DNA of 64,000 nt from Winogradskyella sp. (GTDB lineage Bacteria > Bacteroidota > Bacteroidia > Flavobacteriales > Flavobacteriaceae): positions 372,001 through 436,000 of the forward strand of contig NZ_RHLG01000001.1 in NCBI RefSeq assembly GCF_003712105.1, in the 5' to 3' direction. The notes beneath the pieces are model-generated. The model had not been told where the DNA came from. It searched no databases and was given only the letters and a program-made list of their open reading frames with translations. A program made the translations under genes and the position numbers. How positions within the stretch are numbered: position 1 is the stretch's first letter; each line of letters opens with the position of its first letter. This document shows, piece by piece, positions 1 through 64,000 of the stretch.

Positions 1-465
1 GGTGTTAATGGTTTTACTCTAAACCCTGCAATTGGTACATTTTACTTATCGCATCCCAATATGCAATTCCCTGAAACTGGTAGAATTTATTCTGTAAATG
101 AAGGGAACTATATTCATTTTCCGCAAGGGATAAAAGATTATATTAAATATTGCCAGATGGAAGAAGGCGATAGACCATATACGAGTAGATATATTGGGTC
201 CTTAGTTTCAGACTTTCATAGAAATATGATAAAAGGCGGTATTTACATGTATCCTAAAAGCTCAAAGAATGCTAAAGGAAAATTGCGTTTGCTTTACGAG
301 TGTAATCCTATGGCCTTTTTAGCCGAACAAGCTAATGGAAAGGCAAGTGATGGGTTTACACGTATATTAGATATTGAACCTACTGAGTTGCACGAGCGCG
401 TTCCTTTTATATGCGGAAGTAGAAACATGGTAGAAAAAGCAGAGGAATTTATGCGTAAGGCATAA
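1..465 (+). CDS. fbp: Fructose-1,6-bisphosphatase class I, C-terminal part (5' end outside window)
   Basis: The open frame runs in from the left edge with no start, so only the last 154 residues are visible. They carry hallmarks of class I FBPase: [18 protein letters not shown] and [18 protein letters not shown], the substrate- and metal-proximal C-terminal half of the enzyme. In this family it hydrolyses fructose 1,6-bisphosphate to fructose 6-phosphate in gluconeogenesis, in the cytoplasm. An internal ATG at 61 is not the start, because the frame and family similarity continue upstream of it. It is followed by a strong hairpin terminator and faces a convergent gene. Identification is confident; the N-terminal half cannot be assessed. 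Confidence 0.95.
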
Positions 466-468
466 AAA

Positions 469-502
469 AAGCGAACATTTCTGTTCGCTTATTCTTTTTT
501 TT
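469..502 (+). terminator. Rho-independent terminator after fbp
   Basis: A perfect 9-bp stem (469-477 with 482-490, AAGCGAACA/TGTTCGCTT) with a 4-base loop is followed by a T-rich run to 502. A-rich sequence on the left side means it could also terminate the convergent gene at 512-943. Confidence 0.85.
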
Positions 503-511
503 ATGAAGTTT

Positions 512-943
512 TTACTGATTCATTTTTTTCATTCTATCGCTAAACTCGTCTTGGTCAACTCCATAGTAAACTAAGCTTAATGCCTTGTCTGCGATGTATT
601 TAACATTTTCATGATTAAATCCTAAACCAACACTAAGTTTTTCTAATAAAGCTACTTGGTTAGGACCTTCAATATCGTCTGCTCTTACCATACGTGCTAA
701 ATCGTAAAGTCGTTCTAATCTTGTATCGTAAGACATTGGTGGATTTATTGAGTGGCTTTTATAATCCTTAAGTATAGCCTTGTACTCATCTTCGCTAACG
801 TCTAATTTAGCTGCTAAACGATCAAGAAAAGCCTTTTCATCATCATTAATTACACCGTCACTCATAGCTACTCTTACTATAGAAGCAAAATGACCACGAT
901 TGCGTTTTAAAAAACCGCTTTCAAAAAAATCTGAAGTTGACAT
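512..943 (-). CDS. TerB-like (tellurite resistance B family) protein
   Basis: This 143-residue, soluble, mostly alpha-helical protein has the acidic-helix pattern of the TerB/DjlA N-terminal fold: ASIVRVAMSDGVINDDEKAFLDRL, with Asp/Glu residues that could bind a metal, then a second helical repeat around residues 60-120. There is no signal peptide or membrane segment. The name reflects the family's link to tellurite and stress operons; no other ter gene is nearby, so a tellurite role should not be assumed. The gene converges on fbp and shares its terminator. The start is an ATG at 943 with no competing upstream start. Confidence 0.7.
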   Translation of the reverse strand: MSTSDFFESGFLKRNRGHFASIVRVAMSDGVINDDEKAFLDRLAAKLDVSEDEYKAILKDYKSHSINPPMSYDTRLERLYDLARMVRADDIEGPNQVALLEKLSVGLGFNHENVKYIADKALSLVYYGVDQDEFSDRMKKMNQ

Positions 944-1088
944 ATATTCTATTTTTTTAAGTCGTGCAAATATAGGTATTACTAAGATGTTTTTAAATTA
1001 AAAACTGATGGAATTTCATTAAAATAAATTACTTAAAAAGAAACTGTAAATTTGAATAGGCAACACTTCAAAATTATATTAACTTCAA

Positions 1089-1577
1089 ATGAACAACTAT
1101 AAAATTCCATCTCAAACCCAAATAGGTCATATACATTTAAAAGTGTCCGATTTACAACGTGCATTAGATTTTTACTGTGGTCTACTTGGGTTTGAACTCA
1201 TGACTCGTATGGGTGAACAGGCTGCCTTTATTTCTGCTGGTGGTTACCATCATCATATCGGGCTAAACACCTGGCATAGTAAAGGAGAACCAAATGCTCC
1301 AAAACACCAAGTAGGCCTGTTTCATACAGCTATTTTATATCCTACGCGTAAAGACTTGGCTAACATATATAGTCGTTTAAAAGAACATGATTATCCTTTT
1401 ACCGGCTTTGCTGATCACGGTGTGTCTGAAGCTTTATATTTAGATGACCCAGATGGTAATGGTGTTGAACTCTATTATGATAGACCAAAAGAAGAATGGC
1501 CTTTAAATAGTGACGGTAATCTTAACATGTACACAAGACCACTAAATTTAAAGGAATTACTCTTAGAACTTGAATAA
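1089..1577 (+). CDS. VOC family (glyoxalase/extradiol dioxygenase fold) protein
   Basis: A 162-residue protein of the vicinal-oxygen-chelate fold. It begins IGHIHLKVSDLQRALDFY (betaalphabetabetabeta module 1) and ends with DPDGNGVELYYDRP (module 2). By position His14, His79 (LFHTAI) and Glu127 (VELYY) are the likely metal ligands. Such single-unit proteins include glyoxalase I-like enzymes and short relatives of catechol 2,3-dioxygenase (CatE type); the sequence alone does not settle the substrate. It sits just upstream of a convergent HxlR regulator that may respond to quinone or electrophile stress, so a detoxification role is possible but inferred. Confidence 0.8.
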   Translation: MNNYKIPSQTQIGHIHLKVSDLQRALDFYCGLLGFELMTRMGEQAAFISAGGYHHHIGLNTWHSKGEPNAPKHQVGLFHTAILYPTRKDLANIYSRLKEHDYPFTGFADHGVSEALYLDDPDGNGVELYYDRPKEEWPLNSDGNLNMYTRPLNLKELLLELE

Positions 1578-1602
1578 TAGATAATACAAAATATGTAACT
1601 TA

Positions 1603-1935
1603 TTACGTTTTATTATCTACTACAGAATCACCCCAATTAGCAATACTATTCAATAAAGGAATTAATGTTTTTCCTAGCTTAGTTAAATTATATTCCACTT
1701 TTAAAGGTGGCTTACTAGTATAAACTTTTCTGTTAATTATACCATCTTCTTCTAGAGCCTTAAGTTGCAGACTCAAGGTGCGCTCAGTAGCTGCTGGTAT
1801 TTTTTTCCGAAGTTCATTATAACGTAAGGGACCATCTATCAGGTAATATAAAATTACTGTTTTCCATTTTCCACCGATTACACCCATTGTAAGACTTGTA
1901 CAACAGGGATATTCTTTTCCTCGAAACTTATGCAT
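1603..1935 (-). CDS. HxlR family winged-helix transcriptional regulator
   Basis: A 110-residue HxlR-type regulator with the typical core: Cys11-Cys12, TSLTMGVIGGKWKTVILYYL, then RYNELRKKIP, RTLSLQLKALEEDGII and YNLTKLGKTL, forming the winged helix. Several family members are redox- or quinone-sensing repressors that use the N-terminal cysteine. An upstream TTG (1938) could add one residue; I chose the ATG at 1935. It is divergent from a nitroreductase gene, and the 99-bp gap contains a perfect 8-bp-arm palindrome over the expected transcription start of that gene. That is the classic layout of a local repressor and its target. Confidence 0.88.
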   Translation of the reverse strand: MHKFRGKEYPCCTSLTMGVIGGKWKTVILYYLIDGPLRYNELRKKIPAATERTLSLQLKALEEDGIINRKVYTSKPPLKVEYNLTKLGKTLIPLLNSIANWGDSVVDNKT

Positions 1936-1982
1936 CAATGTTAATTTTAACTAAAAATGGGTACTATCATTTTTGACCGTTA

Positions 1983-2033
1983 TTGTCTTAACACAAAACT
2001 ATACTTATTTTTGCTACTATAAAAATTATAGTA
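1983..2033 (+). promoter_or_regulatory. Nitroreductase promoter with overlapping HxlR operator palindrome
   Basis: A Bacteroidota-type promoter is visible: TTG at 1983-1985, a 20-base spacer, then TATTTTTG (TAnnTTTG) at 2006-2013. Directly downstream, 2015-2033 is a palindrome with 8-bp arms and a 3-base centre (TACTATAA-AAA-TTATAGTA). It ends one base before the ATG of the nitroreductase and covers the expected transcription start. It is a plausible operator for the divergently encoded HxlR regulator; that link is inferred from layout. Confidence 0.6.
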
Positions 2034-2034
2034 T

Positions 2035-2709
2035 ATGAAAATACCAAATATTTCTAAAGAAGATGTTCTAAATGCATTTCAATACAGACATGCTTGTAAG
2101 GAGTTCGATACAAGTAAAAAAGTATCAGAAGAAGATATAAACTTCATTTTAAAAACAGGGAATTTATCGCCAAGTTCTTTCGGTTTTGAGCCATGGCATT
2201 TTGTAGTGGTACAAGATGAAGAATTACGAGAACTATTAAAGCCTGTAGCTTGGGGAGCCCCACTAAAATTAGATACAGCAAGTCATTTCGTTTTAGGTTT
2301 AAGTATGAAAGCTCCTATGACCAAATGGGATTCTGATTACATAATGCACATGATGGAAGATGTAAAACAATTCCCTAAAGATGTTATTGAAATGTATTCA
2401 AAGTTCTACAGAGAATTTCAAGAACGTGATTTCGATTTAGATACAGAAAAAAAATTATTCGATTGGGCTTCTAAACAAACTTATATAGCCTTAGCAAACA
2501 TGATGACATCTGCTGCATTAGTAGGTATAGACAGTTGTCCGATTGAAGGGTTCCATCAAGTAAAAACCGAAGCAGTGCTTCAAGAAAAATTTGGTATAGA
2601 TACTACTAAATATGGTCTTTCGTACATGGTGGCATTTGGATATAGAAAAGCCGAGCCTCCACATGCAAAGTCGAGAAGAGATTTTAGTGAAATTATCACT
2701 TGGAAATAA
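2035..2709 (+). CDS. NAD(P)H-dependent nitroreductase family oxidoreductase
   Basis: A 224-residue FMN-dependent nitroreductase (NfsB/YfkO-like). The N-terminal FMN-binding signature is FQYRHACKEFDTSKKVSEED, followed by LSPSSFGFEPWHFVVV (FMN phosphate loop). ASKQTYIALANMMTSAALVGIDSCPIEGF covers the dimer and flavin face, and VAFGYR is near the C-terminus. Enzymes of this family reduce nitroaromatics, quinones or flavins with NAD(P)H in the cytoplasm. The divergent HxlR gene and the palindrome at the promoter suggest induction by an electrophile or oxidant. A strong terminator follows at 2845. Specific substrate unknown. Confidence 0.9.
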   Translation: MKIPNISKEDVLNAFQYRHACKEFDTSKKVSEEDINFILKTGNLSPSSFGFEPWHFVVVQDEELRELLKPVAWGAPLKLDTASHFVLGLSMKAPMTKWDSDYIMHMMEDVKQFPKDVIEMYSKFYREFQERDFDLDTEKKLFDWASKQTYIALANMMTSAALVGIDSCPIEGFHQVKTEAVLQEKFGIDTTKYGLSYMVAFGYRKAEPPHAKSRRDFSEIITWK

Positions 2710-2844
2710 ACCAAAACAACGGCTTACAGTTATAGCTAGAAAAAACACTAAAAATCTAAACTGATAGATTGGCTAAAAAACAGTATCTGAAATTTGATAA
2801 CATACTATTTTTAATAGTTTAAATATTGACTAGTATATAGTTAT

Positions 2845-2879
2845 AAAAGCAGTACTTACATACTGCTTTTTTATTTTTG
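2845..2879 (+). terminator. Terminator downstream of nitroreductase
   Basis: A 10-bp perfect stem (2845-2854 AAAAGCAGTA with 2861-2870) and a 6-base loop are followed by TTATTTTT. The distal bases (2872-2879, TATTTTTG) also match the -7 element of a Bacteroidota promoter, 22 bases before the next ATG, although no -33 TTG lies at proper spacing. Confidence 0.8.
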
Positions 2880-2901
2880 TAATGTAAAAGACTAATTACT
2901 T

Positions 2902-3669
2902 ATGAAAATACATCATATCCGTAATGCGACAATGATTATTGAAACTGGTGAGCACGTTATTCTTATAGATCCAATGCTAGGTAAAAAAGGTACTGCCGGA
3001 CCACCATTTACTTTATTAAGATATAAACCTAGGCGCAATCCTATTGTAGATTTACCAGATAATTGTCAAGCTATTTTAGATAGAGTAACACATTGTTTAA
3101 TAACTCATAAACATCCCGATCACATTGATAAAGCTGCTGAAATATTTTTGAAAGAAAAGAACATTCCTATTACATGTAGTGTTTTGGATGAAGCATTATT
3201 TAAAAAAAAGGAACTTAATGTTGTACAAACCATAGACTATTGGAATCGTGTTGATTTCTTAAACGGACAAATTGAAGGTATCCCGGCACGTCATGGTTAT
3301 GGTTATGTGGCAAAACCTATGGGAAATGTTATGGGGTTTTATCTGGAGTTTCCTAATGAGCCAAGTGTATATTTAAGCAGTGATACCATTTATACAGACG
3401 ATGTTGAAAAGGTGCTTAAAGACTATAAACCAGATGTTTCTGTAGTGGCTTCTGGTACTGCTAGACTAGATGTTTTTCAACCGTTATTAATGCGTGTAGA
3501 TGATATTTTGAAGTTTGCCAAAACAGCTCCAGGTAAGGTTATTGCTAATCATTTAGAAGCAGTTAATCATTGTCCGACCAAACGTGAAGACTTAAGAGCA
3601 AAGTTTGAAAAAGAAGAGCTTTCTGAAAAGACTTTCATTCCTAAAGATGGTGAACTATTAGAATTCTAA
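2902..3669 (+). CDS. MBL-fold metallo-hydrolase (UlaG-like)
   Basis: A 255-residue metallo-beta-lactamase-fold protein. It starts KIHHIRNATMIIETGEHVILIDPML, the strand-loop pattern of UlaG-type members. The dinuclear metal motif HxHxDH is present as His69-Lys-His71-Pro-Asp73-His74. Further candidate ligands are Asp in YLSSDTIY (about 161) and His in IANHLEAVNH (about 218-223). No signal peptide, so cytoplasmic. The family includes lactonases and phosphodiesterases; the substrate cannot be named here. It is followed after 30 bases by a transglutaminase-like gene on the same strand, possibly co-transcribed. Confidence 0.85.
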   Translation: MKIHHIRNATMIIETGEHVILIDPMLGKKGTAGPPFTLLRYKPRRNPIVDLPDNCQAILDRVTHCLITHKHPDHIDKAAEIFLKEKNIPITCSVLDEALFKKKELNVVQTIDYWNRVDFLNGQIEGIPARHGYGYVAKPMGNVMGFYLEFPNEPSVYLSSDTIYTDDVEKVLKDYKPDVSVVASGTARLDVFQPLLMRVDDILKFAKTAPGKVIANHLEAVNHCPTKREDLRAKFEKEELSEKTFIPKDGELLEF

Positions 3670-3699
3670 TTATCAAGTATAAATAAGTATCTTGTCCTT

Positions 3700-4338
3700 A
3701 TGAATTCGACCTACATTAAAGACACTTTTTATTTTGATTACAACAGTTCTCAAATTCAGGATTTAATTGAAGACTTTGGTGATCTAAGTTCAGAAAAAGA
3801 AAAAATAAAACAACTTTATCTTAAAGTAAGAGATGGTTGGCGCTATAGTCCTTTTGTGATTGGTTTAACTGAAGGACATTATGTCGCAAGCTCAATTTAC
3901 AATAAAAATGAAGCGCACTGTATTGATAAAGCAATACTTCTTATTGCTGGATTACGTGCTTTAAATATTCCTTCTAGGCTACATCTAGCAAAAGTTTCTA
4001 ACCATATCGCTACTGAACGACTTGAAGAAAAACTTGGCACTAATGAGTTGGCACCTCATGGTTTGGTAGATGTTTTTTATGATGGACATTGGCGTAAATG
4101 CTCACCGGCATTTAATAAGGAGCTTTGCGATATGTACAATGTTGATGTTTTAGATTTTGACGGTACCGCAGATTCTATCCTTCAAGAATATAATAGGGAT
4201 AGCAAAAAATTTATGCAATATCTTGATGATTATGGCCATTTCGAAGATGTACCACTAGATTATATTAAATCTATATTTAAGGATAACTACCCAGAACTAT
4301 ACAACGACTACAAAAACAAAAAGGAGCTTAATTTTTAA
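3700..4338 (+). CDS. Transglutaminase-like domain protein
   Basis: A 212-residue protein with the papain-like transglutaminase core: WRYSPF near residue 47, Cys74 in EAHCIDKAILLIAGLRALNIPSR (nucleophile and following helix), His120 in APHGLVDVFYDGHW, and a downstream SPAFN segment that may carry the third catalytic residue. The domain fills the protein, with no signal peptide or membrane helix. Prokaryotic members are usually peptidases or amidases rather than cross-linking enzymes. The C-terminal 60 residues are acidic and helical. The preceding MBL gene is close enough for an operon; mfd follows after a likely separate promoter. Confidence 0.8.
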   Translation: MNSTYIKDTFYFDYNSSQIQDLIEDFGDLSSEKEKIKQLYLKVRDGWRYSPFVIGLTEGHYVASSIYNKNEAHCIDKAILLIAGLRALNIPSRLHLAKVSNHIATERLEEKLGTNELAPHGLVDVFYDGHWRKCSPAFNKELCDMYNVDVLDFDGTADSILQEYNRDSKKFMQYLDDYGHFEDVPLDYIKSIFKDNYPELYNDYKNKKELNF

Positions 4339-4393
4339 TTCATTTTTTGTTAAACATACTTATATTTGCACCCTTATTTAAAGGCAAAAGTTA

Positions 4394-7300
4394 GTGAGCA
4401 AAACTATAATCTCGCAGACCTTTTCACAGACTTTGCAAATGCAAAATCTGCAGAATTCTATTGCCAATTCTCAAGAAAAACTGCATTTAAAAGGGCTTGT
4501 AGGTTCTTCGTTTTCATTCGCTGTAGCTTCAACTTTTAACAATGCCAACAATCCTTTTTTACTTGTATTTAACGATAAAGAAGAAGCGGCATATTATCTC
4601 AACGATTTAGAGCAATTACTTGATGCTAAACATGTATTGTTCTACCCAGGTAGCTATAGAAGACCTTATCAAATTGAAGAAACCGATAATGCTAATGTAT
4701 TATTACGAGCAGAGGTATTAAACCGTATCAACTCACGCAAAAAGCCTGCAGTTATTGTTACTTATCCTGATGCTTTATTCGAAAAAGTAGTCACACGACG
4801 TGAGTTAGAAAAAAACACACTTAAAATAGCACTCAATGATAAGCTTTCTATCGATTTTGTAAACGAAGTGTTGTTCGATTATAACTTTAAACGTGTTGAT
4901 TTTGTTACTGAACCTGGTGAGTTTTCGGTGCGCGGTGGGATTGTAGATGTGTTTTCGTTCTCTAACGATGAGCCTTATAGAATTGAATTTTTTGGCGATG
5001 AAGTAGATAGTATTAGAACTTTTGATGTAGAAACTCAATTATCAACTGAGCAAATCAAAAAGATTAATATCATTCCAAATGTGGCGAACAAGTTTTTGGA
5101 AGAAAGCAGACAAAGCTTTTTAAAGTACGTTGCTCAAAAAACGGTTGTTTTTGTTAAAAATGTTGAACTTTTATCTTCAAGAGTAGATTCGTTATTCGAA
5201 AAAGCATCCGAAACATTTCTGACGCTTTCAAAAGAGTTAAAACATTCAGAACCTGAAGAGTTGTTTTGCAGTTCAGAATTACTAAAACGTCAGCTTTTAG
5301 ATTTTAATTTAGTCGAGTTTGGTACTGATAGTTATTTTAGTAACACTGAGGGCAGTAAAAGTGCTGATAATGTGATTCTGAAACAAGTTCAGAATGACAA
5401 ATCCATAAACTTCAACATTAAACCTCAGCCTTCATTTAACAAGCAATTCAATCTATTAATTGAAGATTTAAACGATAACCATGCTAACGGTTATACCAAT
5501 TATATTGCATGTGTAAGTGAACAACAGGCCAAACGTTTTCATGATATTTTTGAAGATCACGAATCAGAGGTTAATTATAAAACTATAGTGCTTTCACTTT
5601 ACCAAGGCTTTATAGATACTGAGCAAAAAATTGCGGTTTACACAGATCATCAAATCTTTGACCGCTATCATAAATTTCATCTTAAAAATGGTTACGCCAA
5701 AAAGCAAGCCATTACCTTAAAAGAACTCACAAATCTTGAAATTGGTGATTATGTAACTCATATAGACCATGGTATTGGTAGGTTTGGTGGGCTTCAAAAA
5801 ATAAATGTCGAAGGCAAAAAACAAGAAGCTATAAAATTAGTATATGGTGAGCGCGATGTGCTATATCTAAGCATACATTCGCTTCATAAAATCACCAAGT
5901 TTAATGGTAAAGATGGCAAACCACCTAAAATCTACAAATTAGGAAGTAAAGCTTGGAAAACCCTTAAGCAGAAGACTAAATCTAGAGTTAAAGAAATTGC
6001 GTTCAACCTTATAAAACTCTATGCAAAACGTAAAATGCGAAAAGGCTTTCAATATGCTCCAGATAGCTATATGCAACACGAGCTTGAAGCATCATTTATA
6101 TACGAAGACACACCAGACCAGATGACGTCTACTGCAGATATAAAAGCAGATATGGAAAGTGAGCGACCAATGGACCGTTTGGTTTGTGGTGACGTAGGTT
6201 TTGGAAAAACTGAAGTTGCAATTCGTGCTGCGTTTAAAGCTGTTGACAATGGCAAACAAGTTGCTATTTTAGTGCCAACTACTATTTTGGCGTATCAGCA
6301 TTACCGTACATTTAAAGAGCGGTTAAAAGACTTTCCGGTTACAGTAGATTATGTAAACCGTTTTAGAACTGCCAAAGAAAAACGACTAACACTCGAAGGC
6401 ATAGAAAAAGGAAGTGTAGACATTATAATTGGTACGCACCAACTGGTTAATAAAGCTGTAAAATTTAAAGATTTAGGTTTACTTATTGTTGACGAGGAAC
6501 AGAAATTTGGAGTTGCAGTAAAAGAAAAACTAAAAACCATTAAAGACAACGTAGATGTTTTAACCTTAACGGCGACGCCAATACCTAGGACACTTCAATT
6601 TAGTTTAATGGCTGCACGCGATTTGTCTGTTATTACCACACCACCACCTAATCGCTATCCTATTGAAAGTCGCGTAATTAGATTTAGTGAGGACATTATT
6701 CGAGATGCTGTGAGTTACGAGATTCAGCGTGGTGGGCAAATATTTTTTATTCATAACCGCATTGAAAATATTAAAGAAGTCACGGGTATGATTCAGCGTT
6801 TAGTGCCTGATGCTAAGATTGCTATTGGTCATGGGCAAATGGAAGGCAAGAAGTTAGAACAATTGATGCTCGCATTTATGAATGGTGAATTTGATGTATT
6901 AGTAAGCACAACAATTGTTGAAAGCGGCCTAGACGTCCCTAATGCCAATACCATTTTTATAAACAATGCCAATAATTTTGGATTAAGCGATTTGCACCAA
7001 ATGCGAGGACGCGTAGGACGCAGTAATAAAAAGGCATTTTGCTACTTTATTACACCTGAGTATTCAGCCATGACCACAGACGCCAGAAAGCGTATTCAGG
7101 CACTTGAACAATTTACAGAGCTCGGAAGCGGATTTAATATTGCAATGAAGGATTTAGAAATCCGTGGTGCTGGTGATTTACTTGGTGGCGAACAAAGTGG
7201 ATTTATAAACGATATTGGTTTTGACACCTATCAGAAAATCTTAAACGAAGCTATTGAAGAGCTCAAAGAATCCGAATTCTCAGACTTGTACAAAGATGAT

Positions 7301-7780
7301 GGCAAACCAAAACAATACGTTAAGGATATTACCATCGACACCGATTTTGAGTTGCTTTTCCCAGACGATTATGTCAACAATATAGCTGAAAGATTAAATC
7401 TGTACACCAAGCTCAATGAGATAAAAGATGAGGCTGCACTGCAAAAATTCGAATCTGAAATCATTGACCGTTTTGGAGAATTACCAACTCAAGTTTCGGA
7501 CTTGTTTGATAGTGTAAGATTAAAATGGGTTGCTACAATTATGGGTATTGAAAAACTTATTATGAAGCAAAACAAATTGATTGGGTACTTTGTACAAGAC
7601 CAGCAAAGCAAGTTCTACCAAAGTGAAGCTTTTACAAGAGTATTACAATTTGTGCAAATGAATGCCTCCAAATGTAAAATGAAAGAGAAGCAGACCAGAA
7701 ATGGTTTACGTTTACTTATCACTTTTGAGAATGTAAAATCAACAAGGCAAGCATTTAATCTTCTTTCTGAAATGAGATAA
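4394..7780 (+). CDS. mfd: Transcription-repair coupling factor Mfd
   Basis: A 1128-residue SF2 translocase that displaces stalled RNA polymerase and recruits UvrA to lesions. Domains in order: UvrB-homology region (1-330), RNA polymerase interaction domain of CarD type (IGDYVTHIDHGIGRFGG, about 452), Walker A GDVGFGKTE (about 599), DEEQ box (about 698), LTATPIPRTLQ (motif III), TTIVESGLDVPNANT and MRGRVGRS (motifs V/VI), and the C-terminal TRCF domain. Start is GTG at 4394, because no ATG precedes the conserved region. A TATATTTG -7-like element lies at 4361-4368. Oddity: a dispersed palindromic repeat is embedded in frame at residues 327-334. Confidence 0.97.
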   Translation: MSKTIISQTFSQTLQMQNLQNSIANSQEKLHLKGLVGSSFSFAVASTFNNANNPFLLVFNDKEEAAYYLNDLEQLLDAKHVLFYPGSYRRPYQIEETDNANVLLRAEVLNRINSRKKPAVIVTYPDALFEKVVTRRELEKNTLKIALNDKLSIDFVNEVLFDYNFKRVDFVTEPGEFSVRGGIVDVFSFSNDEPYRIEFFGDEVDSIRTFDVETQLSTEQIKKINIIPNVANKFLEESRQSFLKYVAQKTVVFVKNVELLSSRVDSLFEKASETFLTLSKELKHSEPEELFCSSELLKRQLLDFNLVEFGTDSYFSNTEGSKSADNVILKQVQNDKSINFNIKPQPSFNKQFNLLIEDLNDNHANGYTNYIACVSEQQAKRFHDIFEDHESEVNYKTIVLSLYQGFIDTEQKIAVYTDHQIFDRYHKFHLKNGYAKKQAITLKELTNLEIGDYVTHIDHGIGRFGGLQKINVEGKKQEAIKLVYGERDVLYLSIHSLHKITKFNGKDGKPPKIYKLGSKAWKTLKQKTKSRVKEIAFNLIKLYAKRKMRKGFQYAPDSYMQHELEASFIYEDTPDQMTSTADIKADMESERPMDRLVCGDVGFGKTEVAIRAAFKAVDNGKQVAILVPTTILAYQHYRTFKERLKDFPVTVDYVNRFRTAKEKRLTLEGIEKGSVDIIIGTHQLVNKAVKFKDLGLLIVDEEQKFGVAVKEKLKTIKDNVDVLTLTATPIPRTLQFSLMAARDLSVITTPPPNRYPIESRVIRFSEDIIRDAVSYEIQRGGQIFFIHNRIENIKEVTGMIQRLVPDAKIAIGHGQMEGKKLEQLMLAFMNGEFDVLVSTTIVESGLDVPNANTIFINNANNFGLSDLHQMRGRVGRSNKKAFCYFITPEYSAMTTDARKRIQALEQFTELGSGFNIAMKDLEIRGAGDLLGGEQSGFINDIGFDTYQKILNEAIEELKESEFSDLYKDDGKPKQYVKDITIDTDFELLFPDDYVNNIAERLNLYTKLNEIKDEAALQKFESEIIDRFGELPTQVSDLFDSVRLKWVATIMGIEKLIMKQNKLIGYFVQDQQSKFYQSEAFTRVLQFVQMNASKCKMKEKQTRNGLRLLITFENVKSTRQAFNLLSEMR
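5374..5398 (-). repeat. Dispersed palindromic repeat embedded in the mfd coding sequence
   Basis: ATTCTGAA (5375-5382) and TTCAGAAT (5388-5395) form a perfect 8-bp inverted repeat around ACAAG. It resembles an intergenic element I know from many flavobacterial genomes (GTCATTCTGAACTTGTTTC on the minus strand). Here it is translated as VILKQVQND inside Mfd, between the UvrB-like region and the polymerase-interaction domain, where family length varies. The reading frame is intact across it. Confidence 0.6.
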
Positions 7781-7854
7781 AAATTCTTTGTTAATAGTAA
7801 ATCATTAGAAATAATATTACTTTACAACCTAAATCAACCTTAAAAAACTTTTTA

Positions 7855-8733
7855 ATGCTAAAATTTTATGAGCCTTCGGGCAATTTCTCACCTGTTTCAT
7901 TTCTCTATTTTCTTTTAACCTCAATTATTGTTTTACCTCTTTTAGCACTTATATATACCTACCTTATTTGGTATATTCCTTTTGTATATGTCAATCTTTT
8001 TATAACCATCGGGTTCGGGTTTGCTGTAGGTTTTGCAATTAATTTCATGGTTATAAAACTAGGCAAGGTTCGGAATAAAACGTTGGCAACAATTTTTGGA
8101 GTGCTCTCAGGGCTAATCGCTCTTTACTTTTCTTGGGCCGTTTGGGTTGATTTAGTTTTTAATGTCGGCGAAGTCTATGGAACTTCAAGAATTGGAATTG
8201 CAACGAGTAATATTAAGTTTTTTCAAGTCGTTCAATTAGCGCTTCATCCTAAAGAACTATTCCTGATTATTATGGAAATAAACGAGAGTGGTACTTGGGG
8301 ATTTGGCTCTACTACTGTAAGTGGTATATTCTTAGCTATTATTTGGATTATTGAAGCTTTAATTGTTTTAGTCCTATCTGTATTAGCTCCTATAGGTCAA
8401 TCAACAATTCCTTTTTGCGAGCATGATAACAAGTGGTTTAAAGAAAATGAATTGCCGGCTTTTAATCTTATAAGTAATCCAAATGAGTTTATTGGGTATA
8501 TCGAAAACCATAACTCAGATGCTTTTAAAGAATTGACTAAAGTTCCGAATTCTGGAGAATCAGATCATAGTATTTTCACTTTATATTCTTCTAAAAAGGG
8601 TGAAAACTATCTTAGTATAGAAAATAAAAAAATGAAGAAAAACAGCAAAGGTGAAACTGAGTTTGATGGTAATGAATTTATAACGTATGCTATGATTACT
8701 AGTGATTTTAAGCAAATTTTACTTGAAAAATAA
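7855..8733 (+). CDS. Hypothetical multi-pass membrane protein
   Basis: A 292-residue protein I do not recognise. The first 185 residues contain about four hydrophobic segments (roughly 15-40, 42-63, 75-100 and 165-188), with a loop carrying NVGEVYGTSRIGIATSN between the third and fourth. The last 100 residues are hydrophilic (FCEHDNKWFKENELPAFNL and onward) and probably cytoplasmic. No catalytic motif is apparent. It stands alone between mfd and a DMT transporter that has its own promoter. The start is ATG at 7855, immediately followed by a hydrophilic lead into the first helix. Confidence 0.65.
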   Translation: MLKFYEPSGNFSPVSFLYFLLTSIIVLPLLALIYTYLIWYIPFVYVNLFITIGFGFAVGFAINFMVIKLGKVRNKTLATIFGVLSGLIALYFSWAVWVDLVFNVGEVYGTSRIGIATSNIKFFQVVQLALHPKELFLIIMEINESGTWGFGSTTVSGIFLAIIWIIEALIVLVLSVLAPIGQSTIPFCEHDNKWFKENELPAFNLISNPNEFIGYIENHNSDAFKELTKVPNSGESDHSIFTLYSSKKGENYLSIENKKMKKNSKGETEFDGNEFITYAMITSDFKQILLEK

Positions 8734-8753
8734 CCCGTATAACCAATCCCAAA

Positions 8754-8787
8754 TTTGTTTTTTGAATTGAAACAAAATCTAAATTTG
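8754..8787 (+). promoter_or_regulatory. Bacteroidota-type promoter upstream of DMT transporter
   Basis: TTTG at 8754-8757, a 22-base spacer, then TAAATTTG at 8780-8787 match the -33/-7 consensus. The ATG of the transporter follows 7 bases later, giving a very short leader. Confidence 0.55.
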
Positions 8788-8794
8788 AGATGTT

Positions 8795-9658
8795 ATGAAA
8801 CAAAGTTCGCACTTACAACATATCTTCTGGCTTACCCTTGCTACCCTTTTCATAAGTACATCCGGGCCGCTAGGTAAGTATATAGATATGCCAACGCCAG
8901 TTATTGTATGGTGGCGTTCTGCTTTAGCAGCAGTTTTTTTATTGGTGTTTTGTTTATATAAAGGCATCAATCTTAAAATCAAAAACAATAAAGATAGAAG
9001 GACATTTATTTTTGCTGCCATTTTTATGGGTGCACACTGGATTACCTATTTCTATGCGTTAAAGCTATCTAATGTTGCTATTGGTATGTTGTCTCTATTT
9101 ACTTTTCCAGTAATCACAGCCTTACTAGAACCGCTATTTACGAAATCAAAATTCGACCCAATGTATATTATTCTTGGGCTTATGGTTTTGGTCGGTATAT
9201 ATATTTTAGCTCCGGAATTTAATCTTGAAAGCAGTCAATTACAAGGTGTATTATTTGGTATGCTATCTGCAGTGTGCTACGCTTTGAGAATTCTAATTTT
9301 AAAAAAAGAAGTTTCAAAATATAACGGCACCATGTTAATGTTTTACCAAGTAGTATTACTGAGCATTTTTCTGGCTCCAGCTTTATATGTTATGGACACT
9401 TCAAATATTAGTGTCCAATACCCTTATGTTATTATATTAGCATTAGTCACCACAGCCTTAGGACATACATTATTTATAAATAGCTTGAACTATTTTACAG
9501 CAAGTACCGCTAGTATTATTGGAAGTGCACAACCTGTCTTTGGAATTATTATTGCCTATCTTTTCTTGAATGAAATCCCAACAATACATACTTTTGCTGG
9601 AGGCGCTTTAATTTTAGCAACAGTAGTTATAGAAAGTATGCGCTCTAAAAACAAATAG
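8795..9658 (+). CDS. EamA/DMT superfamily transporter
   Basis: A 287-residue drug/metabolite transporter with about ten transmembrane helices in two EamA halves (residues 10-140 and 150-283). Typical half-motifs are seen: GPLGKYIDMPTPVIVWWRSALAAV in half 1, and TALGHTLFINSLNYFTASTASIIGSAQPVFGIIIAYLFLNE in half 2, including the conserved Pro-rich exit helix. Such inner-membrane proteins export or import amino acids, nucleobases or other small metabolites; the substrate is not predictable from sequence. The gene is monocistronic by layout: its own promoter upstream, and a repeat-containing gap before the next gene. Confidence 0.9.
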   Translation: MKQSSHLQHIFWLTLATLFISTSGPLGKYIDMPTPVIVWWRSALAAVFLLVFCLYKGINLKIKNNKDRRTFIFAAIFMGAHWITYFYALKLSNVAIGMLSLFTFPVITALLEPLFTKSKFDPMYIILGLMVLVGIYILAPEFNLESSQLQGVLFGMLSAVCYALRILILKKEVSKYNGTMLMFYQVVLLSIFLAPALYVMDTSNISVQYPYVIILALVTTALGHTLFINSLNYFTASTASIIGSAQPVFGIIIAYLFLNEIPTIHTFAGGALILATVVIESMRSKNK

Positions 9659-9703
9659 TGGCGTGATTATTGGATACTATTCCATCATGTATTACATAAT
9701 TTT

Positions 9704-9770
9704 GTCACATTGAGCACAGTCGAAATGTCTTACATTTGAAATTAGATTTCTCGACCGAGCTCGAAATGAC
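9704..9770. repeat. Pair of oppositely oriented dispersed repeats
   Basis: Two degenerate copies of a 26-base element face each other: 9704-9729 (GTCACATTGAGCACAGTCGA and onward) and 9745-9770, whose reverse complement begins GTCATTTCGAGCTCGGTCGA. They resemble a repeat family frequent between flavobacterial genes. The pair could form a long cruciform or hairpin between the transporter and the TlpA-like gene and may act as a transcript end. Confidence 0.55.
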
Positions 9771-9812
9771 AGAAATAGTAAACTTTATTGATTCAAATAG
9801 AAAATTCATAAA

Positions 9813-11111
9813 ATGAAAAAAATAGTATTTGCATTTTTACTCTTCCCATTTATTGTAATGGCCCAGCACAACATTGGTGGTACATTTTCTCCTGCAGAAG
9901 ACTATACCTACGCCTTTTTGTACGAAGCTACACCAGAAGGTGCCAATTATATTAATCGTGCGGAATTAGATAGTTTAGGTAATTTTTCTATTACACTAGA
10001 TGAAAATGCTAAAGCAGGTATTTACAAGATTGTATATGCAATACCACCTGAAGAAAACAACTTTGATATTATTTATAATGGTAAAGAAGATGTGAAGTTT
10101 ACATTTAGTCAAGACTACGGCGTAAATTTCACTGAGTCATCTGAAAACAAATTGTGGGCTTCATACCTTAATAGTATGGATATGGTTAACCAAACCATAA
10201 CCAATTTTTACAGTAAAGATGGCACTGATACAAACGCATTTGAATCTATTTTTAAAACTGCAAAAGACACACAACAACAATATGAAGACTTAGCAGAGGG
10301 AAAATTAGCTGAAGCCTTTATTAAAGCTAATAAACCTCATCTGCCTGAAGATTACGAAGATTTGGAAACGTATTCAAAAAATGTAAAGTCATCATTTTTT
10401 GATCATATAGATTTCAATAATAATTTATTACGAAGCTCAAGTTTAATCACTGACCGTATAAGTGGCTTTGTTTTTGGTCTATCAGCGAAACCAAACAATA
10501 GCACCTATATGGCAAATGTAGATGTTGTGGCTAATGCTTTAAAAAATACAGATAGTGTTACTCAACTATCTTTATTAGAACTCCTTTGGCAAGAATTTAA
10601 ACGTCGTGAAAATCATGATTTGGCCAATTATATCTCGGATAAATACTTATTAAAATTGGCAAAAGCTACAGGAAACAAAATCTTAGAGCAGCAATTAATA
10701 AGTTATAAAAATACCTCTATTGGTGCCATAGCGCCAGATTTTGAAATACAAACAGAACCGTCTTTAAAACTATCTGAGCTTAAAGGCGATACGCATTATG
10801 TGCTTATTTTTTGGAGCAGTGGTTGTGGGCACTGTTTAAACGAACTTCCTAAAGTAAAAGCACTGATGTCAACAATATCAAATGCGAAAGTTGTTGCCTT
10901 TGGTTTAGAAAATGATACTGTTAATTGGGCAGAAGAAATCAAAAAATACCCTAATTTTGTGCATGGTATTGGTTTGGGTAAATGGGAAAATCCTTTGGTA
11001 CAAACCTATGCCGTTGCTGCTACGCCAACTTACTTTGTGCTAGACTCAGATAAAACAATTATTGCAAAACCATACGATTTTGAAAGTTTAAGAGCATTCT
11101 TCAAGAAGTGA
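9813..11111 (+). CDS. TlpA-like thioredoxin-domain protein, secreted
   Basis: A 432-residue periplasmic protein. A signal peptide ends near residue 18 (FPFIVMAQ). A beta-rich N-terminal domain (about 20-110) resembles the DUF4369-type domain of Bacteroidota thioredoxins, followed by a helical region to about 300. A C-terminal TlpA/AhpC-TSA thioredoxin domain begins at IGAIAPDFEIQT (about 302). The redox motif is Cys338-Gly-His-Cys341 and the cis-Pro loop is AATPTYFVLD. It probably reduces or isomerises disulphides, or supports cytochrome c maturation, in the periplasm. It may be co-transcribed with the two small genes downstream (first gap 16 bases). Confidence 0.85.
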   Translation: MKKIVFAFLLFPFIVMAQHNIGGTFSPAEDYTYAFLYEATPEGANYINRAELDSLGNFSITLDENAKAGIYKIVYAIPPEENNFDIIYNGKEDVKFTFSQDYGVNFTESSENKLWASYLNSMDMVNQTITNFYSKDGTDTNAFESIFKTAKDTQQQYEDLAEGKLAEAFIKANKPHLPEDYEDLETYSKNVKSSFFDHIDFNNNLLRSSSLITDRISGFVFGLSAKPNNSTYMANVDVVANALKNTDSVTQLSLLELLWQEFKRRENHDLANYISDKYLLKLAKATGNKILEQQLISYKNTSIGAIAPDFEIQTEPSLKLSELKGDTHYVLIFWSSGCGHCLNELPKVKALMSTISNAKVVAFGLENDTVNWAEEIKKYPNFVHGIGLGKWENPLVQTYAVAATPTYFVLDSDKTIIAKPYDFESLRAFFKK

Positions 11112-11127
11112 ATTGTATCTTTAAAGA

Positions 11128-11682
11128 ATGTGGGCAATTTATCTATCAATAATTGTAATAGGGTTAATTCTTGTAATATATGGTATTACGTTACTTATCA
11201 AGGAATTAAAATTAAAAGACATTGTTGAATTTGATGTGTCCGATATACCTAAATCTGTTAACTTCATGGATACAGGTTTGCACTCTATTTGCCTAATAGG
11301 AATAGGTCATAAATATAGGTTTCAAATTAAAAAAATATTTAATCTATCTATTACAGCACCTGATGGAAAGTCTATAATTACTTATACTCCAAATTACAAA
11401 AGTCACTTTATTCGAAAAGGTGTGATTTGTATGGAAATTGCCGGGTTTAATATCGTGAAAAGTGGCCATCATAGTTTTGATTTTATAGGCCTTTCAGATG
11501 TAATAAAACATAAGTCTACTATAACGTCTGATGAGGTTTTTATAAACAGAGAATTTGAGATACATCAATTAAAAGTTTTAATCAAAGAATCAGTACCGTA
11601 TAAAAACCACTTCCTTAAAATTTTTTCACTCATAATAGGCTCAATAAGTGTTGTTTTAGGCATGATATTGCTTCTATCATAA
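11128..11682 (+). CDS. Hypothetical membrane protein with terminal helices
   Basis: A 184-residue protein not recognised. One hydrophobic helix lies at each end (about 4-26 and 162-183) around a beta-rich hydrophilic domain, so that domain probably faces the periplasm as a hairpin-anchored protein. The middle contains repeated short beta strands (FRIQ-type pattern KYRFQIKKIFNLSITAPDGK; HSFDFIGLSD). The neighbouring 119-residue protein has a similar strand pattern, suggesting the two belong together. No signal for transfer; base composition resembles the surroundings. Confidence 0.55.
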   Translation: MWAIYLSIIVIGLILVIYGITLLIKELKLKDIVEFDVSDIPKSVNFMDTGLHSICLIGIGHKYRFQIKKIFNLSITAPDGKSIITYTPNYKSHFIRKGVICMEIAGFNIVKSGHHSFDFIGLSDVIKHKSTITSDEVFINREFEIHQLKVLIKESVPYKNHFLKIFSLIIGSISVVLGMILLLS

Positions 11683-11740
11683 ACAATATTGCTAAACCTT
11701 GTAATTTTGAAAGTTAGAGGCTTTTTAAGAAATCTGAATA

Positions 11741-12100
11741 ATGACTAAACCAATAAATATTACTTCGACTAAATCTCAAGTAGACTTATATTATGGCATG
11801 TTTGGGGTTTATGTTTTAGGTGGCTGGGATATAGATGTAAATGATTTTTCTATTATACTAAAACATACTAAATCAAATAAGGTTATAATTGCTGAGAACA
11901 CTCATTGGCGTATACAATCCCATGAATTAGGTCAAAAAGCAAAGAAGATTATGTCTCTAGATGTCACACAGAGCGGAATCTATGATATAGAATTCAAAAA
12001 TCAAGACAGTCTTAAAGTTTGGGATTCTAACTTTCAATATATATTCAGATTCTTCAAAAAATCAATTAAGAAAGAATATATTCAAATACTTATAAAATAA
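11741..12100 (+). CDS. Hypothetical small beta-rich protein
   Basis: A 119-residue protein of unknown function. No signal peptide or membrane helix. Sequence alternates short hydrophobic strands (VDLYYGMFGVYVLGGWDIDVNDF, GIYDIEFKNQDSLKVW), suggesting a small beta-sandwich. It lies 58 bases after the membrane protein at 11128 and may act with it: both have a domain reading like an extracytoplasmic ligand-binding module, though this one lacks an export signal. Followed by a weak hairpin. Confidence 0.5.
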   Translation: MTKPINITSTKSQVDLYYGMFGVYVLGGWDIDVNDFSIILKHTKSNKVIIAENTHWRIQSHELGQKAKKIMSLDVTQSGIYDIEFKNQDSLKVWDSNFQYIFRFFKKSIKKEYIQILIK

Positions 12101-12102
12101 GA

Positions 12103-12138
12103 AAAACGCCCAACCAACAGATGTCAGCTGAGCGTTTT
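12103..12138. terminator. Weak hairpin between convergent genes
   Basis: Inverted repeat AAAACGC (12103-12109) / GCGTTTT (12132-12138) with a 22-base loop. It could end transcription on either strand between 11741-12100 (+) and 12245-13198 (-). The long loop keeps confidence low. Confidence 0.35.
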
Positions 12139-12244
12139 GAAACTAAATAACCAACCAAAATTTAGCTTCGTGTGTGCTTTTCTATTTTATCTAAATGTCA
12201 CACGGAACATCTAGATTCATTTTATTTTCGATTCATCTTTATGT

Positions 12245-13198
12245 TTAGATGTTTCGTGTATTTGTTCTTGGGTTATCTTTCTTAACCGTTTTTTGCTTAC
12301 GTTTTTTAGGCATGTTTTCTTGCTGTATCATTCTACCTTCTGCATTTTCTGTTCGCAAGAACTCTATATAACCTCGACCTCTAAACTCGTACACTGTGCC
12401 AGAAGCTTCGTGTAATAATTCAATGGTACTATCATCTATAACGTTAAGATTAAAGAATTCATTGTCAAAGAAGTCATAATCTAGTGTTAATGTTTTTAGA
12501 TAGAAATCACCAGGCACATCATTTACACCATAAACACCAGTGTAATCCCAAAAGATATTATTCGGGTTTATGATGTTCTCATCCTGAGAGCTTCTAAACT
12601 CAGAGTCATTACCAGCCGATAAAAACTGTAAGTAGTTTTCGTTATCAAACTCATTTAGAGCACCAAAATTACTTGTATAGGTTTTTTCCCAAGCTTCATA
12701 CTCTTGTAAGAAATAATGAATATTGTCATAGAACACAAAATCATAATCAAAATTAGAGCGCTGATACCCATCCAAAAAGTAAGATGTATCTGTAAATGGG
12801 TTATATAATTCTATAGTGTTATTATCTATTTGAAATACATCAAAAGAGTCAAAACCATCAATGTCATGATCAACATCCAACACCATATTATAGGTATTAT
12901 AATTTCCTACCGGAATTCCGAATCCGTTGCCTTGGCTTCCAATACCAACAAGGTTATTATTCGCATAAAGCACACCATTTCTAAAGGACACTGTAAATGC
13001 TATCTGTAAAAATGGTACTTCACCGAATCCTTGGGTAGAATTAATATCTACGTACCATAATTCGTAGCTGTTTAATAGCTGATTTAAGGATATTTGTTGA
13101 GGCGGATTATTATCTACAATAACCACGTCATCAACAACACACGATGTAAAAAGCGTTGCGCTCAATACTAATCCTAAGAGTAATTTTAATGTCTTCAT
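12245..13198 (-). CDS. Secreted lipoprotein, conserved hypothetical
   Basis: A 317-residue protein with a type II signal peptide: MKTLKLLLGLVLSATLFTSC, lipobox cysteine at 20, then VVDDVVIVDNN. The mature part is rich in Asn, Asp, Tyr and Phe and contains a repeated theme (NNTIELYNPFTDTSYFLDG and DDSTIELLHEASGTVYEFRG), suggesting two related beta-sheet modules. The C-terminal 30 residues are basic (KKRKQKTVKKDN). I recall close relatives being labelled nicotinic acid mononucleotide adenyltransferase in databases; nothing here supports that activity. Probably periplasmic or outer-membrane associated. It is divergent from gpsA. Confidence 0.75.
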   Translation of the reverse strand: MKTLKLLLGLVLSATLFTSCVVDDVVIVDNNPPQQISLNQLLNSYELWYVDINSTQGFGEVPFLQIAFTVSFRNGVLYANNNLVGIGSQGNGFGIPVGNYNTYNMVLDVDHDIDGFDSFDVFQIDNNTIELYNPFTDTSYFLDGYQRSNFDYDFVFYDNIHYFLQEYEAWEKTYTSNFGALNEFDNENYLQFLSAGNDSEFRSSQDENIINPNNIFWDYTGVYGVNDVPGDFYLKTLTLDYDFFDNEFFNLNVIDDSTIELLHEASGTVYEFRGRGYIEFLRTENAEGRMIQQENMPKKRKQKTVKKDNPRTNTRNI

Positions 13199-13275
13199 AG
13201 TCTAACGTTTTAAGGGTTATTACTTAGAGAATTTCAAAACGCATGCCAAACTCAAAAATGCTTATAAATGCTAGG

Positions 13276-13306
13276 TTTGTAGAGCCTTTTATTTTATGTA
13301 TTTTTG
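13276..13306 (+). promoter_or_regulatory. gpsA promoter
   Basis: TTTG at 13276-13279, a 19-base spacer and TATTTTTG at 13299-13306 fit the Bacteroidota -33/-7 consensus well. The gpsA ATG is 24 bases downstream. Confidence 0.65.
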
Positions 13307-13329
13307 ATACTGAAAGATGAATCATATCT

Positions 13330-14331
13330 ATGGACAACACTACTAAATATGCTGTTTTTGGTTCTGGAAGCTGGGCAACAGCTATTGTAAAAATGCTCTG
13401 CGAAAATTTGGACCAAGTTGGCTGGTATATGCGAAGTGAACACACTAAAGCGCATTTACAAAAAGAACAGCACAACCCAAGTTATTTAAGCTCGGTAGAG
13501 TTTAATATTGAGCAACTAAAACTTAGTAATGCTATTAATGAGATAGCAGATTGGGCAGACGTTCTCATATTTGTAATTCCTTCGGCTTTTATCCATTCGG
13601 AATTAGAAAAACTTAAAGTTGATATTAGTAACAAAGTTGTGGTATCTGCCGTAAAAGGAATTATCCCAGAAAGCGGTCTTTTAGTTGGTGAACATTTTCA
13701 TGATATTTACAATATTTCTTTTGAAAACATTGCCGTTATTGCTGGTCCTTGCCATGCTGAAGAAGTTGCACTAGAGCGTTTGTCTTATCTCACTATATCT
13801 TGTGCCGATCCTACAAAAGCCCAAGCCATAGCAAATGCTTTATCTAGCAACTATATTAAAACCAAAATAAGTGACGATATTATTGGTACAGAATACGCTG
13901 TAATGCTCAAAAATATTTACGCCATTGCTGCCGGAATTGCCCATGGTTTAGGATATGGTGATAATTTTCAGAGTGTACTGATGAGTAACGCCATTCGAGA
14001 AATGAAGCGTTTTATTAAAAAAATGCACAAGATGAAACGCAACATTAATAACTCAGCATATTTAGGCGACTTGTTAGTTACGGGCTATTCTGTATTTTCT
14101 CGTAATCGTATGTTTGGTAATATGATTGGTAAAGGCTATACCGTAAAATCTGCACAGCTCGAAATGAATATGGTGGCCGAAGGTTATTATGCAGCAAAAA
14201 GTGCTTTTGAGCTTAATAAAAAGAACAAACGCAAAACCCGACTACCAATAATTAATGCTGTTTACGATATCTTATATCAGAATAAAAACCCTAAGAAAGT
14301 ATTTAAGAGATTGACTGAAAAGTTGGATTAA
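13330..14331 (+). CDS. gpsA: NAD(P)H-dependent glycerol-3-phosphate dehydrogenase
   Basis: A 333-residue cytoplasmic enzyme making sn-glycerol 3-phosphate from dihydroxyacetone phosphate for phospholipid synthesis. The N-terminal Rossmann fingerprint is YAVFGSGSWATAIVKML. VVSAVKGI carries one catalytic lysine. The substrate-binding helix reads EYAVMLKNIYAIAAGIAHGLGYGDN with the second conserved lysine. GDLLVTGYSVFSRNRMFG matches the family motif for the glycerol phosphate site (usually GDLxxTCxSxxSRNRxFG; here TGYSVFS replaces the Cys-containing version). Family length is normal. It has its own promoter, and the next gene converges after 10 bases. Confidence 0.95.
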   Translation: MDNTTKYAVFGSGSWATAIVKMLCENLDQVGWYMRSEHTKAHLQKEQHNPSYLSSVEFNIEQLKLSNAINEIADWADVLIFVIPSAFIHSELEKLKVDISNKVVVSAVKGIIPESGLLVGEHFHDIYNISFENIAVIAGPCHAEEVALERLSYLTISCADPTKAQAIANALSSNYIKTKISDDIIGTEYAVMLKNIYAIAAGIAHGLGYGDNFQSVLMSNAIREMKRFIKKMHKMKRNINNSAYLGDLLVTGYSVFSRNRMFGNMIGKGYTVKSAQLEMNMVAEGYYAAKSAFELNKKNKRKTRLPIINAVYDILYQNKNPKKVFKRLTEKLD

Positions 14332-14341
14332 AATAGACACT

Positions 14342-14737
14342 CTACTTCACCAAAACACCTCTTACATCCATTAAAGGAATTGGTTGTAAAGCCTTTTCAT
14401 TAATAGTATTCTTTCTAAAAGTGTAGGTTTTATCAAACATACTATTTCCTTCAAAAAAAGACACTTTAAATTGGTTATTTAAGGCAAACAAAGCCTCTTG
14501 AAGTAATTCTATTTTGGCGTAGCTTTTCTTTGGTAACTTATCAATTTTTTTACGAAAAGTGGAAGTGATTTTAGTCTCATTAAAGCCATTAGTTACTATA
14601 ATAACCATCTCTAAATCCACATCTTTGTCATTGATGATGTAGGCGTTCCAATCTTCAGTTTTATAAGTAGTGTTATACTCTTTTACAACTGCTATGTAAA
14701 CATCATTTACCTCAGGAATTTGAATGTCTTTTTTCAT
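14342..14737 (-). CDS. Conserved hypothetical protein downstream of pheS
   Basis: A 131-residue soluble protein not recognised beyond being a small alpha/beta protein. It contains NDVYIAVVKEYNTTYKTEDWNAYIINDKD, a hydrophobic strand VDLEMVIIVTNGF and a C-terminal PIPLMDVRGVLVK. Similar short proteins occur beside pheS in related genomes and are sometimes mislabelled as a phenylalanyl-tRNA synthetase subunit; it has no synthetase motif. It is 75 bases downstream of pheS, and the gap holds two palindromic repeats, so read-through from pheS may be reduced. Confidence 0.65.
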   Translation of the reverse strand: MKKDIQIPEVNDVYIAVVKEYNTTYKTEDWNAYIINDKDVDLEMVIIVTNGFNETKITSTFRKKIDKLPKKSYAKIELLQEALFALNNQFKVSFFEGNSMFDKTYTFRKNTINEKALQPIPLMDVRGVLVK

Positions 14738-14744
14738 TGTTTAT

Positions 14745-14811
14745 GATTCCTGCGAATGCAGGTATCCATTTGTATTATTTATTATGAGATTCCTGCCATC
14801 ACAGGAATGAC
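14745..14811. repeat. Two palindromic dispersed repeats after pheS
   Basis: Two related elements: 14745-14766 with arms CCTGC/GCAGG (14749-14753, 14758-14762), and 14788-14811 with perfect arms ATTCCTG/CAGGAAT (14789-14795, 14802-14808). The same family appears as a perfect copy at 53471-53497. The second copy ends 1 base before the pheS stop codon, so it may shape the 3' end of pheS mRNA. Confidence 0.65.
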
Positions 14812-14812
14812 A

Positions 14813-15832
14813 TTATAAAGCACTCTTAAACTGCTCTAAAAAGCGAACATCGTTTTCACTCAATAAACGGATATCACTAATCTGGTGCAATAGTAATGCA
14901 ATACGATCAATACCCATACCAAACGCGAACCCAGAATATTCTTTAGAATCTATGCCGCAATTATCAAGCACATTAGGGTCAACCATTCCACAGCCCATTA
15001 TCTCTAACCAACCTGTACCTTTGGTCATTTTATAATCGGTTTCGGTTTCTAATCCCCAATACACATCGACCTCAGCACTTGGTTCTGTAAAAGGAAAATA
15101 CGATGGTCGTAATCTAATTTTAGATTTCCCAAACATTTCGGTAGTAAAGTATTGTAACGTCTGTTTTAAGTCTGCAAAACTCACATCCTTATCAATATAT
15201 AATCCTTCAACTTGGTGGAAAAAACAGTGCGAACGAGCTGATATTGCTTCGTTTCTATATACTCTACCAGGCGAAATTGTACGGATTGGAGGCTTATTAT
15301 TTTCCATATACCTTACTTGTACAGAACTAGTGTGTGTACGCAATAAGATATCTGGATCAGTCTGAATAAAGAACGTATCCTGCATATCTCTTGCAGGGTG
15401 ATATTCTGGTAAGTTTAAAGCTGTGAAGTTATGCCAGTCGTCTTCAATTTCTGGACCTTCACTCACATTAAATCCAATACGAGAAAATATATCTATAATC
15501 TGATTCTTAACAATAGAAATAGGATGGCGAGCACCAAGAGTTACTGGTTCTCCAGGACGTGTTAAATCTCCATAAACACCTTTATCTTCTTCTTGATTTT
15601 CTAAGGCCTCTTTAAGTAAGTTCACTTTATCTTCAGCTGTTTTTTTAAGCTGATTTATAGTTTGACCAAATTCCTTTTTTTGTTCATTTGCAACATTTTT
15701 AAACTCGGCAAAATATTGCTTTAAAAGTCCTTTAGACCCAAGATATTTTATTCTGAATGCTTCAACTTCATCTTTAGACTGAGCAGTAAATGCTTCAGCT
15801 TCAGCTATGAGTTCTTTTAACTTATCAATCAT
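14813..15832 (-). CDS. pheS: Phenylalanine--tRNA ligase alpha subunit
   Basis: A 339-residue class II aminoacyl-tRNA synthetase alpha subunit that, with PheT, charges tRNA-Phe. The N-terminal coiled coil (residues 1-85) binds tRNA. Motif 1 region: GARHPISIVKNQIIDIFSRIGF. Motif 2: DTFFIQTDPDILLRTHTSSVQVR, with GRVYRNEAISARSHCFFHQVEG. Motif 3: FAFGMGIDRIALLLH. The FTEPSAEVDVYW segment is diagnostic for PheS. pheT is not in the window, so the two subunits are split in this genome. A small unknown gene lies 35 bases upstream on the same strand. Confidence 0.97.
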   Translation of the reverse strand: MIDKLKELIAEAEAFTAQSKDEVEAFRIKYLGSKGLLKQYFAEFKNVANEQKKEFGQTINQLKKTAEDKVNLLKEALENQEEDKGVYGDLTRPGEPVTLGARHPISIVKNQIIDIFSRIGFNVSEGPEIEDDWHNFTALNLPEYHPARDMQDTFFIQTDPDILLRTHTSSVQVRYMENNKPPIRTISPGRVYRNEAISARSHCFFHQVEGLYIDKDVSFADLKQTLQYFTTEMFGKSKIRLRPSYFPFTEPSAEVDVYWGLETETDYKMTKGTGWLEIMGCGMVDPNVLDNCGIDSKEYSGFAFGMGIDRIALLLHQISDIRLLSENDVRFLEQFKSAL

Positions 15833-15867
15833 CTTTTAATCCATTGAGACCGCAAATTTAAAAATTC

Positions 15868-16224
15868 TTAGTCGATATACTCTGTTTCAACAAAATAGTT
15901 TACAATAGCTTCTTTCATTAATACACTTTGCTCACCTGATTTAAGATGAGGCAATTGCGCTTTTACTTTATAATGTGGCCAACCTTCTTTATCTACAAAA
16001 TCAAGCTCATAAAACCCATAAGGTTCTAAAAGTTTACAAATAGCAATATGCATTAAATCTAGCTTGTGGTCTTTTTTATAATCACGATGTATTTGACCTA
16101 GCTCTTGTAGACCTATTAAATATATAATTGAATCTAAATCCAGAATTTCTCCATCAGCAAATTGCTTAGATAATTTTTCAACTACTAAATCCCAGCGTTC
16201 TTTTAATTTTTCGTCTCTTGCCAT
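15868..16224 (-). CDS. Conserved hypothetical protein upstream of pheS
   Basis: A 118-residue soluble protein, not recognised. Features: a charged helical N-terminus (KLKERWDLVVEKLSKQF), a central segment LDLDSIIYLIGLQELGQ, and KLLEPYGFYELDFVDKEGWPHYKVKAQLP, an alternating strand pattern. It is 35 bases upstream of pheS on the same strand and probably co-transcribed. Lack of a signal peptide and normal composition suggest a cytoplasmic housekeeping-associated protein. No function proposed. Confidence 0.65.
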   Translation of the reverse strand: MARDEKLKERWDLVVEKLSKQFADGEILDLDSIIYLIGLQELGQIHRDYKKDHKLDLMHIAICKLLEPYGFYELDFVDKEGWPHYKVKAQLPHLKSGEQSVLMKEAIVNYFVETEYID

Positions 16225-16407
16225 AGTGTATTTAGAAATGCAAATTTATAAGGATTAAATCAAAAACATTGATAATTATAGCTTAAAAACAATACATTAG
16301 GTAATTGTCCGTTTTACATATACCTAACAACTAAAATCAATTTTATGGTCGTACACTACATTTAACATTTAGGGAAATCCTATACATTTGTAGAAATCTT
16401 GGTTTGT

Positions 16408-16935
16408 ATGACAATTATTGATATCATTTTGGGCGCACTCTTGTTATTTGGTCTTGTGCGTGGACTTTTTAAAGGACTTTTTGTTGAAGTTGCTTCTTTG
16501 CTAGCTCTTGTTTTGGGAATATATGGCGCTAAGCACTTTAGTTATTTTGTTGCTAATCTTCTTGAACCTAAAGTAGATTGGAATGAAAAAACCTTAAATA
16601 TTGTAGCATTTGCAGTAACTTTTGTGATCATCGTATTCGCTATTAGCTTAGCTGGAAAAGCACTTACAAAATTAGCTGACTTTGCAGCACTTGGTATATT
16701 AAATAAGTTACTTGGTGGTATTTTTGGGGCGTTAAAAATAGGGTTAATATTAAGTGTTCTGCTTATTCTCTTTAATAAACTTAATAGTACTTTACCATTT
16801 TTAGATGATGAAGATTTAGAAGAAAGTGTACTCTACGAGCCTGTTAAGTCTATTGCGCCAATAGTGTTTCCTTCGCTTATAAAAAGTGGAGAAGAGGTGC
16901 CTCAAAAGGAAGAAGAAGACAATAATGAAGCATAA
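16408..16935 (+). CDS. CvpA family membrane protein
   Basis: A 175-residue inner-membrane protein with four hydrophobic helices (about 4-20, 24-43, 63-85 and 100-120) and a hydrophilic acidic tail (EEVPQKEEEDNNEA). The start IIDIILGALLLFGLVRGLFKG and the middle GKALTKLADFAALGILNKLLGGIFGALK match the CvpA/colicin V production pattern. The family is known from colicin V production and envelope stress phenotypes; its biochemical role is unsettled. A TTG 9 bases upstream could extend the frame; ATG at 16408 is preferred. A TACATTTG -7-like element lies at 16383-16390. Confidence 0.85.
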   Translation: MTIIDIILGALLLFGLVRGLFKGLFVEVASLLALVLGIYGAKHFSYFVANLLEPKVDWNEKTLNIVAFAVTFVIIVFAISLAGKALTKLADFAALGILNKLLGGIFGALKIGLILSVLLILFNKLNSTLPFLDDEDLEESVLYEPVKSIAPIVFPSLIKSGEEVPQKEEEDNNEA

Positions 16936-16936
16936 A

Positions 16937-16960
16937 AAAAGTCGCCAATTGGCGACTTTT
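16937..16960. terminator. Bidirectional terminator between cvpA-like gene and carbonic anhydrase
   Basis: A perfect 24-base palindrome: AAAAGTCGCC (16937-16946), loop AATT, GGCGACTTTT (16951-16960). Flanking A and T runs allow use on both strands between the convergent genes. Confidence 0.85.
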
Positions 16961-16978
16961 ATGTTTTAGTTATTTAGA

Positions 16979-17608
16979 TTATAGCATATTAACTTTTCCT
17001 GTCGAAAGGCTGTATACGCCACCAACAATTTTTATTTCACCGTTATCCTCCATTTCTTGTAAAATTTGACTTCTTTCACGGATACGGTCTATAGTTAATC
17101 TCACATTATTCTCTACTGTTTTTGCCACAAATGCTTTGTTAGATGAGTTTGCCTCACCTTCAACTTCAATAGCCGATTTTTCTACGGCAGGCATTATCTT
17201 GGATAACATATCAGTAATGTTACCAAGCTCAACGCCATCACAAGCAGCTTTTACAGCACCACAGCTTTCATGTCCTAAAACCAGAATTAATTTACTTCCT
17301 GCAACATTGCAAGAGTATTCTAAGCTTCCTAAGATATCAACGTTTTCAAAGTTACCTGCAACTCTGGCCACAAAAATATCTCCAATGGCCTGGTCCAAAA
17401 CAGTTTCTACTGGAACTCGCGAATCTATGCAAGACAAAACTACTGCCTTTGGGAATTGTCCTCCAGTAGTTTGGTTCACCAATGCGGCATTATCTGCACC
17501 TTCAAGATTGTTATTTACAAATCTTTGATTTCCATCTAATAAATCTTGCAACACACTATCTGGAGTTAGTGCATCTTGCATATCTTTTGTTATTGCTATT
17601 GTTTTCAT
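16979..17608 (-). CDS. Beta-class carbonic anhydrase
   Basis: A 209-residue beta-carbonic anhydrase interconverting CO2 and bicarbonate. Zinc ligands are Cys60, His113 and Cys116 (SCIDSRVP and GHESCGAVK), and the Asp62-Arg64 dyad that gates the active site is present. No signal peptide, so cytoplasmic. It lies 20 bases downstream of a SulP transporter on the same strand, probably in one operon. SulP/beta-CA pairing is a known arrangement for bicarbonate uptake (BicA-like) and supports that role for both, though SulP proteins can also carry sulphate. Confidence 0.95.
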   Translation of the reverse strand: MKTIAITKDMQDALTPDSVLQDLLDGNQRFVNNNLEGADNAALVNQTTGGQFPKAVVLSCIDSRVPVETVLDQAIGDIFVARVAGNFENVDILGSLEYSCNVAGSKLILVLGHESCGAVKAACDGVELGNITDMLSKIMPAVEKSAIEVEGEANSSNKAFVAKTVENNVRLTIDRIRERSQILQEMEDNGEIKIVGGVYSLSTGKVNML

Positions 17609-17628
17609 ATGTATCTTATATTTTTAAA

Positions 17629-19218
17629 CTATTCTGTTAATTTTTTTAGTTTGAAAAACTCTATAAAACTATCTGGATTTTCAACTATACCTCGTTCAGA
17701 AATCAATTTTATAGTGACATTTCGTTCTTTGGCCTTTGTTGCAAAATCTTCTAAAATTTCTATAATATCACTATCAAGATATCTTGTTTTTCTTACATCT
17801 AATTCTAGGTAAGAATTTTCAGGTAAACTGTCTAATTCTTTTAATATCGCGCCTTTGTTAAAAAATGTTACTTCCTCTGCCAAAGTCATTTTTATTTTAC
17901 CATCATCAACATCTTGACCTTCTTTATGTAGGAAATGTGAGTTTTTAAAACTCTTATATAACACAATGAATATACCTACCGCAAGGCCCATTCCAATACC
18001 TTTTAGTAAGTCTAAGAAGACAATACCAAGTACAGTAATAATAAATGGAACAAACTGTGTCCAACCACCATTATACATAGCTTTAAATGTTGAAGGCTTG
18101 GCTAACTTATAACCAACAATGAATAATATTGCCGCTAAAACAGATAATGGTATTAGATTTAGAACTGTTGGTATTGTAATTATAGATATCAAAAGGAAAA
18201 ACCCATGAATAATTGCACTTGCTTTTGATCGTCCTCCAGATTGAATATTTGCAGAACTACGCACAATTACTTGGGTTACTGGTAATCCTCCGATTAAACC
18301 CGATACAATATTACCTGAGCCTTGAGCAAATAATTCTCTGTTTGTAGGCGTAACATTTTTATGTGGATCTAATTTATCAGTGGCCTCTACACACAATAGC
18401 GTTTCTAATGATGCCACCAAACCAATAGTAAAGGCTGCAATTAAAACTTGAGGATTTGTGATTGCCGAAAAATTAGGGAATGTAAGCAGGTCCTTTAAAC
18501 CTGATAAATCTTCTGGCACAGGCACAGCAACCAAGTGATCTTTTGTAAGCTGTAAATTAGTGTCTTTAGTTAATAAATAGAACACTATCCCTACAACAAC
18601 CGCAACTAAAGGGCCTTGAATAAGCTGAAATATTTTGGACTTCTTAGTTAATACATTACTCCATAATAAGAGTATAGCCATACCAACTAATGCAATAATT
18701 GTAGCTCCATAATCAAAATTACCGCTTATAAGCGCATTAATTACATTCAATAATTCTGTTAGAGTGTTTTCTCCATCAACTTGCAAAAATGCAAAATCAC
18801 CTTCAGGATTTTTATCTATTCCAAAAAAGTAAGGAATTTCTTTGAGAATAATTACTACACCAATACCCGTAAGCATTCCTTTAATTACTGATGAAGGAAA
18901 ATAATAGCCAATAATTCCTAATTTAAATACTCCAAATAGTATTTGTAATACACCACCTAATACAACGGCTACAAGAAAATTTTCATATCCAAGAGTTCCA
19001 ATAGCTGTCGCTACAATAACGGCTAATCCAGCCGCTGGACCACTCACACCTATTTTTGAACCAGAAGCGAAACCTACAACGATTCCACCAACAATACCTG
19101 CAATAAGACCCGTAATTGGTTCTGCTCCTGAGGCTACAGAAATACCTAAACATAGGGGTAAAGCAACGAAGAATACGACAATACTCGCAGGTATGTCATT
19201 TTTTAATGTTTTAAACAT
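17629..19218 (-). CDS. SulP family anion transporter with STAS domain
   Basis: A 529-residue inner-membrane transporter. The first 420 residues hold 10-12 transmembrane helices, beginning DIPASIVVFFVALPLCLGISVASG (SulP signature in helix 1), with FASGSKIGVSGPAAGL, and ETLLCVEATDKLDPHKNVTPTNRELFAQG. The C-terminal STAS domain spans about 440-529 (VTFFNKGAILKELDSLPENS; LDVRKTRYLDSDIIEILEDF). The downstream carbonic anhydrase suggests bicarbonate (with Na+ or H+) as substrate. Upstream, two inverted repeats lie in the 95-base gap, candidates for regulation by a CO2- or pH-responsive factor. Confidence 0.9.
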   Translation of the reverse strand: MFKTLKNDIPASIVVFFVALPLCLGISVASGAEPITGLIAGIVGGIVVGFASGSKIGVSGPAAGLAVIVATAIGTLGYENFLVAVVLGGVLQILFGVFKLGIIGYYFPSSVIKGMLTGIGVVIILKEIPYFFGIDKNPEGDFAFLQVDGENTLTELLNVINALISGNFDYGATIIALVGMAILLLWSNVLTKKSKIFQLIQGPLVAVVVGIVFYLLTKDTNLQLTKDHLVAVPVPEDLSGLKDLLTFPNFSAITNPQVLIAAFTIGLVASLETLLCVEATDKLDPHKNVTPTNRELFAQGSGNIVSGLIGGLPVTQVIVRSSANIQSGGRSKASAIIHGFFLLISIITIPTVLNLIPLSVLAAILFIVGYKLAKPSTFKAMYNGGWTQFVPFIITVLGIVFLDLLKGIGMGLAVGIFIVLYKSFKNSHFLHKEGQDVDDGKIKMTLAEEVTFFNKGAILKELDSLPENSYLELDVRKTRYLDSDIIEILEDFATKAKERNVTIKLISERGIVENPDSFIEFFKLKKLTE

Positions 19219-19234
19219 ATATATATTTTAAAGT

Positions 19235-19286
19235 TTTAGATAAAAATCTAAATGAGTTAATTAGAGTTTAACCAAATAATTTGGTT
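19235..19286 (-). promoter_or_regulatory. Two inverted repeats upstream of the sulP-carbonic anhydrase operon
   Basis: Element 1: TTTAGAT (19235-19241), AAAA, ATCTAAA (19246-19252). Element 2: AACCAAAT (19270-19277), A, ATTTGGTT (19279-19286), a 17-base near-perfect palindrome. Both sit 17-68 bases before the sulP ATG, in the gap to the preceding same-strand gene. Element 2 looks like a dimeric repressor or activator site. No regulator is encoded next to it. Confidence 0.45.
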
Positions 19287-19313
19287 GTTTTGATTAGTTA
19301 ATCTGAAGAATTA

Positions 19314-19607
19314 TTAACTAAAATCTGGTGGAGGAAAAATAAGATTCAATTCAGGCTTTGAGTAATTTTTAAATGTATAACTGTCGATATTAGAATTGAA
19401 TGTTTTTACAATGACTTTTTCAGCATCAACCGATGAAGTTTCAAATAATAACTTTAAATTTTCTGTTTCTTCTTCCTCATTTTCACCAAAGAAAAACGTA
19501 ACATCTACGTTATCATCAACAGACAAAATTACTGCTGGTGCAGTAACAATAATCATAAACAAAATCGCAAATATCATTGCGCCTTTATGTCTGAAATCTG
19601 GATTCAT
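19314..19607 (-). CDS. Small hypothetical membrane protein at the end of the Bat operon
   Basis: A 97-residue protein with one N-terminal helix (GAMIFAILFMIIVTAPAVILSV, residues 9-30) and an acidic tail (FFFGENEEEETENLKLLFETSS), ending PELNLIFPPPDFS. Topology suggests a single-pass inner-membrane protein with the tail outside. It follows batE by 39 bases on the same strand and is likely transcribed with it. Not recognised as a named family; its position suggests an accessory of the Bat complex, which is inference only. Confidence 0.6.
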   Translation of the reverse strand: MNPDFRHKGAMIFAILFMIIVTAPAVILSVDDNVDVTFFFGENEEEETENLKLLFETSSVDAEKVIVKTFNSNIDSYTFKNYSKPELNLIFPPPDFS

Positions 19608-19646
19608 CGAAACTAAGATAACATTTAATGATGAACTTGAATAAAT

Positions 19647-20408
19647 TTATTTAGAAAGTTTAAGTAATCGAATATCTTCTGAAGGAATCCAACCCGCAGT
19701 TTTATCTGATATTTCTATCTTATACCAATCATTATATTCTTCTAATACCTGAAGTTTAGTGCCTTCGTGTAACCTAAATAATTCCTCGCTCGTTTTGTTT
19801 GGATCTGCTTTAACTCTACTTTCTTGAGCAAACACTATAGCAGGATTGTCTTTGTTTTCAAAACTTCGTTTTTGAAATGCCATCAGCAATGCAAAAAGGG
19901 ACAAAAACAAGCCTAAAAAACTAAGCACAAAAGCAATTCGCTTTTGTGATGTGCCATATGCAAAATGATAAAATAAAAAGAGAAGCACAAATCCAAAGAC
20001 ACTTCCAATTGCAAGTATGGACCAAGTATCGGCAGAAAACGTATTTATAATATTCTTGAAAATTCTAGAAAAACCAACTTCTGGGACATTATCTATCGCA
20101 TCGATTGTCATGTTTTGAGCAAAACCTAAGTTGTTTTTAATATCCTTATCATCTGGGCTTAACTGCAAAGCCTTCTCGTAGTAATATATAGTTGGCGCCA
20201 CATTATTTAACTTATAATGGGCATTTGCCAAATTATAATATAATGCTGCTGAATGCTCATCTGAATCTAGGATGGTTTCATACACAGTTATAGCTTCAGC
20301 GTACTTTCCTTGATTATAAAGTTCATTCCCCTGCCTGAAAGACGTGTCGTTTTGGGCAATCGTAAAACTACCTAGACAACATAATATTAAAACAAAAAAT
20401 ATGCGCAT
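19647..20408 (-). CDS. batE: BatE: TPR and SH3-domain membrane protein
   Basis: A 253-residue protein. Signal peptide 1-18 (FVLILCCLGSFTIAQ), TPR repeats about 22-100 (GNELYNQGKYAEAITVYETIL; ALYYNLANAHYKLNNVAPTIYYYEKAL), two transmembrane segments (about 132-155 and 160-180) and a C-terminal bacterial SH3 domain (RLHEGTKLQVLEEYNDWYKIEI; TAGWIPSEDI). It is the last gene of the Bat (Bacteroides aerotolerance) set, one base after batD. The Bat proteins are thought to form an envelope complex with MoxR; the exact role is not known. TPR plus SH3 points to protein and cell-wall contacts in the periplasm. Confidence 0.85.
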   Translation of the reverse strand: MRIFFVLILCCLGSFTIAQNDTSFRQGNELYNQGKYAEAITVYETILDSDEHSAALYYNLANAHYKLNNVAPTIYYYEKALQLSPDDKDIKNNLGFAQNMTIDAIDNVPEVGFSRIFKNIINTFSADTWSILAIGSVFGFVLLFLFYHFAYGTSQKRIAFVLSFLGLFLSLFALLMAFQKRSFENKDNPAIVFAQESRVKADPNKTSEELFRLHEGTKLQVLEEYNDWYKIEISDKTAGWIPSEDIRLLKLSK

Positions 20409-20409
20409 C

Positions 20410-22179
20410 CTATCTTATCTGTTTATCTATTTCTCCAATGGTTTTTACGGATTTGTCATAATCGTTTTGCATTGTTACCTGTGCAATAGGAGTGTAGCGT
20501 GCTAATTCGCAATTTTCTAAAATAGAAATAAACTCGCTAACAGTTGATGCTTCAACACTTCGTTCTACTAATAAATCTTTGATAGTATCTTTATTAAACT
20601 CACTTGTTTCGATCTGCAACTTTGCCTTAAGATAATTATGGAACGCTTTTTCTAAAGCAATATAAAATGCTTCTTTCTGACCTAGTGTTTTCTTTGCTTC
20701 ACTCAAATACTTTTTGGCCATTTTATCTGCCTTACGTCTTCGATTTCCTGCAACGTCTGCATTTCGTCTTTCTCTATCTCTTCGGAGAAAAATGGCTAAA
20801 GGTATTCCTAAAAATGGCGTTAATAATAAAGACCAAAACATTTTAGATTTAAAAAACGGTTCTTCTTTTTTTGGTAACCAATTAGAACTTGTTTTTATAA
20901 ATGCAAATGTATTTGTATTGGCATCAACCGTTTGTTTTACTACAGCAGAACTCGAATCTGGTTCTGCACTAACAGAAGAAGGTCCATTAACGACATCAAT
21001 TACAATTTCATCCGAGGTTAATCTTTTATAGGTTTTTGATTTTACATCAAAATAAGAGAAGGATATTTCAGGTAATGGGTATTTACCTTTGTATTGCGGT
21101 ACCATTGTATATAAGTCCGAAATGCGTCCTTGCATTCCTCCTAAATTGGTTCTTACATTTTCCTTATGTTCTGGCTCATAAACCTCTAATGAACTAGGTA
21201 CAGTTAGTTTAGGTAATTCAAACAACTTGAGGTTTCCTTTTCCTGAAACTTCTATTTTTGCTTGAAGCGATTCACCAGCATCTAAGCTTATTTTCGAGGT
21301 AGTAACTTTAAAATCAAAATTACCAACAGCGCCATTAAAATCAGTTGGTTTACCTTCTTCGGGTAATGGCTTTACGTTAATTGTTCTACTGCCAGAGCTA
21401 ACACTTTGTGGTACTTTTCTAACAATTCTATTTCCAAAAATATCGTATCGACTAGTTGGTACTTCAACATTTAAATCTAAAACATAAGACTCTAAATTAA
21501 GCTTACCGGTTTTTTGTGGATATAGAACTACTTTCTTTAGAACAACATATCTATAATCTTCGCCTTTGAAAGTTCCGTTTTCTGGTCTAAAGGCAGTGAC
21601 CTCTATATTCTGATTCCAAAAATCTTTGTATTGTGGAGTTTGCTTATCACCAACAATACTTGCTGCAATCTCTGGAGCAACATACAATTTATAAACAACA
21701 GTAATAGCCTCATTTAAGTAAGGTTTAGAATTAGAAACCTCAGCGATAAGATGTATTTTTTCTGAAGCAATGTAAGAAGGATCGTTCGGGTTTTTAGGCT
21801 TCTCAATAGCTTTTGTGACTTTTACAGTAACAGGAAACGTTTTATAAATTTCTCCGTCAATTTCAATTTGCGCTTGCTTTATGGTAAAACTTCCTTGCTT
21901 ATTGGGAGCTAAAAAGTAGCTGTAGGTTTTGGTATATGAACGTTTACCATTTACCCAATAGTTACTTACAGAGGTGTTAGGACCGCCAACGACGGTAAAA
22001 TCCTTAAAACTAGGTGGTACAAAATTGTCACCATCCTTGTTCATTTCAAAGTCAATTCTTAGACGTTCGTTTACACCAAGCTTAGTTTTACTCAACTTAG
22101 CCTCAAACTTAACCTGTGACATTGATGTAACAGATACAAGTGAAAGAATTACTATAAATATGCCTTTTCTCAATCCCAT
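20410..22179 (-). CDS. batD: BatD: oxygen-tolerance family periplasmic protein
   Basis: A 589-residue protein. A signal peptide at 1-22 (GLRKGIFIVILSLVSVTSMSQ) is followed by a long beta-sandwich region (about 23-400) with repeated Ig-like units (LGVNERLRIDFEMNKDGDNFVPPSFKDF; SLDAGESLQAKIEVSGKGNLKLFELPKL), one transmembrane helix (about 445-463) and a helical cytoplasmic tail. The layout matches BatD. An upstream TTG (22200) would extend it by seven residues; the ATG at 22179 avoids overlap with batC and gives a proper signal peptide. The protein probably presents its Ig-like domains in the periplasm to the VWA proteins BatA and BatB. Confidence 0.87.
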   Translation of the reverse strand: MGLRKGIFIVILSLVSVTSMSQVKFEAKLSKTKLGVNERLRIDFEMNKDGDNFVPPSFKDFTVVGGPNTSVSNYWVNGKRSYTKTYSYFLAPNKQGSFTIKQAQIEIDGEIYKTFPVTVKVTKAIEKPKNPNDPSYIASEKIHLIAEVSNSKPYLNEAITVVYKLYVAPEIAASIVGDKQTPQYKDFWNQNIEVTAFRPENGTFKGEDYRYVVLKKVVLYPQKTGKLNLESYVLDLNVEVPTSRYDIFGNRIVRKVPQSVSSGSRTINVKPLPEEGKPTDFNGAVGNFDFKVTTSKISLDAGESLQAKIEVSGKGNLKLFELPKLTVPSSLEVYEPEHKENVRTNLGGMQGRISDLYTMVPQYKGKYPLPEISFSYFDVKSKTYKRLTSDEIVIDVVNGPSSVSAEPDSSSAVVKQTVDANTNTFAFIKTSSNWLPKKEEPFFKSKMFWSLLLTPFLGIPLAIFLRRDRERRNADVAGNRRRKADKMAKKYLSEAKKTLGQKEAFYIALEKAFHNYLKAKLQIETSEFNKDTIKDLLVERSVEASTVSEFISILENCELARYTPIAQVTMQNDYDKSVKTIGEIDKQIR

Positions 22180-22193
22180 TAGAAATAAAAAGA

Positions 22194-23024
22194 TTACCAA
22201 TCTTTTTCAGTTCTTACTTTAGCGCCTTTTTGCTTTTTAGCATTAATTTTTTCTTGAACCTTTTGCTCTTGATTGTTCATGGCTTCAAGAATATTTTTTA
22301 TTTGTTGTGGAGACATTTTTCCAGGTTGTGGTTTTTGCTTTTGCTTCTGCTTGTCTTTTTCACCATTACCTTTATCGTTTTTATCATCTTTAGGCTTACC
22401 GTCTTCATCTTTTTGGTCATCGCCTTTTTTCTTATCCTTGTCGCCTTCTTCGTCTTTTTTATCTTTTTCTTCGTCTCCTTCGTCTTTCTTTTTATCTTTT
22501 TCCTTTTGATCTTCTTTTTTATCGTCTTTCTTTTCATCTTCACCACCGCCATCTTGATCTTGCTGCTCTGCACAATCTTTAGCTAGCGCAAAATTGTAAC
22601 GTGTTTCTTCGTCATTTGGATTGTTTCTTAACGCGTTTTTAAAAGCCTCAACTGCTTCTTTACACTTTTTGTTTTGCATTAAAATATTACCAATATTATG
22701 ATATGCTTTGTGTCTTTCAGTCTTTGTAGTGGCATTTTTTGCAGCTTCTTGACTTCGGAATAATGCCTCATTAAAATTCCCTTTTTTATAGTAAGAATGT
22801 GCAAGATTATAAGTGCCCGCTACACTTTTCTCTTTTTGTGATATGGCTTTACGGTATTCCATTTCGGCAGAAACAAACTCCTCCTTATCAATAAGTTCAT
22901 TTGCTTCGTAAATAAAGTCATTTGCCTTACGCTCTGCTTTTTGTCTTTCCTTTTCAAAATTCTGTGAAAAAGAAGAAGCGCCTACAAATAGACATATCAT
23001 AATTACAATGTAACGTTTCATCAT
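22194..23024 (-). CDS. batC: BatC: TPR protein with highly charged C-terminal half
   Basis: A 276-residue secreted or membrane-facing protein. Signal peptide 1-20 (IVIMICLFVGASSFSQ). TPR repeats cover about 28-145 (AEMEYRKAISQKEKSVAGTYNLAHSYYKKG; HNIGNILMQNKKCKEAVEAFKNAL). Residues 150-230 are almost entirely Lys, Asp, Glu and Gly (KKDDKKEDQKEKDKKKDEGD), a likely disordered segment, then SPQQIKNILEAMNNQEQKVQ. The batB-to-batC gap holds an extra gene at 23032. Two adjacent ATG codons make the start uncertain by one residue. The low-complexity tract produces spurious open frames on all strands. Confidence 0.83.
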   Translation of the reverse strand: MMKRYIVIMICLFVGASSFSQNFEKERQKAERKANDFIYEANELIDKEEFVSAEMEYRKAISQKEKSVAGTYNLAHSYYKKGNFNEALFRSQEAAKNATTKTERHKAYHNIGNILMQNKKCKEAVEAFKNALRNNPNDEETRYNFALAKDCAEQQDQDGGGEDEKKDDKKEDQKEKDKKKDEGDEEKDKKDEEGDKDKKKGDDQKDEDGKPKDDKNDKGNGEKDKQKQKQKPQPGKMSPQQIKNILEAMNNQEQKVQEKINAKKQKGAKVRTEKDW

Positions 23025-23031
23025 TAATCCC

Positions 23032-23529
23032 TTATTCTTTTAATTTAAAAGTCGTCTGTAAATATACAGCTTCCCATTTATTACCATTATAGCTTCCTAC
23101 GGTATACTTATATGTTGCATCATCAATATATTCCCAACAATCTGTAACTATGGATTCTCCATATTTATATTGGTAATACAAATCCCTATCTTTAACTTCT
23201 ACAGTGCCACTAGTTAAACCTCCAAACACATCAAATTCCCAAAATTCTATTTTTTTCTCTTTGGCATTATACTTTCTTATACCGTGGTTTCTGTCACCAT
23301 ATTCAGTCTGTGACTCATTAGTAAATCCTTTAGATTTGGCAATGACAATAGACTTATCTAAGTCGTAACTGTAGGTTACTTCTTGTTTAAACTTATTTCC
23401 ACTAGACCATGATCCATTAGCTTCCCATGTTTTATCTACCAAATGATCAAATGCTTCTAACTCATTATTTTGGGCAAAGGCTAGAGCAGATAAAAAGTAA
23501 ACTAATAATGGTACAATTTTGAAATTCAT
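23032..23529 (-). CDS. Small secreted protein inserted in the Bat operon
   Basis: A 165-residue protein with a signal peptide (MNFKIVPLLVYFLSALAFAQ) and a beta-rich domain (WEANGSWSSGNKFKQEVTYSY; YGDRNHGIRKYNAKEKKIEFWEFD), similar in pattern to DUF1579-like proteins that measure a change relative to a blank. It sits between batB and batC, only 7 bases before batC, and is not part of the canonical Bat set. It may be a lineage-specific addition or a passenger. Function unknown. Confidence 0.65.
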   Translation of the reverse strand: MNFKIVPLLVYFLSALAFAQNNELEAFDHLVDKTWEANGSWSSGNKFKQEVTYSYDLDKSIVIAKSKGFTNESQTEYGDRNHGIRKYNAKEKKIEFWEFDVFGGLTSGTVEVKDRDLYYQYKYGESIVTDCWEYIDDATYKYTVGSYNGNKWEAVYLQTTFKLKE

Positions 23530-23574
23530 ATTTTAAAAATAATAAACCCTAAAGGACTTAGCGTTAAATAAAAT

Positions 23575-24612
23575 TTAAAACTGTTCATTGAACAAGTTCA
23601 GTTTTTTCAACCATTCGGTTTTTCGCTCTAGTAGAAATATGTCAATGGCTAAAAAGAAAATGCCAAAACCCAGAAACCATTGGAACTGGTCTTTAAAATC
23701 AGCGATTTGTTTAGATTCAAATTCTTTTTTGTCCATTTTCTCTAATAAATCTTTAATTGTATCTACCACTTTCGAGGTGCTAGAGCCATTGATATAAACA
23801 CCGTTAGCTTCCTCTGCTATTTCTTTTAATGTATCTTCATTTAGTTTTGTGATAACGGTTTCTCCTTTATTATCCTTCTTATAATTTAGTACAATGCCAT
23901 TACGCTTAATTGGTATTGGCCCTCCATTAGTTTTACCTACACCTATTGTAAAAATGCGTATACCTTGCTCATTGGCTTCTTCCGCTATTTCAGCGGCATC
24001 GCCCTCATGGTCTTCTCCATCAGAAATAATAACTAATATTCTGTTTGTTTGTTCCTCATCATCATAATAGGTTTTTGCAAGTTCAATAGCTTCACGGATT
24101 GCAGTACCTTGAGAGGTCATCATATCCGTATTCATGTTTTGCAAAAACATTTTTGATGCTGCATAATCTGTAGTAATCGGAAGTTGAGGAAATGCTTTCC
24201 CTGCATAAGCAATGATACCAACCCTATCACTTGCCAAATTATTAATGATTTGGGTAACTAGTTGTTTGGATTTTTCAATTCTATTTGGCGCAATATCTTC
24301 GGCTAGCATACTTTTAGAAACATCAACTGCAAATACAATATCTACACCTTGGCTTCTCACTGTTTCCATCTTTGTCCCAATTTTAGGGTTGACCAAGGCT
24401 AAGGATAAACAGGCAAAAGCTGCACATAGTATAAGTACTTTTAGTATACTTTTAAATAGCGACTGATTAGGGCTTAATCGTTTTAATAAAGCAGTATCTG
24501 CGAATTTTTTTTGGACAGATTTTTTCCATAATTGTACAGCAATGAACAATAGAATAATAACCGGAATAACCAGTAACATCCAAAACCATATTTTCTCGTC
24601 GAGTCTAAACAA
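23575..24612 (-). CDS. batB: BatB: VWA-domain membrane protein
   Basis: About 345 residues. Two N-terminal transmembrane helices (FWMLLVIPVIILLFIAVQLW; ILKVLILCAAFACLSLALV) are followed by a von Willebrand A domain with an intact MIDAS: DVSKS in IVFAVDVSKSMLAEDIAPNR, TSQGTAIREAIELA and ISDGEDHEGDAAE. A C-terminal helix (FQWFLGFGIFFLAIDIFLL) closes it. The start is uncertain. The TTG at 24612 gives FRLDEKIWFW and an 8-base overlap with batA, typical of translational coupling; the ATG at 24669 would overlap batA by 65 bases and adds an unlikely Cys/Trp-rich leader. Confidence 0.85.
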   Translation of the reverse strand: MFRLDEKIWFWMLLVIPVIILLFIAVQLWKKSVQKKFADTALLKRLSPNQSLFKSILKVLILCAAFACLSLALVNPKIGTKMETVRSQGVDIVFAVDVSKSMLAEDIAPNRIEKSKQLVTQIINNLASDRVGIIAYAGKAFPQLPITTDYAASKMFLQNMNTDMMTSQGTAIREAIELAKTYYDDEEQTNRILVIISDGEDHEGDAAEIAEEANEQGIRIFTIGVGKTNGGPIPIKRNGIVLNYKKDNKGETVITKLNEDTLKEIAEEANGVYINGSSTSKVVDTIKDLLEKMDKKEFESKQIADFKDQFQWFLGFGIFFLAIDIFLLERKTEWLKKLNLFNEQF

Positions 24613-25609
24613 AGCTTCTAAAAATTGTATGTCGTAAAATATATTCCAGCAATAACAATACCAATGCAAGAATTACAAATGGTCTATATTTTTCTTCGTA
24701 ATTGTAATATTTTCGTTCTTCTACTTCTGTAGTCTCTAGCTTATTAATTTCAGCATAGATTTCGGCTAGTTTCTTATTATTGGTTGCTCTAAAATATTTG
24801 CCTCCTGTTTTATCCGCAATTTCTTTTAAAAGTGCTTCATCAATTTCAACCTGTGCTCTTCCGTATCTGAATGTACCATTTGGTCTAATGGAAACAGGAG
24901 ATAATGCCATACCATTAGTTCCTAACCCAATAGTGTAGGTTTTAATGCCATATTCTACTGCTAGTTCGCTGGCTGTTTTTGGGTCAATAAACCCACCATT
25001 ATTAACTCCATCAGTTAAAAGAATAATAACCTTACTTTTTGCCTTACTATCTTTAAGTCGATTAACTGCGGTTGCCAATCCCATACCTATTGCAGTTCCT
25101 TGTTGAATAATAGTATTGTATTTTATATCTCTTAGAGAGCGCAATACAATATTTTTGTCACTAGTAATTGGTGTTTTCGTAAATGCTTCGCCCGCATATT
25201 CTACCAAACCAATACGATCATTAGGCCTACCGTTTATAAAATCTGCAGCAACTTTTTTTAGAGCTTCTAATCTGTCTGGTTTTAAATCCTTTGCTAACAT
25301 ACTTGCAGAAACATCTATCGCCATTACAATATCAATTCCTCGAGTAGTTTTGGTCTTTGTTGATATATCAACTGTTCTAGGTCTAGCAAGTGCAGTAATT
25401 AGCAATGCAAGGGCAATTAAACGAAACACAAATAACAAATGTTTAAGGTTTGTCCATATAGAACCTGATATTTTAAAGCCCTGAACAGAAGCCATTTTTA
25501 ATTCAGCTGTTTGCCGTTTATATTTAAAAATGTACCAAGCCAATGCTAAAGGTAGAACCAATAATAGCCAGAAAAATTCCTTATTTAAAAACTCTATGTT
25601 ATTCAGCAT
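24605..25609 (-). CDS. batA: BatA: VWA-domain membrane protein
   Basis: A 334-residue paralogue of BatB: two N-terminal helices (FFWLLLVLPLALAWYIF; LLFVFRLIALALLITALA), a VWA domain with MIDAS DVSAS (IVMAIDVSASMLAKDLKPDR), TIIQQGTAIGMGLATAV and LLTDGVNNGGFIDP, and a C-terminal helix (FVILALVLLLLEYIL). The VWA domains probably mediate metal-dependent contacts among Bat proteins and substrates of MoxR. It starts on the A of the preceding stop (TAATG), so translation is coupled to the BatD-like gene upstream. Confidence 0.88.
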   Translation of the reverse strand: MLNNIEFLNKEFFWLLLVLPLALAWYIFKYKRQTAELKMASVQGFKISGSIWTNLKHLLFVFRLIALALLITALARPRTVDISTKTKTTRGIDIVMAIDVSASMLAKDLKPDRLEALKKVAADFINGRPNDRIGLVEYAGEAFTKTPITSDKNIVLRSLRDIKYNTIIQQGTAIGMGLATAVNRLKDSKAKSKVIILLTDGVNNGGFIDPKTASELAVEYGIKTYTIGLGTNGMALSPVSIRPNGTFRYGRAQVEIDEALLKEIADKTGGKYFRATNNKKLAEIYAEINKLETTEVEERKYYNYEEKYRPFVILALVLLLLEYILRHTIFRSFV

Positions 25610-27312
25610 TATTCACGTTCTTCTTCTTGTTTAACATTAGGGTTTAATTCTATAGAATCAACAACGCGTTTTACAATATCTTGTGCGTATGTATCATTCT
25701 GTTTCCATACAATCGTTATTTGTTGTACAACTTGCTCTGTTGTAAAACTCAATAACATATATTCTGCCTTGTAAAAATCTTCTTGTCCTTCTTCTGGGAA
25801 CTCTGCTGTACCATAAGTTTTTATGCCTTGAGCTTCATTTGGTGTAAAAAAATCTTCATTCTGAGTAACTATATTTCTAACACCTTGGGTCTCCCAAGTT
25901 TTCAAATTATTTTCAATTATAGAGTTTAAATTTATTGCCTTTTGTTTATCTGCATCTTGTTCTTGCGGTTGACCAATAATTGTCGTTTGAGTAGCAATAC
26001 TAAAATTGTCGTTTGGACTTAAATAATTAAAAATTGTAGTACTAACCTTTCCTTCAGTACCTTCTGGCAGTTTAACTTCTTGACGCTCTAAGACCTGAGG
26101 TGTTTCGATATATATTGGCGGAAAACCGTAAGCACTTTTTACCCATTCTCCTTCTAATAATTCCATACTAGTGTGACCAAGAACCTTGTCTTTAACATAT
26201 CCAAAACCATACGCTGCACCAAAACCAATAAATGTTCCAATAATTAAAAACAAAGAAATTGCAACTGTAATAATTATTTTCTTGCGCTTTTGTTTTCGTT
26301 CTTGTGCTTCTTTGTATTGCTGATTTAATAACTTCTCTTCCTCACTAGGCTCGGGTAATGTTGCTTTAACAGCATCTAACTCTTTACTTATAGTTTGTTT
26401 ATCTAATTCTGCCAATGCAACATCTGGCGTTGACTTGGCAAATTTTACCAAATCGGCACGTTTAAAAATGGTCTCAATATTAGAAATCGTGTCTTTATGA
26501 AACTTAAACTGATTACCATCTTTTAAAAGCTGAAGACGTGCAATTAACTCATCGGTTGTGCTCTCAAGAGAACGCTCATATACTTTTTCATCTAAAAACT
26601 TTCGGATAATATAAGTCAGCTCAGAGTAAAAGCTTTTAAAGTCCGAACGCTCCAAGTATGTTTCTTCTCCTAACTTAGACATAGCTAATTTTGCACGTTC
26701 GTATGGTGGTAACATTGCAATTTCTTCTTCCTCAGTCAAAGGTTTTTTACGCCAAATAAACCAATAGAGCAAAAATGCAACTAAAGCTATTATGGCCAGA
26801 AGTAATAGTATATATAACCAACCTTTGCTTGGGCTTTTTTCTACTGTAATTATTGGTTTAATATCGTAAAGTCCTTGTTTTGTAGTATCTACCTCAATGG
26901 TATTAACATCTACTTTGAGTGAATCTGTAAAAAAAGGTGTATCGCCTACTATTACTTTTTGTCTAGGAATGTAATACGAACCTGAATCGAATTGTGTTAG
27001 CTTATACTCACGAAGTAATTGAATTTTTGAATCTTGCTTGGTTGTATCTACTTTTAATGCTTCAACTAGTTCTAATGGTAAGAAGGTTTGCCCTTCCGGA
27101 AAAACAACACTATTCGTAGAATCGGTTTCTACTTTGATTTTATATGAAATTTGTTCACCAATTCTGATACTACTTGTATCTATTTCGGTCTTAACTTGGC
27201 TGAAAGACCATAATGACATCAAACAAGAAACAAAAAACAAGGTCACTTGCTTCTTTCTAAAAGGAACTATTATATCTAAATTATTACTTTTCACTGTCAA
27301 CGTTCTACTCAC
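25609..27312 (-). CDS. BatD/DUF4381-like membrane protein in the Bat operon
   Basis: A 567-residue protein. A signal sequence ends near residue 39 (VSCLMSLWSFSQ), preceded by an unusually long polar leader. A beta-sandwich domain of BatD type covers 40-160, with a transmembrane helix at about 165-190 (LYILLLLAIIALVAFLLYWFIW), a cytoplasmic helical domain (PYERAKLAMSKLGEETYLERS; TYIIRKFLDEKVYERSLESTTDELI) and a second helix at about 345-368. Residues 370-560 form an extra domain ending QIERE-like acids. Start is GTG (27312); a second GTG at 27294 would give a more usual signal peptide. It lies between DUF58 and batA. Confidence 0.78.
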   Translation of the reverse strand: MSRTLTVKSNNLDIIVPFRKKQVTLFFVSCLMSLWSFSQVKTEIDTSSIRIGEQISYKIKVETDSTNSVVFPEGQTFLPLELVEALKVDTTKQDSKIQLLREYKLTQFDSGSYYIPRQKVIVGDTPFFTDSLKVDVNTIEVDTTKQGLYDIKPIITVEKSPSKGWLYILLLLAIIALVAFLLYWFIWRKKPLTEEEEIAMLPPYERAKLAMSKLGEETYLERSDFKSFYSELTYIIRKFLDEKVYERSLESTTDELIARLQLLKDGNQFKFHKDTISNIETIFKRADLVKFAKSTPDVALAELDKQTISKELDAVKATLPEPSEEEKLLNQQYKEAQERKQKRKKIIITVAISLFLIIGTFIGFGAAYGFGYVKDKVLGHTSMELLEGEWVKSAYGFPPIYIETPQVLERQEVKLPEGTEGKVSTTIFNYLSPNDNFSIATQTTIIGQPQEQDADKQKAINLNSIIENNLKTWETQGVRNIVTQNEDFFTPNEAQGIKTYGTAEFPEEGQEDFYKAEYMLLSFTTEQVVQQITIVWKQNDTYAQDIVKRVVDSIELNPNVKQEEERE

Positions 27313-27315
27313 TAT

Positions 27316-28182
27316 TTATCCTCTTCGTTTAAAGTATCCTAAAAGTTTTTTTACGTAACTCTCATCCACTCTGCAATCAATAGTACCAGATCCAGATTTA
27401 GTAAAAGTGTCTTTAAAGTAATTCACTCTTTCGGCATGAAATTTACTGTAGTTGTGTCTTACTTTTTTTGATGTGGTGTTTACTAATAATAACTCTCCTG
27501 TTTCTTCATCGAGCATTTGTACCATACCAATATTAGGAATCATCTCTTCATGTTTATCAAAAATTCGTATTCCTGTTATATCGTGCTTCCCTGCTGTAAT
27601 TTTTAATGTTTGCTTGTAATCGTCGGCGATAAAATCCGAAAGCATAAAAACAATTGCTTTCTTTTTCATAACATTAGATAAGAATCTTAAAGCTTCTGAA
27701 ATATTCGTTTTTTTACTTTTTGGCTTAAACTCTAGCAATTCACGAATAATTCTTAAAACATGAGAACGCCCTTTTTTAGGCGGAATATATAGTTCCACTT
27801 CATCAGAGAATAGTATTAATCCTATTTTGTCATTGTTTTGAGTAGCAGAAAAGGCCAGCGTTGCAGCAATCTCAGTAACAATCTCATCCTTAAATTGATT
27901 TTTTGTACCAAATAATTTGCTTCCAGAAACATCAGCCATGAGCATCATGGTGAGTTCGCGTTCTTCTTCAAAAACCTTTACATAAGGCTCGTTATAACGA
28001 GCAGTAACGTTCCAATCTATATTTCTGACATCATCTCCAAACTGATACTGCCGAACCTCAGAAAAGGTCATCCCACGACCTTTAAAAGTCGAATGGTATT
28101 CACCACCAAAAATATGATCAGACAAACGGCGCGTCTTGATCTCTATTTTTCGTACTTTTTTAAGAAGTTCTTTGGTATCCAT
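27316..28182 (-). CDS. DUF58 domain protein of the MoxR/Bat operon
   Basis: A 288-residue cytoplasmic protein. The N-terminal DUF58 motif GGEYHSTFKGRGMTFSEVRQYQFGDDVRNIDWNVTAR is followed by a VWA-like fold with DVSGS (ADVSGSKLF), SDEVELYIPP and LSDFIADDYKQTLK. DUF58 proteins are regular partners of MoxR ATPases and are thought to be client-binding adaptors. The stop lies 4 bases from the GTG of the next gene, and moxR is 88 bases upstream. The C-terminal YVKKLLGYFKRRG is a typical short basic end. Confidence 0.9.
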   Translation of the reverse strand: MDTKELLKKVRKIEIKTRRLSDHIFGGEYHSTFKGRGMTFSEVRQYQFGDDVRNIDWNVTARYNEPYVKVFEEERELTMMLMADVSGSKLFGTKNQFKDEIVTEIAATLAFSATQNNDKIGLILFSDEVELYIPPKKGRSHVLRIIRELLEFKPKSKKTNISEALRFLSNVMKKKAIVFMLSDFIADDYKQTLKITAGKHDITGIRIFDKHEEMIPNIGMVQMLDEETGELLLVNTTSKKVRHNYSKFHAERVNYFKDTFTKSGSGTIDCRVDESYVKKLLGYFKRRG

Positions 28183-28270
28183 TGTATTCGCTTTCGCTAA
28201 TTAAGTATTTAGGTAACATGGAAAATTGTCACTAACGCCTTAGTTCCTATGAATGATGCTCAACACCTAT

Positions 28271-29272
28271 TTATGGTACTTCGATGACGTTTACAATCTT
28301 ATTAATAATGTCTTCCGAAGTAATATTCTCTGCTTCAGCTTCGTAAGTAATACCTATTCTGTGGCGTAACACATCATGGACAACAGCTCTTACATCTTCT
28401 GGTATTACATAACCGCGACGTTTAATAAATGCATAACATTTTGCTGCTGTTGCTAGGTTAATACTTCCTCGAGGTGAAGCTCCGAATGATATTAATGCTT
28501 TTAAGTCTGAAAGATTATAGTTTTCTGGGTAACGTGTTGCAAAAATGATATCAAGGATGTATTTCTCAATTTTTTCGTCCATATAAACATCACGAACAGC
28601 ACTTTGTGCAGTTAAGATCTGTTCTACAGATACCACAGGATTTACTTTGTCCCATGTCCCTTTAAGATTGGCGCGCATAATTAATTGCTCCTCCTCTTGT
28701 TTTGGGTAATCGATAACAGTTTTTAACATAAAACGGTCAACCTGTGCTTCTGGTAACGGGTATGTCCCTTCTTGTTCTACAGGATTTTGTGTTGCCATAA
28801 CTAAAAATGGTCTGTCTAAAATAAAAGTCTCATCACCAATGGTTACTTGCTTTTCTTGCATAGCTTCAAGAAGTGCCGATTGTACCTTGGCAGGAGCTCT
28901 GTTAATCTCATCAGCCAAAACAAAATTGGCAAAAATCGGTCCTTTTTTAATTGAGAAATCGTTCTCTTTTATGTTGTATATAAGCGTACCTACAACATCT
29001 GCTGGTAATAAATCTGGTGTAAATTGTATACGGCTAAAACTTCCTGAAACCGCTTTGGATAGTGTGTTAATGGCTAATGTCTTTGCTAAACCCGGCACAC
29101 CTTCTAAAAGAATATGACCTTGCCCTAACAAACCAATTAGCAGGCGTTCTACCATTTGCTTTTGCCCTACAATCACCTTATTTATTTCAAGGGTTAAAAG
29201 GTCTACAAATGCACTTTCCTTTTCTATCTTTTCATTGATTGCTTTTATATCAACTGTTCCTATTTCTTCCAT
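28271..29272 (-). CDS. moxR: MoxR family AAA+ ATPase
   Basis: A 333-residue AAA+ ATPase, first gene of the Bat operon. Walker A is GVPGLAKT (about 78), Walker B reads LADEINRAPAKVQSALLEAMQE, and sensor 1 is MATQNPVEQEGTYPLPEAQVDRF, the MoxR hallmark that includes the arginine-finger region. The C-terminal lid has FGASPRGSINLATAAKCYA. MoxR proteins act as chaperones for VWA-containing partners, here DUF58, BatA and BatB. The product is soluble. No clear TAnnTTTG promoter was seen in the 179-base gap to the divergent gene. Confidence 0.93.
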   Translation of the reverse strand: MEEIGTVDIKAINEKIEKESAFVDLLTLEINKVIVGQKQMVERLLIGLLGQGHILLEGVPGLAKTLAINTLSKAVSGSFSRIQFTPDLLPADVVGTLIYNIKENDFSIKKGPIFANFVLADEINRAPAKVQSALLEAMQEKQVTIGDETFILDRPFLVMATQNPVEQEGTYPLPEAQVDRFMLKTVIDYPKQEEEQLIMRANLKGTWDKVNPVVSVEQILTAQSAVRDVYMDEKIEKYILDIIFATRYPENYNLSDLKALISFGASPRGSINLATAAKCYAFIKRRGYVIPEDVRAVVHDVLRHRIGITYEAEAENITSEDIINKIVNVIEVP

Positions 29273-29451
29273 GGTTATCGCTATGTTTTAAGCTATTTTG
29301 TTCTTGACAAATTCAGTTTTGCAAATTGTTAAAATTATTTTTGTCATCTTGTTAATGATTGGTTAAAAATACTACTCTTTTTTATAATTAGTGTTAACCT
29401 GTTTTTGGGTGTTTTTTGATATTTTTATGCTATAAAAATTTAACCGAAACA

Positions 29452-30318
29452 GTGTCAAAATATTCAGAAATAATTAGTGGAGCTATGACTTGGGGTTCTT
29501 GGGGAAAACAATTCTCAGAATCTGAAATGAGCGATATGATAACTCATTGTGTATCAATAGGTATATCGACCTTTGACCATGCTGATATATATGGTGGCTA
29601 CACTACCGAAGCGCAATTTGGCAAAGCACTTACTGCTTCAAAAATTAATCGAGACGATATTCAATTAATTTCAAAATGTGGTATACAATATCTTAGTGAA
29701 AACCGAAATAATAAGGTTAAACATTACGATTACAGTAAAGATTATATCATCTGGTCAGTTGAAGAATCGCTTAAAAACTTAGAAACTGAGTATCTAGATT
29801 TGTTCTTATTGCACAGGCCAAGCCCATTAATGCATCCTGATGAGATTGCTGAAGCTATTACCATTTTAAAATCAGACGGAAAGATTAGAGATTTTGGGGT
29901 TTCTAACTTTACGCCTTCTCAAATGGAGATGCTAAGCTTACGTGTTGATATAGACGTTAACCAAATAGAGTTTTCTTTAACAGCAAGAGATGCCATGCAT
30001 GATGGTACATTAGACTATATGTTGACCAATGGAATTAAACCCATGGCTTGGTCACCTTTAGGTAGTGTATTTAAAGAAGATACTGAACAAACACGTCGTA
30101 TCCACAAACAGTTGGGCGAATTATTAGACAAATATAGTGCTACTGAAGACCAGCTTCTATTATCGTGGTCTTTAAAACATCCTTCAAGAATAATACCTGT
30201 AGTTGGTACAACTAATAAGAAACGATTACAACAAGCTATAAATGCTGCGCAAATAGAATTAGAATTAGAGGATTGGTTTTTAATTTTAGTAGCGGCTCAA
30301 GGTCATAAAGTACCTTGA
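29452..30318 (+). CDS. Aldo/keto reductase (YdhF-like)
   Basis: A 288-residue NADPH-dependent oxidoreductase of the AKR fold, closest in my memory to E. coli YdhF. Catalytic tetrad residues lie in FDHADIYGGY (Asp and Tyr), LISKCGIQY (Lys) and LFLLHRPSP (His). GVSNFTPSQMEML and PVVGTTNKKRLQQAI form the NADP-binding end. No ATG is available near the N-terminus. GTG at 29452 gives SKYSEIISGAMTWG, which matches family length; the TTG at 29416 would add 12 unrelated residues. It forms a short operon with the SDR gene 17 bases downstream. Physiological substrate unknown. Confidence 0.85.
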   Translation: MSKYSEIISGAMTWGSWGKQFSESEMSDMITHCVSIGISTFDHADIYGGYTTEAQFGKALTASKINRDDIQLISKCGIQYLSENRNNKVKHYDYSKDYIIWSVEESLKNLETEYLDLFLLHRPSPLMHPDEIAEAITILKSDGKIRDFGVSNFTPSQMEMLSLRVDIDVNQIEFSLTARDAMHDGTLDYMLTNGIKPMAWSPLGSVFKEDTEQTRRIHKQLGELLDKYSATEDQLLLSWSLKHPSRIIPVVGTTNKKRLQQAINAAQIELELEDWFLILVAAQGHKVP

Positions 30319-30335
30319 TTAGTAACACATTTTAG

Positions 30336-31085
30336 ATGAAAAAAACGGCATTAATTACTGGAGCAACAAGCGGAATCGGCCGTGCTACGGCTCACGAATT
30401 TGCAAAGCATGGCATTAATTTAGTGCTATGTGGTAGACGACAACAACGGTTAGATAGTGTAAAAAAAGCATTGTCTCGAGAAACTGATGTCTATACTTTA
30501 AATTTTGATGTTAGAGACAAACAGAACACCTTTGAAGCAATAGATAGCCTTCCAGAGCAATTCCGAAACATTGACATCCTAATCAATAATGCTGGTAACG
30601 CTCATGGACTCGACCCAATAGAAAATGGAAGCATCGAAGATTGGGACGCAATGATGGATATCAACGTAAAAGGCTTACTGTATGTTAGTAAAGCTATTAT
30701 TCCCGGTATGACTGAACGTAAACTAGGTCATATTATTAATATAGGGTCTTCTGCAGGTAAAGAGGTCTACCCAAAAGGAAATGTGTATTGTGCCAGTAAG
30801 CATGCTGTTTTAGCCATAACGGAAGGAATGCGTATTGATCTTAATCCATATGGTATAAAAGTTAGTGCTATAAATCCTGGTCTTGTTGAAACTGAATTCT
30901 CTCAAGTGCGTTTTAAAGGTGGCTCACAAGCAGATAATGTATATAAAGGTTATAAAGCTCTACAACCTGAAGATGTTGCTGAAGCCATTTATTTTGCTGT
31001 AAGTAGACCTCCGCACGTTAATATTGCAGATATTTTAATGTTTTGTACAGCTCAGGCTAATTCTACCATAGTTAAAAAATCATAA
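30336..31085 (+). CDS. SDR family NAD(P)-dependent oxidoreductase (YdfG-like)
   Basis: A 249-residue classical short-chain dehydrogenase. The cofactor motif is TGATSGIGRATAHEF with CGRRQQRLD (basic residues favour NADP). NNAGNAHGLDP follows, the catalytic Ser is in INIGSSAGKEVYPKGN, and YCASKHAVLA supplies the Tyr-x-x-x-Lys pair. The pattern and length resemble YdfG, an NADP-dependent 3-hydroxy acid dehydrogenase (serine, 3-hydroxypropionate or malonic semialdehyde). It is followed by an unrelated gene after 33 bases and shares the strand with the aldo/keto reductase, suggesting a small carbonyl-reduction operon. Confidence 0.9.
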   Translation: MKKTALITGATSGIGRATAHEFAKHGINLVLCGRRQQRLDSVKKALSRETDVYTLNFDVRDKQNTFEAIDSLPEQFRNIDILINNAGNAHGLDPIENGSIEDWDAMMDINVKGLLYVSKAIIPGMTERKLGHIINIGSSAGKEVYPKGNVYCASKHAVLAITEGMRIDLNPYGIKVSAINPGLVETEFSQVRFKGGSQADNVYKGYKALQPEDVAEAIYFAVSRPPHVNIADILMFCTAQANSTIVKKS

Positions 31086-31118
31086 CTTTAGATTTTTAGA
31101 TTCCATGGATTGAGAATT

Positions 31119-32252
31119 ATGATTAACAAACGTCTTTTAATTAAAAACCTTCTCGCTCACAATGATGAGAACAGTTTTTATGACAAAAAACGAAAGTTAA
31201 ATCTCAGCTATAAAGAAGGTAAAGCAAAGTTTTTAAAACATATCTGTGCTTTATCTAATAGCAACCCTAAAAACAACTCGTACATAGTTATTGGTGTAGA
31301 CGATAAGGAAAACAAAATAATAGGTGTTGATTTCTTTGATGATAGTAAAATTCAAAACCTCATCAATGCCTACTTAACACATCCTCCAATTGTTCAGTAC
31401 GAAAACATCCCTTTTCCACATTTACCAGATAATAAAGTTGTAGGTCTTGTAACCATAAGATCTAATAATGAAATCACTTCTTTAAGAAAGAACATTTGGA
31501 AATACTATGGCGGCTCGGTCTTTTTTAGAGACGGAAGCATGAGTATGCCTAAAGTATTTGATATTGAAATAAAAGACGTCAATTCTAGGATCGTAGCTAC
31601 AATAGAACAACATGCGCGTAACAATATTCAATTGACATTAGATGGTGTTTTTGATTTTATGCAGAAGCGTGCTGACTTCAATCCAAACTATAAGGTCTTT
31701 AAAGAATACTTTGTACTGTGTTGGGCTGGGCAACGCAAAGAGGTAAAAGATGAAGTATTTTACTCACGTGTGGATATAGAATTAATAAACGAACAGAAAA
31801 GGCTATTTTATTCTGCTTTAGATGAAGTCTCAATTTCTTATAATGACGAAAATTTTACTATCGTTGAGTATGTAAAGCTTGGTTTGCATAATAACTATAA
31901 CTATTACAAACTGGAAGAAACGATCATCACATTTGAAAATAATGGCAATTATTCGATTAATACTAAATTATTATTCGAACCTCCTCAATTTGACAAAAAA
32001 GTGTTGCATCATATCTATAACATTAATAACTCATTAATCGAAAAGTTACAAAAACAATTACCTCTAAACCCTAATGAATTTGCTGACTTAAAAAACCTAT
32101 CTGCGACTTATCTTATATGCTATTTAAATGGTTTTGAAACAGCACTTAGCAAACTTGAAGAAGCAAAACCCCTATTAAAAACTTTCGATAAAAATATCTA
32201 CGAGTCGTATAAACTTACTTTACGGATACTCAGAAAGGTGAAATATAATTAG
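31119..32252 (+). CDS. AlbA_2/Schlafen-like DNA-binding domain protein
   Basis: A 377-residue protein whose first 150 residues fit the AlbA_2 (Schlafen-like, divergent AAA-4) fold: LNLSYKEGKAKFLKHICALSNSNPKNNSYIVIGVDDKENKIIGVD, then IQNLINAYLTHPP and VVGLVTIRSNN. The remaining 220 residues are helical and unassigned. Such proteins bind nucleic acid or nucleotides and are often regulators or defence-linked; nothing adjacent supports a defence role. A TTG at 31110 precedes the chosen ATG by three codons. A terminator follows at 32406. Confidence 0.7.
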   Translation: MINKRLLIKNLLAHNDENSFYDKKRKLNLSYKEGKAKFLKHICALSNSNPKNNSYIVIGVDDKENKIIGVDFFDDSKIQNLINAYLTHPPIVQYENIPFPHLPDNKVVGLVTIRSNNEITSLRKNIWKYYGGSVFFRDGSMSMPKVFDIEIKDVNSRIVATIEQHARNNIQLTLDGVFDFMQKRADFNPNYKVFKEYFVLCWAGQRKEVKDEVFYSRVDIELINEQKRLFYSALDEVSISYNDENFTIVEYVKLGLHNNYNYYKLEETIITFENNGNYSINTKLLFEPPQFDKKVLHHIYNINNSLIEKLQKQLPLNPNEFADLKNLSATYLICYLNGFETALSKLEEAKPLLKTFDKNIYESYKLTLRILRKVKYN

Positions 32253-32405
32253 GCATAGCGCTTTTTCATCGGATATTTTTGCATTAAAAATCTAATGCTC
32301 TGATTTTATGACAATTAATCTATAAAATTCTGTTTTACGCATCAATAGAGGTATTTTTATCCTGCTATTATAACTACATATAGTTAAGACCTTTTTTCTC
32401 CCAGC

Positions 32406-32438
32406 AAAGACCTGGCATTGAATAAGGGTCTTTTTTTT
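32406..32438 (+). terminator. Terminator after the AlbA_2-like gene
   Basis: Stem AAAGACC (32406-32412) with GGTCTTT (32427-32433), loop of 14 bases, followed by a run of T to 32438. It lies in a 210-base gap where the convergent DUF1501 gene also ends. Nothing else coding was seen there. Confidence 0.65.
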
Positions 32439-32462
32439 ACACTTTAATAACTTTTAAATTTT

Positions 32463-33656
32463 TTAAATAAAATCTAACTGTGAAAAAGATCTATTTAAGA
32501 TTAACTCGTCATTTACATTAAGCCATTTGTCTAATATTGTAGCGTAAATTTGCCTAAAATCAATTTCATAAATTAAATCTCCATTATCGTCAAGGTTTTT
32601 TAAATCTGGTATTTTATTATAAAACCCTTGTTTCTTTAAATTATTACCAATCAAAAATACTTGATTCGCTGTACCATGATCAGTCCCATCACTAAAATTT
32701 TGTTTTACGCGTCTACCAAATTCCGAAAATGTTAATATCAAAGTATCTTTATAGGTGTTATTTTTCTTTAAATCATAAACAAAGGATTGGACTGCTTCAC
32801 TATATTTTTTTAATAAATTTTCTTGTTTTTTAACTTGTGAAGCATGTGTGTCAAAACCACTTAATGATGTATAAAACACTGTAGTGTCAATTCTCGAATT
32901 AATTAATTGACCAACAACTCTTAATTGATTTGACAATGTTGATTTTTTGGGATAATTATCTGACAATTTTGAACTCAGGGAATTTTCATACAAATATCTT
33001 GCAGAAGATTTGCAATCAATCATGGTTTGATACAAATAACCAAGATTATGCTCACTCAAGTGGTTTTTATCGTAATGAGATAAAATGATATTAAAATCTG
33101 ATTCTTGTAAAGATTTAAATAATTGCTTTGCATTTTTAGTCGCTATACCATTCTTCTTAGTTCCTCGTAGGGCAAGACTTAAATGCTCATCAATATGAAT
33201 AGCATTATAGGGTTTATGTCCATAATTATCAAGGTATCGTCCTATCCAACCTGAATTTAATATATTTTTATGGTCACTGGCAGTATTCCAAATATCTGTA
33301 GACGTGAAGTGAGATCTGCTAGGATTAGGATAACCTACATTGTTTATTATACTGAGCTCTCCTTGGTCATAAAAACGCTTTAGCGGCATTAAACTCTTAT
33401 GCAATCCTATCTCGTTAGTTATTTTTATAGTTTGATTCTTTTTTAAAGCAATCTTTGGCCTTAAATTATAATAGATGTCATTAGTAACAGGGACAATTGT
33501 GTTAAGCCCATCATTTCCTCCTTTAAGGTGTATTATTACCAGTTTTTTGTTATTAAATGTATCCGGAATATAACCTTCAAATGCTTTAAGAAAATTTGGA
33601 ACTAGAGCTAAACTAGTTGCTAATGCCGAATTTTTTATAAACTTTCTTCTTTCCAC
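32463..33656 (-). CDS. DUF1501 family protein with Tat-like signal
   Basis: A 397-residue secreted protein of the DUF1501 (sulfatase-like fold) family. The N-terminus ERRKFIKNSALATSLALVPNF has the twin-arginine pattern typical of the family. Conserved stretches follow: VIIHLKGGNDGLNTIVP, ALRPKIALKK-type, SGWIGRYLD, GFDTHASQVKKQE, and TFSEFGRRVKQNFSDGTDHGTANQVFLIG, which matches the family's EFGR and DHG metal-site pattern. Start is GTG at 33656; no ATG is in frame nearby. The function of the family is unknown; it almost always pairs with a DUF1800 gene, here 28 bases upstream. Confidence 0.88.
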   Translation of the reverse strand: MERRKFIKNSALATSLALVPNFLKAFEGYIPDTFNNKKLVIIHLKGGNDGLNTIVPVTNDIYYNLRPKIALKKNQTIKITNEIGLHKSLMPLKRFYDQGELSIINNVGYPNPSRSHFTSTDIWNTASDHKNILNSGWIGRYLDNYGHKPYNAIHIDEHLSLALRGTKKNGIATKNAKQLFKSLQESDFNIILSHYDKNHLSEHNLGYLYQTMIDCKSSARYLYENSLSSKLSDNYPKKSTLSNQLRVVGQLINSRIDTTVFYTSLSGFDTHASQVKKQENLLKKYSEAVQSFVYDLKKNNTYKDTLILTFSEFGRRVKQNFSDGTDHGTANQVFLIGNNLKKQGFYNKIPDLKNLDDNGDLIYEIDFRQIYATILDKWLNVNDELILNRSFSQLDFI

Positions 33657-33684
33657 TTTGGTAAATTTTAAATAACCATATTAG

Positions 33685-35055
33685 TTAACACATTTGATAT
33701 TCTGGTAAAGACATTAAATTAACTAGATTTTTTTTACTTGGTCTTCTCCCAAATTTTGAGATATATCTTTTTGTACCATCATTAATTTCACATAAAATAA
33801 GAGCACTTTTTAACTCACTCAAAGTAAGTTTTTTCATTCGTTTCTTATAAACCTTCCAATCAACATAAACAGATAATTTTTGTTGGTATTTATTCTTAAC
33901 TGGTACTATTCTAAAATTTCTGAAGTTCCCTTTGGTTTTATATGAATAGCTTTCTTCTTCTAACATCATTGACGGCAACTTTATTCGTAACACCAAACTA
34001 TTAGATGTAATCCAATCTTTTCCACCTTTCCATCCAGCAACATTTGGTGGGTCAAGTAAATACTGGTCCAGCAAGCGCTGTAACCTTAATAATTCTTCAT
34101 CTTTAGTAAAATAAACTGGTATCAGTCTCTGAATTCCAATAATTAATTCAACTGGAGATTTAATCTTAACGCCTATGTTTTCCTTACCATAAAACCAATC
34201 AGTACTAAAAATATAACGCATCAATTCTTCAATTTCGTAATTTTTATAAAACACAGAAACCAGTTCTTCTAAATAGGATTCATTAATTTTTTCATTGATA
34301 AAATACCTGTATATTTTTTTGCATATATGCCGTGCACATTGTTTTTGTTTTAATATGATATCAATAACATCATCGCCGTTAAAATTTCCTTCTTCACCAA
34401 AAAAACTTTTATGCCCATAATCATGCTGAAACCTTCGCAATATAAACTCGCCTTCAAAGTTGTGATTGTAACCTGTAAAAGCTCTAGAGCATTCTTTAAT
34501 ATCATCTTCAGTATAGTTACCCTCACCTAAAGTAAATAACTCTAATAATTCTCTTGCAAAATTTTCATTTGGGTTGTCCTTCTTATTTAAGTTTAAATTC
34601 AGGTATTTTATCATAGAAGCTTCTCTCGTAATTGCTTTAAGAAAATCTCTAAAATTACCAAGAGCATGAGTCCGTAAAACGTTATTATATTTTAAAATAA
34701 ATTTGGTTGCCATATCCCTACAAACAAAATGATTAGCCCAAAATAATGTCATACGTTCTCTTAAAATATTATCCGTTTTAGCTAGTCGCTTTAACCAAAT
34801 AATATTTAATTTTTTAGTTTCATCAGCGTTTTTTCTAGCAAGCTCTATACGCTTTTCTCTATTGTCTTTTAGAATTGATTTTGGATAATTTTTTAAATAG
34901 GATAAATCCTTCTCAAGGGGTATTATTGGTTTTGATTTTTCAAACAAATCGTCAATAATTTCTTGTTTATTTTTTATAGCTAACTCCTGTAATTGTTTTG
35001 GTTGAAGCCCAAACCCTGCTCGCCAATATAAATGAAGTATTTCTTTATTTCCCAT
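33685..35055 (-). CDS. DUF1800 family protein
   Basis: A 456-residue helical protein. Family motifs: YWRAGFGLQPKQLQEL, FWANHFVC, LGNFRDFLKAITREASMIKYL, and PNENFARELLELFTLGEGNYTEDDIKECSRAFTGY (the strongest DUF1800 signature), then FQHDYGHKSFFG and a C-terminal DPPNVAGWKGGKDWITSNSL. No clear signal peptide is seen at this start, which is unusual for a partner of an exported DUF1501 protein; a Tat piggy-back with DUF1501 is possible but unproven. It is the first gene of the two-gene unit. Confidence 0.87.
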   Translation of the reverse strand: MGNKEILHLYWRAGFGLQPKQLQELAIKNKQEIIDDLFEKSKPIIPLEKDLSYLKNYPKSILKDNREKRIELARKNADETKKLNIIWLKRLAKTDNILRERMTLFWANHFVCRDMATKFILKYNNVLRTHALGNFRDFLKAITREASMIKYLNLNLNKKDNPNENFARELLELFTLGEGNYTEDDIKECSRAFTGYNHNFEGEFILRRFQHDYGHKSFFGEEGNFNGDDVIDIILKQKQCARHICKKIYRYFINEKINESYLEELVSVFYKNYEIEELMRYIFSTDWFYGKENIGVKIKSPVELIIGIQRLIPVYFTKDEELLRLQRLLDQYLLDPPNVAGWKGGKDWITSNSLVLRIKLPSMMLEEESYSYKTKGNFRNFRIVPVKNKYQQKLSVYVDWKVYKKRMKKLTLSELKSALILCEINDGTKRYISKFGRRPSKKNLVNLMSLPEYQMC

Positions 35056-35104
35056 ATTACTATGACTAGAAAATTACTGAATTGTTTAAAGTTAATAAAT
35101 AAAG

Positions 35105-35131
35105 AAGCCGCACCTATTAAAGAAACGGCTT
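35105..35131. terminator. Hairpin in the DUF1800-ALDH gap
   Basis: AAGCCG (35105-35110) pairs with CGGCTT (35126-35131) over a 15-base loop, flanked by AAATAAAG and TTATTTAAA. It may act as a minor terminator or as a leader hairpin of the DUF1800 gene. The 225-base gap has no coding sequence. Confidence 0.4.
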
Positions 35132-35219
35132 TTATTTAAATGTATTATTCGATAATTTTTTGATTTAAAAACTATCAATACCTCTATTAAGCATTTCTAT
35201 ATTTAGGAAACTCACCAAA

Positions 35220-35247
35220 TAAAAAAGTCACACCTAACGATGTGACT
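35220..35247 (-). terminator. Terminator of the aldehyde dehydrogenase gene
   Basis: Read on the minus strand: AGTCACA, 8-base loop, TGTGACT (arms 35241-35247 and 35226-35232), then a run of T (complement of the A tract at 35220-35225). It lies 33 bases past the stop of the ALDH gene. Confidence 0.8.
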
Positions 35248-35280
35248 CAATTATATTAATCCGATAAAATTATGTTATCA

Positions 35281-36834
35281 CTATAAATCAAACTTTATAC
35301 CCTGAGCTAAGGGTAACTCAGTAGTATAATTAATTGTATTGGTTTGACGACGCATGTATATTTTCCAAGCATCAGAACCAGATTCTCTACCGCCGCCAGT
35401 TTCTTTTTCACCTCCAAAAGCGCCACCAATTTCTGCTCCAGAAGTACCAATATTTACATTAGCAATACCACAGTCAGAACCTCCATGAGATAAGAAACGT
35501 TCAGCTTCACGAAGATTATTAGTCATAATTGCAGATGACAATCCTTGTGCAACACTATTCTGAATGTCGATCGCATTTGTAACATCGCCTGAATATTTTA
35601 ATAAATACAATACCGGTGCAAAAGTTTCATGTTGTACAATTTCATATGAATTTTCAGCCTCAGCAATTGCTGGTTTTACGTAACATCCAGATTCATATCC
35701 TGCGCCAGACAATACTTCGCCTTCTACGATGATATTTCCGCCTTCTTCAACTACCTTTTGTAAAGCAGCTTCATACATTTTAACTGCATCCGTATCGATT
35801 AATGGCCCAACATGATTACTTTCATCTAAAGGATTACCAATACGTAATTGCTTATATGCATCAACTACCGCGTTTTTCACTTTATCGTAAATCGATTCAT
35901 GAATAATTAAACGACGTGTGCTTGTACAACGTTGTCCACATGTACCAACAGCACCAAAAACAGCACCAATAACTGTCATTTTTATATCCGCATCTGGTGT
36001 AACTATAATGGCGTTATTACCACCAAGTTCTAGCAAGGATTTCCCTAATCTTCCTGCAACTTCTTTAGCAACAATTTTACCCATTCTTGTAGAACCTGTA
36101 GCAGATACTAAAGGTACTCGGGTGTCTTTAGTCATCATTTCACCAACACGGTAATCACCATTGATTAAGCAAGAAATACCTTCAGGAAGGTTGTTTTCTT
36201 TTAAAACCTCTGCAATAATATTTTGACAAGCCACACCACAAACAGGTGTTTTTTCAGAAGGCTTCCAAATACAAGTGTCTCCACAAATCCAAGCTAAAGC
36301 TGTATTCCATGACCAAACAGCAACTGGGAAGTTAAAAGCCGAAATGATTCCGACCACACCAAGTGGATGGTATTGCTCGTACATGCGATGTCCAGGGCGT
36401 TCGGAGTGCATCGTTAAACCATGCAGTTGACGTGATAAACCAACAGCAAAATCACAGATGTCTATCATTTCTTGTACTTCGCCTAAACCTTCTTGGTAAG
36501 ATTTTCCCATTTCATAAGACACGAGTTTACCCAGTGCTTCCTTCTTTTCTCTTAATTTCTCTCCAAACTGGCGCACTATCTCACCACGTTGTGGTGCTGG
36601 CATTACACGCCAAGTTTTAAATGCTTCTGTTGCAGCTGTCATAGCTTTTTCATAATCTTCTTTTGTAGACGATTTTACCTTGGCAATTAACTGCCCATCT
36701 ACTGGAGAATACGATTCAAGTAGCTCTCCATTAGAAAAATTTTCCGAACCTGTTGAAGTTCCTTCATTAATAGCTTTAACACCTAATTGTTCTAAAGCTT
36801 CTTTTATTCCGAAATCCGTAGCAACTGCTTGCAT
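35281..36834 (-). CDS. Aldehyde dehydrogenase, ALDH7 (alpha-aminoadipate semialdehyde/AmaB) type
   Basis: A 517-residue NAD(P)-dependent ALDH. Conserved elements: GVVGIISAFNFPVAVWSWNTALAWICGDTCIWKPSEKTP (cofactor site), LELGGNNAIIV (general base Glu), and GTCGQRCTSTRRL with the catalytic Cys of GQRC near residue 300. GGAFGGEKETGGGRESGSDAWK is the C-terminal ALDH7 pattern. ALDH7 enzymes oxidise alpha-aminoadipate semialdehyde (lysine catabolism) or related aldehydes. No other lysine-degradation gene is in the window. Cytoplasmic, apparently monocistronic, and divergent from the asparaginase gene. Confidence 0.93.
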   Translation of the reverse strand: MQAVATDFGIKEALEQLGVKAINEGTSTGSENFSNGELLESYSPVDGQLIAKVKSSTKEDYEKAMTAATEAFKTWRVMPAPQRGEIVRQFGEKLREKKEALGKLVSYEMGKSYQEGLGEVQEMIDICDFAVGLSRQLHGLTMHSERPGHRMYEQYHPLGVVGIISAFNFPVAVWSWNTALAWICGDTCIWKPSEKTPVCGVACQNIIAEVLKENNLPEGISCLINGDYRVGEMMTKDTRVPLVSATGSTRMGKIVAKEVAGRLGKSLLELGGNNAIIVTPDADIKMTVIGAVFGAVGTCGQRCTSTRRLIIHESIYDKVKNAVVDAYKQLRIGNPLDESNHVGPLIDTDAVKMYEAALQKVVEEGGNIIVEGEVLSGAGYESGCYVKPAIAEAENSYEIVQHETFAPVLYLLKYSGDVTNAIDIQNSVAQGLSSAIMTNNLREAERFLSHGGSDCGIANVNIGTSGAEIGGAFGGEKETGGGRESGSDAWKIYMRRQTNTINYTTELPLAQGIKFDL

Positions 36835-36899
36835 ATATGATTGTTTTTTGTGAATTATTAAATTTTGTCGCGAAGTTAGTAATAAATTGTCAGTTTTAC

Positions 36900-36930
36900 T
36901 TGAGGCTTCACATCTAAAAATGTAACTTTA
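36900..36930 (+). promoter_or_regulatory. Putative promoter of the isoaspartyl peptidase gene
   Basis: TTG at 36900-36902, a 20-base spacer and TAACTTTA at 36923-36930, which deviates from TAnnTTTG only in the last base. The ATG is 26 bases downstream. Confidence 0.45.
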
Positions 36931-36956
36931 AAGCAAGTATAAAAAACACTTTCGCT

Positions 36957-38057
36957 ATGAAAAAAATCTTTCTATTGGTTACCCTAATCAGTTTATGTTT
37001 CTCTTGTAAAAACGAAGCTAGCAACGAAGAAATTGCTGAGGCAAACAATGCCATTGAGACACCTGCTGAAAAACCTGAATTTGCAATCATCATTCATGGT
37101 GGTGCTGGCACAATTCTTAAAAAGAATATGACTCCAGAAAAAGAAGCAGCTTACAAAGCAAAATTAGAAGAGGCCATCAGAGTTGGCTATGATATTTTAA
37201 AAAATGGCGGAAGCAGCATAGATGCTGTTGAAAAAACCATAAATGTTATGGAAGATTCACCATTGTTTAATGCTGGTAAAGGTGCCGTATTTACAAACGC
37301 TGAAACCAACGAGTTAGACGCATCAATTATGGATGGTAAAACCTTAAATGCCGGTGCTTCTGCAGGTACAACTACAGTAAGAAACCCTATTAACTTAGCA
37401 AGAGCTGTGATGGAAAAATCCAAACATGTAATGCTTTCGGGCAATGGAGCAGAAGTTTTTGCAGAAGAACAGGGATTAACTCTAGTAGACCCATCTTATT
37501 TTCATACCGATAGACGATTAGAATCTTTAAAGCGCGTTAAAGAACGTGAAGCTAAAGCTTCGACAAGCTCAGCTACCAAGACAGGGAAAGTAGATACCGA
37601 ATCTGCTTATTTAAATTTCTATGATGCAGATATTAAAAACGCAAAGTTTGGAACTGTAGGCTGTGCAGCTTTAGATAAAAACGGAAATTTAGCTGCAGGA
37701 ACCTCAACTGGCGGTATGACTAATAAGCGCTATGGTCGTGTTGGTGATGCGCCTATTATAGGTTCTGGTACGTATGCCAACAATGCTACATGTGCAGTTT
37801 CGAGTACTGGTTGGGGCGAATATTTTATTAGAGCTCAAGTTGCGCATGATATTTCGGCATTAATGGATTATAAAGGTTTAAGCTTAAAAGAAGCCGCAAA
37901 AATTGTACTCGATAAAGTAAAAGACTTAGGCGGAGATGGTGGCATCGTTGCCGTTGATAAAGACGGAAATATGGTTGCTGATTTCAATACAGCTGGTATG
38001 TATAGAGCTACCATGAATGATAAAGGCGAGTTAACTATTGGTATTTACAATGATTGA
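36957..38057 (+). CDS. Isoaspartyl peptidase/L-asparaginase (Ntn-hydrolase), lipoprotein
   Basis: A 366-residue plant-type (Ntn) asparaginase or isoaspartyl dipeptidase. A lipoprotein signal (KKIFLLVTLISLCFSC, Cys17) is followed by a linker. The alpha subunit region starts FAIIIHGGAGTI and ends in KNAKFG. Autocleavage before Thr233 (GTVGCAALDKNGNLAAGTSTGGMTNKRYGRVGDAPIIGSGTYANN) would expose the nucleophile; these blocks are diagnostic. It is exported, probably attached in the envelope, and would hydrolyse beta-aspartyl peptides or asparagine. A cyclase-family lipoprotein gene follows after 136 bases on the same strand. Confidence 0.94.
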   Translation: MKKIFLLVTLISLCFSCKNEASNEEIAEANNAIETPAEKPEFAIIIHGGAGTILKKNMTPEKEAAYKAKLEEAIRVGYDILKNGGSSIDAVEKTINVMEDSPLFNAGKGAVFTNAETNELDASIMDGKTLNAGASAGTTTVRNPINLARAVMEKSKHVMLSGNGAEVFAEEQGLTLVDPSYFHTDRRLESLKRVKEREAKASTSSATKTGKVDTESAYLNFYDADIKNAKFGTVGCAALDKNGNLAAGTSTGGMTNKRYGRVGDAPIIGSGTYANNATCAVSSTGWGEYFIRAQVAHDISALMDYKGLSLKEAAKIVLDKVKDLGGDGGIVAVDKDGNMVADFNTAGMYRATMNDKGELTIGIYND

Positions 38058-38193
38058 AAGTCTGTAACAATTTAATATCTTTAAATACAAATAGTTAACC
38101 AACCTCAAGACTACCATCAACTCTATCTGCTTGTTTACACTAACAAGTGACCACGCTTTTTATACCGTTTTATTAATTCTAAATGTTCAGAAT

Positions 38194-39006
38194 ATGAAAT
38201 TCAATATTTTATGTTTAACAGGTTTTTTATGTCTAATGTTATCTTGTGAAAAGCACCAGCATAAAGAAGAACATACAATTACAAAAACTAAAATCATTGA
38301 TTTAAGCCATACCTTTTCTGAAGAAACCGTCTATTGGGTAACTGCAAAAGAATTTAAGCTAGATGTGGTTGCTAAAGGTGATACTGAGAAAGGGTTTTTC
38401 TATGCTGCCAATAATTTTGAAACTGCAGAACATGGCGGTACTCATATTGATGCACCAATTCACTTTTCAAAAGGCAAGCAATCAGTAGAAGAAATCCCAT
38501 TAGAAAAACTTGTAGGTCATGCCATTAAAATAGATGTCAGTGCAAATGCAAAAGGCAACCCAGATTACTTGGTAAGTGTAAATGATTTTATCGATTGGGA
38601 AAACACAAACGGTAACATTCCTGATGGCGCTATTGTGCTTTTAGAAACCGGACATTCTAAACATTATCCTGATAAGCTTAAATATCTTGGCACAGACCAA
38701 CGCGGGCCAGATGCTATTAAGCTCTTACATTTCCCAGGGCTTTCGCCAGAAGCAGCAACTTGGCTAGTAGAGAACAGAAGTATAAATGCTATTGGTATAG
38801 ATACGCCAAGTATTGATTATGGCCAATCAGAGTATTTTAAAAGCCATGTCATTTTACTCTCTGAAAATATACCTGCTTTTGAGAATATCACCAACCTAGA
38901 CCAATTACCTGCCAAAGATTTTGAAGTGATAGCACTACCCATGAAAATTAAAGATGGTAGTGGCGCTCCATTACGAATTATTGCTAAAGTTAAGGATGAG
39001 AGATGA
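38194..39006 (+). CDS. Cyclase family lipoprotein (kynurenine formamidase-like fold)
   Basis: A 270-residue protein of the cyclase/KynB family. The metal-site motif is intact: ETAEHGGTHIDAPIHFSKG (HxGTHxDxPxH). VGHAIKIDVSANAKGNPDY, DGAIVLLETGHSKHY and NAIGIDTPSIDYGQSEYFKSH also match. A lipoprotein signal is present when translation starts at ATG 38194 (KFNILCLTGFLCLMLSC). A TTG-initiated longer frame from 38131 would bury it. Metal-dependent hydrolysis of an amide or lactone is expected; the real substrate is unknown. The stop codon overlaps the first array gene by 4 bases (ATGA), so the array is probably translated from this transcript. Confidence 0.85.
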   Translation: MKFNILCLTGFLCLMLSCEKHQHKEEHTITKTKIIDLSHTFSEETVYWVTAKEFKLDVVAKGDTEKGFFYAANNFETAEHGGTHIDAPIHFSKGKQSVEEIPLEKLVGHAIKIDVSANAKGNPDYLVSVNDFIDWENTNGNIPDGAIVLLETGHSKHYPDKLKYLGTDQRGPDAIKLLHFPGLSPEAATWLVENRSINAIGIDTPSIDYGQSEYFKSHVILLSENIPAFENITNLDQLPAKDFEVIALPMKIKDGSGAPLRIIAKVKDER

Positions 39007-40025
39007 TTAAATTCTTCCGTAAAATACGACAACGCTTATTGTCTGAAAATAAATTCAGTAAATACCTTATTTATGCTTTTGGGGAAATTATTTTAGTAGT
39101 CATTGGTATTCTTCTTGCCTTACAGATTAATAATTGGAACCAAGAACGTACGCAACAAAAAGCAGTTAAAACAGCTTTAGAACAGATTCAAAATGAGCTG
39201 TTGAACGATTTAACCCAAAGCTATAATCTTACCGCTTATCTAGAACGTAAGGACAGTATTATTGAACGCGTGTTAAAAGACGAGGTTACTGAAAACGACT
39301 ATAAAACCTATGGTAATTTACGCTATTTGATAAGAAATACCAGAGTATTCACATTAAACAGAGATGGTTATACAAGTTTAATGAACATCATTGATGAGTC
39401 TAAGTTTAGTAACCCTGAGCTTTTAAGTGCATTAAAAAATCTTTACGTTGACCGTAACAAAAATCATGAGCGCGTTAATGGATGGTTTAGCGATTTCGTA
39501 CATGAATACAATAATGAACTGACTAACAATTATTTATGGCATTCTTCAACCGATGCACTTATTGATAGCCTTACTCAATCTGAAATAGACTATCTACTGT
39601 ATGACCCGTTATATAAAAACAAAGTAGCACGGTATAGAAATTTGGGTATAGGAAATCTTAATAATGATAATTATGGGCTACAAGTAGTAATGGCTCACCT
39701 ATATAATTCTATTTCAGAAGTAACAGAAAAAGGAATTGACAATAACATCATTGCCTCCTATTTTAAAAGTCCTACAGACTCTATTTCTGCTCCATTTTTA
39801 GGAACCTATACTTATGATGGTGATGAGAGTTTCAAGTTATTTCAAGAGCAGGATTCTCTTAAAATACAAATTTTTCCCTCTGACCAAGTTTTTCATTTAG
39901 TGGGTGGCCAACGCAATCGCTTTCAAATTTATAATTCTTCTTTTCAATTTGTGATTGTAAATGATTCTACGCTTCGCGATGTTTCGACGTGGCGCGTAAG
40001 ATATAATAAGGTTAAGGACAATTAA
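39003..40025 (+). CDS. DUF6090 array member 1, with extra C-terminal beta domain
   Basis: 340 residues, the longest member apart from the ankyrin fusion. The N-terminus is the FSKYLIYAFGEI subtype: RKIRQRLLSENKFSKYLIYAFGEI, helix to about 41. The shared motif is degenerate here (SLMNIIDESKFSNPELLSALKNLY, 125-148). Residues 264-337 (FLGTYTYDGDESFKLFQEQ; LKIQIFPSDQVFHLVGGQRN) form an additional beta-rich module, which looks like the lipocalin-like tail of DUF3471-type proteins. Translation is coupled to the cyclase lipoprotein gene (ATGA overlap). Three bases separate its stop from the next copy. Confidence 0.82.
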   Translation: MIKFFRKIRQRLLSENKFSKYLIYAFGEIILVVIGILLALQINNWNQERTQQKAVKTALEQIQNELLNDLTQSYNLTAYLERKDSIIERVLKDEVTENDYKTYGNLRYLIRNTRVFTLNRDGYTSLMNIIDESKFSNPELLSALKNLYVDRNKNHERVNGWFSDFVHEYNNELTNNYLWHSSTDALIDSLTQSEIDYLLYDPLYKNKVARYRNLGIGNLNNDNYGLQVVMAHLYNSISEVTEKGIDNNIIASYFKSPTDSISAPFLGTYTYDGDESFKLFQEQDSLKIQIFPSDQVFHLVGGQRNRFQIYNSSFQFVIVNDSTLRDVSTWRVRYNKVKDN

Positions 40026-40028
40026 ATT

Positions 40029-40832
40029 ATGATTAAATTCTTTAGACATATCCGCAAATCACTTTTAGAACAAAACAAAATGGGTAACTACTTTAAATAC
40101 GCCATTGGAGAAATACTACTTGTCGTAATTGGAATCCTCATTGCTTTACAGATAAATAATTGGAACGAGAATAGAAAGAAAATAGATCAAGGACAAGTCT
40201 TAATGCAAGAACTCATAGAAGAGTTTAAACTTCATATAGATGCATTTGACTATGGTTTAGAAAATCAGATTGAAAGTTTCGAAAGACAACGGGCAATCTT
40301 TGAAATTAAAGATTTAGAAAAGGTTAGAGTTGATAGCTTAGCATACATTGTTGGTGTTGCGAATATCGATATAAATATTTCATCCAACACTTATGAAAAA
40401 ATCAAAAATCAAGGCATTGGAAAACTAACTGATAATGACTCTTTGAACAAAGCTATTAATTACCACTTAATGGAAAGAATAGGATTATATAACAGACGTA
40501 TTGACTATTATTTAGAACGCAATAAAGCAAGAATTGACTACATCAATGAATCAAATATCCTGTATCGGAATAATTTAATCAAAGGATTACCAAAGGTAAA
40601 TGATGAGGATATTAAAAAAAGTGTTTTGAATTTTCTTAACGAGAAACGGACTAAAGGTATGATAGTAACTTCCTACTATGACAAAATCAGTGCTATTAAT
40701 TACCTCATAGAAAAGAAGAAAGCTTGGATAGAGCTCATGCAAGCTATACACAAGGAGTTGTCCTTATCAAAGCCATATATAGAGCCATTACCAATTTTCG
40801 ATAACTATTTAGACTATAAAATAGAGCAATGA
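40029..40832 (+). CDS. DUF6090 array member 2
   Basis: 267 residues, MGNYFKYA subtype. After the membrane helix (24-42) comes a long helical stretch LMQELIEEFKLHIDAFDYGLENQIESFERQRAIFE, then the shared motif as TYEKIKNQGIGKLTDNDSLNKAINYH (121-146). The tail is very basic and helical (RRIDYYLERNKARIDYINE) and ends with KPYIEPLPIFDNYLDYKIEQ. The stop TGA lies inside the ATGA that starts member 3. Confidence 0.83.
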   Translation: MIKFFRHIRKSLLEQNKMGNYFKYAIGEILLVVIGILIALQINNWNENRKKIDQGQVLMQELIEEFKLHIDAFDYGLENQIESFERQRAIFEIKDLEKVRVDSLAYIVGVANIDINISSNTYEKIKNQGIGKLTDNDSLNKAINYHLMERIGLYNRRIDYYLERNKARIDYINESNILYRNNLIKGLPKVNDEDIKKSVLNFLNEKRTKGMIVTSYYDKISAINYLIEKKKAWIELMQAIHKELSLSKPYIEPLPIFDNYLDYKIEQ

Positions 40833-41590
40833 TTAAATTCTTTAGACATATTCGTAAAAGACTGCTATCCGAAAACCGATTTAGCAAATACCTTATTTAT
40901 GCTATTGGTGAGATTATATTGGTAGTCATTGGTATTGTAATAGCCTTACAGCTTAATATCTCTTACACCAATAAGCAATCTCAAAATACTATCCGTAAGT
41001 ATCTGAGTGAACTTAAAAAGGAAATCGGTCAGAATGGAGGTATTGTTAATGGTTGGATTGGTGAATTGAATAGAAATATTGAAGTATCCAACAGATACCT
41101 AAAAATCATAAATACCCAAACACCGAATACTGTACAGGATTCCACACTGATAAATATGATTGGTGAACTTGGGCCGACAAATTTGTATCCATTAGCCAAT
41201 TCAGTGTTCGATGATTTCAATTCTTCAGGATTAATCAATTCAATAAAAAACGACTCTTTAAAGCGTGCTGTTATTCTTATTGAAACACGTATTAATTCAT
41301 ACAACTTTGCAAAAGAGGAACTGGTAGAATCTTGGAACAAACAACTTCTACCGTATTATACAAAATACGCCAATTTAATGCAGGTTTTTGACTCTATTCA
41401 GTCAGAGAAAATTCCTCCAAGTTATATCAAGTTAGACCGAGTTGACTTTATAAATAATAAAGAGTTCAATAATGTAATTATGAGCCGTATGATTACTTCA
41501 TCCAATTCTTTGTATCGCTTAGAAAGAATCAAAACACGTTTCGAAGCGTTGCAAAACGATATCGATAAATACTTAGAGACCAATGATTAA
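40829..41590 (+). CDS. DUF6090 array member 3
   Basis: 253 residues, FSKYLIYA subtype. It is the only copy lacking the INNWNE signature after the helix; instead it reads ALQLNISYTNKQSQ. The shared motif is clear: VFDDFNSSGLINSIKNDSLKRAVILIE (127-153). The extracytoplasmic part is otherwise unlike its neighbours, with NGWIGELNRNIEVSNRYLKII. It ends LETND, the final Asn-Asp-stop being read from the start sequence of member 4 (8-base overlap). Confidence 0.83.
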   Translation: MIKFFRHIRKRLLSENRFSKYLIYAIGEIILVVIGIVIALQLNISYTNKQSQNTIRKYLSELKKEIGQNGGIVNGWIGELNRNIEVSNRYLKIINTQTPNTVQDSTLINMIGELGPTNLYPLANSVFDDFNSSGLINSIKNDSLKRAVILIETRINSYNFAKEELVESWNKQLLPYYTKYANLMQVFDSIQSEKIPPSYIKLDRVDFINNKEFNNVIMSRMITSSNSLYRLERIKTRFEALQNDIDKYLETND

Positions 41591-42293
41591 ATTTTTCCGT
41601 CGCATACGCCAAAAATTAGTGGTTGAAAACCGCTTTAGCAAATACCTCATCTATGCTCTTGGTGAGATTGTACTTGTTGTCATTGGAATTTTAATTGCCC
41701 TTCAGATTAATAACTGGAATGAAAACAATAAAATAGAAAAGGATATTAATGGTTCTTTACGCGCCATGATAGATGAGCTCAACGAAAATGAGACGTATTT
41801 CAAGTATGCCAGTAATCATGCTCAAACCCGAAAAGATGGTATTCAAAAGATTCTCGACGGGAAGGCGTCAAATGATGACAAAAGGTTAATCTTAAACAAA
41901 TTTGGTCAAAGTGTTAATTCAAAACCATTCAACAAAATATTCGAATTGTTGAAGGATGAGAAAAAACTACAGTTAATAAAAGACAAAGCGCTAATTAAAA
42001 ACATTAATAAATTTTATGAGTATAATTTACTTGGTTTAGATGATTTGGCAGATTGGCATAAGGGTTTTGTAGGCGACAATATAGATCCTTTCATCATCGA
42101 AAACATACCATCAAATGACTTTTTGGTAGAACCAGAAATTGTGGATGACTTATTACAAAAAGTAAAGTTTAGAAATATTCTGTCCTATCAAGAAGTAATG
42201 TATGAAGCTTATTTACAAGAAGCATCATATGCGCTGGAGAATGCGCAAAGTCTCAGAACTGATATTGAAAAGTACTTAGAAGTTAATGATTAA
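41583..42293 (+). CDS. DUF6090 array member 4
   Basis: 236 residues, FSKYLIYA subtype (KLVVENRFSKYLIYALGEI). The shared motif is weak: FELLKDEKKLQLIKDKALIKNINKFYEYN (120-148) keeps the spacing and the KALIK helix but lost the SG pair. The tail contains DLADWHKGFVGDNIDPFIIENIPSNDF. It is short compared with other members. It ends LEVND through the 8-base overlap with member 5. Confidence 0.82.
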   Translation: MIKFFRRIRQKLVVENRFSKYLIYALGEIVLVVIGILIALQINNWNENNKIEKDINGSLRAMIDELNENETYFKYASNHAQTRKDGIQKILDGKASNDDKRLILNKFGQSVNSKPFNKIFELLKDEKKLQLIKDKALIKNINKFYEYNLLGLDDLADWHKGFVGDNIDPFIIENIPSNDFLVEPEIVDDLLQKVKFRNILSYQEVMYEAYLQEASYALENAQSLRTDIEKYLEVND

Positions 42294-43470
42294 GTTTTTC
42301 AGACATATTCGTAAATCCTTATTAGAAAAAAATCAAATGGGAAAATACTTTAAATACGCTATTGGAGAAATACTACTTGTAGTTATTGGAATTTTGATTG
42401 CTTTACAGATTAATAATTGGAAAGACGCTAAAGAGAATAAAAAAATCGAATTTAATTATTTAAAAGGCATCGTTTCTAACCTCAATGATGATATTGATGA
42501 GCTAGAAGAATTACTAGCTAATGACTCACTCACCATCAACGCCTATACACATATCCTGAGGCCTTTTCAAGGTAATGAGATCAATCTATATAGCAGGGCT
42601 TTTCTAACAAGTTTAGGATATGTACAATTAACCCCTAAATTTGATGGTAACAGTATCGTTTTTGAAGACATGAAATCTTCAGGAAAAATTAACTTTATCC
42701 AATCTGATGCACTTCGTTTTGCTTTGTTTGAATACTACAACTTGAGTCAAAAAAATAATGAGGTTCACAAAAAGAATAATGTTCTTATCAATAATCTAAT
42801 TGCAAAAGCTTTTACTAACAACTTGGATATAAATTCTTTAGTTGAAGGGTTTTTGTTTCGCGATAATTGGAGTGCACAATTAGACCCGCTAGACTTATCA
42901 TTCTTTCTAAAAGACAAACAGAATGTCGAAGTAAAAGCCTTTGCTAATAGAGTCTCTACAATGAAAGGGTTAAGAAAAATGAATCACAATTCTAGTTTTA
43001 ATACCAACCAAAGAGCTAGAAAATTAAAGGCGCTTATTGAAAATTATTTAGATGGAAAAGAAATTGACTTTACAACAAAAGTCTCACCCAAAATCTTACT
43101 AGCAATACAAAATGACGATGCAGAAAAGCTCACTAAGCTTATCTCTAAAGAAGACCTCCATACATGTTTTGAAATTCAGGCAAATTACCCCATTAATTTA
43201 CTAGCATTAAGTATTGAATCTAACGCTTTGCAATGTGCAAAATTGTTAATTGACAAGGACACCGATTTAGAACAAGCATGCTATGATAAGACTGCTCTTA
43301 TGTATGCCGTTAAATATGGACACTTGGATTTGGTAAAATATCTATTAAAAAAAGGAGCTGACATTAATAAAATTTCAGTTGAAGGTAATACAGCTATGTA
43401 TTATGCCAAACGATACGATCATCCCGAAATTGAGCAATTTTTGATTAATTACAAAACAGCAAATGATTAA
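42286..43470 (+). CDS. DUF6090 array member 5 fused to ankyrin repeats
   Basis: 394 residues. Residues 1-260 are a normal member (helix 24-42; motif VFEDMKSSGKINFIQSDALRFALFEYY, 125-151). Residues 269-394 add ankyrin repeats: KILLAIQNDDAEKLTKLIS, NLLALSIESNALQCAKLLIDKD, TALMYAVKYGHLDLVKYLLKKGADIN and NTAMYYAKRYDHPEIEQFLINY. The ankyrin part lies on the extracytoplasmic side by prediction, a less common place for it. The stop is inside an ATGATTAAATT (43463) that is not followed by an array gene. Confidence 0.85.
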   Translation: MIKFFRHIRKSLLEKNQMGKYFKYAIGEILLVVIGILIALQINNWKDAKENKKIEFNYLKGIVSNLNDDIDELEELLANDSLTINAYTHILRPFQGNEINLYSRAFLTSLGYVQLTPKFDGNSIVFEDMKSSGKINFIQSDALRFALFEYYNLSQKNNEVHKKNNVLINNLIAKAFTNNLDINSLVEGFLFRDNWSAQLDPLDLSFFLKDKQNVEVKAFANRVSTMKGLRKMNHNSSFNTNQRARKLKALIENYLDGKEIDFTTKVSPKILLAIQNDDAEKLTKLISKEDLHTCFEIQANYPINLLALSIESNALQCAKLLIDKDTDLEQACYDKTALMYAVKYGHLDLVKYLLKKGADINKISVEGNTAMYYAKRYDHPEIEQFLINYKTAND

Positions 43471-43473
43471 ATT
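43463..43473 (+). other. Vestigial cassette start at the junction before the BNR gene
   Basis: ATGATTAAATT, identical to the first 11 bases of the array genes, overlaps the end of member 5 by the usual 8 bases. The next bases (AACAGAACC) are unrelated to the family and the frame stops after ten codons. It marks where an array gene start once lay. Confidence 0.55.
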
Positions 43474-43508
43474 AACAGAACCTAAATACTATTAATAACC
43501 CTGAAATA

Positions 43509-46500
43509 ATGAAAGCATTAAAACTTTTGACAATCTGCTTGCTATTTATAGCAGTAGATGGCTACGCACAAAAACGAAAGAAAAAAACAACTACGCCAGC
43601 TATTAAACTAGCAGACTCTATGTTTCATGGCCTCAAATGGCGTAACATTGGTCCTTTTCGTGGTGGACGTAGTGTTGCCTCTACTGGCGTTATTGGGCAA
43701 CCGCAAACCTATTATATGGGTTCTACAGGTGGTGGTGTTTATAAAACTACAGATGCAGGTATTACATGGAAAAATATTTCGGATGGACAGTTCAAAACAG
43801 GCTCTGTTGGTGCCATTGCAGTCTCAGAAAGTGACACAAACATCGTAGTGGTTGGTATGGGCGAACATGCTGCTCGTGGTGTCATGACCTCTATGGGAGA
43901 TGGCGTTTACAAATCCATGGACGCAGGAAAAACATGGGTGCATATAGGTTTAGAAAATACGCGTCATATTTCGGATGTGATTATTCATCCTACAAATCCA
44001 GATATTATTTATATCAGTGCTCAAGGGGCACAATATGCTCCAACCAAAGAACGCGGTATTTACAAAACAATCGATGGCGGAAAAACTTGGGAACAAATAC
44101 TGTTTGTAAACACAACCACAGGGGCATCATCAGTATCAATGGATATGACTAATCCACGAATTCTTTACGCATCCATGTGGCAACACCGTCGCTATCCGTG
44201 GTTAATAGAATCTGGTGGAGAAGATTCAGGTTTATACAAATCTATTGATGCGGGAAACACTTGGGAAAAATTAGAAAAAGGCTTACCAAAAGAATTCGGG
44301 AAGTCTGGTATTTCGGTATCTAGAGCAAATCCAGAACGTGTATTTGCAGTTATTGAAGCAGAAGGTAAAAAAGGTGGTGTGTATCGTTCTGACAATGCCG
44401 GAAAAACATGGAAACAGGTTAATGGCAATCGTGTAAATATTGCACGCTCTTGGTATTACATGGAAATATTTGCTGATCCTCAAAACGAAAATGTGGTTTA
44501 TGTTTTAAATGCGCCAGTAATGAAATCAATTGATGGCGGAAAAAGCTTTGCTAATATTCCTGTGCCACATGGAGATAATCACCATTTATGGATTAATCCT
44601 TACGACAATACAAACCTCATTAACTCTAATGATGGTGGTGCTAATATTTCGTTTAATAGCGGAAAAAGTTGGAGCACGCAACAAAATCAACCTACATCGC
44701 AATTCTATCGTGTTATTACGGATAATTTAGTGCCTTACAATGTGTACGGTGGCCAACAAGACAATTCGGCCATTGCCATTGCCAGTCGCACAAATGATGC
44801 TGGTATCGACTGGAAAGATTGGTACTCAGTTGCTGGTGGCGAAAGTGCATTTATTGCTTTTGACCCTGATAATCCAGAAACGGTATATGGCGGAACATAC
44901 CAAGGTAATATTAGCAAATGGACAAAATCGTCTCGAGAGCAAAAGTCTATTAAAGAATACCCAGAACTTGGGCTCAGTATTGCCCCTAAAGATTCAAAAT
45001 ACCGCTATAATTGGAATGCACCAATTATTACTTCACCACATAATAGATCAACCATTTATCATGCAGGGAATGTGGTGTTTAAAACCACAGATGGTGGTAC
45101 AAACTGGACAACTGTTAGCCCTGATTTAACCAAAAACGAAAAAGACAAACACGGACCTGGTGGAGCGCCTTTTACTAATGAAGCTGCTGGCGGCGAAAAT
45201 TATAATACCATCACAGTATTAGTAGAATCACAGCATGAAGAAGGAGTGCTCTATGCTGGTACAGATGATGGCTTATTACATGTTACCAAAAATGGCGGTA
45301 CGGATTGGGAAAATATTACACCAAAAGGTATCGAGGATGGCATCATAAATAGTATAGATGTATCTGAGCATGATGCTAGTACAGCTTATGTGGTAATTAT
45401 GCGCTATAAATCTCAAGACCTTAAATCTTACATTTTTAAAACTACAGACTATGGTCAAACTTGGACTAAAATTGTAAACGGCTTAGATGACCCTAATGGC
45501 TTTGCAAGGGTTGTTAGAGCCGATAAAAAACAAAAAGGATTATTGTACGCAGGTACCGAAACAGGATTATATATCTCTAACGATGACGGTGCACATTGGC
45601 AACGTCTCAACTTAGGATTACCAGTGGTTGCTATTAATGATTTAACCATACAAGATAATGACTTAGTTGCGGCAACTTCTGGTCGTGGCTTCTGGATTTT
45701 AGACGACTTAGGCGCATTACAACAAATGGGAACTTCGCAAAAATCCGTTGAAATATTTAAGCCTAAACCTAGCTATCGCATTTTTGGTGGTGTGTCTAAA
45801 GCTACAGGTCAAGGTCAAAACCCAAAATCTGGTGTTACTTTCGATTATTACTTAGATAAGGATGCAGATACGTTAGACCTTAAGCTCGAAATCTTACAAG
45901 GTTCAAAAGTGATTAGAGCCTACACAAACAAAACCCCAAAAGGTTTTAAATCTTGGCCTGGTGGACCAAGCAAACCACAAATATTACCAGCAAAAAAAGG
46001 GTATAACCGATTTACTTGGGACTTTAATAGAGACGCATTACCATCTATAAATAAAGTTTTTGTGTTTGGCGGACATGGAGGCTCTAGTGTAGCTCCTGGA
46101 GATTATAAATTAAGATTGACTTTAGATGGTGAAGCTGTGGAAACCATGGCTGCTATTCTTCCAAATCCAGCAATTAATTCAACTTCTAGTGATTTTGCTG
46201 AACAACAAGATATACTAGTAGCTATTGAAAATACGGTGAGAGATATGCACCAATCTGTAAACCAGATGCGCTCTGCAAAAGCTCAGCTTAATAGCTACGC
46301 CAAACTTTTAAAAGGTAATGACAATGCCAAAGCCTTGATTGAAAAAGGTAAAGCCTTAACAAAGCGCATTAATAGTTGGGAAGAAAATCTTATTCAAGCT
46401 AAGCAAAAAACCTTTCAGGATGTGATTAATTTTAATAACAAACTCAATGCACAACTCATTAATTTAAAAGGCTATATAGACCAAGCAAACCCTAAAGTTA

Positions 46501-46655
46501 CAAGTGGCGCTAAAGAACGTTTTAAGGACTTAATGCAAGATTGGAACGTTTATAAAAACGAACGTGATGCTATTATAAATACAGAGATGAGCGCTTATAA
46601 CGACTTGTATAAATCTCTCAATTTACCAGCACTTATTCTTAAAAAGAATGACTAA
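43509..46655 (+). CDS. Secreted BNR/VPS10 (sortilin-like) beta-propeller protein
   Basis: 1048 residues. Signal peptide 1-21 ([16 protein letters not shown]). At least ten Asp-box/BNR units follow: [56 protein letters not shown] and others between residues 60 and 720. This fits a ten-bladed or double propeller as in VPS10/sortilin and xyloglucanase relatives; it is often named glycosyl hydrolase, but no catalytic residues can be assigned. Residues 750-880 are beta-rich and 890-1040 helical. No T9SS C-terminal sorting domain is visible. It sits between array members 5 and 6, its stop sharing one base with the next start (TAATG). Confidence 0.85.
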
Positions 46656-47413
46656 TGATTAAATTCTTTAGACATATTCGCCGTTCACTAATCCAAGAAA
46701 ATAAAATGGGAAAATACTTTAAATACGCTATTGGTGAGATTGTACTTGTGGTTATTGGAATCCTCATTGCTTTACAGATTAATAATTGGAATGAGAACCG
46801 AAAAGACAGAGCTGAAGAACTCAAAATACTAAAGAGTCTACATAAAGAAGTTAAATCTAATATTGCAGCTTTTGATTTCGACTACACAATTCAGCAGAGA
46901 AATATGAAGGCGATTCAAAATGTAGTCATATTAAGACCATCATTATATACTCTGGGGCAATTAGATTCCATATTTTCATCTACAAGACCACATAGTTATA
47001 ACGCCTCTTTTGGCATCTTAAATAGTATTGTTAGCACAGGAAAAATAGAATTAATTACTAATGACTCTCTAAAAGAAAGTATCTCTGAGCTTAAGGACTA
47101 TATTATAGATTATAGAGAAGATGAAGACAAAACTCTAGACATGGGCACTTACATCACCAAACTCTGGGTAGAAGACGAGTTTTATATAGATAATGAGATA
47201 TTAATGGGTGTAAGACCAAGAACAGCATTAGAAGAGCAACAAGACAAACAAAAGTATATTGCACTTTATAATTCACCTAAAATTAAAAAAGCCTTTTTAT
47301 CAATGCTTACTCTTAATGCTGGTGTTATAGAAGAAGGTGGACGATTAAAGCACCGCTTTACGAGATTATTAGAAACTATCGAGAGTGAAATTCAACGATT
47401 AGGTAATGATTAA
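46655..47413 (+). CDS. DUF6090 array member 6
   Basis: 252 residues, first copy after the BNR gene, MGKYFKYA subtype. The shared motif is close to consensus: GILNSIVSTGKIELITNDSLKESISEL (120-146). The preceding part has DFDYTIQQRNMKAIQNVVILRPSLYTLGQLDSIF. The tail includes YITKLWVEDEFYIDNEILMG and a basic RLKHRFTRLLETIESEI. It starts on the last base of the BNR stop codon and ends GND through an 8-base overlap. Confidence 0.83.
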   Translation: MIKFFRHIRRSLIQENKMGKYFKYAIGEIVLVVIGILIALQINNWNENRKDRAEELKILKSLHKEVKSNIAAFDFDYTIQQRNMKAIQNVVILRPSLYTLGQLDSIFSSTRPHSYNASFGILNSIVSTGKIELITNDSLKESISELKDYIIDYREDEDKTLDMGTYITKLWVEDEFYIDNEILMGVRPRTALEEQQDKQKYIALYNSPKIKKAFLSMLTLNAGVIEEGGRLKHRFTRLLETIESEIQRLGND

Positions 47414-48137
47414 ATTCTTTAGACATATAAGGAAATCATTGTTAGAACAAAGCAAAATGGGAAAATACTTTAAATATGCTATTGGCGAAATTATTTTGGT
47501 AGTCATTGGAATTTTGATTGCGCTTCAAGTAAATAATTGGAATGAAAATAGAAAGTTGATAAAACAACAGAAAGGATTAACGGCATCAATTAAGAAAGAC
47601 TTAAAAGCAGATATTACCTATTTGAATGAATACATAGAGAAGCTCCGAAGAGACTATGAAATTCTACAAGACCAATCAATAAAAGTTAACCGCATATCCT
47701 ACAGTAAAGATTCTCTCATACATTTTTTAAAAAAAGAAATCTATATTTTTTCGGTAACCTTTGAAGGATTTAATAACAACTCTTATGAATCTATAAAAAC
47801 ATCCGGTAAACTGGACATTTTAGATGAAGCACTAAAACAGCCCTTATATGAGCTTTCTATTTTACAGAGCGTCAACTATGATAAAAATCAAGGCTTGGCA
47901 AATGATTATTATGATGAAATAGAAAATCTTGTTAGGTATTATCCAATACAAGTGCCTTTTGCCTTTATCAAAGATACTTCTCAAAATGATTTTGTTTGGA
48001 AGAATATGAATAAGAAAGACATGATACTAAACCTTAATTCTTGGGGAACCGTGAAAGCAAACTATTTAAGAGTTACTCTTGGAGATTTTATTAAGATTTT
48101 AGAAAAAACAAAGGTTGTTTTAAAACTATTAGAATAA
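47406..48137 (+). CDS. DUF6090 array member 7
   Basis: 243 residues, MGKYFKYA subtype with QVNNWNENRK. Lysine-rich after the helix (LIKQQKGLTASIKKDLKADI). The shared motif is SYESIKTSGKLDILDEALKQPLYELS (126-151). The C-terminal tail ends TKVVLKLLE, unlike the ND-type ends of its neighbours, because this junction is a 4-base gap: TAA, TGAT, then the next ATG. The gap duplicates ATGAT, as if the start sequence was partly copied. Confidence 0.83.
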   Translation: MIKFFRHIRKSLLEQSKMGKYFKYAIGEIILVVIGILIALQVNNWNENRKLIKQQKGLTASIKKDLKADITYLNEYIEKLRRDYEILQDQSIKVNRISYSKDSLIHFLKKEIYIFSVTFEGFNNNSYESIKTSGKLDILDEALKQPLYELSILQSVNYDKNQGLANDYYDEIENLVRYYPIQVPFAFIKDTSQNDFVWKNMNKKDMILNLNSWGTVKANYLRVTLGDFIKILEKTKVVLKLLE

Positions 48138-48141
48138 TGAT

Positions 48142-48849
48142 ATGATTAAATTCTTTAGACATATTCGTAAATCCTTAATTGAAGACAACAAAATGGGAAA
48201 ATATTTTAAGTATGCTATTGGTGAAATATTACTCGTAGTTATCGGCATTCTATTAGCGCTACAAATAAATACATGGAAAGAGTCAAGAGCCAATCGTCAG
48301 TTAGAGATACGCTATTTAACCAATATGCTAGGAGAATTAAGAACCGACTCTGTTGGTATTAATAACAAGCTTAACCAAGTTATGAGACAAGCCCAGACTA
48401 AAAATCAATTTTTAGATATGGTCAAAGGCAAAACAGAGGTAGATTCGTTATTTGAATACTTTAAGATTCAATGGGCACCTATTTTTCCTTATAAAACTTT
48501 AAATGCCACATATAGTGAAATGACCAGTAGCGGACATCTCGCTATCATTAGAAATGACCCTTTACGAGAGCAGATAATAAAAACGTATAATCAGTTTGAT
48601 GATTTAAAAGAAAATGAGGCATTTTTTATAGATTTTTATTCTGAGCAAATAACTACTATGAGCGCTTATTTTCGTGATATGTACAACCCAACTTATGATG
48701 AGATAATAAATATTGGCCAACATGGAGAATTAACTAATAGCATTAGACTTAATGGTGCCAACTCGCGAGCAGAATTTTATAAAAAAGCAATGTTAGGCTG
48801 TGAAGAATTAATAAAAAGTATCAACGATTATAAACAAAACATTGAATGA
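48142..48849 (+). CDS. DUF6090 array member 8
   Basis: 235 residues, the shortest intact copy. The conserved post-helix segment is altered to QINTWKESRA. The shared motif reads TYSEMTSSGHLAIIRNDPLREQIIKTYN (123-150). Distinct features are methionine-rich stretches (NMLGELRTDS; NQVMRQAQTKNQFLDMV) and a tail with one cysteine (KKAMLGCEELIKSIND). It overlaps the next copy by 4 bases. Confidence 0.83.
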   Translation: MIKFFRHIRKSLIEDNKMGKYFKYAIGEILLVVIGILLALQINTWKESRANRQLEIRYLTNMLGELRTDSVGINNKLNQVMRQAQTKNQFLDMVKGKTEVDSLFEYFKIQWAPIFPYKTLNATYSEMTSSGHLAIIRNDPLREQIIKTYNQFDDLKENEAFFIDFYSEQITTMSAYFRDMYNPTYDEIINIGQHGELTNSIRLNGANSRAEFYKKAMLGCEELIKSINDYKQNIE

Positions 48850-49589
48850 TTAAATTCTTTAGACATATTAGAAAATCATTGTTAGAAAAAAATCAAATGG
48901 GAAAGTACTTTAAATATGCTATTGGTGAGATACTACTTGTAGTTATCGGGATTTTAATTGCATTACAAATTAATAATTGGAATGAAAATAGAAAAGAAAG
49001 AATCTATGAAACTAAAATTTTATCTGAAATCAGAAAGGACCTCTTGTTAGACTCCATATACTTTAATGCTTTAAAAAGTAGAGCCAAAATTACACTACGT
49101 GGTGTAAATGAATTGAGAGCAATAAATACAAGTGGGGATTTTATTTCTGACTCAATATGTAGTTCATACTCAAGGCTAGGAATTGGTGTTAATTATAGCT
49201 ACCGCAACGGATCTTATGAATCTCTAAAATCTGTTGGATTAGATAGAATATCAAATGATTCTTTACGAAATCAAATTTCTAAAATTTATGACTTTACTTT
49301 TCCAAGGAATAAAGAACTAGTTTACAATATTCAAAACAGTAGAGATGATAAATACTTGAAAACTTTTGAGGAATTCTTTTATTATGATATTAACACCAAA
49401 GGTAATGTTATAACTAAACCTAAATTAAAAATATCTGGAGAAGATATTTATAGAAGTTTAAGCTTTACCACTACGATAGTATTTACAGAATCTTATGCAG
49501 AAGAACTTTTAATACGCTTAAATATAGTTCTAGGTCATATTAGTGATTTACTCTTAAATCTAGATAAAGAATTAAATAGTAATGATTAA
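48846..49589 (+). CDS. DUF6090 array member 9
   Basis: 247 residues. The N-terminus is identical to member 5 over about the first 45 residues. The shared motif is SYESLKSVGLDRISNDSLRNQISKIYDF (123-150). It is preceded by a Ser/Tyr-rich section SDSICSSYSRLGIGVNYSYRNG. The tail has FEEFFYYDINTKGNVITKPK and a hydrophobic end HISDLLLNLDKELNSND. It joins member 10 by an 8-base overlap. Confidence 0.83.
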   Translation: MIKFFRHIRKSLLEKNQMGKYFKYAIGEILLVVIGILIALQINNWNENRKERIYETKILSEIRKDLLLDSIYFNALKSRAKITLRGVNELRAINTSGDFISDSICSSYSRLGIGVNYSYRNGSYESLKSVGLDRISNDSLRNQISKIYDFTFPRNKELVYNIQNSRDDKYLKTFEEFFYYDINTKGNVITKPKLKISGEDIYRSLSFTTTIVFTESYAEELLIRLNIVLGHISDLLLNLDKELNSND

Positions 49590-50307
49590 ATTCTTCAGAC
49601 ATATTCGCCGCTCACTTTTAAATGAAAATCGTATGGGAAAATACTTTAAATATGCCTTTGGTGAAATATTGCTTGTAGTAATCGGAATCCTTATTGCATT
49701 GCAGATTAATAATTGGAATGAATCTAACAAAGCCAAAAAAACAGAAGTTTATGTGTTAACCGAAATCCTAAATAACCTTGAAGAAGATAGTGATATACTT
49801 AAACATATGATACAAAAAAGAGAGAAGGCAAAAACTTCTGTATCGAAAATGATATCTTATTTAGAAGAATCGAGTATTTCGCAGGATACCTTAGAGGCCG
49901 ATTTACTAAATATGCTAACTTTTGAACGTTATTTCCCAATAAACAATGGTTATGAAATATGTAAATCAAAAGGATTAGAGCTTTCAAACAACTTACTAAT
50001 TTCAAAAATATCACGCTACTACAATTATGAGCAACCCAAGGCAAACAAAAGCATTATCGATGTGGAAAATGCTATTTTGGAAATCCTTGAAGACACAAAA
50101 AGTATAAGTCGGTTTATTGAAGTATTAACGCTTAACGAAGAAATAAAACTCACAAATTACCAAGACGAGCAGTTCTTGGCGGAACTTAAAACAGAAACTG
50201 TAGCCTTTAAAAACAATAACGTAGGAACATTGTCTGTCATAAAAGATTTATATGACATTAATAAATCATTGAGAAATGAAATTAGAGATGAAATAGGGCA
50301 TGATTAA
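49582..50307 (+). CDS. DUF6090 array member 10
   Basis: 241 residues. The N-terminal linker is NENRMGKYFKYAFGEI. The shared motif is rearranged: GYEICKSKGLELSNNLLISKISRYYNYE (123-150) keeps position, the SKG core and the helix but loses NDSL. The region before it is rich in Ser/Thr and Glu (LEESSISQDTLEADLLNM). It ends IGHD by 8-base overlap. Confidence 0.82.
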   Translation: MIKFFRHIRRSLLNENRMGKYFKYAFGEILLVVIGILIALQINNWNESNKAKKTEVYVLTEILNNLEEDSDILKHMIQKREKAKTSVSKMISYLEESSISQDTLEADLLNMLTFERYFPINNGYEICKSKGLELSNNLLISKISRYYNYEQPKANKSIIDVENAILEILEDTKSISRFIEVLTLNEEIKLTNYQDEQFLAELKTETVAFKNNNVGTLSVIKDLYDINKSLRNEIRDEIGHD

Positions 50308-51112
50308 ATTCTTTCGCCACATACGTCGTTCACTAATTAACCAAAATCAAATGGGAAAATATTTTAAATACGCTATTGGTGAAATACTGCTTGTAGTAAT
50401 CGGAATCCTAATAGCATTGCAGATTAATAATTGGAATGAGAATCGAAAAAACAGGGCTCAGGAGCAAGAAATCTTAACTCAATTATTTTCAGAGTACGGT
50501 AGTAATTTAGAACAAATTGAAAGTAAAATAAGTTTAAGGGACGATGTAATAAAATCATGCATAAAACTGCTAAGCTATACTCAAAACCCTCCTGAGAATC
50601 TTTCTCCTGATAGTATAGATTATCATTTATCACGCGTTGTTCTCAGACCAACTTTCGATCCGCAATTGGGTGTAAGTAATGAACTCATTAACTCTGGAAA
50701 GCTTTATCTATTGAGTAATCCTCAGTTGCGAAATAGCATTTCGTCATATCCAAGTTTTTTAAAAGAACTAAATGAAGAAGAAATGAATATTTTTAGGATT
50801 ACGGAAGAACAATTATTTCCATTTCTTGTAGCTAACTATCAAATTGGTGGTTTGAGCACGCAATTTTTATTTGATGAAGAGCTTAGATTACGCTTTACAA
50901 TAGGAAAAGAACTAAGCGATTTCTCAGATTTAGAAGACCTTATTCCTAAAGCCGATTTCACCAATCTGCTCAGCCATCCAGACTTCGAAGACCATATTGC
51001 CCGGATTCTTGGTATGACGCCATACACTAATGAACAGTCTATTGGTGTTAGAACCAAAACACAAGAGATTTTAGAATTGATAACTTCTTCTCAAAAGCAA
51101 AGAGATGATTAA
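50300..51112 (+). CDS. DUF6090 array member 11
   Basis: 270 residues. The shared motif is very clear: SNELINSGKLYLLSNPQLRNSISSYPSF (126-153). The extracytoplasmic part contains YGSNLEQIESKISLRDDVIKSCIKLL before the motif and a long acidic tail (FSDLEDLIPKADFTNLLSHPDFEDHI) after it. It ends QRDD by 8-base overlap with member 12. Confidence 0.83.
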   Translation: MIKFFRHIRRSLINQNQMGKYFKYAIGEILLVVIGILIALQINNWNENRKNRAQEQEILTQLFSEYGSNLEQIESKISLRDDVIKSCIKLLSYTQNPPENLSPDSIDYHLSRVVLRPTFDPQLGVSNELINSGKLYLLSNPQLRNSISSYPSFLKELNEEEMNIFRITEEQLFPFLVANYQIGGLSTQFLFDEELRLRFTIGKELSDFSDLEDLIPKADFTNLLSHPDFEDHIARILGMTPYTNEQSIGVRTKTQEILELITSSQKQRDD

Positions 51113-51839
51113 ATTCTTTAGACATATTCGTCATTCACTAATCCAGAAAAATCAAATGGGAAAATATTTTAAATACGCTATTGGTGAAATTCTGCTTGTA
51201 GTAATCGGAATCCTAATAGCATTGCAGATTAATAATTGGAGTGATAAATCGAAGCTCATGGAGCAAGAAAAAGTATACTTAAAACAGTTACTCCATGATT
51301 TCATGGCTAATAAAGAAGGAATAAGTTATTTTAAAAAAGCCTATGAGGGAGAACTAAAACATCTAGACGTGATACTTAGGCACACTGGGCCAAATGTTGA
51401 AATACCTTCTGATAAAATTTTTGATTCTATTCAAAATTTAAACACGCCAAATGTTGAATTATTATATGCTACGACTGAAACTCAGACCGATTTAAATTTA
51501 GATTTAATATCAAATAACAATTTAAAACAAACAATTAAACGGTTTCCTATAACCTATAAATTCTACGACGGTAATGAAAGAGGTTTGGATGAATTGGTGA
51601 TAGAACAAAGAAAAATTCACCAACAGTATATACCTCTAATAATAAATGAAAATAAAAACTATGGTCAGGAATTCCATCCTATCGATACTGTTGGATTTTT
51701 AAGAAATAAAGAATTCCAAAATATAACTGTAGACCGTTTATGGGTGACCCGGACGGCTATAAATAGATTAAAAAGTGTAGAACAACATAATGACTCTATA
51801 GTAAAACTTATAGAAATAGAATTGAGCAAGCATGATTAA
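51105..51839 (+). CDS. DUF6090 array member 12
   Basis: 244 residues. The post-helix segment is QINNWSDKSK. The shared motif is TTETQTDLNLDLISNNNLKQTIKRFPITYKF (123-153), with ISNNNLK in place of the NDSLK core and no SG pair. Other parts: LLHDFMANKEGISYFKKAYEGELKHLDVI and a polar tail FLRNKEFQNITVDRLW, similar in pattern to the NKEFNNVIMSRM tail of member 3. It ends SKHD by 8-base overlap. Confidence 0.83.
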   Translation: MIKFFRHIRHSLIQKNQMGKYFKYAIGEILLVVIGILIALQINNWSDKSKLMEQEKVYLKQLLHDFMANKEGISYFKKAYEGELKHLDVILRHTGPNVEIPSDKIFDSIQNLNTPNVELLYATTETQTDLNLDLISNNNLKQTIKRFPITYKFYDGNERGLDELVIEQRKIHQQYIPLIINENKNYGQEFHPIDTVGFLRNKEFQNITVDRLWVTRTAINRLKSVEQHNDSIVKLIEIELSKHD

Positions 51840-52641
51840 ATTCTTCCGTCATATACGTCGCTCACTAATCCAAGAAAACAAAATGGGAAAATACTTTAAA
51901 TACGCTATTGGTGAAATTGTTCTTGTAATGATCGGAATTTTATTGGCATTACAGATTAACAACTGGAATCAGAATCGTCTTAATACAGACTTAGAATCTT
52001 TATACTATAAACGACTTTTAGATGATGTAAGAGAAGAAGAACAAATTCTTGAGGCTATTATTAATTATTCTAATCAAGTTACTTTTCATGCAAAAAGGGC
52101 AATAGCAGTTTTCGAAAATTCTTCAAAGGCTGCCGATAATCCTGTTGAAAATATAATAGATATGTATCAGGCAAGTCAATTTACAGATTCATATTCAGCA
52201 GAATCAACTTTTAAAGAATTAATTGCTTCTGGTCAAATAAATCTCCTACAAAATGACAGTATAAAAACTGCATTAATTAGATATTATGATGCTGAATGGG
52301 CTGAATCTGGAACCTTTACATTTAAAAATAAGTATAGAGAGAATCTAAGAGGAAAAATGCCAGATGATATTCAAACACAGATTCGAATGAATTGTGGCGA
52401 TATATATCTAAAAAAAGGAAACAGTTATCTCATAAGCTTACCTGACAAATGCAATATTGATCTGGATATTAATATTGCAAAATCTGTAATAGATGAGTTA
52501 CGCACGGACGAGAGTTTAAAAAAAGATTTAAGGTATCTAATCGGTAATGAGGAAGGAAAAATGAATGATTTAAAACCAATAAAGAAGCAACTGAATAACC
52601 TTATTTCACTTTTAGAAGAAATTAATAATGAAAATCAATGA
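51832..52641 (+). CDS. DUF6090 array member 13
   Basis: 269 residues. The helix reads IVLVMIGILLAL, a valine-to-methionine change shared only with member 14, suggesting a recent duplication of the module between them. The shared motif is TFKELIASGQINLLQNDSIKTALIRYYDAEW (126-156). The tail has two cysteines (RMNCGDIYLKKGNSYLISLPDKC), which could form a disulphide if exported. It overlaps member 14 by 4 bases. Confidence 0.83.
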   Translation: MIKFFRHIRRSLIQENKMGKYFKYAIGEIVLVMIGILLALQINNWNQNRLNTDLESLYYKRLLDDVREEEQILEAIINYSNQVTFHAKRAIAVFENSSKAADNPVENIIDMYQASQFTDSYSAESTFKELIASGQINLLQNDSIKTALIRYYDAEWAESGTFTFKNKYRENLRGKMPDDIQTQIRMNCGDIYLKKGNSYLISLPDKCNIDLDINIAKSVIDELRTDESLKKDLRYLIGNEEGKMNDLKPIKKQLNNLISLLEEINNENQ

Positions 52642-53420
52642 TTAAATTCTTCCGTCATATCCGTCGCACACTAATCCAAGAAAACAAAATGGGAAAATAC
52701 TTTAAATATGCTATTGGCGAGATTATTCTTGTAATGATTGGTATTCTATTAGCACTCCAAATTAATAATTGGAATGATCATAGAAAATCAGTATCCGACT
52801 CCAAAATACTCATCAACGAAATGATTAATGATTTGGCTTCAGACACACTCTATTTAGAAAATGCTGAAACCAAATTAAAACGAAGATTAAAACTTGAAGA
52901 ATGGATATTATTCAAAACCTCTTACACGCTTAAAGACATGGATTCTATTAAGATGGCTATAGATGGTGGTTATTTCGATTTCTATATCAATGACCGTACG
53001 TTTCAAAAAATTCAAAATTCGGCACAATCAAAATTAATTGGGTTTGATAATCTTTATAAAGCAATTGCCGATTATTATACCATTACCAAAAAACGTATCG
53101 AAAAAAATACCGAATACGAAATTCGAGAAACTACCAGAAAGGACATCGGTATCTGGGACAAGTTTGCAAAAGAGATTGAAATAGATGCGGTTTTTAATAC
53201 CGATTATACGGGTCGTGCATTAGATGTCACTTTCCCTAAAATTAAATCTACGGATGAGCAAAACCAGAAGATTATTGACCTCATCTCTACAATTGAAGCT
53301 CGTAATTACCTTAAACAAAACTATGGGCGTCATCTATTTCTGTTTGTCTATTTTAGAGATACTAATAAAAAGGCTAAAGCTCTAATTTCCGATATACAAA
53401 AGGCTTTAGAAGACGATTAA
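52638..53420 (+). CDS. DUF6090 array member 14
   Basis: 260 residues, last intact copy. The helix is IILVMIGILLAL. The motif is diverged: TFQKIQNSAQSKLIGFDNLYKAIADYYTIT (121-150), keeping spacing and the AIADYY helix. The tail is lysine-rich (YFRDTNKKAKALISDIQKALEDD). The final Asp-stop comes from ACGATTAA, the mutated start of the decayed next copy, the same 8-base geometry as the live junctions. Confidence 0.82.
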   Translation: MIKFFRHIRRTLIQENKMGKYFKYAIGEIILVMIGILLALQINNWNDHRKSVSDSKILINEMINDLASDTLYLENAETKLKRRLKLEEWILFKTSYTLKDMDSIKMAIDGGYFDFYINDRTFQKIQNSAQSKLIGFDNLYKAIADYYTITKKRIEKNTEYEIRETTRKDIGIWDKFAKEIEIDAVFNTDYTGRALDVTFPKIKSTDEQNQKIIDLISTIEARNYLKQNYGRHLFLFVYFRDTNKKAKALISDIQKALEDD

Positions 53421-53467
53421 ATTCTTCAGAAATAGTCACTGTTAATTAATACAAAAAAATAAAACTG
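53413..53467 (+). pseudogene. Decayed 5' end of a fifteenth DUF6090 copy
   Basis: Aligned without gaps to the gene starting at 46655, 43 of 55 bases match by my count. The start codon is ACG instead of ATG, and codon 11 is a stop. Similarity ends where a palindromic dispersed repeat begins (53471), so the rest of the copy has been lost or replaced. Confidence 0.65.
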
Positions 53468-53470
53468 TTT

Positions 53471-53497
53471 GTCATTCCTGCGTAGGCAGGAATCCAC
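53471..53497. repeat. Perfect palindromic dispersed repeat at the array end
   Basis: Arms ATTCCTGC (53474-53481) and GCAGGAAT (53486-53493) around GTAG, preceded by GTC. Same family as the two copies at 14745-14811. It marks the right boundary of the array. Confidence 0.7.
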
Positions 53498-53630
53498 AAA
53501 TTAATTCAAAAGCACTATAAACAGTCACCTTCTTCAACTTTAAGAACAATTTAACAAGACCTCAAAATCTAAATGTTAAAACTCACGCGTATCTCTTTTA
53601 ACAAGAATAGGCCTACATCTTGATTTTAAA

Positions 53631-53650
53631 GTTCTCATTCAACTGAGAAC
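53631..53650 (+). promoter_or_regulatory. Leader hairpin before the SH3/A2M genes
   Basis: GTTCTCA (53631-53637) and TGAGAAC (53644-53650) form a perfect 7-bp stem with a 6-base loop, 26 bases before the ATG at 53677. There is no T run, so it is more likely an operator or mRNA element than a terminator. Confidence 0.4.
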
Positions 53651-53676
53651 AAGTATTAATTTAAAATCCACACATT

Positions 53677-54489
53677 ATGTTTTTAAGAGTTTTAGTAGTG
53701 GCATGTTTTGCACTAAGTGTTGCATCTGCCCAAGATATCCAGTATGTATTTGCAGAAAACGGATTAGTAATAAGAGAACAACCAAATCAAGGTGCTACCA
53801 AAATTGGCATATTAGATTACGGTACAGCAGTAGAAGTTATTGAGTATACAGATTTGTCTTTAGATGTTAAGGACAAAAATAAAAAAGTGTCAGGGCAATG
53901 GGTAAAAATAAAAGGTCCTGAAGCTGGCGAGTACTTTAGAGAAGGCTACATTTTTAATGGTTACCTAACCGAAAGCAAAATAGAAAGTCCGCTTAAAGTG
54001 TACTCAGATGCTTTCACTGTTTTTATAGATGAATTAGGTAGAGATGCAGAATTAAAAACAGTTAATGATACATCAACTTTATTCAGTATTAAACAAGGTA
54101 TATCACTAGAAGATAGATACCTTAAAGTAAAGCATCATCAAGAGTATAGAACTATCGAAGTGTTTCAAAGCTACAGAAATAGTATTGCAACGAAATCTAA
54201 AGATGGAGATGTTGAGGTTATAGATTTTCAACACTACAATTCAAGCTGGAAGCCTCTAAAGATGTTACCGTCTTCAGATAATGTATTTAAAACCAAAGTG
54301 CTTTCTAAAAAAGATAGCAAACGATTCGGAACCATTGACGACGCTAAGCTAAAAGCACACTTAGAAACTAATGATGATGTGTCTTTTAATATAGTACCGA
54401 GCCAGATAAAGCTTAAAGTTCTTATGACAGATATTGATGGCTATAAGACTGAAAAAATTATCATTTTTGAGTTACCTTTAAAGGCGTAG
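53677..54489 (+). CDS. Secreted SH3-domain protein upstream of alpha-2-macroglobulin
   Basis: 270 residues. Signal peptide 1-18 (LRVLVVACFALSVASAQ). A bacterial SH3 domain covers about 22-100: VFAENGLVIREQPNQGATKIGILDYGTAVEVIEYTD, then GQWVKIKG and EYFREGYIFNGYL. The rest (105-270) is a beta-rich region not recognised. SH3b domains often bind cell-wall peptides. The A2M gene starts 44 bases downstream, so the two are probably co-transcribed and may work together at the cell surface. There is no lipobox; periplasmic by prediction. Confidence 0.75.
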   Translation: MFLRVLVVACFALSVASAQDIQYVFAENGLVIREQPNQGATKIGILDYGTAVEVIEYTDLSLDVKDKNKKVSGQWVKIKGPEAGEYFREGYIFNGYLTESKIESPLKVYSDAFTVFIDELGRDAELKTVNDTSTLFSIKQGISLEDRYLKVKHHQEYRTIEVFQSYRNSIATKSKDGDVEVIDFQHYNSSWKPLKMLPSSDNVFKTKVLSKKDSKRFGTIDDAKLKAHLETNDDVSFNIVPSQIKLKVLMTDIDGYKTEKIIIFELPLKA

Positions 54490-54533
54490 CAGTATTTTTT
54501 AACAACAACAGTATCACAGTAATATTCTAAATC

Positions 54534-57500
54534 ATGCAAATCAGAAAGTTATTTACTGCCCTTGCCATCCTTGTGCTAGTTGCGGCCTGTAAAGAAAAAG
54601 TAGACACAGATAACATTTTTAAGTTTAGGGATTATATAAGTTACACAACGTCTGGTGTGGTTTCAGTCGCTAGCCCAATTAAAATTGTTCTTGCAGATGA
54701 GGTCGAATCCTGGGAAATGGGGCAAGATTTAGATACTGATTTGGTTAAAATAAAACCTTATGTTCAGGGTAAATTACAAGCCCTAAATAAAACCACTCTT
54801 TTATTTACACCAGATGAATCGCTTGATTCTGATACTGAATATACCGTTACTGTACAAATCGGAAAGGTTTTTAATAAGATTCCGAAAGAGTTTAAATCTT
54901 ATACCTTTCAGTTTAAAACCATAACACCGAGTTTTAATATTAATACTGCCGATTTGCAATCGTATAGCAAAGATTGGCAATATGTACTAGCACAATTACG
55001 CTCGGCTGATGTTATTACATTAGAAGATGCTAAAAAATTAGTGTCTGCTTCCCAAAAGGGAAAAAACTTAAAGCTGGTTTGGAATGAAGCTTCAGATGTT
55101 TCAAAATATTTCGAATTTAAAATAGATAGCGTACAACGCTTTGTAGAAGATAGTAAAATTGATGTATCCTGGAATGGTAGTGCTATCGATGCCGAAAATA
55201 AAGGCGAAAATTCTATTACCATTCCAGGTAAAAACAACTTTACTATTGTAGATACGGAAGTATTTCAGTCTCCAGAACAGTATCTATCTATCAACTTTTC
55301 GGACCCATTAAAAAAACAACAAAATTTTGCGGGTTTAGTTACAATCCAAAAATCCAAAAATCCAAAATATGTTGTGGATGGTAATGTACTTAAAGTCTAT
55401 CCAGATGTCAAACTTGTTGGTGATATACAAGTTGATGTCTTTACGGGAATTATTAATACTGATGGTTTTAAGTTGAAAAGCAACTTCTCTGAGCGTTTAA
55501 CTTTTGAGTCGCTTAAACCTCAGGTACGACTTCTTGGTAACGGTACTATTTTACCAAATTCTAAAGACTTAAAGTTCAATTTTGAAGCAGTAAACCTTAG
55601 TAAGGTCGATGTGAGAGTCATCAAGATTTTTGAAGATAACGTTCTACAGTTTTTACAAAACAACAACATAAATAGTAACGACCGTTATGGTATTCGCAAT
55701 GTTGGACGTCGTATTGCTAAAGAAACCATAACACTTGTTGAAGATGAAACTCAAAACACAGGTAAATGGAAGTCTTATAGTATAGATTTATCACGATTTT
55801 TTACAGCAGATGTTGGTGCAATTTATAGAGTAGAATTAAGTTTTAAACGCGACTATTCGTTATACGATTGTAAGGCAAATGTTTCGGAATCTTCAGAAGA
55901 GGATTATTATGATGACTATTATGACGATGATTACTATGCTTCGGAAGACATTACGGAAGAGCAGCAAAATCAGTTAGAAGAAGATTATTGGGATAACATT
56001 AATTACAATTATCGTAATACTAACTACAGGTGGCGCGATAAGGATAATCCATGTACAGATTCTTATTACAACTACTCCAGTAGAATTGTTTCTCAAAATC
56101 TCATTGCTTCAAACTTAGGTGTAGTTGCTAAAAAAGGTACTGCAAACAAATATTTATTTGCCGTTACAGATATTTTATCTACCGATCCAGAAACAGGTGT
56201 AAGCGTAAGTCTATATAATTACCAGCAGCAACTACTAGTAAAAGGCATTACCAATCTAGATGGTATCACAGAAATAGAGTCCGACAAGCGCGCGGCTTTC
56301 GCTATTGCTAAAAAGGGTGCAAATACGAGCTATGTGAAATTAATGGATGGTAATTCTTTATCCTTAAGTAAGTTTAATGTGTCAGGTAAAAAATTACAAC
56401 GCGGACTTAAGGGCTATATTTATGGCGAACGTGGTGTTTGGCGACCAGGCGACAGTCTATTTCTAACATTTGTGCTTAATGATAATGCCAATAAATTACC
56501 GCAACGCCACCCAGTAAAATTAGAAATTACTGATCCAGTTGGTAAGCTAGTACATCGTCATGTATCCGTAGATAATGTAAATCATTTTTACGATTTTAAA
56601 GTACCTACAACTGCAGAATACAAAACAGGAAACTACTACGCTAAAGTATCTGTTGGAGGTGCGACATTTTCTAAAACACTTAAAATTGAAACGGTAAAGC
56701 CTAATCGATTAAAAATCAAAATAGATTTTGAAAATGAAGTCTTAACAAACAATTTACCACTTAAAGGTGATTTGAATGTAGCTTGGTTGCATGGTGCGCC
56801 TGCCAAAAATATTAAGGCTGAAGTTAAAGCAAAATTCACATCAAGAAGCACAAGTTTTGAAGGGTATAAGGATTATATATTTTCTGACCCAACACGAAGA
56901 TTTTCAACCGAAGAAACTATTGTGTTCGAAGGAAATCTAGATGCTAATGGTAACACTAAAATTAATCGCAAACTCAATATTGGCAAAAACGCACCTGGAA
57001 TGCTTAATGCACAGTTTTTGGTCAGAGCCTTTGAAAATGGCGGTGACTTTTCGTTAGATGCATTTACCATGCCTTATGCGCCGTACGATAGTTTTGTAGG
57101 ATTAAAATCACCTGAAGGCACTAATTACGGGTCGTATTATACTGATGAAAACCACACGTTCGATATTGCTACTGTAAACTCTGATGGTAAACCTCAATCA
57201 AGAAAAGGATTAGAAATTAAAGTATATAAAATTGAGTGGCGTTGGTGGTGGAACTCATCTTACGATAACCTATCGCGTTATGTGTCTAGCACATATCACA
57301 GACCTATTCAGCAATTCACTATAGATACCGACAGTAAAGGAAAAGCAAACTTCAAGCTTAATATCCCTGAAAGAGATCGTGGTCGCTACCTCATTAGAGT
57401 TTTAGACCCTAAGAGTGGTCATGCTACTGGCCGTACCGTTTATTTCTATAAAAACTGGTGGCAAACAACACCTTCGGCAGATAAAGATGCTGCGAAAATG

Positions 57501-60098
57501 TTGGTCTTCTCTACAGATAAAGATAATTACGACGTTGGTGAAACGGCAAAACTAACATTCCCATCTGGAAGTGAAGGTCGCGCATTAGTTAGTATCGAAA
57601 ACGGCAGTGAAGTGATCGATTACAAATGGGTAGAAACAAAACCTGGAGAGACTACAATAGACATTCCTGTAACTGCAGCCATGGCACCGAATGTGTTTTT
57701 AAATATTTCCTTGCTTCAGCCGCATGATGTAACAACTAACGATTTACCAATTCGTTTATATGGTGTTATCCCAATGTTGGTTGAAAATCCTGGAACACGA
57801 TTATCTCCACAAATTAGTATGCCTGATAAGATTCGTCCAGAAAGTGACTATGAGATCAAAGTTTCAGAAAAAGATAACAAAGCAATGACATACACCATTG
57901 CTGTTGTAGAAGAAGGTCTGTTAGATTTGACTAGATATAAAACACCAAATGTTTGGGATAGTTTCTACGCTCGTGAAGCTTTGGGTGTAAAAACCTGGGA
58001 TATTTTTGATGATGTAATTGGGGCATATTCTGGAAGCATTGATCAAGTATTTGCTATTGGCGGTGACGGTAGTGCTGCTAAGGCTAAAAACAAAAAGGCA
58101 AACAGATTTAAACCCGTAGTGACTTACCTAGGTCCATTTACTTTAGATCGAGACCAAACCAACACACATAAGCTTAAAATGCCAAACTATGTAGGTGCTG
58201 TTAGAACCATGGTTATCGCAGGAAATAATACTGCTGAAGCTTATGGTAATGCTGAAAAATCAGTTCAGGTAAAACAACCCTTAATGGTATTGGCAACTCT
58301 TCCTAGAAAGTTAAGTCCGGGTGAAAAAGTAACACTACCTGTGACTGTTTTTGCAATGGAAAACAAAGTGAAGAACGTTAATCTTCAACTAAAACTCAGT
58401 GATGGCATTTCTGTAAAGGGTGAGGCTTCACAGACCTTAAAATTTAATAATCCTGATGAAAAAATGGCTTATTTTGAGTTAGATGTATCTAAAGCAAAAG
58501 GCATAAATACTATTGAAGTTGTTGCATCTGGTCACGGTGAAAAATCGACTTATAACGTTGAGATAGATGTAGAAAATCCTAATCCAATAACTTCAAAAAT
58601 TATTGATAAGGAACTTCAAGCAAATGCCACGCAAGATGTATCATTTACAACTTTTGGAGTCTCAGGAACAAACTCTGCAACAGTAGAATTTTCAACATTA
58701 CCGCCAATGGATTTCAATAAACGATTAGCATATCTCATACGTTATCCTCATGGCTGTGTTGAGCAAACCACTTCGAGTGTGTTTCCACAATTGTTCTTAG
58801 AAGACATTTTTGATTTAACCCTTAATAAGAAAAAAGACATCCAAGAGAACATTAAAAGTGGTATTAATAGATTATCTAATTTTCAACAACCTAATGGTGG
58901 ATTAAGTTATTGGATTGGAGAAAACAGTGCTAACGATTGGGGCACTAGTTATGCAGGACATTTTATGCTCGAAGCAGAGAAAAAGGGTTATGTACTACCT
59001 CTAACTTTTAAAAGCAATTGGATACGTTACCAAAAACAAGCTGCTAGAGATTGGAGACCAAGTTATAGATACTATCGTAATGATTTAGCCCAAGCCTACA
59101 GATTGTATACCTTGGCTCTTGCAGGCAGTCCTGATTTAGGAAGTATGAATCGACTTAGAGAGTTCACAGAACTGTCTAATGACGCCAAATGGCGATTAGC
59201 AGCTGCTTATGCTTTAGCAGGACAAAAAGAGGCTAGTGATGCAATCTCTAAAACAGCAAATATAGATTTTGCTCCTCCAAAATCTAATTACTACACCTAT
59301 GGTTCGTTGGATAGAAACAGAGCTATGGCTCTAGAAACAATGCTGATAACAAATAACCCTAAGGCAGCTGATATGGCAAAATCAATTGGTAAATCATTGT
59401 CTAGCGACCAATGGATGAGTACACAAACTACCGCATATTGTTTGCTTTCGATTGGAAAGTTAATAACCAAAAATGGCGGTAAGGATTTAAGTCTAAGCTA
59501 TTCTATAAACGGAAAAACGGAAACCATATCGAGCAAAAAAGGTATTGCTCAACGCGAAATACCTGTAGTTGATGGCAGCAACAATATTACGATTGAAAAT
59601 AAAGATGGTAATGTGATTTATGTACGAGTATTAAACTCTGGAAAATTGAAGTTAGGAGAAGAATTACCCGTAAAACGTGGCTTCTCTATTTCTACAATAT
59701 TTAGAGATTTGCAAGGCAATAGAATTGATGTTTCAAAATTACAGCAAGGACAAGATTTTACAGCTACAGTAAGTATTACCAACCTCAATAATGAAACAGT
59801 TAAAGATGTAGCTTTAACTCAAATTTTCCCATCGGGTTGGGATATCGTAAACACGCGTTTTACCGACTTTGGAGATACTACAGTTAGCAAGGCTCGATAT
59901 ACAGATATTAGAGACGATCGTGTCAATTTTTACTTCGATATGAAGCCTAAAGGAAAATATGGTACTAAAACCTTTACCGTATTACTTAATGCGTCTTATT
60001 TAGGAACTTATTATCTTCCTGGAGCACAAGCAGAAGCTATGTACGACAATGATTATTTAGTAAGAAATAAAGGCCGTTGGGTCACTGTTGAAAAGTAA
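54534..60098 (+). CDS. Alpha-2-macroglobulin family lipoprotein with thioester
   Basis: 1854 residues, anchored by a lipoprotein signal (Cys19 in VLVAACKEK). Domain order fits bacterial A2M of the YfhM type: N-terminal beta domains, MG domains, GYIYGERGVWRPGDSLFLTFVLND (MG2-like, about 625), bait-region area near 900-1000, and a thioester CVEQ at Cys1408 (YPHGCVEQTTSS) in the helical domain (PNGGLSYWIGENSANDWGTSY). The C-terminal receptor-like domain ends GAQAEAMYDNDYLVRNKGRW. It traps foreign proteases in the periplasm to protect the envelope. A pbpC gene, its usual partner, is 2.3 kb downstream. Odd: an Asp/Tyr-rich insert near 450-505. Confidence 0.93.
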   Translation: MQIRKLFTALAILVLVAACKEKVDTDNIFKFRDYISYTTSGVVSVASPIKIVLADEVESWEMGQDLDTDLVKIKPYVQGKLQALNKTTLLFTPDESLDSDTEYTVTVQIGKVFNKIPKEFKSYTFQFKTITPSFNINTADLQSYSKDWQYVLAQLRSADVITLEDAKKLVSASQKGKNLKLVWNEASDVSKYFEFKIDSVQRFVEDSKIDVSWNGSAIDAENKGENSITIPGKNNFTIVDTEVFQSPEQYLSINFSDPLKKQQNFAGLVTIQKSKNPKYVVDGNVLKVYPDVKLVGDIQVDVFTGIINTDGFKLKSNFSERLTFESLKPQVRLLGNGTILPNSKDLKFNFEAVNLSKVDVRVIKIFEDNVLQFLQNNNINSNDRYGIRNVGRRIAKETITLVEDETQNTGKWKSYSIDLSRFFTADVGAIYRVELSFKRDYSLYDCKANVSESSEEDYYDDYYDDDYYASEDITEEQQNQLEEDYWDNINYNYRNTNYRWRDKDNPCTDSYYNYSSRIVSQNLIASNLGVVAKKGTANKYLFAVTDILSTDPETGVSVSLYNYQQQLLVKGITNLDGITEIESDKRAAFAIAKKGANTSYVKLMDGNSLSLSKFNVSGKKLQRGLKGYIYGERGVWRPGDSLFLTFVLNDNANKLPQRHPVKLEITDPVGKLVHRHVSVDNVNHFYDFKVPTTAEYKTGNYYAKVSVGGATFSKTLKIETVKPNRLKIKIDFENEVLTNNLPLKGDLNVAWLHGAPAKNIKAEVKAKFTSRSTSFEGYKDYIFSDPTRRFSTEETIVFEGNLDANGNTKINRKLNIGKNAPGMLNAQFLVRAFENGGDFSLDAFTMPYAPYDSFVGLKSPEGTNYGSYYTDENHTFDIATVNSDGKPQSRKGLEIKVYKIEWRWWWNSSYDNLSRYVSSTYHRPIQQFTIDTDSKGKANFKLNIPERDRGRYLIRVLDPKSGHATGRTVYFYKNWWQTTPSADKDAAKMLVFSTDKDNYDVGETAKLTFPSGSEGRALVSIENGSEVIDYKWVETKPGETTIDIPVTAAMAPNVFLNISLLQPHDVTTNDLPIRLYGVIPMLVENPGTRLSPQISMPDKIRPESDYEIKVSEKDNKAMTYTIAVVEEGLLDLTRYKTPNVWDSFYAREALGVKTWDIFDDVIGAYSGSIDQVFAIGGDGSAAKAKNKKANRFKPVVTYLGPFTLDRDQTNTHKLKMPNYVGAVRTMVIAGNNTAEAYGNAEKSVQVKQPLMVLATLPRKLSPGEKVTLPVTVFAMENKVKNVNLQLKLSDGISVKGEASQTLKFNNPDEKMAYFELDVSKAKGINTIEVVASGHGEKSTYNVEIDVENPNPITSKIIDKELQANATQDVSFTTFGVSGTNSATVEFSTLPPMDFNKRLAYLIRYPHGCVEQTTSSVFPQLFLEDIFDLTLNKKKDIQENIKSGINRLSNFQQPNGGLSYWIGENSANDWGTSYAGHFMLEAEKKGYVLPLTFKSNWIRYQKQAARDWRPSYRYYRNDLAQAYRLYTLALAGSPDLGSMNRLREFTELSNDAKWRLAAAYALAGQKEASDAISKTANIDFAPPKSNYYTYGSLDRNRAMALETMLITNNPKAADMAKSIGKSLSSDQWMSTQTTAYCLLSIGKLITKNGGKDLSLSYSINGKTETISSKKGIAQREIPVVDGSNNITIENKDGNVIYVRVLNSGKLKLGEELPVKRGFSISTIFRDLQGNRIDVSKLQQGQDFTATVSITNLNNETVKDVALTQIFPSGWDIVNTRFTDFGDTTVSKARYTDIRDDRVNFYFDMKPKGKYGTKTFTVLLNASYLGTYYLPGAQAEAMYDNDYLVRNKGRWVTVEK

Positions 60099-60410
60099 AT
60101 GATGAATAAAAACAAATCTTATTACGCCGTGATTTTCTCCTCAACACATGGAGAAATCATAGAGGGTTACTCTGAAATGGCACAGAAAATGGAAGATTTA
60201 GCAAAAACACAAGATGGGTATTTGGGCTTTGAAAGTGCTAAAGGCTCTATAGGTATCTCGATTAGTTATTGGGAAAGCTTAGATGCCATTAAACAATGGA
60301 AAGCTAATTCTGAGCATCTTTTGGCACAACAAAAAGGACGCGAGCAATGGTACAATTGGTACAAAGTTAGAATTTGTAAAGTTGAGCGTGAATATGACTA
60401 TAAACGCTGA
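60099..60410 (+). CDS. Antibiotic biosynthesis monooxygenase (ABM) fold protein
   Basis: A 103-residue protein with the dimeric alpha/beta ABM pattern: YYAVIFSSTHGE, then YSEMAQKMEDLAKTQDGYLGFESAKG, ISYWESLDAIKQWKANSEHLLAQQKGREQWYNWYKVRICKVEREY. Members include YqjZ-type monooxygenases and heme-degrading relatives; here the Trp/Tyr-rich second half matches the YqjZ group, whose role is not established. It starts directly after the A2M stop, so it is translated from the same message. Two adjacent ATGs leave one residue of start uncertainty. Confidence 0.85.
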   Translation: MMNKNKSYYAVIFSSTHGEIIEGYSEMAQKMEDLAKTQDGYLGFESAKGSIGISISYWESLDAIKQWKANSEHLLAQQKGREQWYNWYKVRICKVEREYDYKR

Positions 60411-60418
60411 GGTAAAGA

Positions 60419-62230
60419 CTATCGCTTTAATGTAAAATGCCCAGTAAATTTTTGGTTGTCTAAAACTATATAATACCAATAATCTGAAGTAGGTAGGTTT
60501 TGTCCATTATATGTGCCATCCCAATTGGCGTCTGTATTTACGGCTGAGTACAATAATTTTCCATATCGGTCAAATATATATACTTCAGTAGATGAAAAAT
60601 GCGTATCTAAGTTTAATGAGAAGAAATCATTTCGCCCATCGCCATTTGGCGTTATAAACTTTTGTATATATAAATGAAAATACTCTTGTGTAACACTAAA
60701 GTTGCAATCGTCAAACCTAACATATATTGTATAAAGACCTGTGGTAACATTACTAAATATATTGCTTGATTGATAGTTTATACCATCTAAAGAATATTGG
60801 TAGATGCCACTGCCAGAAACATTCACAGTAATGGAACTTTGATTAGAAACAATACTATCTATAACAGGAACTTCGATTGCACTGACATTAAAAATAATTA
60901 TGTCTGTTAAGCAACCATCTGTTACTTCTACTTGATAAATACCACTTGTATCAACAGAAATAGACTGTGTCATTTCACCCGAATCCCACAAATATTGAGG
61001 ATTAGAAATAGATGAATTAGCAACTAGAGGTAAATCATCTCCTTCACACAGACTTACAAACTCTTCTGTCGTTTGAATTGGTTGTGTGCCTGTAACTTCC
61101 CACATACAACTCACAGTATTGAAAGTTGCCGTTTCCCAACACTCCAAGCCTGTTGGTGCTAATGGTTGTGTGCCTGTAACTTCCCACATGCAGCTGACAT
61201 CATTAAAGGTTGCTGTTTCCCAACATTCCAAGCCTGTCGGTGCTGTTGGTTGTGTGCCTGTAACTTCCCACATGCAACTTACAGTATTGAAAGTTGCCGT
61301 TTCCCAACACTCCAAGCCTGTTGGTGCTAATGGTTGTGTGCCTGTAACTTCCCACATACAACTTACAGTATTGAAAGTTGCCGTTTCCCAACATTCCAAG
61401 CCTGTTGGTGCTAATGGTTGTGTGCCTGTAACTTCCCACATGCAACTCATAGTATTAAACGTGGCTGTTTCCCAACACTCCAAGCCTGTTGGTGCTGTTG
61501 GTTGTGTACCTGTAACTTCCCACATGCAGCTGACATCATTAAAGGTTGCTGTTTCCCAACATTCCAAGCCAGTTGGTGCTGTTGGTTGTGTACCTGTAAC
61601 TTCCCACATGCAACTCATAGTATTAAGCGTGGCCGTTTCCCAACATTCTAATCCTGTCGGCGCTACAGGAGTTGTGTCGGTGATCGTAACGGTGACTGTT
61701 ATGGTGTATTGATGACTAATATGCCCGTTGCTAACAGGATTACAACCAGGGTCTGAAACTGGAATTATGTCAATACTCAAATTATCACCAAAATCTGGCT
61801 GAATACCAGAATTAAGCGGGCTACCCAATGGATTTCCATAATTAAAAGTAGGAGGATTTACATTTACAGGGTAATTAGGTTCTGCAATCAAATTTGTAGC
61901 AGGTAAACATGTAGCACCACCAACGTAAGTTGTACACCCATAAAACATATTGAAATAGGTTAGATAATGCGGACATACATTATTATTAGAGTAACCTGTA
62001 AAGTTTATTTCTATACTTATACTTGAGATCTCCTCACAAGGGTTTGCGCTTGATGGTAATGTAAAATCATGGGCATAACCGTCACTATGTTGAGTTATAT
62101 TGCCTAAGCCATTCCATGCTTTTCTATCAATACCAATTGTTGCATCATTATGGGTTTGTGTTAAAATAACTTGACCAAAGGATATACCTGTTAGTAAGAT
62201 TAAAAACAATGCTATATTATACCTGAGCAT
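60419..62230 (-). CDS. T9SS type B secreted repeat protein
   Basis: 603 residues. Signal peptide 1-19 (IALFLILLTGISFGQ). A beta-rich domain with several cysteines covers 20-185. Seven tandem 28-residue units follow at 190-385 (TGLECWETATFN; SCMWEVTGTQP, two Cys each). A region to about 515 (SLCEGDDLPLVANSS; GIYQVEVTDGCL) reads like flavobacterial adhesin Ig/PKD material. The C-terminal sorting domain is typical of type B gliding-associated proteins: FITPNGDGRNDFF, VYIFDRYGKLLYS, WDGTYNGQNLPTSDYWYYI. It is probably surface-exposed, and converges on the ABM gene with 8 bases between them. Confidence 0.93.
   Translation of the reverse strand: MLRYNIALFLILLTGISFGQVILTQTHNDATIGIDRKAWNGLGNITQHSDGYAHDFTLPSSANPCEEISSISIEINFTGYSNNNVCPHYLTYFNMFYGCTTYVGGATCLPATNLIAEPNYPVNVNPPTFNYGNPLGSPLNSGIQPDFGDNLSIDIIPVSDPGCNPVSNGHISHQYTITVTVTITDTTPVAPTGLECWETATLNTMSCMWEVTGTQPTAPTGLECWETATFNDVSCMWEVTGTQPTAPTGLECWETATFNTMSCMWEVTGTQPLAPTGLECWETATFNTVSCMWEVTGTQPLAPTGLECWETATFNTVSCMWEVTGTQPTAPTGLECWETATFNDVSCMWEVTGTQPLAPTGLECWETATFNTVSCMWEVTGTQPIQTTEEFVSLCEGDDLPLVANSSISNPQYLWDSGEMTQSISVDTSGIYQVEVTDGCLTDIIIFNVSAIEVPVIDSIVSNQSSITVNVSGSGIYQYSLDGINYQSSNIFSNVTTGLYTIYVRFDDCNFSVTQEYFHLYIQKFITPNGDGRNDFFSLNLDTHFSSTEVYIFDRYGKLLYSAVNTDANWDGTYNGQNLPTSDYWYYIVLDNQKFTGHFTLKR
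61076..61663 (-). repeat. Seven in-frame tandem repeats of 84 bases
   Basis: 588 bases, exactly seven 84-base units inside the T9SS type B gene. Units differ only at a few positions (Asp-Val, Thr-Met or Thr-Val after FN; Thr, Leu or Ile after QP). On the opposite strand the same DNA gives a long shadow frame. The high identity suggests recent unequal crossing-over or slippage. Confidence 0.92.
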
Positions 62231-62391
62231 TTTACTTTTTTTCTATATGCTGAAAAACGTTAGAAATATCTTAAAAAATAAAGCTATTAAAGTCTGAATG
62301 ACGATTTCGCACGTTTAAATATATAGATTAATTTGTCGAAATTGTGACGGTTAAAAACAGAAAAAACAATTATTACTAGTTTGTATAGTTG

Positions 62392-64000
62392 ATGTATAGG
62401 TTAAAAACATTTTTCAAGAGAAATAAGCTAAAATCATTGATAAGTTTGGCTCTTATTGTTGTGTACTATTTCTGTTTACCAAAGCAATTATTTAAAGACC
62501 CGACAGCAACAGTCATCACCAGTAACTCTAATGAGTTACTTGGAGCATTAATAGCTGATGATGGTCAGTGGCGATTTCCTCAAAGTGATAGTATTCCTGA
62601 AAAATTTAAAACCTGTATTCTTTTGTTTGAAGACGATTACTTTTACAAACATCCTGGATTTAATCCTATTTCAATAGTTAAAGCATTAAAGCAAAATATA
62701 AGTTCAGGGGAAATAAAACGAGGCGGCAGCACCATTACTCAACAAGTTATTCGTCTATCTAGAAAGGGCAAAAAACGTACTTATTTAGAAAAATTCAAGG
62801 AACTAATTCTTGCCACAAGATTGGAATTAAGGCATTCAAAAGAAGACATTTTAAAACTCTATGTGAGTCATGCACCTTTTGGCGGAAACGTCGTAGGAAT
62901 AGACGCAGCAGCATGGCGGTACTTTAATCGTAATGCGTCTGATTTATCGTGGGCAGAAAGTGCAACATTGGCTGTTTTACCAAATGCACCTAGTTTAATT
63001 TACCCTGGAAAAAACCAAGAACGATTACTAAAAAAAAGGAATCGACTCTTGAAAAAGCTTTTTGAGAATGGCACCATTGGTGAACTCACTTATAATTTAT
63101 CTATAGTTGAAGTATTACCTCAAAAGCCATATCCTTTACCTCAAATTGCACCACACTTACTTCAAAAAATTGCTAAAAAAGATAAGGGTAAGCGTGTTGA
63201 AACTTCGATTAACATTCGTCTTCAAGAACAAGCTAATACAATTGTAAAGCAACATTACAATCAATTAAAACAAAACGAAATTCATAATATTTCGGTATTA
63301 GTTCTCGATGTGAAAACCCGTAAAGTACTTAGTTATATTGGTAATTCTCCGACAGACAAAAAACATCAAAATCATGTAGATATTATTAATAAGCCTAGAA
63401 GTACTGGAAGCATTCTTAAACCCTTTTTATACGCATCTATGTTAGATGCTGGAGATATCTTACCAAATACTTTGGTACCTGATGTTCCAACTCAATTTGG
63501 GAGTTATCAGCCCGAAAATTTTAATAAAGAATTCGATGGTGCTGTACCAGCAGATCTAGCACTTTCACGTTCCTTAAATGTTCCGGCTGTACGACTATTA
63601 CAAAGCTTTGGCTTGGACCGCTTTTATCAATACTTAAAACAATTAAACCTTAAGGACGTAAAATATAATGCCAATCATTATGGGTTGTCCTTAATTCTTG
63701 GTGGTGCAGAAAGTAACTTGTGGGACTTATGTAAAAGTTATAGTGCAATGGCTTCAACTATAAATCACTTTAATGCTAATTCTAGTCAGTATTATTCAAA
63801 TGAATTTTGTGAGCCTACATTGTCAAATAGTGCCGTAATTGATTTTGGGCAATTAAATTCTGAAAAAACTATTTTTGATGCCGCATCTATTTATCACACT
63901 TTTGAGAGTATGAAGCAAGTAAATCGCCCTGAAGAAGATGATAGCTGGGAATACTATGACTCCTCACAAGACATCGCTTGGAAAACTGGAACTAGTTTTG
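62392..64000 (+). CDS. pbpC: Penicillin-binding protein 1C, 5' part (3' end outside window)
   Basis: 536 residues visible, continuing past the right edge. A short cytoplasmic tail and one membrane anchor (LISLALIVVYYFCL) are followed by a GT51 glycosyltransferase (EDDYFYKHPGFNP, GGSTITQQVIRLSRKGK). Then comes a transpeptidase with STGSILKPFLYASM (Ser-x-x-Lys), SRSLNVPAVR (Ser-x-Asn) and WKTGTSFG (KTG) just at the edge. PbpC polymerises and cross-links peptidoglycan, and is the standard partner of bacterial A2M, found 2.3 kb upstream. ATG at 62392 is preceded in frame by a TTG codon and then a TAG stop. Confidence 0.95.
   Translation, partial: MYRLKTFFKRNKLKSLISLALIVVYYFCLPKQLFKDPTATVITSNSNELLGALIADDGQWRFPQSDSIPEKFKTCILLFEDDYFYKHPGFNPISIVKALKQNISSGEIKRGGSTITQQVIRLSRKGKKRTYLEKFKELILATRLELRHSKEDILKLYVSHAPFGGNVVGIDAAAWRYFNRNASDLSWAESATLAVLPNAPSLIYPGKNQERLLKKRNRLLKKLFENGTIGELTYNLSIVEVLPQKPYPLPQIAPHLLQKIAKKDKGKRVETSINIRLQEQANTIVKQHYNQLKQNEIHNISVLVLDVKTRKVLSYIGNSPTDKKHQNHVDIINKPRSTGSILKPFLYASMLDAGDILPNTLVPDVPTQFGSYQPENFNKEFDGAVPADLALSRSLNVPAVRLLQSFGLDRFYQYLKQLNLKDVKYNANHYGLSLILGGAESNLWDLCKSYSAMASTINHFNANSSQYYSNEFCEPTLSNSAVIDFGQLNSEKTIFDAASIYHTFESMKQVNRPEEDDSWEYYDSSQDIAWKTGTSF

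Follow-up and report, generated by a model that had tools for sequence, protein, structure and literature searches.

A DUF6090 gene array of Winogradskyella with a constant membrane anchor and exterior domains that appear to be exchanged as cassettes

Homogeneous polyimmunity loci (Zhang et al. 2012, PMC3482391) are, in the available part of that paper, tandem strings of same-strand, closely spaced paralogues of one family that have no toxin genes between them, vary in number and type among relatives and include members with ankyrin repeats. The paper describes nearly all of its immunity proteins as cytoplasmic, places several of the loci next to recombinases such as XerC/D, and gives one locus per organism as the usual number. 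Strings of paralogues with conserved sequence blocks are likewise formed by the T7SS immunity genes esaG and tipC of Staphylococcus and Streptococcus; according to the available part of PMC9484751, homologous recombination through these blocks, inferred between paralogues at toxin-linked loci, changes their copy number, and TipC is membrane-bound and outward-facing. The rAID orphan-immunity arrays of Bacteroidales (PMC12247911, as far as the available part of the source describes them) consist of co-oriented, rapidly evolving genes of about 100-300 codons; a tyrosine recombinase together with conserved motifs between the genes is their defining feature, and they counter the T6SS.

The array described here lies in the window, the whole stretch of 64,000 nucleotides of Winogradskyella sp. 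DNA that was analysed, and formally resembles a homogeneous polyimmunity locus: tandem genes of one family follow each other closely on one strand, the only interposed gene encodes a Sortilin/VPS10-BNR protein and no toxin, gene number and type differ between close relatives at the species level, and one member carries ankyrin repeats. In contrast to those loci, its predicted proteins consist of a membrane anchor and an exterior domain, no recombinase was found on the contig, several loci occur per genome, and no toxin link was found among the neighbour families listed. It shares with esaG and tipC the paralogue strings and the apparent recombination through conserved blocks, a likeness of mechanism, and its predicted proteins would be membrane-bound and outward-facing like TipC; here, however, there is one 5′ anchor block, exchange reaches across species, genera and a class, and no toxin was found. 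With the rAID arrays it has orientation, gene size, phylum and rapid evolution in common, but neither a tyrosine recombinase nor conserved intergenic motifs were found at the window array, where successive family genes either overlap by 8 or 4 nt or stand 3-4 nt apart, and the genus gave no T6SS marker. Integron gene cassettes, as generally understood, are also exchangeable units in one orientation, whereas here the repeat is coding sequence, and shared DNA stops at various points within it. Integrase searches gave five matches in the organism's own genome and none on the contig of the array, so that neither the rAID recombinase nor an integron integrase was found with it.

The preliminary description had placed a 14-gene tandem array at 39003..53467. 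The 14 co-oriented genes stand in the open reading frames of the window, but the array ends at 53420 and is split into five and nine genes by the VPS10 gene (Table 1), which serves as a syntenic marker in relatives. Gene 1 overlaps a preceding cyclase gene by 4 nt. The assignment to DUF6090 (PF19578) held for 13 of 14 genes, which score above the curated cut-off; gene 3 falls below Pfam's model, and profile comparison finds its exterior homologous to the other exteriors of the family. A single transcript would be consistent with the overlaps of 4-8 nt and with the gaps between family genes, where no terminator-like site was found. The Bacteroidota -7 motif was not enriched before arrays (0.07 versus 0.06 in shuffled sequence), and sigma-70-like sites were fewer than in shuffles (66 versus 83).

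Table 1. Array genes and associated features, numbered from the first nucleotide of the window.
Feature	Position	Strand	Length	Remarks
Gene 1	39003..40025	+	340 aa	anchor, exterior and C-terminal tail of ~90 residues; DUF6090 32.3 bits
Gene 2	40029..40832	+	267 aa	DUF6090 match
Gene 3	40829..41590	+	253 aa	anchor 95.9 bits; DUF6090 below Pfam detection
Gene 4	41583..42293	+	236 aa	DUF6090 match
Gene 5	42286..43470	+	394 aa	C-terminal ankyrin repeats, Ank_2 E 1.9e-17
Sortilin/VPS10-BNR gene	43509..46655	+	1048 aa	between genes 5 and 6, non-member
Gene 6	46655..47413	+	252 aa	start overlaps VPS10 gene stop by 1 nt
Gene 7	47406..48137	+	243 aa	DUF6090 match
Gene 8	48142..48849	+	235 aa	DUF6090 match
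Gene 9	48846..49589	+	247 aa	DUF6090 match
Gene 10	49582..50307	+	241 aa	DUF6090 match
Gene 11	50300..51112	+	270 aa	exterior shares 73% identity with one of Winogradskyella genome G039
Gene 12	51105..51839	+	244 aa	exterior shares 57% identity with exteriors of G049 and G067 (W. tangerina)
Gene 13	51832..52641	+	269 aa	exterior 70-71% identical in 2 other Winogradskyella genomes, 67% in Maribacter flavus
Gene 14	52638..53420	+	260 aa	last gene of array; DUF6090 match
Example anchor	46655..46798	+	144 nt	basic stub and hydrophobic helix; opens each of the 14 genes; recombination handle (proposed)
Anchor tract common to genes 11 and 12	50343..50439 and 51148..51244	+	97 nt	at most 2 mismatches

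The near-constancy claimed for the first 45-50 codons was borne out: over residues 1-48 the columns are on average 86% identical, and 24 of the positions are invariant. Between window genes the first 150 nt are 62-88% identical in DNA, and identity over the first 48 codons is 0.776, 0.93 and 0.549 at codon positions 1, 2 and 3, so that selection on the protein, and not very recent copying, maintains the likeness. The 97-nt tract of genes 11 and 12, which stops at codon 46 and is followed by diverging sequence, is apparently the trace of an anchor exchange and thus an exception to likeness by protein selection only. Conservation of the anchor is stricter than a mere tether needs, which suggests an additional partner and is a point against the explanation favoured below.

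In a 111-row alignment around gene 6, mean entropy per column was 2.83 bits in the exterior versus 0.79 in the anchor, in agreement with the constant membrane anchor and diverse exterior repertoire described before; conserved exterior spots lie near residues 55-73 and 125-146, the latter corresponding to the motif reported near residues 127-150. The same alignment hints, by its periodicity, at helical content of the exterior. The exteriors had been taken for different extracytoplasmic domains. This view had to be given up, since profile comparison gave probabilities of 86-100% in 177 of 182 directed pairs (profiles came from one data set and may have rows in common), while lower values came from five, namely gene 1 paired with 11 and with 12 in both directions and 11 against 2; the exteriors form one very divergent homologous domain family. 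A profile search of solved structures with the exterior gave no match better than E 0.2. In recent pairs dN/dS was 0.19 for exteriors, 0.11 for anchors and 0.05-0.08 (medians) for flanking genes. Exteriors thus have a higher dN/dS than anchors and flanking genes, in line with the earlier expectation, yet they are under purifying selection, with no sign of gene-wide positive selection, the latter a point against the explanation favoured here.

The main finding, which goes beyond the preliminary description, is the apparent exchange of exteriors across species, genera and a class. Near-identical exteriors, as single genes or short runs, occur in different species and genera and once in a different class, where anchors and neighbouring genes differ; a base-level example is given by Winogradskyella G005 and Arcticiflavibacter luteus L051. 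We selected 38 independent pairs from different genomes, using no gene twice and requiring an exterior DNA identity of at least 0.88; in these, third-position identity was 0.69 in the anchor versus 0.90 in the exterior. The anchor was below the exterior in 33 of 38 pairs (Wilcoxon p 1.8e-9) and in 30 of the 31 pairs with unrelated upstream DNA, while among the seven with syntenic upstream DNA four had no drop and three did. Three pairs had been dropped for an unusual protein start and two retained odd-start pairs were re-aligned, after which all 38 had at least 40 aligned anchor codons. In 31 of 32 pairs, which are not independent, third positions were also more alike in the exterior than in a flanking aldehyde-dehydrogenase gene, the means being 0.85 for the exterior and 0.70 for both anchor and flank. 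As the pairs were chosen for high exterior identity, they demonstrate that exchange occurs and not how frequent it is.

The edges of shared DNA point in the same direction. Among 160 shared blocks, with every pair entered in both directions, 107 were 600-900 nt long (about one gene), 119 had their 5′ edge at -20 to +72 of the ATG and 105 their 3′ edge no more than 100 nt past the stop; seven ended inside a gene and 35 extended more than 20 nt upstream, both of which count against a cassette model. In pair selection, block edges and the -7 motif analysis, loci of one organism under different L numbers counted as different genomes; duplicate genomes were recognised through long identical stretches. 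Shared DNA thus mostly runs from the anchor of a gene up to, or slightly into, the beginning of whatever comes next. Since the edges lie mostly in anchors, each exterior acts like a cassette with coding repeats on both sides, and exchange of exteriors as cassettes is very probable. That the repeat is coding and the edges are spread along it fits homologous rather than site-specific recombination.

The expected turnover among relatives proved strong in comparisons at the species level. At the same chromosomal site, Winogradskyella relatives have different exteriors and different gene numbers between unchanged flanking genes, and a uniform set of the same 14 genes is therefore not what related species carry. 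Five relatives have the same VPS10 gene, each time beside unrelated DUF6090 genes; the two are thus not paired in a fixed way, and a pairing of exteriors with a particular neighbour enzyme was rejected on these grounds. Within genomes, no exterior pair reached 70% identity where 6.8 were expected (P=0.0012; 343 genes from fetched loci of 34 G-numbered genomes), and the repertoire is non-redundant in the loci examined. The family is present in 48 of 60 genomes of the genus, own genome included, with 0-45 matches each, far more than chance would give; that one genome may hold up to 45 is part of why the array matters. Genomes such as G053 and G059 have several family regions, and all 360 adjacent family pairs are on the same strand. 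The name DUF6090 was absent from the literature searched.

Among the families listed for the neighbourhoods (37, 42 and 75 proteins scanned, the 37 being 36 interposed and one flanking; 25 of 37, 66 and 65 matched families listed), we recognised no toxin, secretion or defence family, apart from a GIY-YIG domain in one interposed gene. PADLOC matched two families by one member each, PDC-M72A (E 2e-11), putatively the ankyrin gene, and Cas7c (E 0.008). VipB (T6SS) had no match in 68 genomes, and of 14 controls only E. coli gave one; TssC (PF17541) had none either, a weak negative since no positive control matched. The absence of T6SS markers from these 68 genomes says nothing on attackers. No relative was found in plasmid or phage records with gene 6 as sole query, nor in IMG/VR with anchor patterns, and five PHROGs families were matched by one member each. 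On these searches, links of the family to T6SS, defence systems and mobile elements were rejected.

Each gene may be viewed as a cassette with two parts. The fixed one, of 46-48 residues, comprises a basic stub and one membrane helix, and the positive-inside rule presumably puts its N-terminus inside; the other is a single exterior domain of ~200 residues. Anchor repeats flanking the exteriors would serve ordinary homologous recombination with incoming DNA (e.g. by natural transformation), and insertion, loss or replacement of an exterior would leave the reading frame, membrane targeting and gene overlap intact. With less certainty, the exteriors might have as their targets variable foreign proteins active in the envelope, and the array might be a stock of immunity proteins against rival bacteria. 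We consider a recognition repertoire against variable biotic partners likely, whereas immunity to antibacterial proteins specifically, the function we favour, has less than even odds; exchanged anchored cassettes in an immunity-type array, as the best explanation of the whole, come somewhat short of an even chance. It counts against immunity that neither a toxin nor a T6SS nor a clear defence family turned up with the array among the families listed, and the recognition, immunity or signalling function suggested earlier is a candidate one. More speculative still is a pool of periplasmic defence domains shared across classes of marine Bacteroidota and kept in integron-like arrays without integrase, in which the anchor would be recombination handle and working tether at once, probably docked to a single shared partner, and selection would keep a cell's set non-redundant. 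Such a model predicts that crossovers fall in the anchor, that a genome has no duplicates and that all anchors share one partner. If it is true, one coding block of 144 bases both tethers the protein to the membrane and allows its sensor or immunity part to pass between species, a simple route to a common defence repertoire, and marine communities would hold a large unseen set of antagonists.

Other explanations were weighed against exchanged immunity-type cassettes. Ordinary tandem duplication with fast divergence of paralogues and no exchange could account for third-position identity of anchors being 0.526 between adjacent array mates and 0.455 between genomes, and that mates are only slightly closer counts against the cassette model; it is very improbable, however, being already contradicted by near-identical exteriors under other anchors in other species and by the absence of recent within-genome duplicates in the loci examined. 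Cassettes might also be passengers that recombine easily into any anchor and ride on the upstream gene without benefit to the cell, as overlapping genes at varied sites and the 34 of 172 same-strand upstream neighbours whose ends are 10 nt or less from the first gene of the family would allow. With 126 of the 172 more than 60 nt away, purifying selection on exteriors, redundancy avoided within genomes and few broken copies (13 of 631 without anchor start and 15 below 190 aa, copies cut by stretch ends excluded), this is improbable.

The diversity, horizontal spread, non-redundancy and outward-facing anchored domain would fit equally well a repertoire that blocks DNA injection by particular phages, like superinfection-exclusion proteins, but the phage and IMG/VR searches described above, the lack of a clear PADLOC family and of defence families among those listed make it unlikely. 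The neighbouring genes favour a different function, in which exteriors would bind different extracellular peptides and act with adjacent hydrolases to scavenge peptides and amino acids. Genes directly ahead of arrays tend towards the breakdown of such compounds (75 sampled of 172: asparaginase-2 in five, RidA in four, and asparagine synthase, amino-acid permease, M20 peptidase and cyclase in two each), families absent among those with at least two hits in 75 sampled of 459 distant genes. This tendency is not predicted by immunity and counts against it. Interposed families include M28, M20, M19, M24, S9, S41 and GGT. Against such receptors stand the lack of fixed pairing with the VPS10 gene and of any signalling domain seen; several neighbours moreover descend from one ancestral locus, so that the counts are not independent, and we regard scavenging receptors as an unlikely explanation too.

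A hairpin-rich "mini-cassette" precedes DUF6090 genes in some relatives. It was not found in the window or its own genome, and four loci searched in Rfam gave no match. A conserved peptide was rejected as its sole reading, because the first hairpin is read in two frames, nine of 43 copies have no open frame from an ATG, and the second stem has paired changes.

Our analysis confirmed that the window contains 14 co-oriented family genes that share a constant anchor, as stated in the preliminary description. They are arranged 5 + 9 around an interposed Sortilin/VPS10-BNR gene (VPS10 gene) and continue a same-strand series that starts with an asparaginase-2 gene, followed by a putative cyclase gene. 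Seven of the 12 direct family junctions are 8-nt overlaps with the sequence ATGATTAA, in which the stop of the upstream gene lies inside the start of the downstream gene; three are 4-nt overlaps and two are gaps of 3-4 nt. The DUF6090 Pfam cut-off was passed by 13 of 14 genes (numbered 5′ to 3′), and the exception, gene 3, nevertheless has the anchor and an exterior homologous to the family. Two more members of 329 and 333 aa are encoded elsewhere in this 3.1 Mb Winogradskyella genome (contig C9; L185, L186).

Coordinates and loci of the features described in the text
Feature	Position	Strand	Remark
Asparaginase-2 gene	window, start 36957	same as array	first of series
Putative cyclase gene	window, start 38131	same as array	follows asparaginase-2
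DUF6090-family array	window 39003-53420		14 genes
Sortilin/VPS10-BNR gene	window 43509-46655	same as array	1048 aa; splits array
84-bp tandem repeat	window 61079-61665		within ORF 60419-62230
603-aa ORF	window 60419-62230	minus	
Short tandem repeats	window 22423-22541		within ORF 22194-23024
ORF	window 22194-23024	minus	
Hairpin element copies	L168:2248-2350, L168:7766-7868, L107:12048-12150, L044:9883-9985, L106:13068-13170, others		none in window
111-aa protein	L168, L157, L172, L170, L035, L142, L155, L184 and others		
592-aa ORF	L079:3819-5597		

Anchor and exterior differ strongly in their variability, with a mean entropy per column of 0.79 and 2.83 bits, respectively (111-row alignment). 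Within residues 1-48, 24 positions are invariant across the 14 window genes, and anchor identities between these genes of 0.78, 0.93 and 0.55 at codon positions 1, 2 and 3 indicate constraint at the protein level. Together with the occurrence of the anchor block in 47 genomes from a phylum-wide sample of 395, this argues for some sequence-specific role of the anchor. The exteriors had been described as different domains, a view that had to be abandoned. In profile-profile comparison of the 14 exteriors, whose profiles may have rows in common, 177 of 182 directed pairs reached a probability of 86-100%, with matches spanning 165-200 columns in most pairs; gene 1 paired with 11 or 12, and 11 against 2, gave weaker results. 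Moreover, an iterated profile seeded by gene 6 detected 471 of the 569 exteriors in the data set. The exteriors form a single domain family. Protein length is narrow (225-274 aa in 565 of 618 anchor-complete proteins), and a minority carry additional C-terminal modules, namely ankyrin repeats in gene 5 (Pfam) and others judged by eye only. A 592-aa ORF with a DUF6090-type anchor and, by eye, an apparent sulfatase C-terminus looks like a fusion or an assembly error.

Turnover of the array among relatives was evident when five of them were compared using the VPS10 gene as syntenic marker. Neighbouring proteins are mostly 73-96% identical, with one flanking SH3 protein near 30%, and the site reads aldehyde dehydrogenase, asparaginase, array, VPS10, array, alpha-2-macroglobulin. 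In the relatives this VPS10 site has only one to four family genes; apart from a relative of gene 12 (57%), their exteriors either lack a match among the window exteriors or are less than 30% identical to them. In the genus as a whole, arrays recur at the aldehyde-dehydrogenase site with differing, partly collinear content, and genomes have 0 to 45 family matches, with at least one in 48 of 60. A conserved 111-aa protein is encoded beside or inside arrays of several Winogradskyella genomes, in some at the aldehyde-dehydrogenase site.

Tandem families grown by duplication are expected to have their closest relatives adjacent. Among 343 genes from the retrieved loci of 34 Winogradskyella genomes, a sample that does not hold all family genes per genome, no within-genome exterior pair was at least 70% identical, versus 6.8 expected by genome-label permutation (P = 0.0012), and at 60% there were three versus 9.4 expected (P = 0.014). 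Identical exterior copies inside one genome were likewise absent from this sample, all 42 identical groups being the same genome present twice in the data set. Collapse in short-read assemblies might mask the newest near-identical duplicates, but not those at 70-95%. Family sets thus seem to grow by acquisition, with redundancy avoided or lost. Pooled over 38 between-genome pairs, exteriors had a dN/dS of 0.19 and anchors one of 0.11, next to medians of 0.05-0.08, at much higher dS, for neighbouring genes; the exteriors are functional and moderately free rather than decaying.

These 38 pairs (exterior DNA identity at least 0.88, every gene used once, three dropped for unusual starts) were drawn from 116 between-genome exterior pairs at 80% identity or more. 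Codon alignments gave a third-position identity of 0.69 for the anchors against 0.90 for the exteriors, with the lower value in the anchor in 33 of 38 pairs (Wilcoxon p 1.8e-9). Near-identical exteriors are thus accompanied by more diverged anchors, opposite to the long-term pattern of conservation, which is explained by an exterior moving onto another anchor or by the anchor being replaced. Where the upstream DNA was unrelated, the anchor was lower in 30 of 31 pairs (0.64 vs 0.89); of the seven pairs with syntenic upstream DNA, three showed the drop and four did not, as expected from vertical or whole-block descent. Unrelated DNA lies on both sides of the gene in 24 of 38 pairs. In 31 of 32 pairs, which are not independent of one another, third-position identity was also higher in the exterior than in the flanking aldehyde-dehydrogenase gene, with means of 0.85 (exterior), 0.70 (anchor) and 0.70 (flank).

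The edges of shared DNA point to the same unit, a cassette of one exterior bounded by coding anchor repeats. Counting both directions of each pair, 107 of 160 shared blocks are about one gene long, 119 have their 5′ edge at or within the anchor and 105 their 3′ edge no more than 100 nt past the stop, while 35 extend further upstream and seven end within the gene. Between Winogradskyella G005 and Arcticiflavibacter luteus, upstream DNA is unrelated and the first ~45 nt of the anchor differ, near identity runs from there through the stop, and the opening bases of the following anchor are still in common before the sequences diverge. One and the same cassette, 90-92% identical in DNA, occurs in Winogradskyella (G049), Maribacter aquimaris and Portibacter lacus; Portibacter belongs to a different class, Saprospiria. 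For the non-family genes on the Portibacter stretch the data set offers at best distant relatives (28-39% identity), and this speaks against a mislabelled contig. Genes 11 and 12 have 97 nt of anchor in common with at most two mismatches, ending at codon 46, a tract that is the window's own trace of exchange. The competence genes ComEC and DprA were found in the host genome (and in 10 and 11 of 14 control genomes, respectively), which would make DNA uptake and recombination possible.

The same formal picture is given by homogeneous polyimmunity loci (PMC3482391) and by tandem T7SS immunity genes recombining via conserved blocks (PMC9484751). The nearest system in the phylum known to us is the rAID array of Bacteroidales, whose defining features include a tyrosine recombinase and intergenic motifs (PMC12247911); both were checked, and neither was found at the window array. 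Given this likeness and the two missing features, we say by analogy that the array may work like an immunity repertoire, without classing it as one. Against an immunity role, no toxin was recognised among the families listed for the scanned array neighbours, which included one GIY-YIG domain; no T6SS marker matched in 68 genomes, and PADLOC gave no clear match for the family. A receptor function is kept alive by the neighbouring genes, since the sampled genes adjoining arrays are biased to peptide and amino-acid breakdown. Among the genes sampled just upstream of arrays (flanks in L009-L186, plus window 36957-39006), asparaginase-2, RidA, asparagine synthase, permeases, M20 and cyclase were enriched compared with distant genes, and several peptidases occur among genes interposed in arrays. 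For DUF6090 and the anchor motif INNWNE no paper was found in the open-access literature searched.

Many DUF6090 genes of relatives are preceded by a hairpin-bearing element of ~100 nt, which was found neither in the window nor elsewhere in its genome. A covariance-model search with strict filters yielded 49 matches in 18 of 68 genomes. For all 16 inspected matches, which lay outside stretches already retrieved, a same-strand anchor start follows downstream, no more than 16 nt away in 14 cases and at 38 and 179 nt in one each; in three the nearest anchor was weak or short, and for one of these the next full anchor followed at 151 nt. Paired changes in the second stem turn G-C into U-A in 11 of 25 and U-A into C-G in 10 of 25, and as both co-occur as two main variants they may represent few events. 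The element frequently begins like an anchor, is often a short ORF terminating in the next gene's start and may end in the same 8-nt overlap, i.e. as a mini-cassette. Of 43 copies, 16 lie within 400 nt after a family gene and the rest mostly head a run; the element may be a leader, a regulator or a scar.

The window also contains other repeats: an 84-bp tandem repeat of seven copies (88% matches) within a 603-aa ORF, and overlapping short tandem repeats with units of 21-33 nt within a second ORF.
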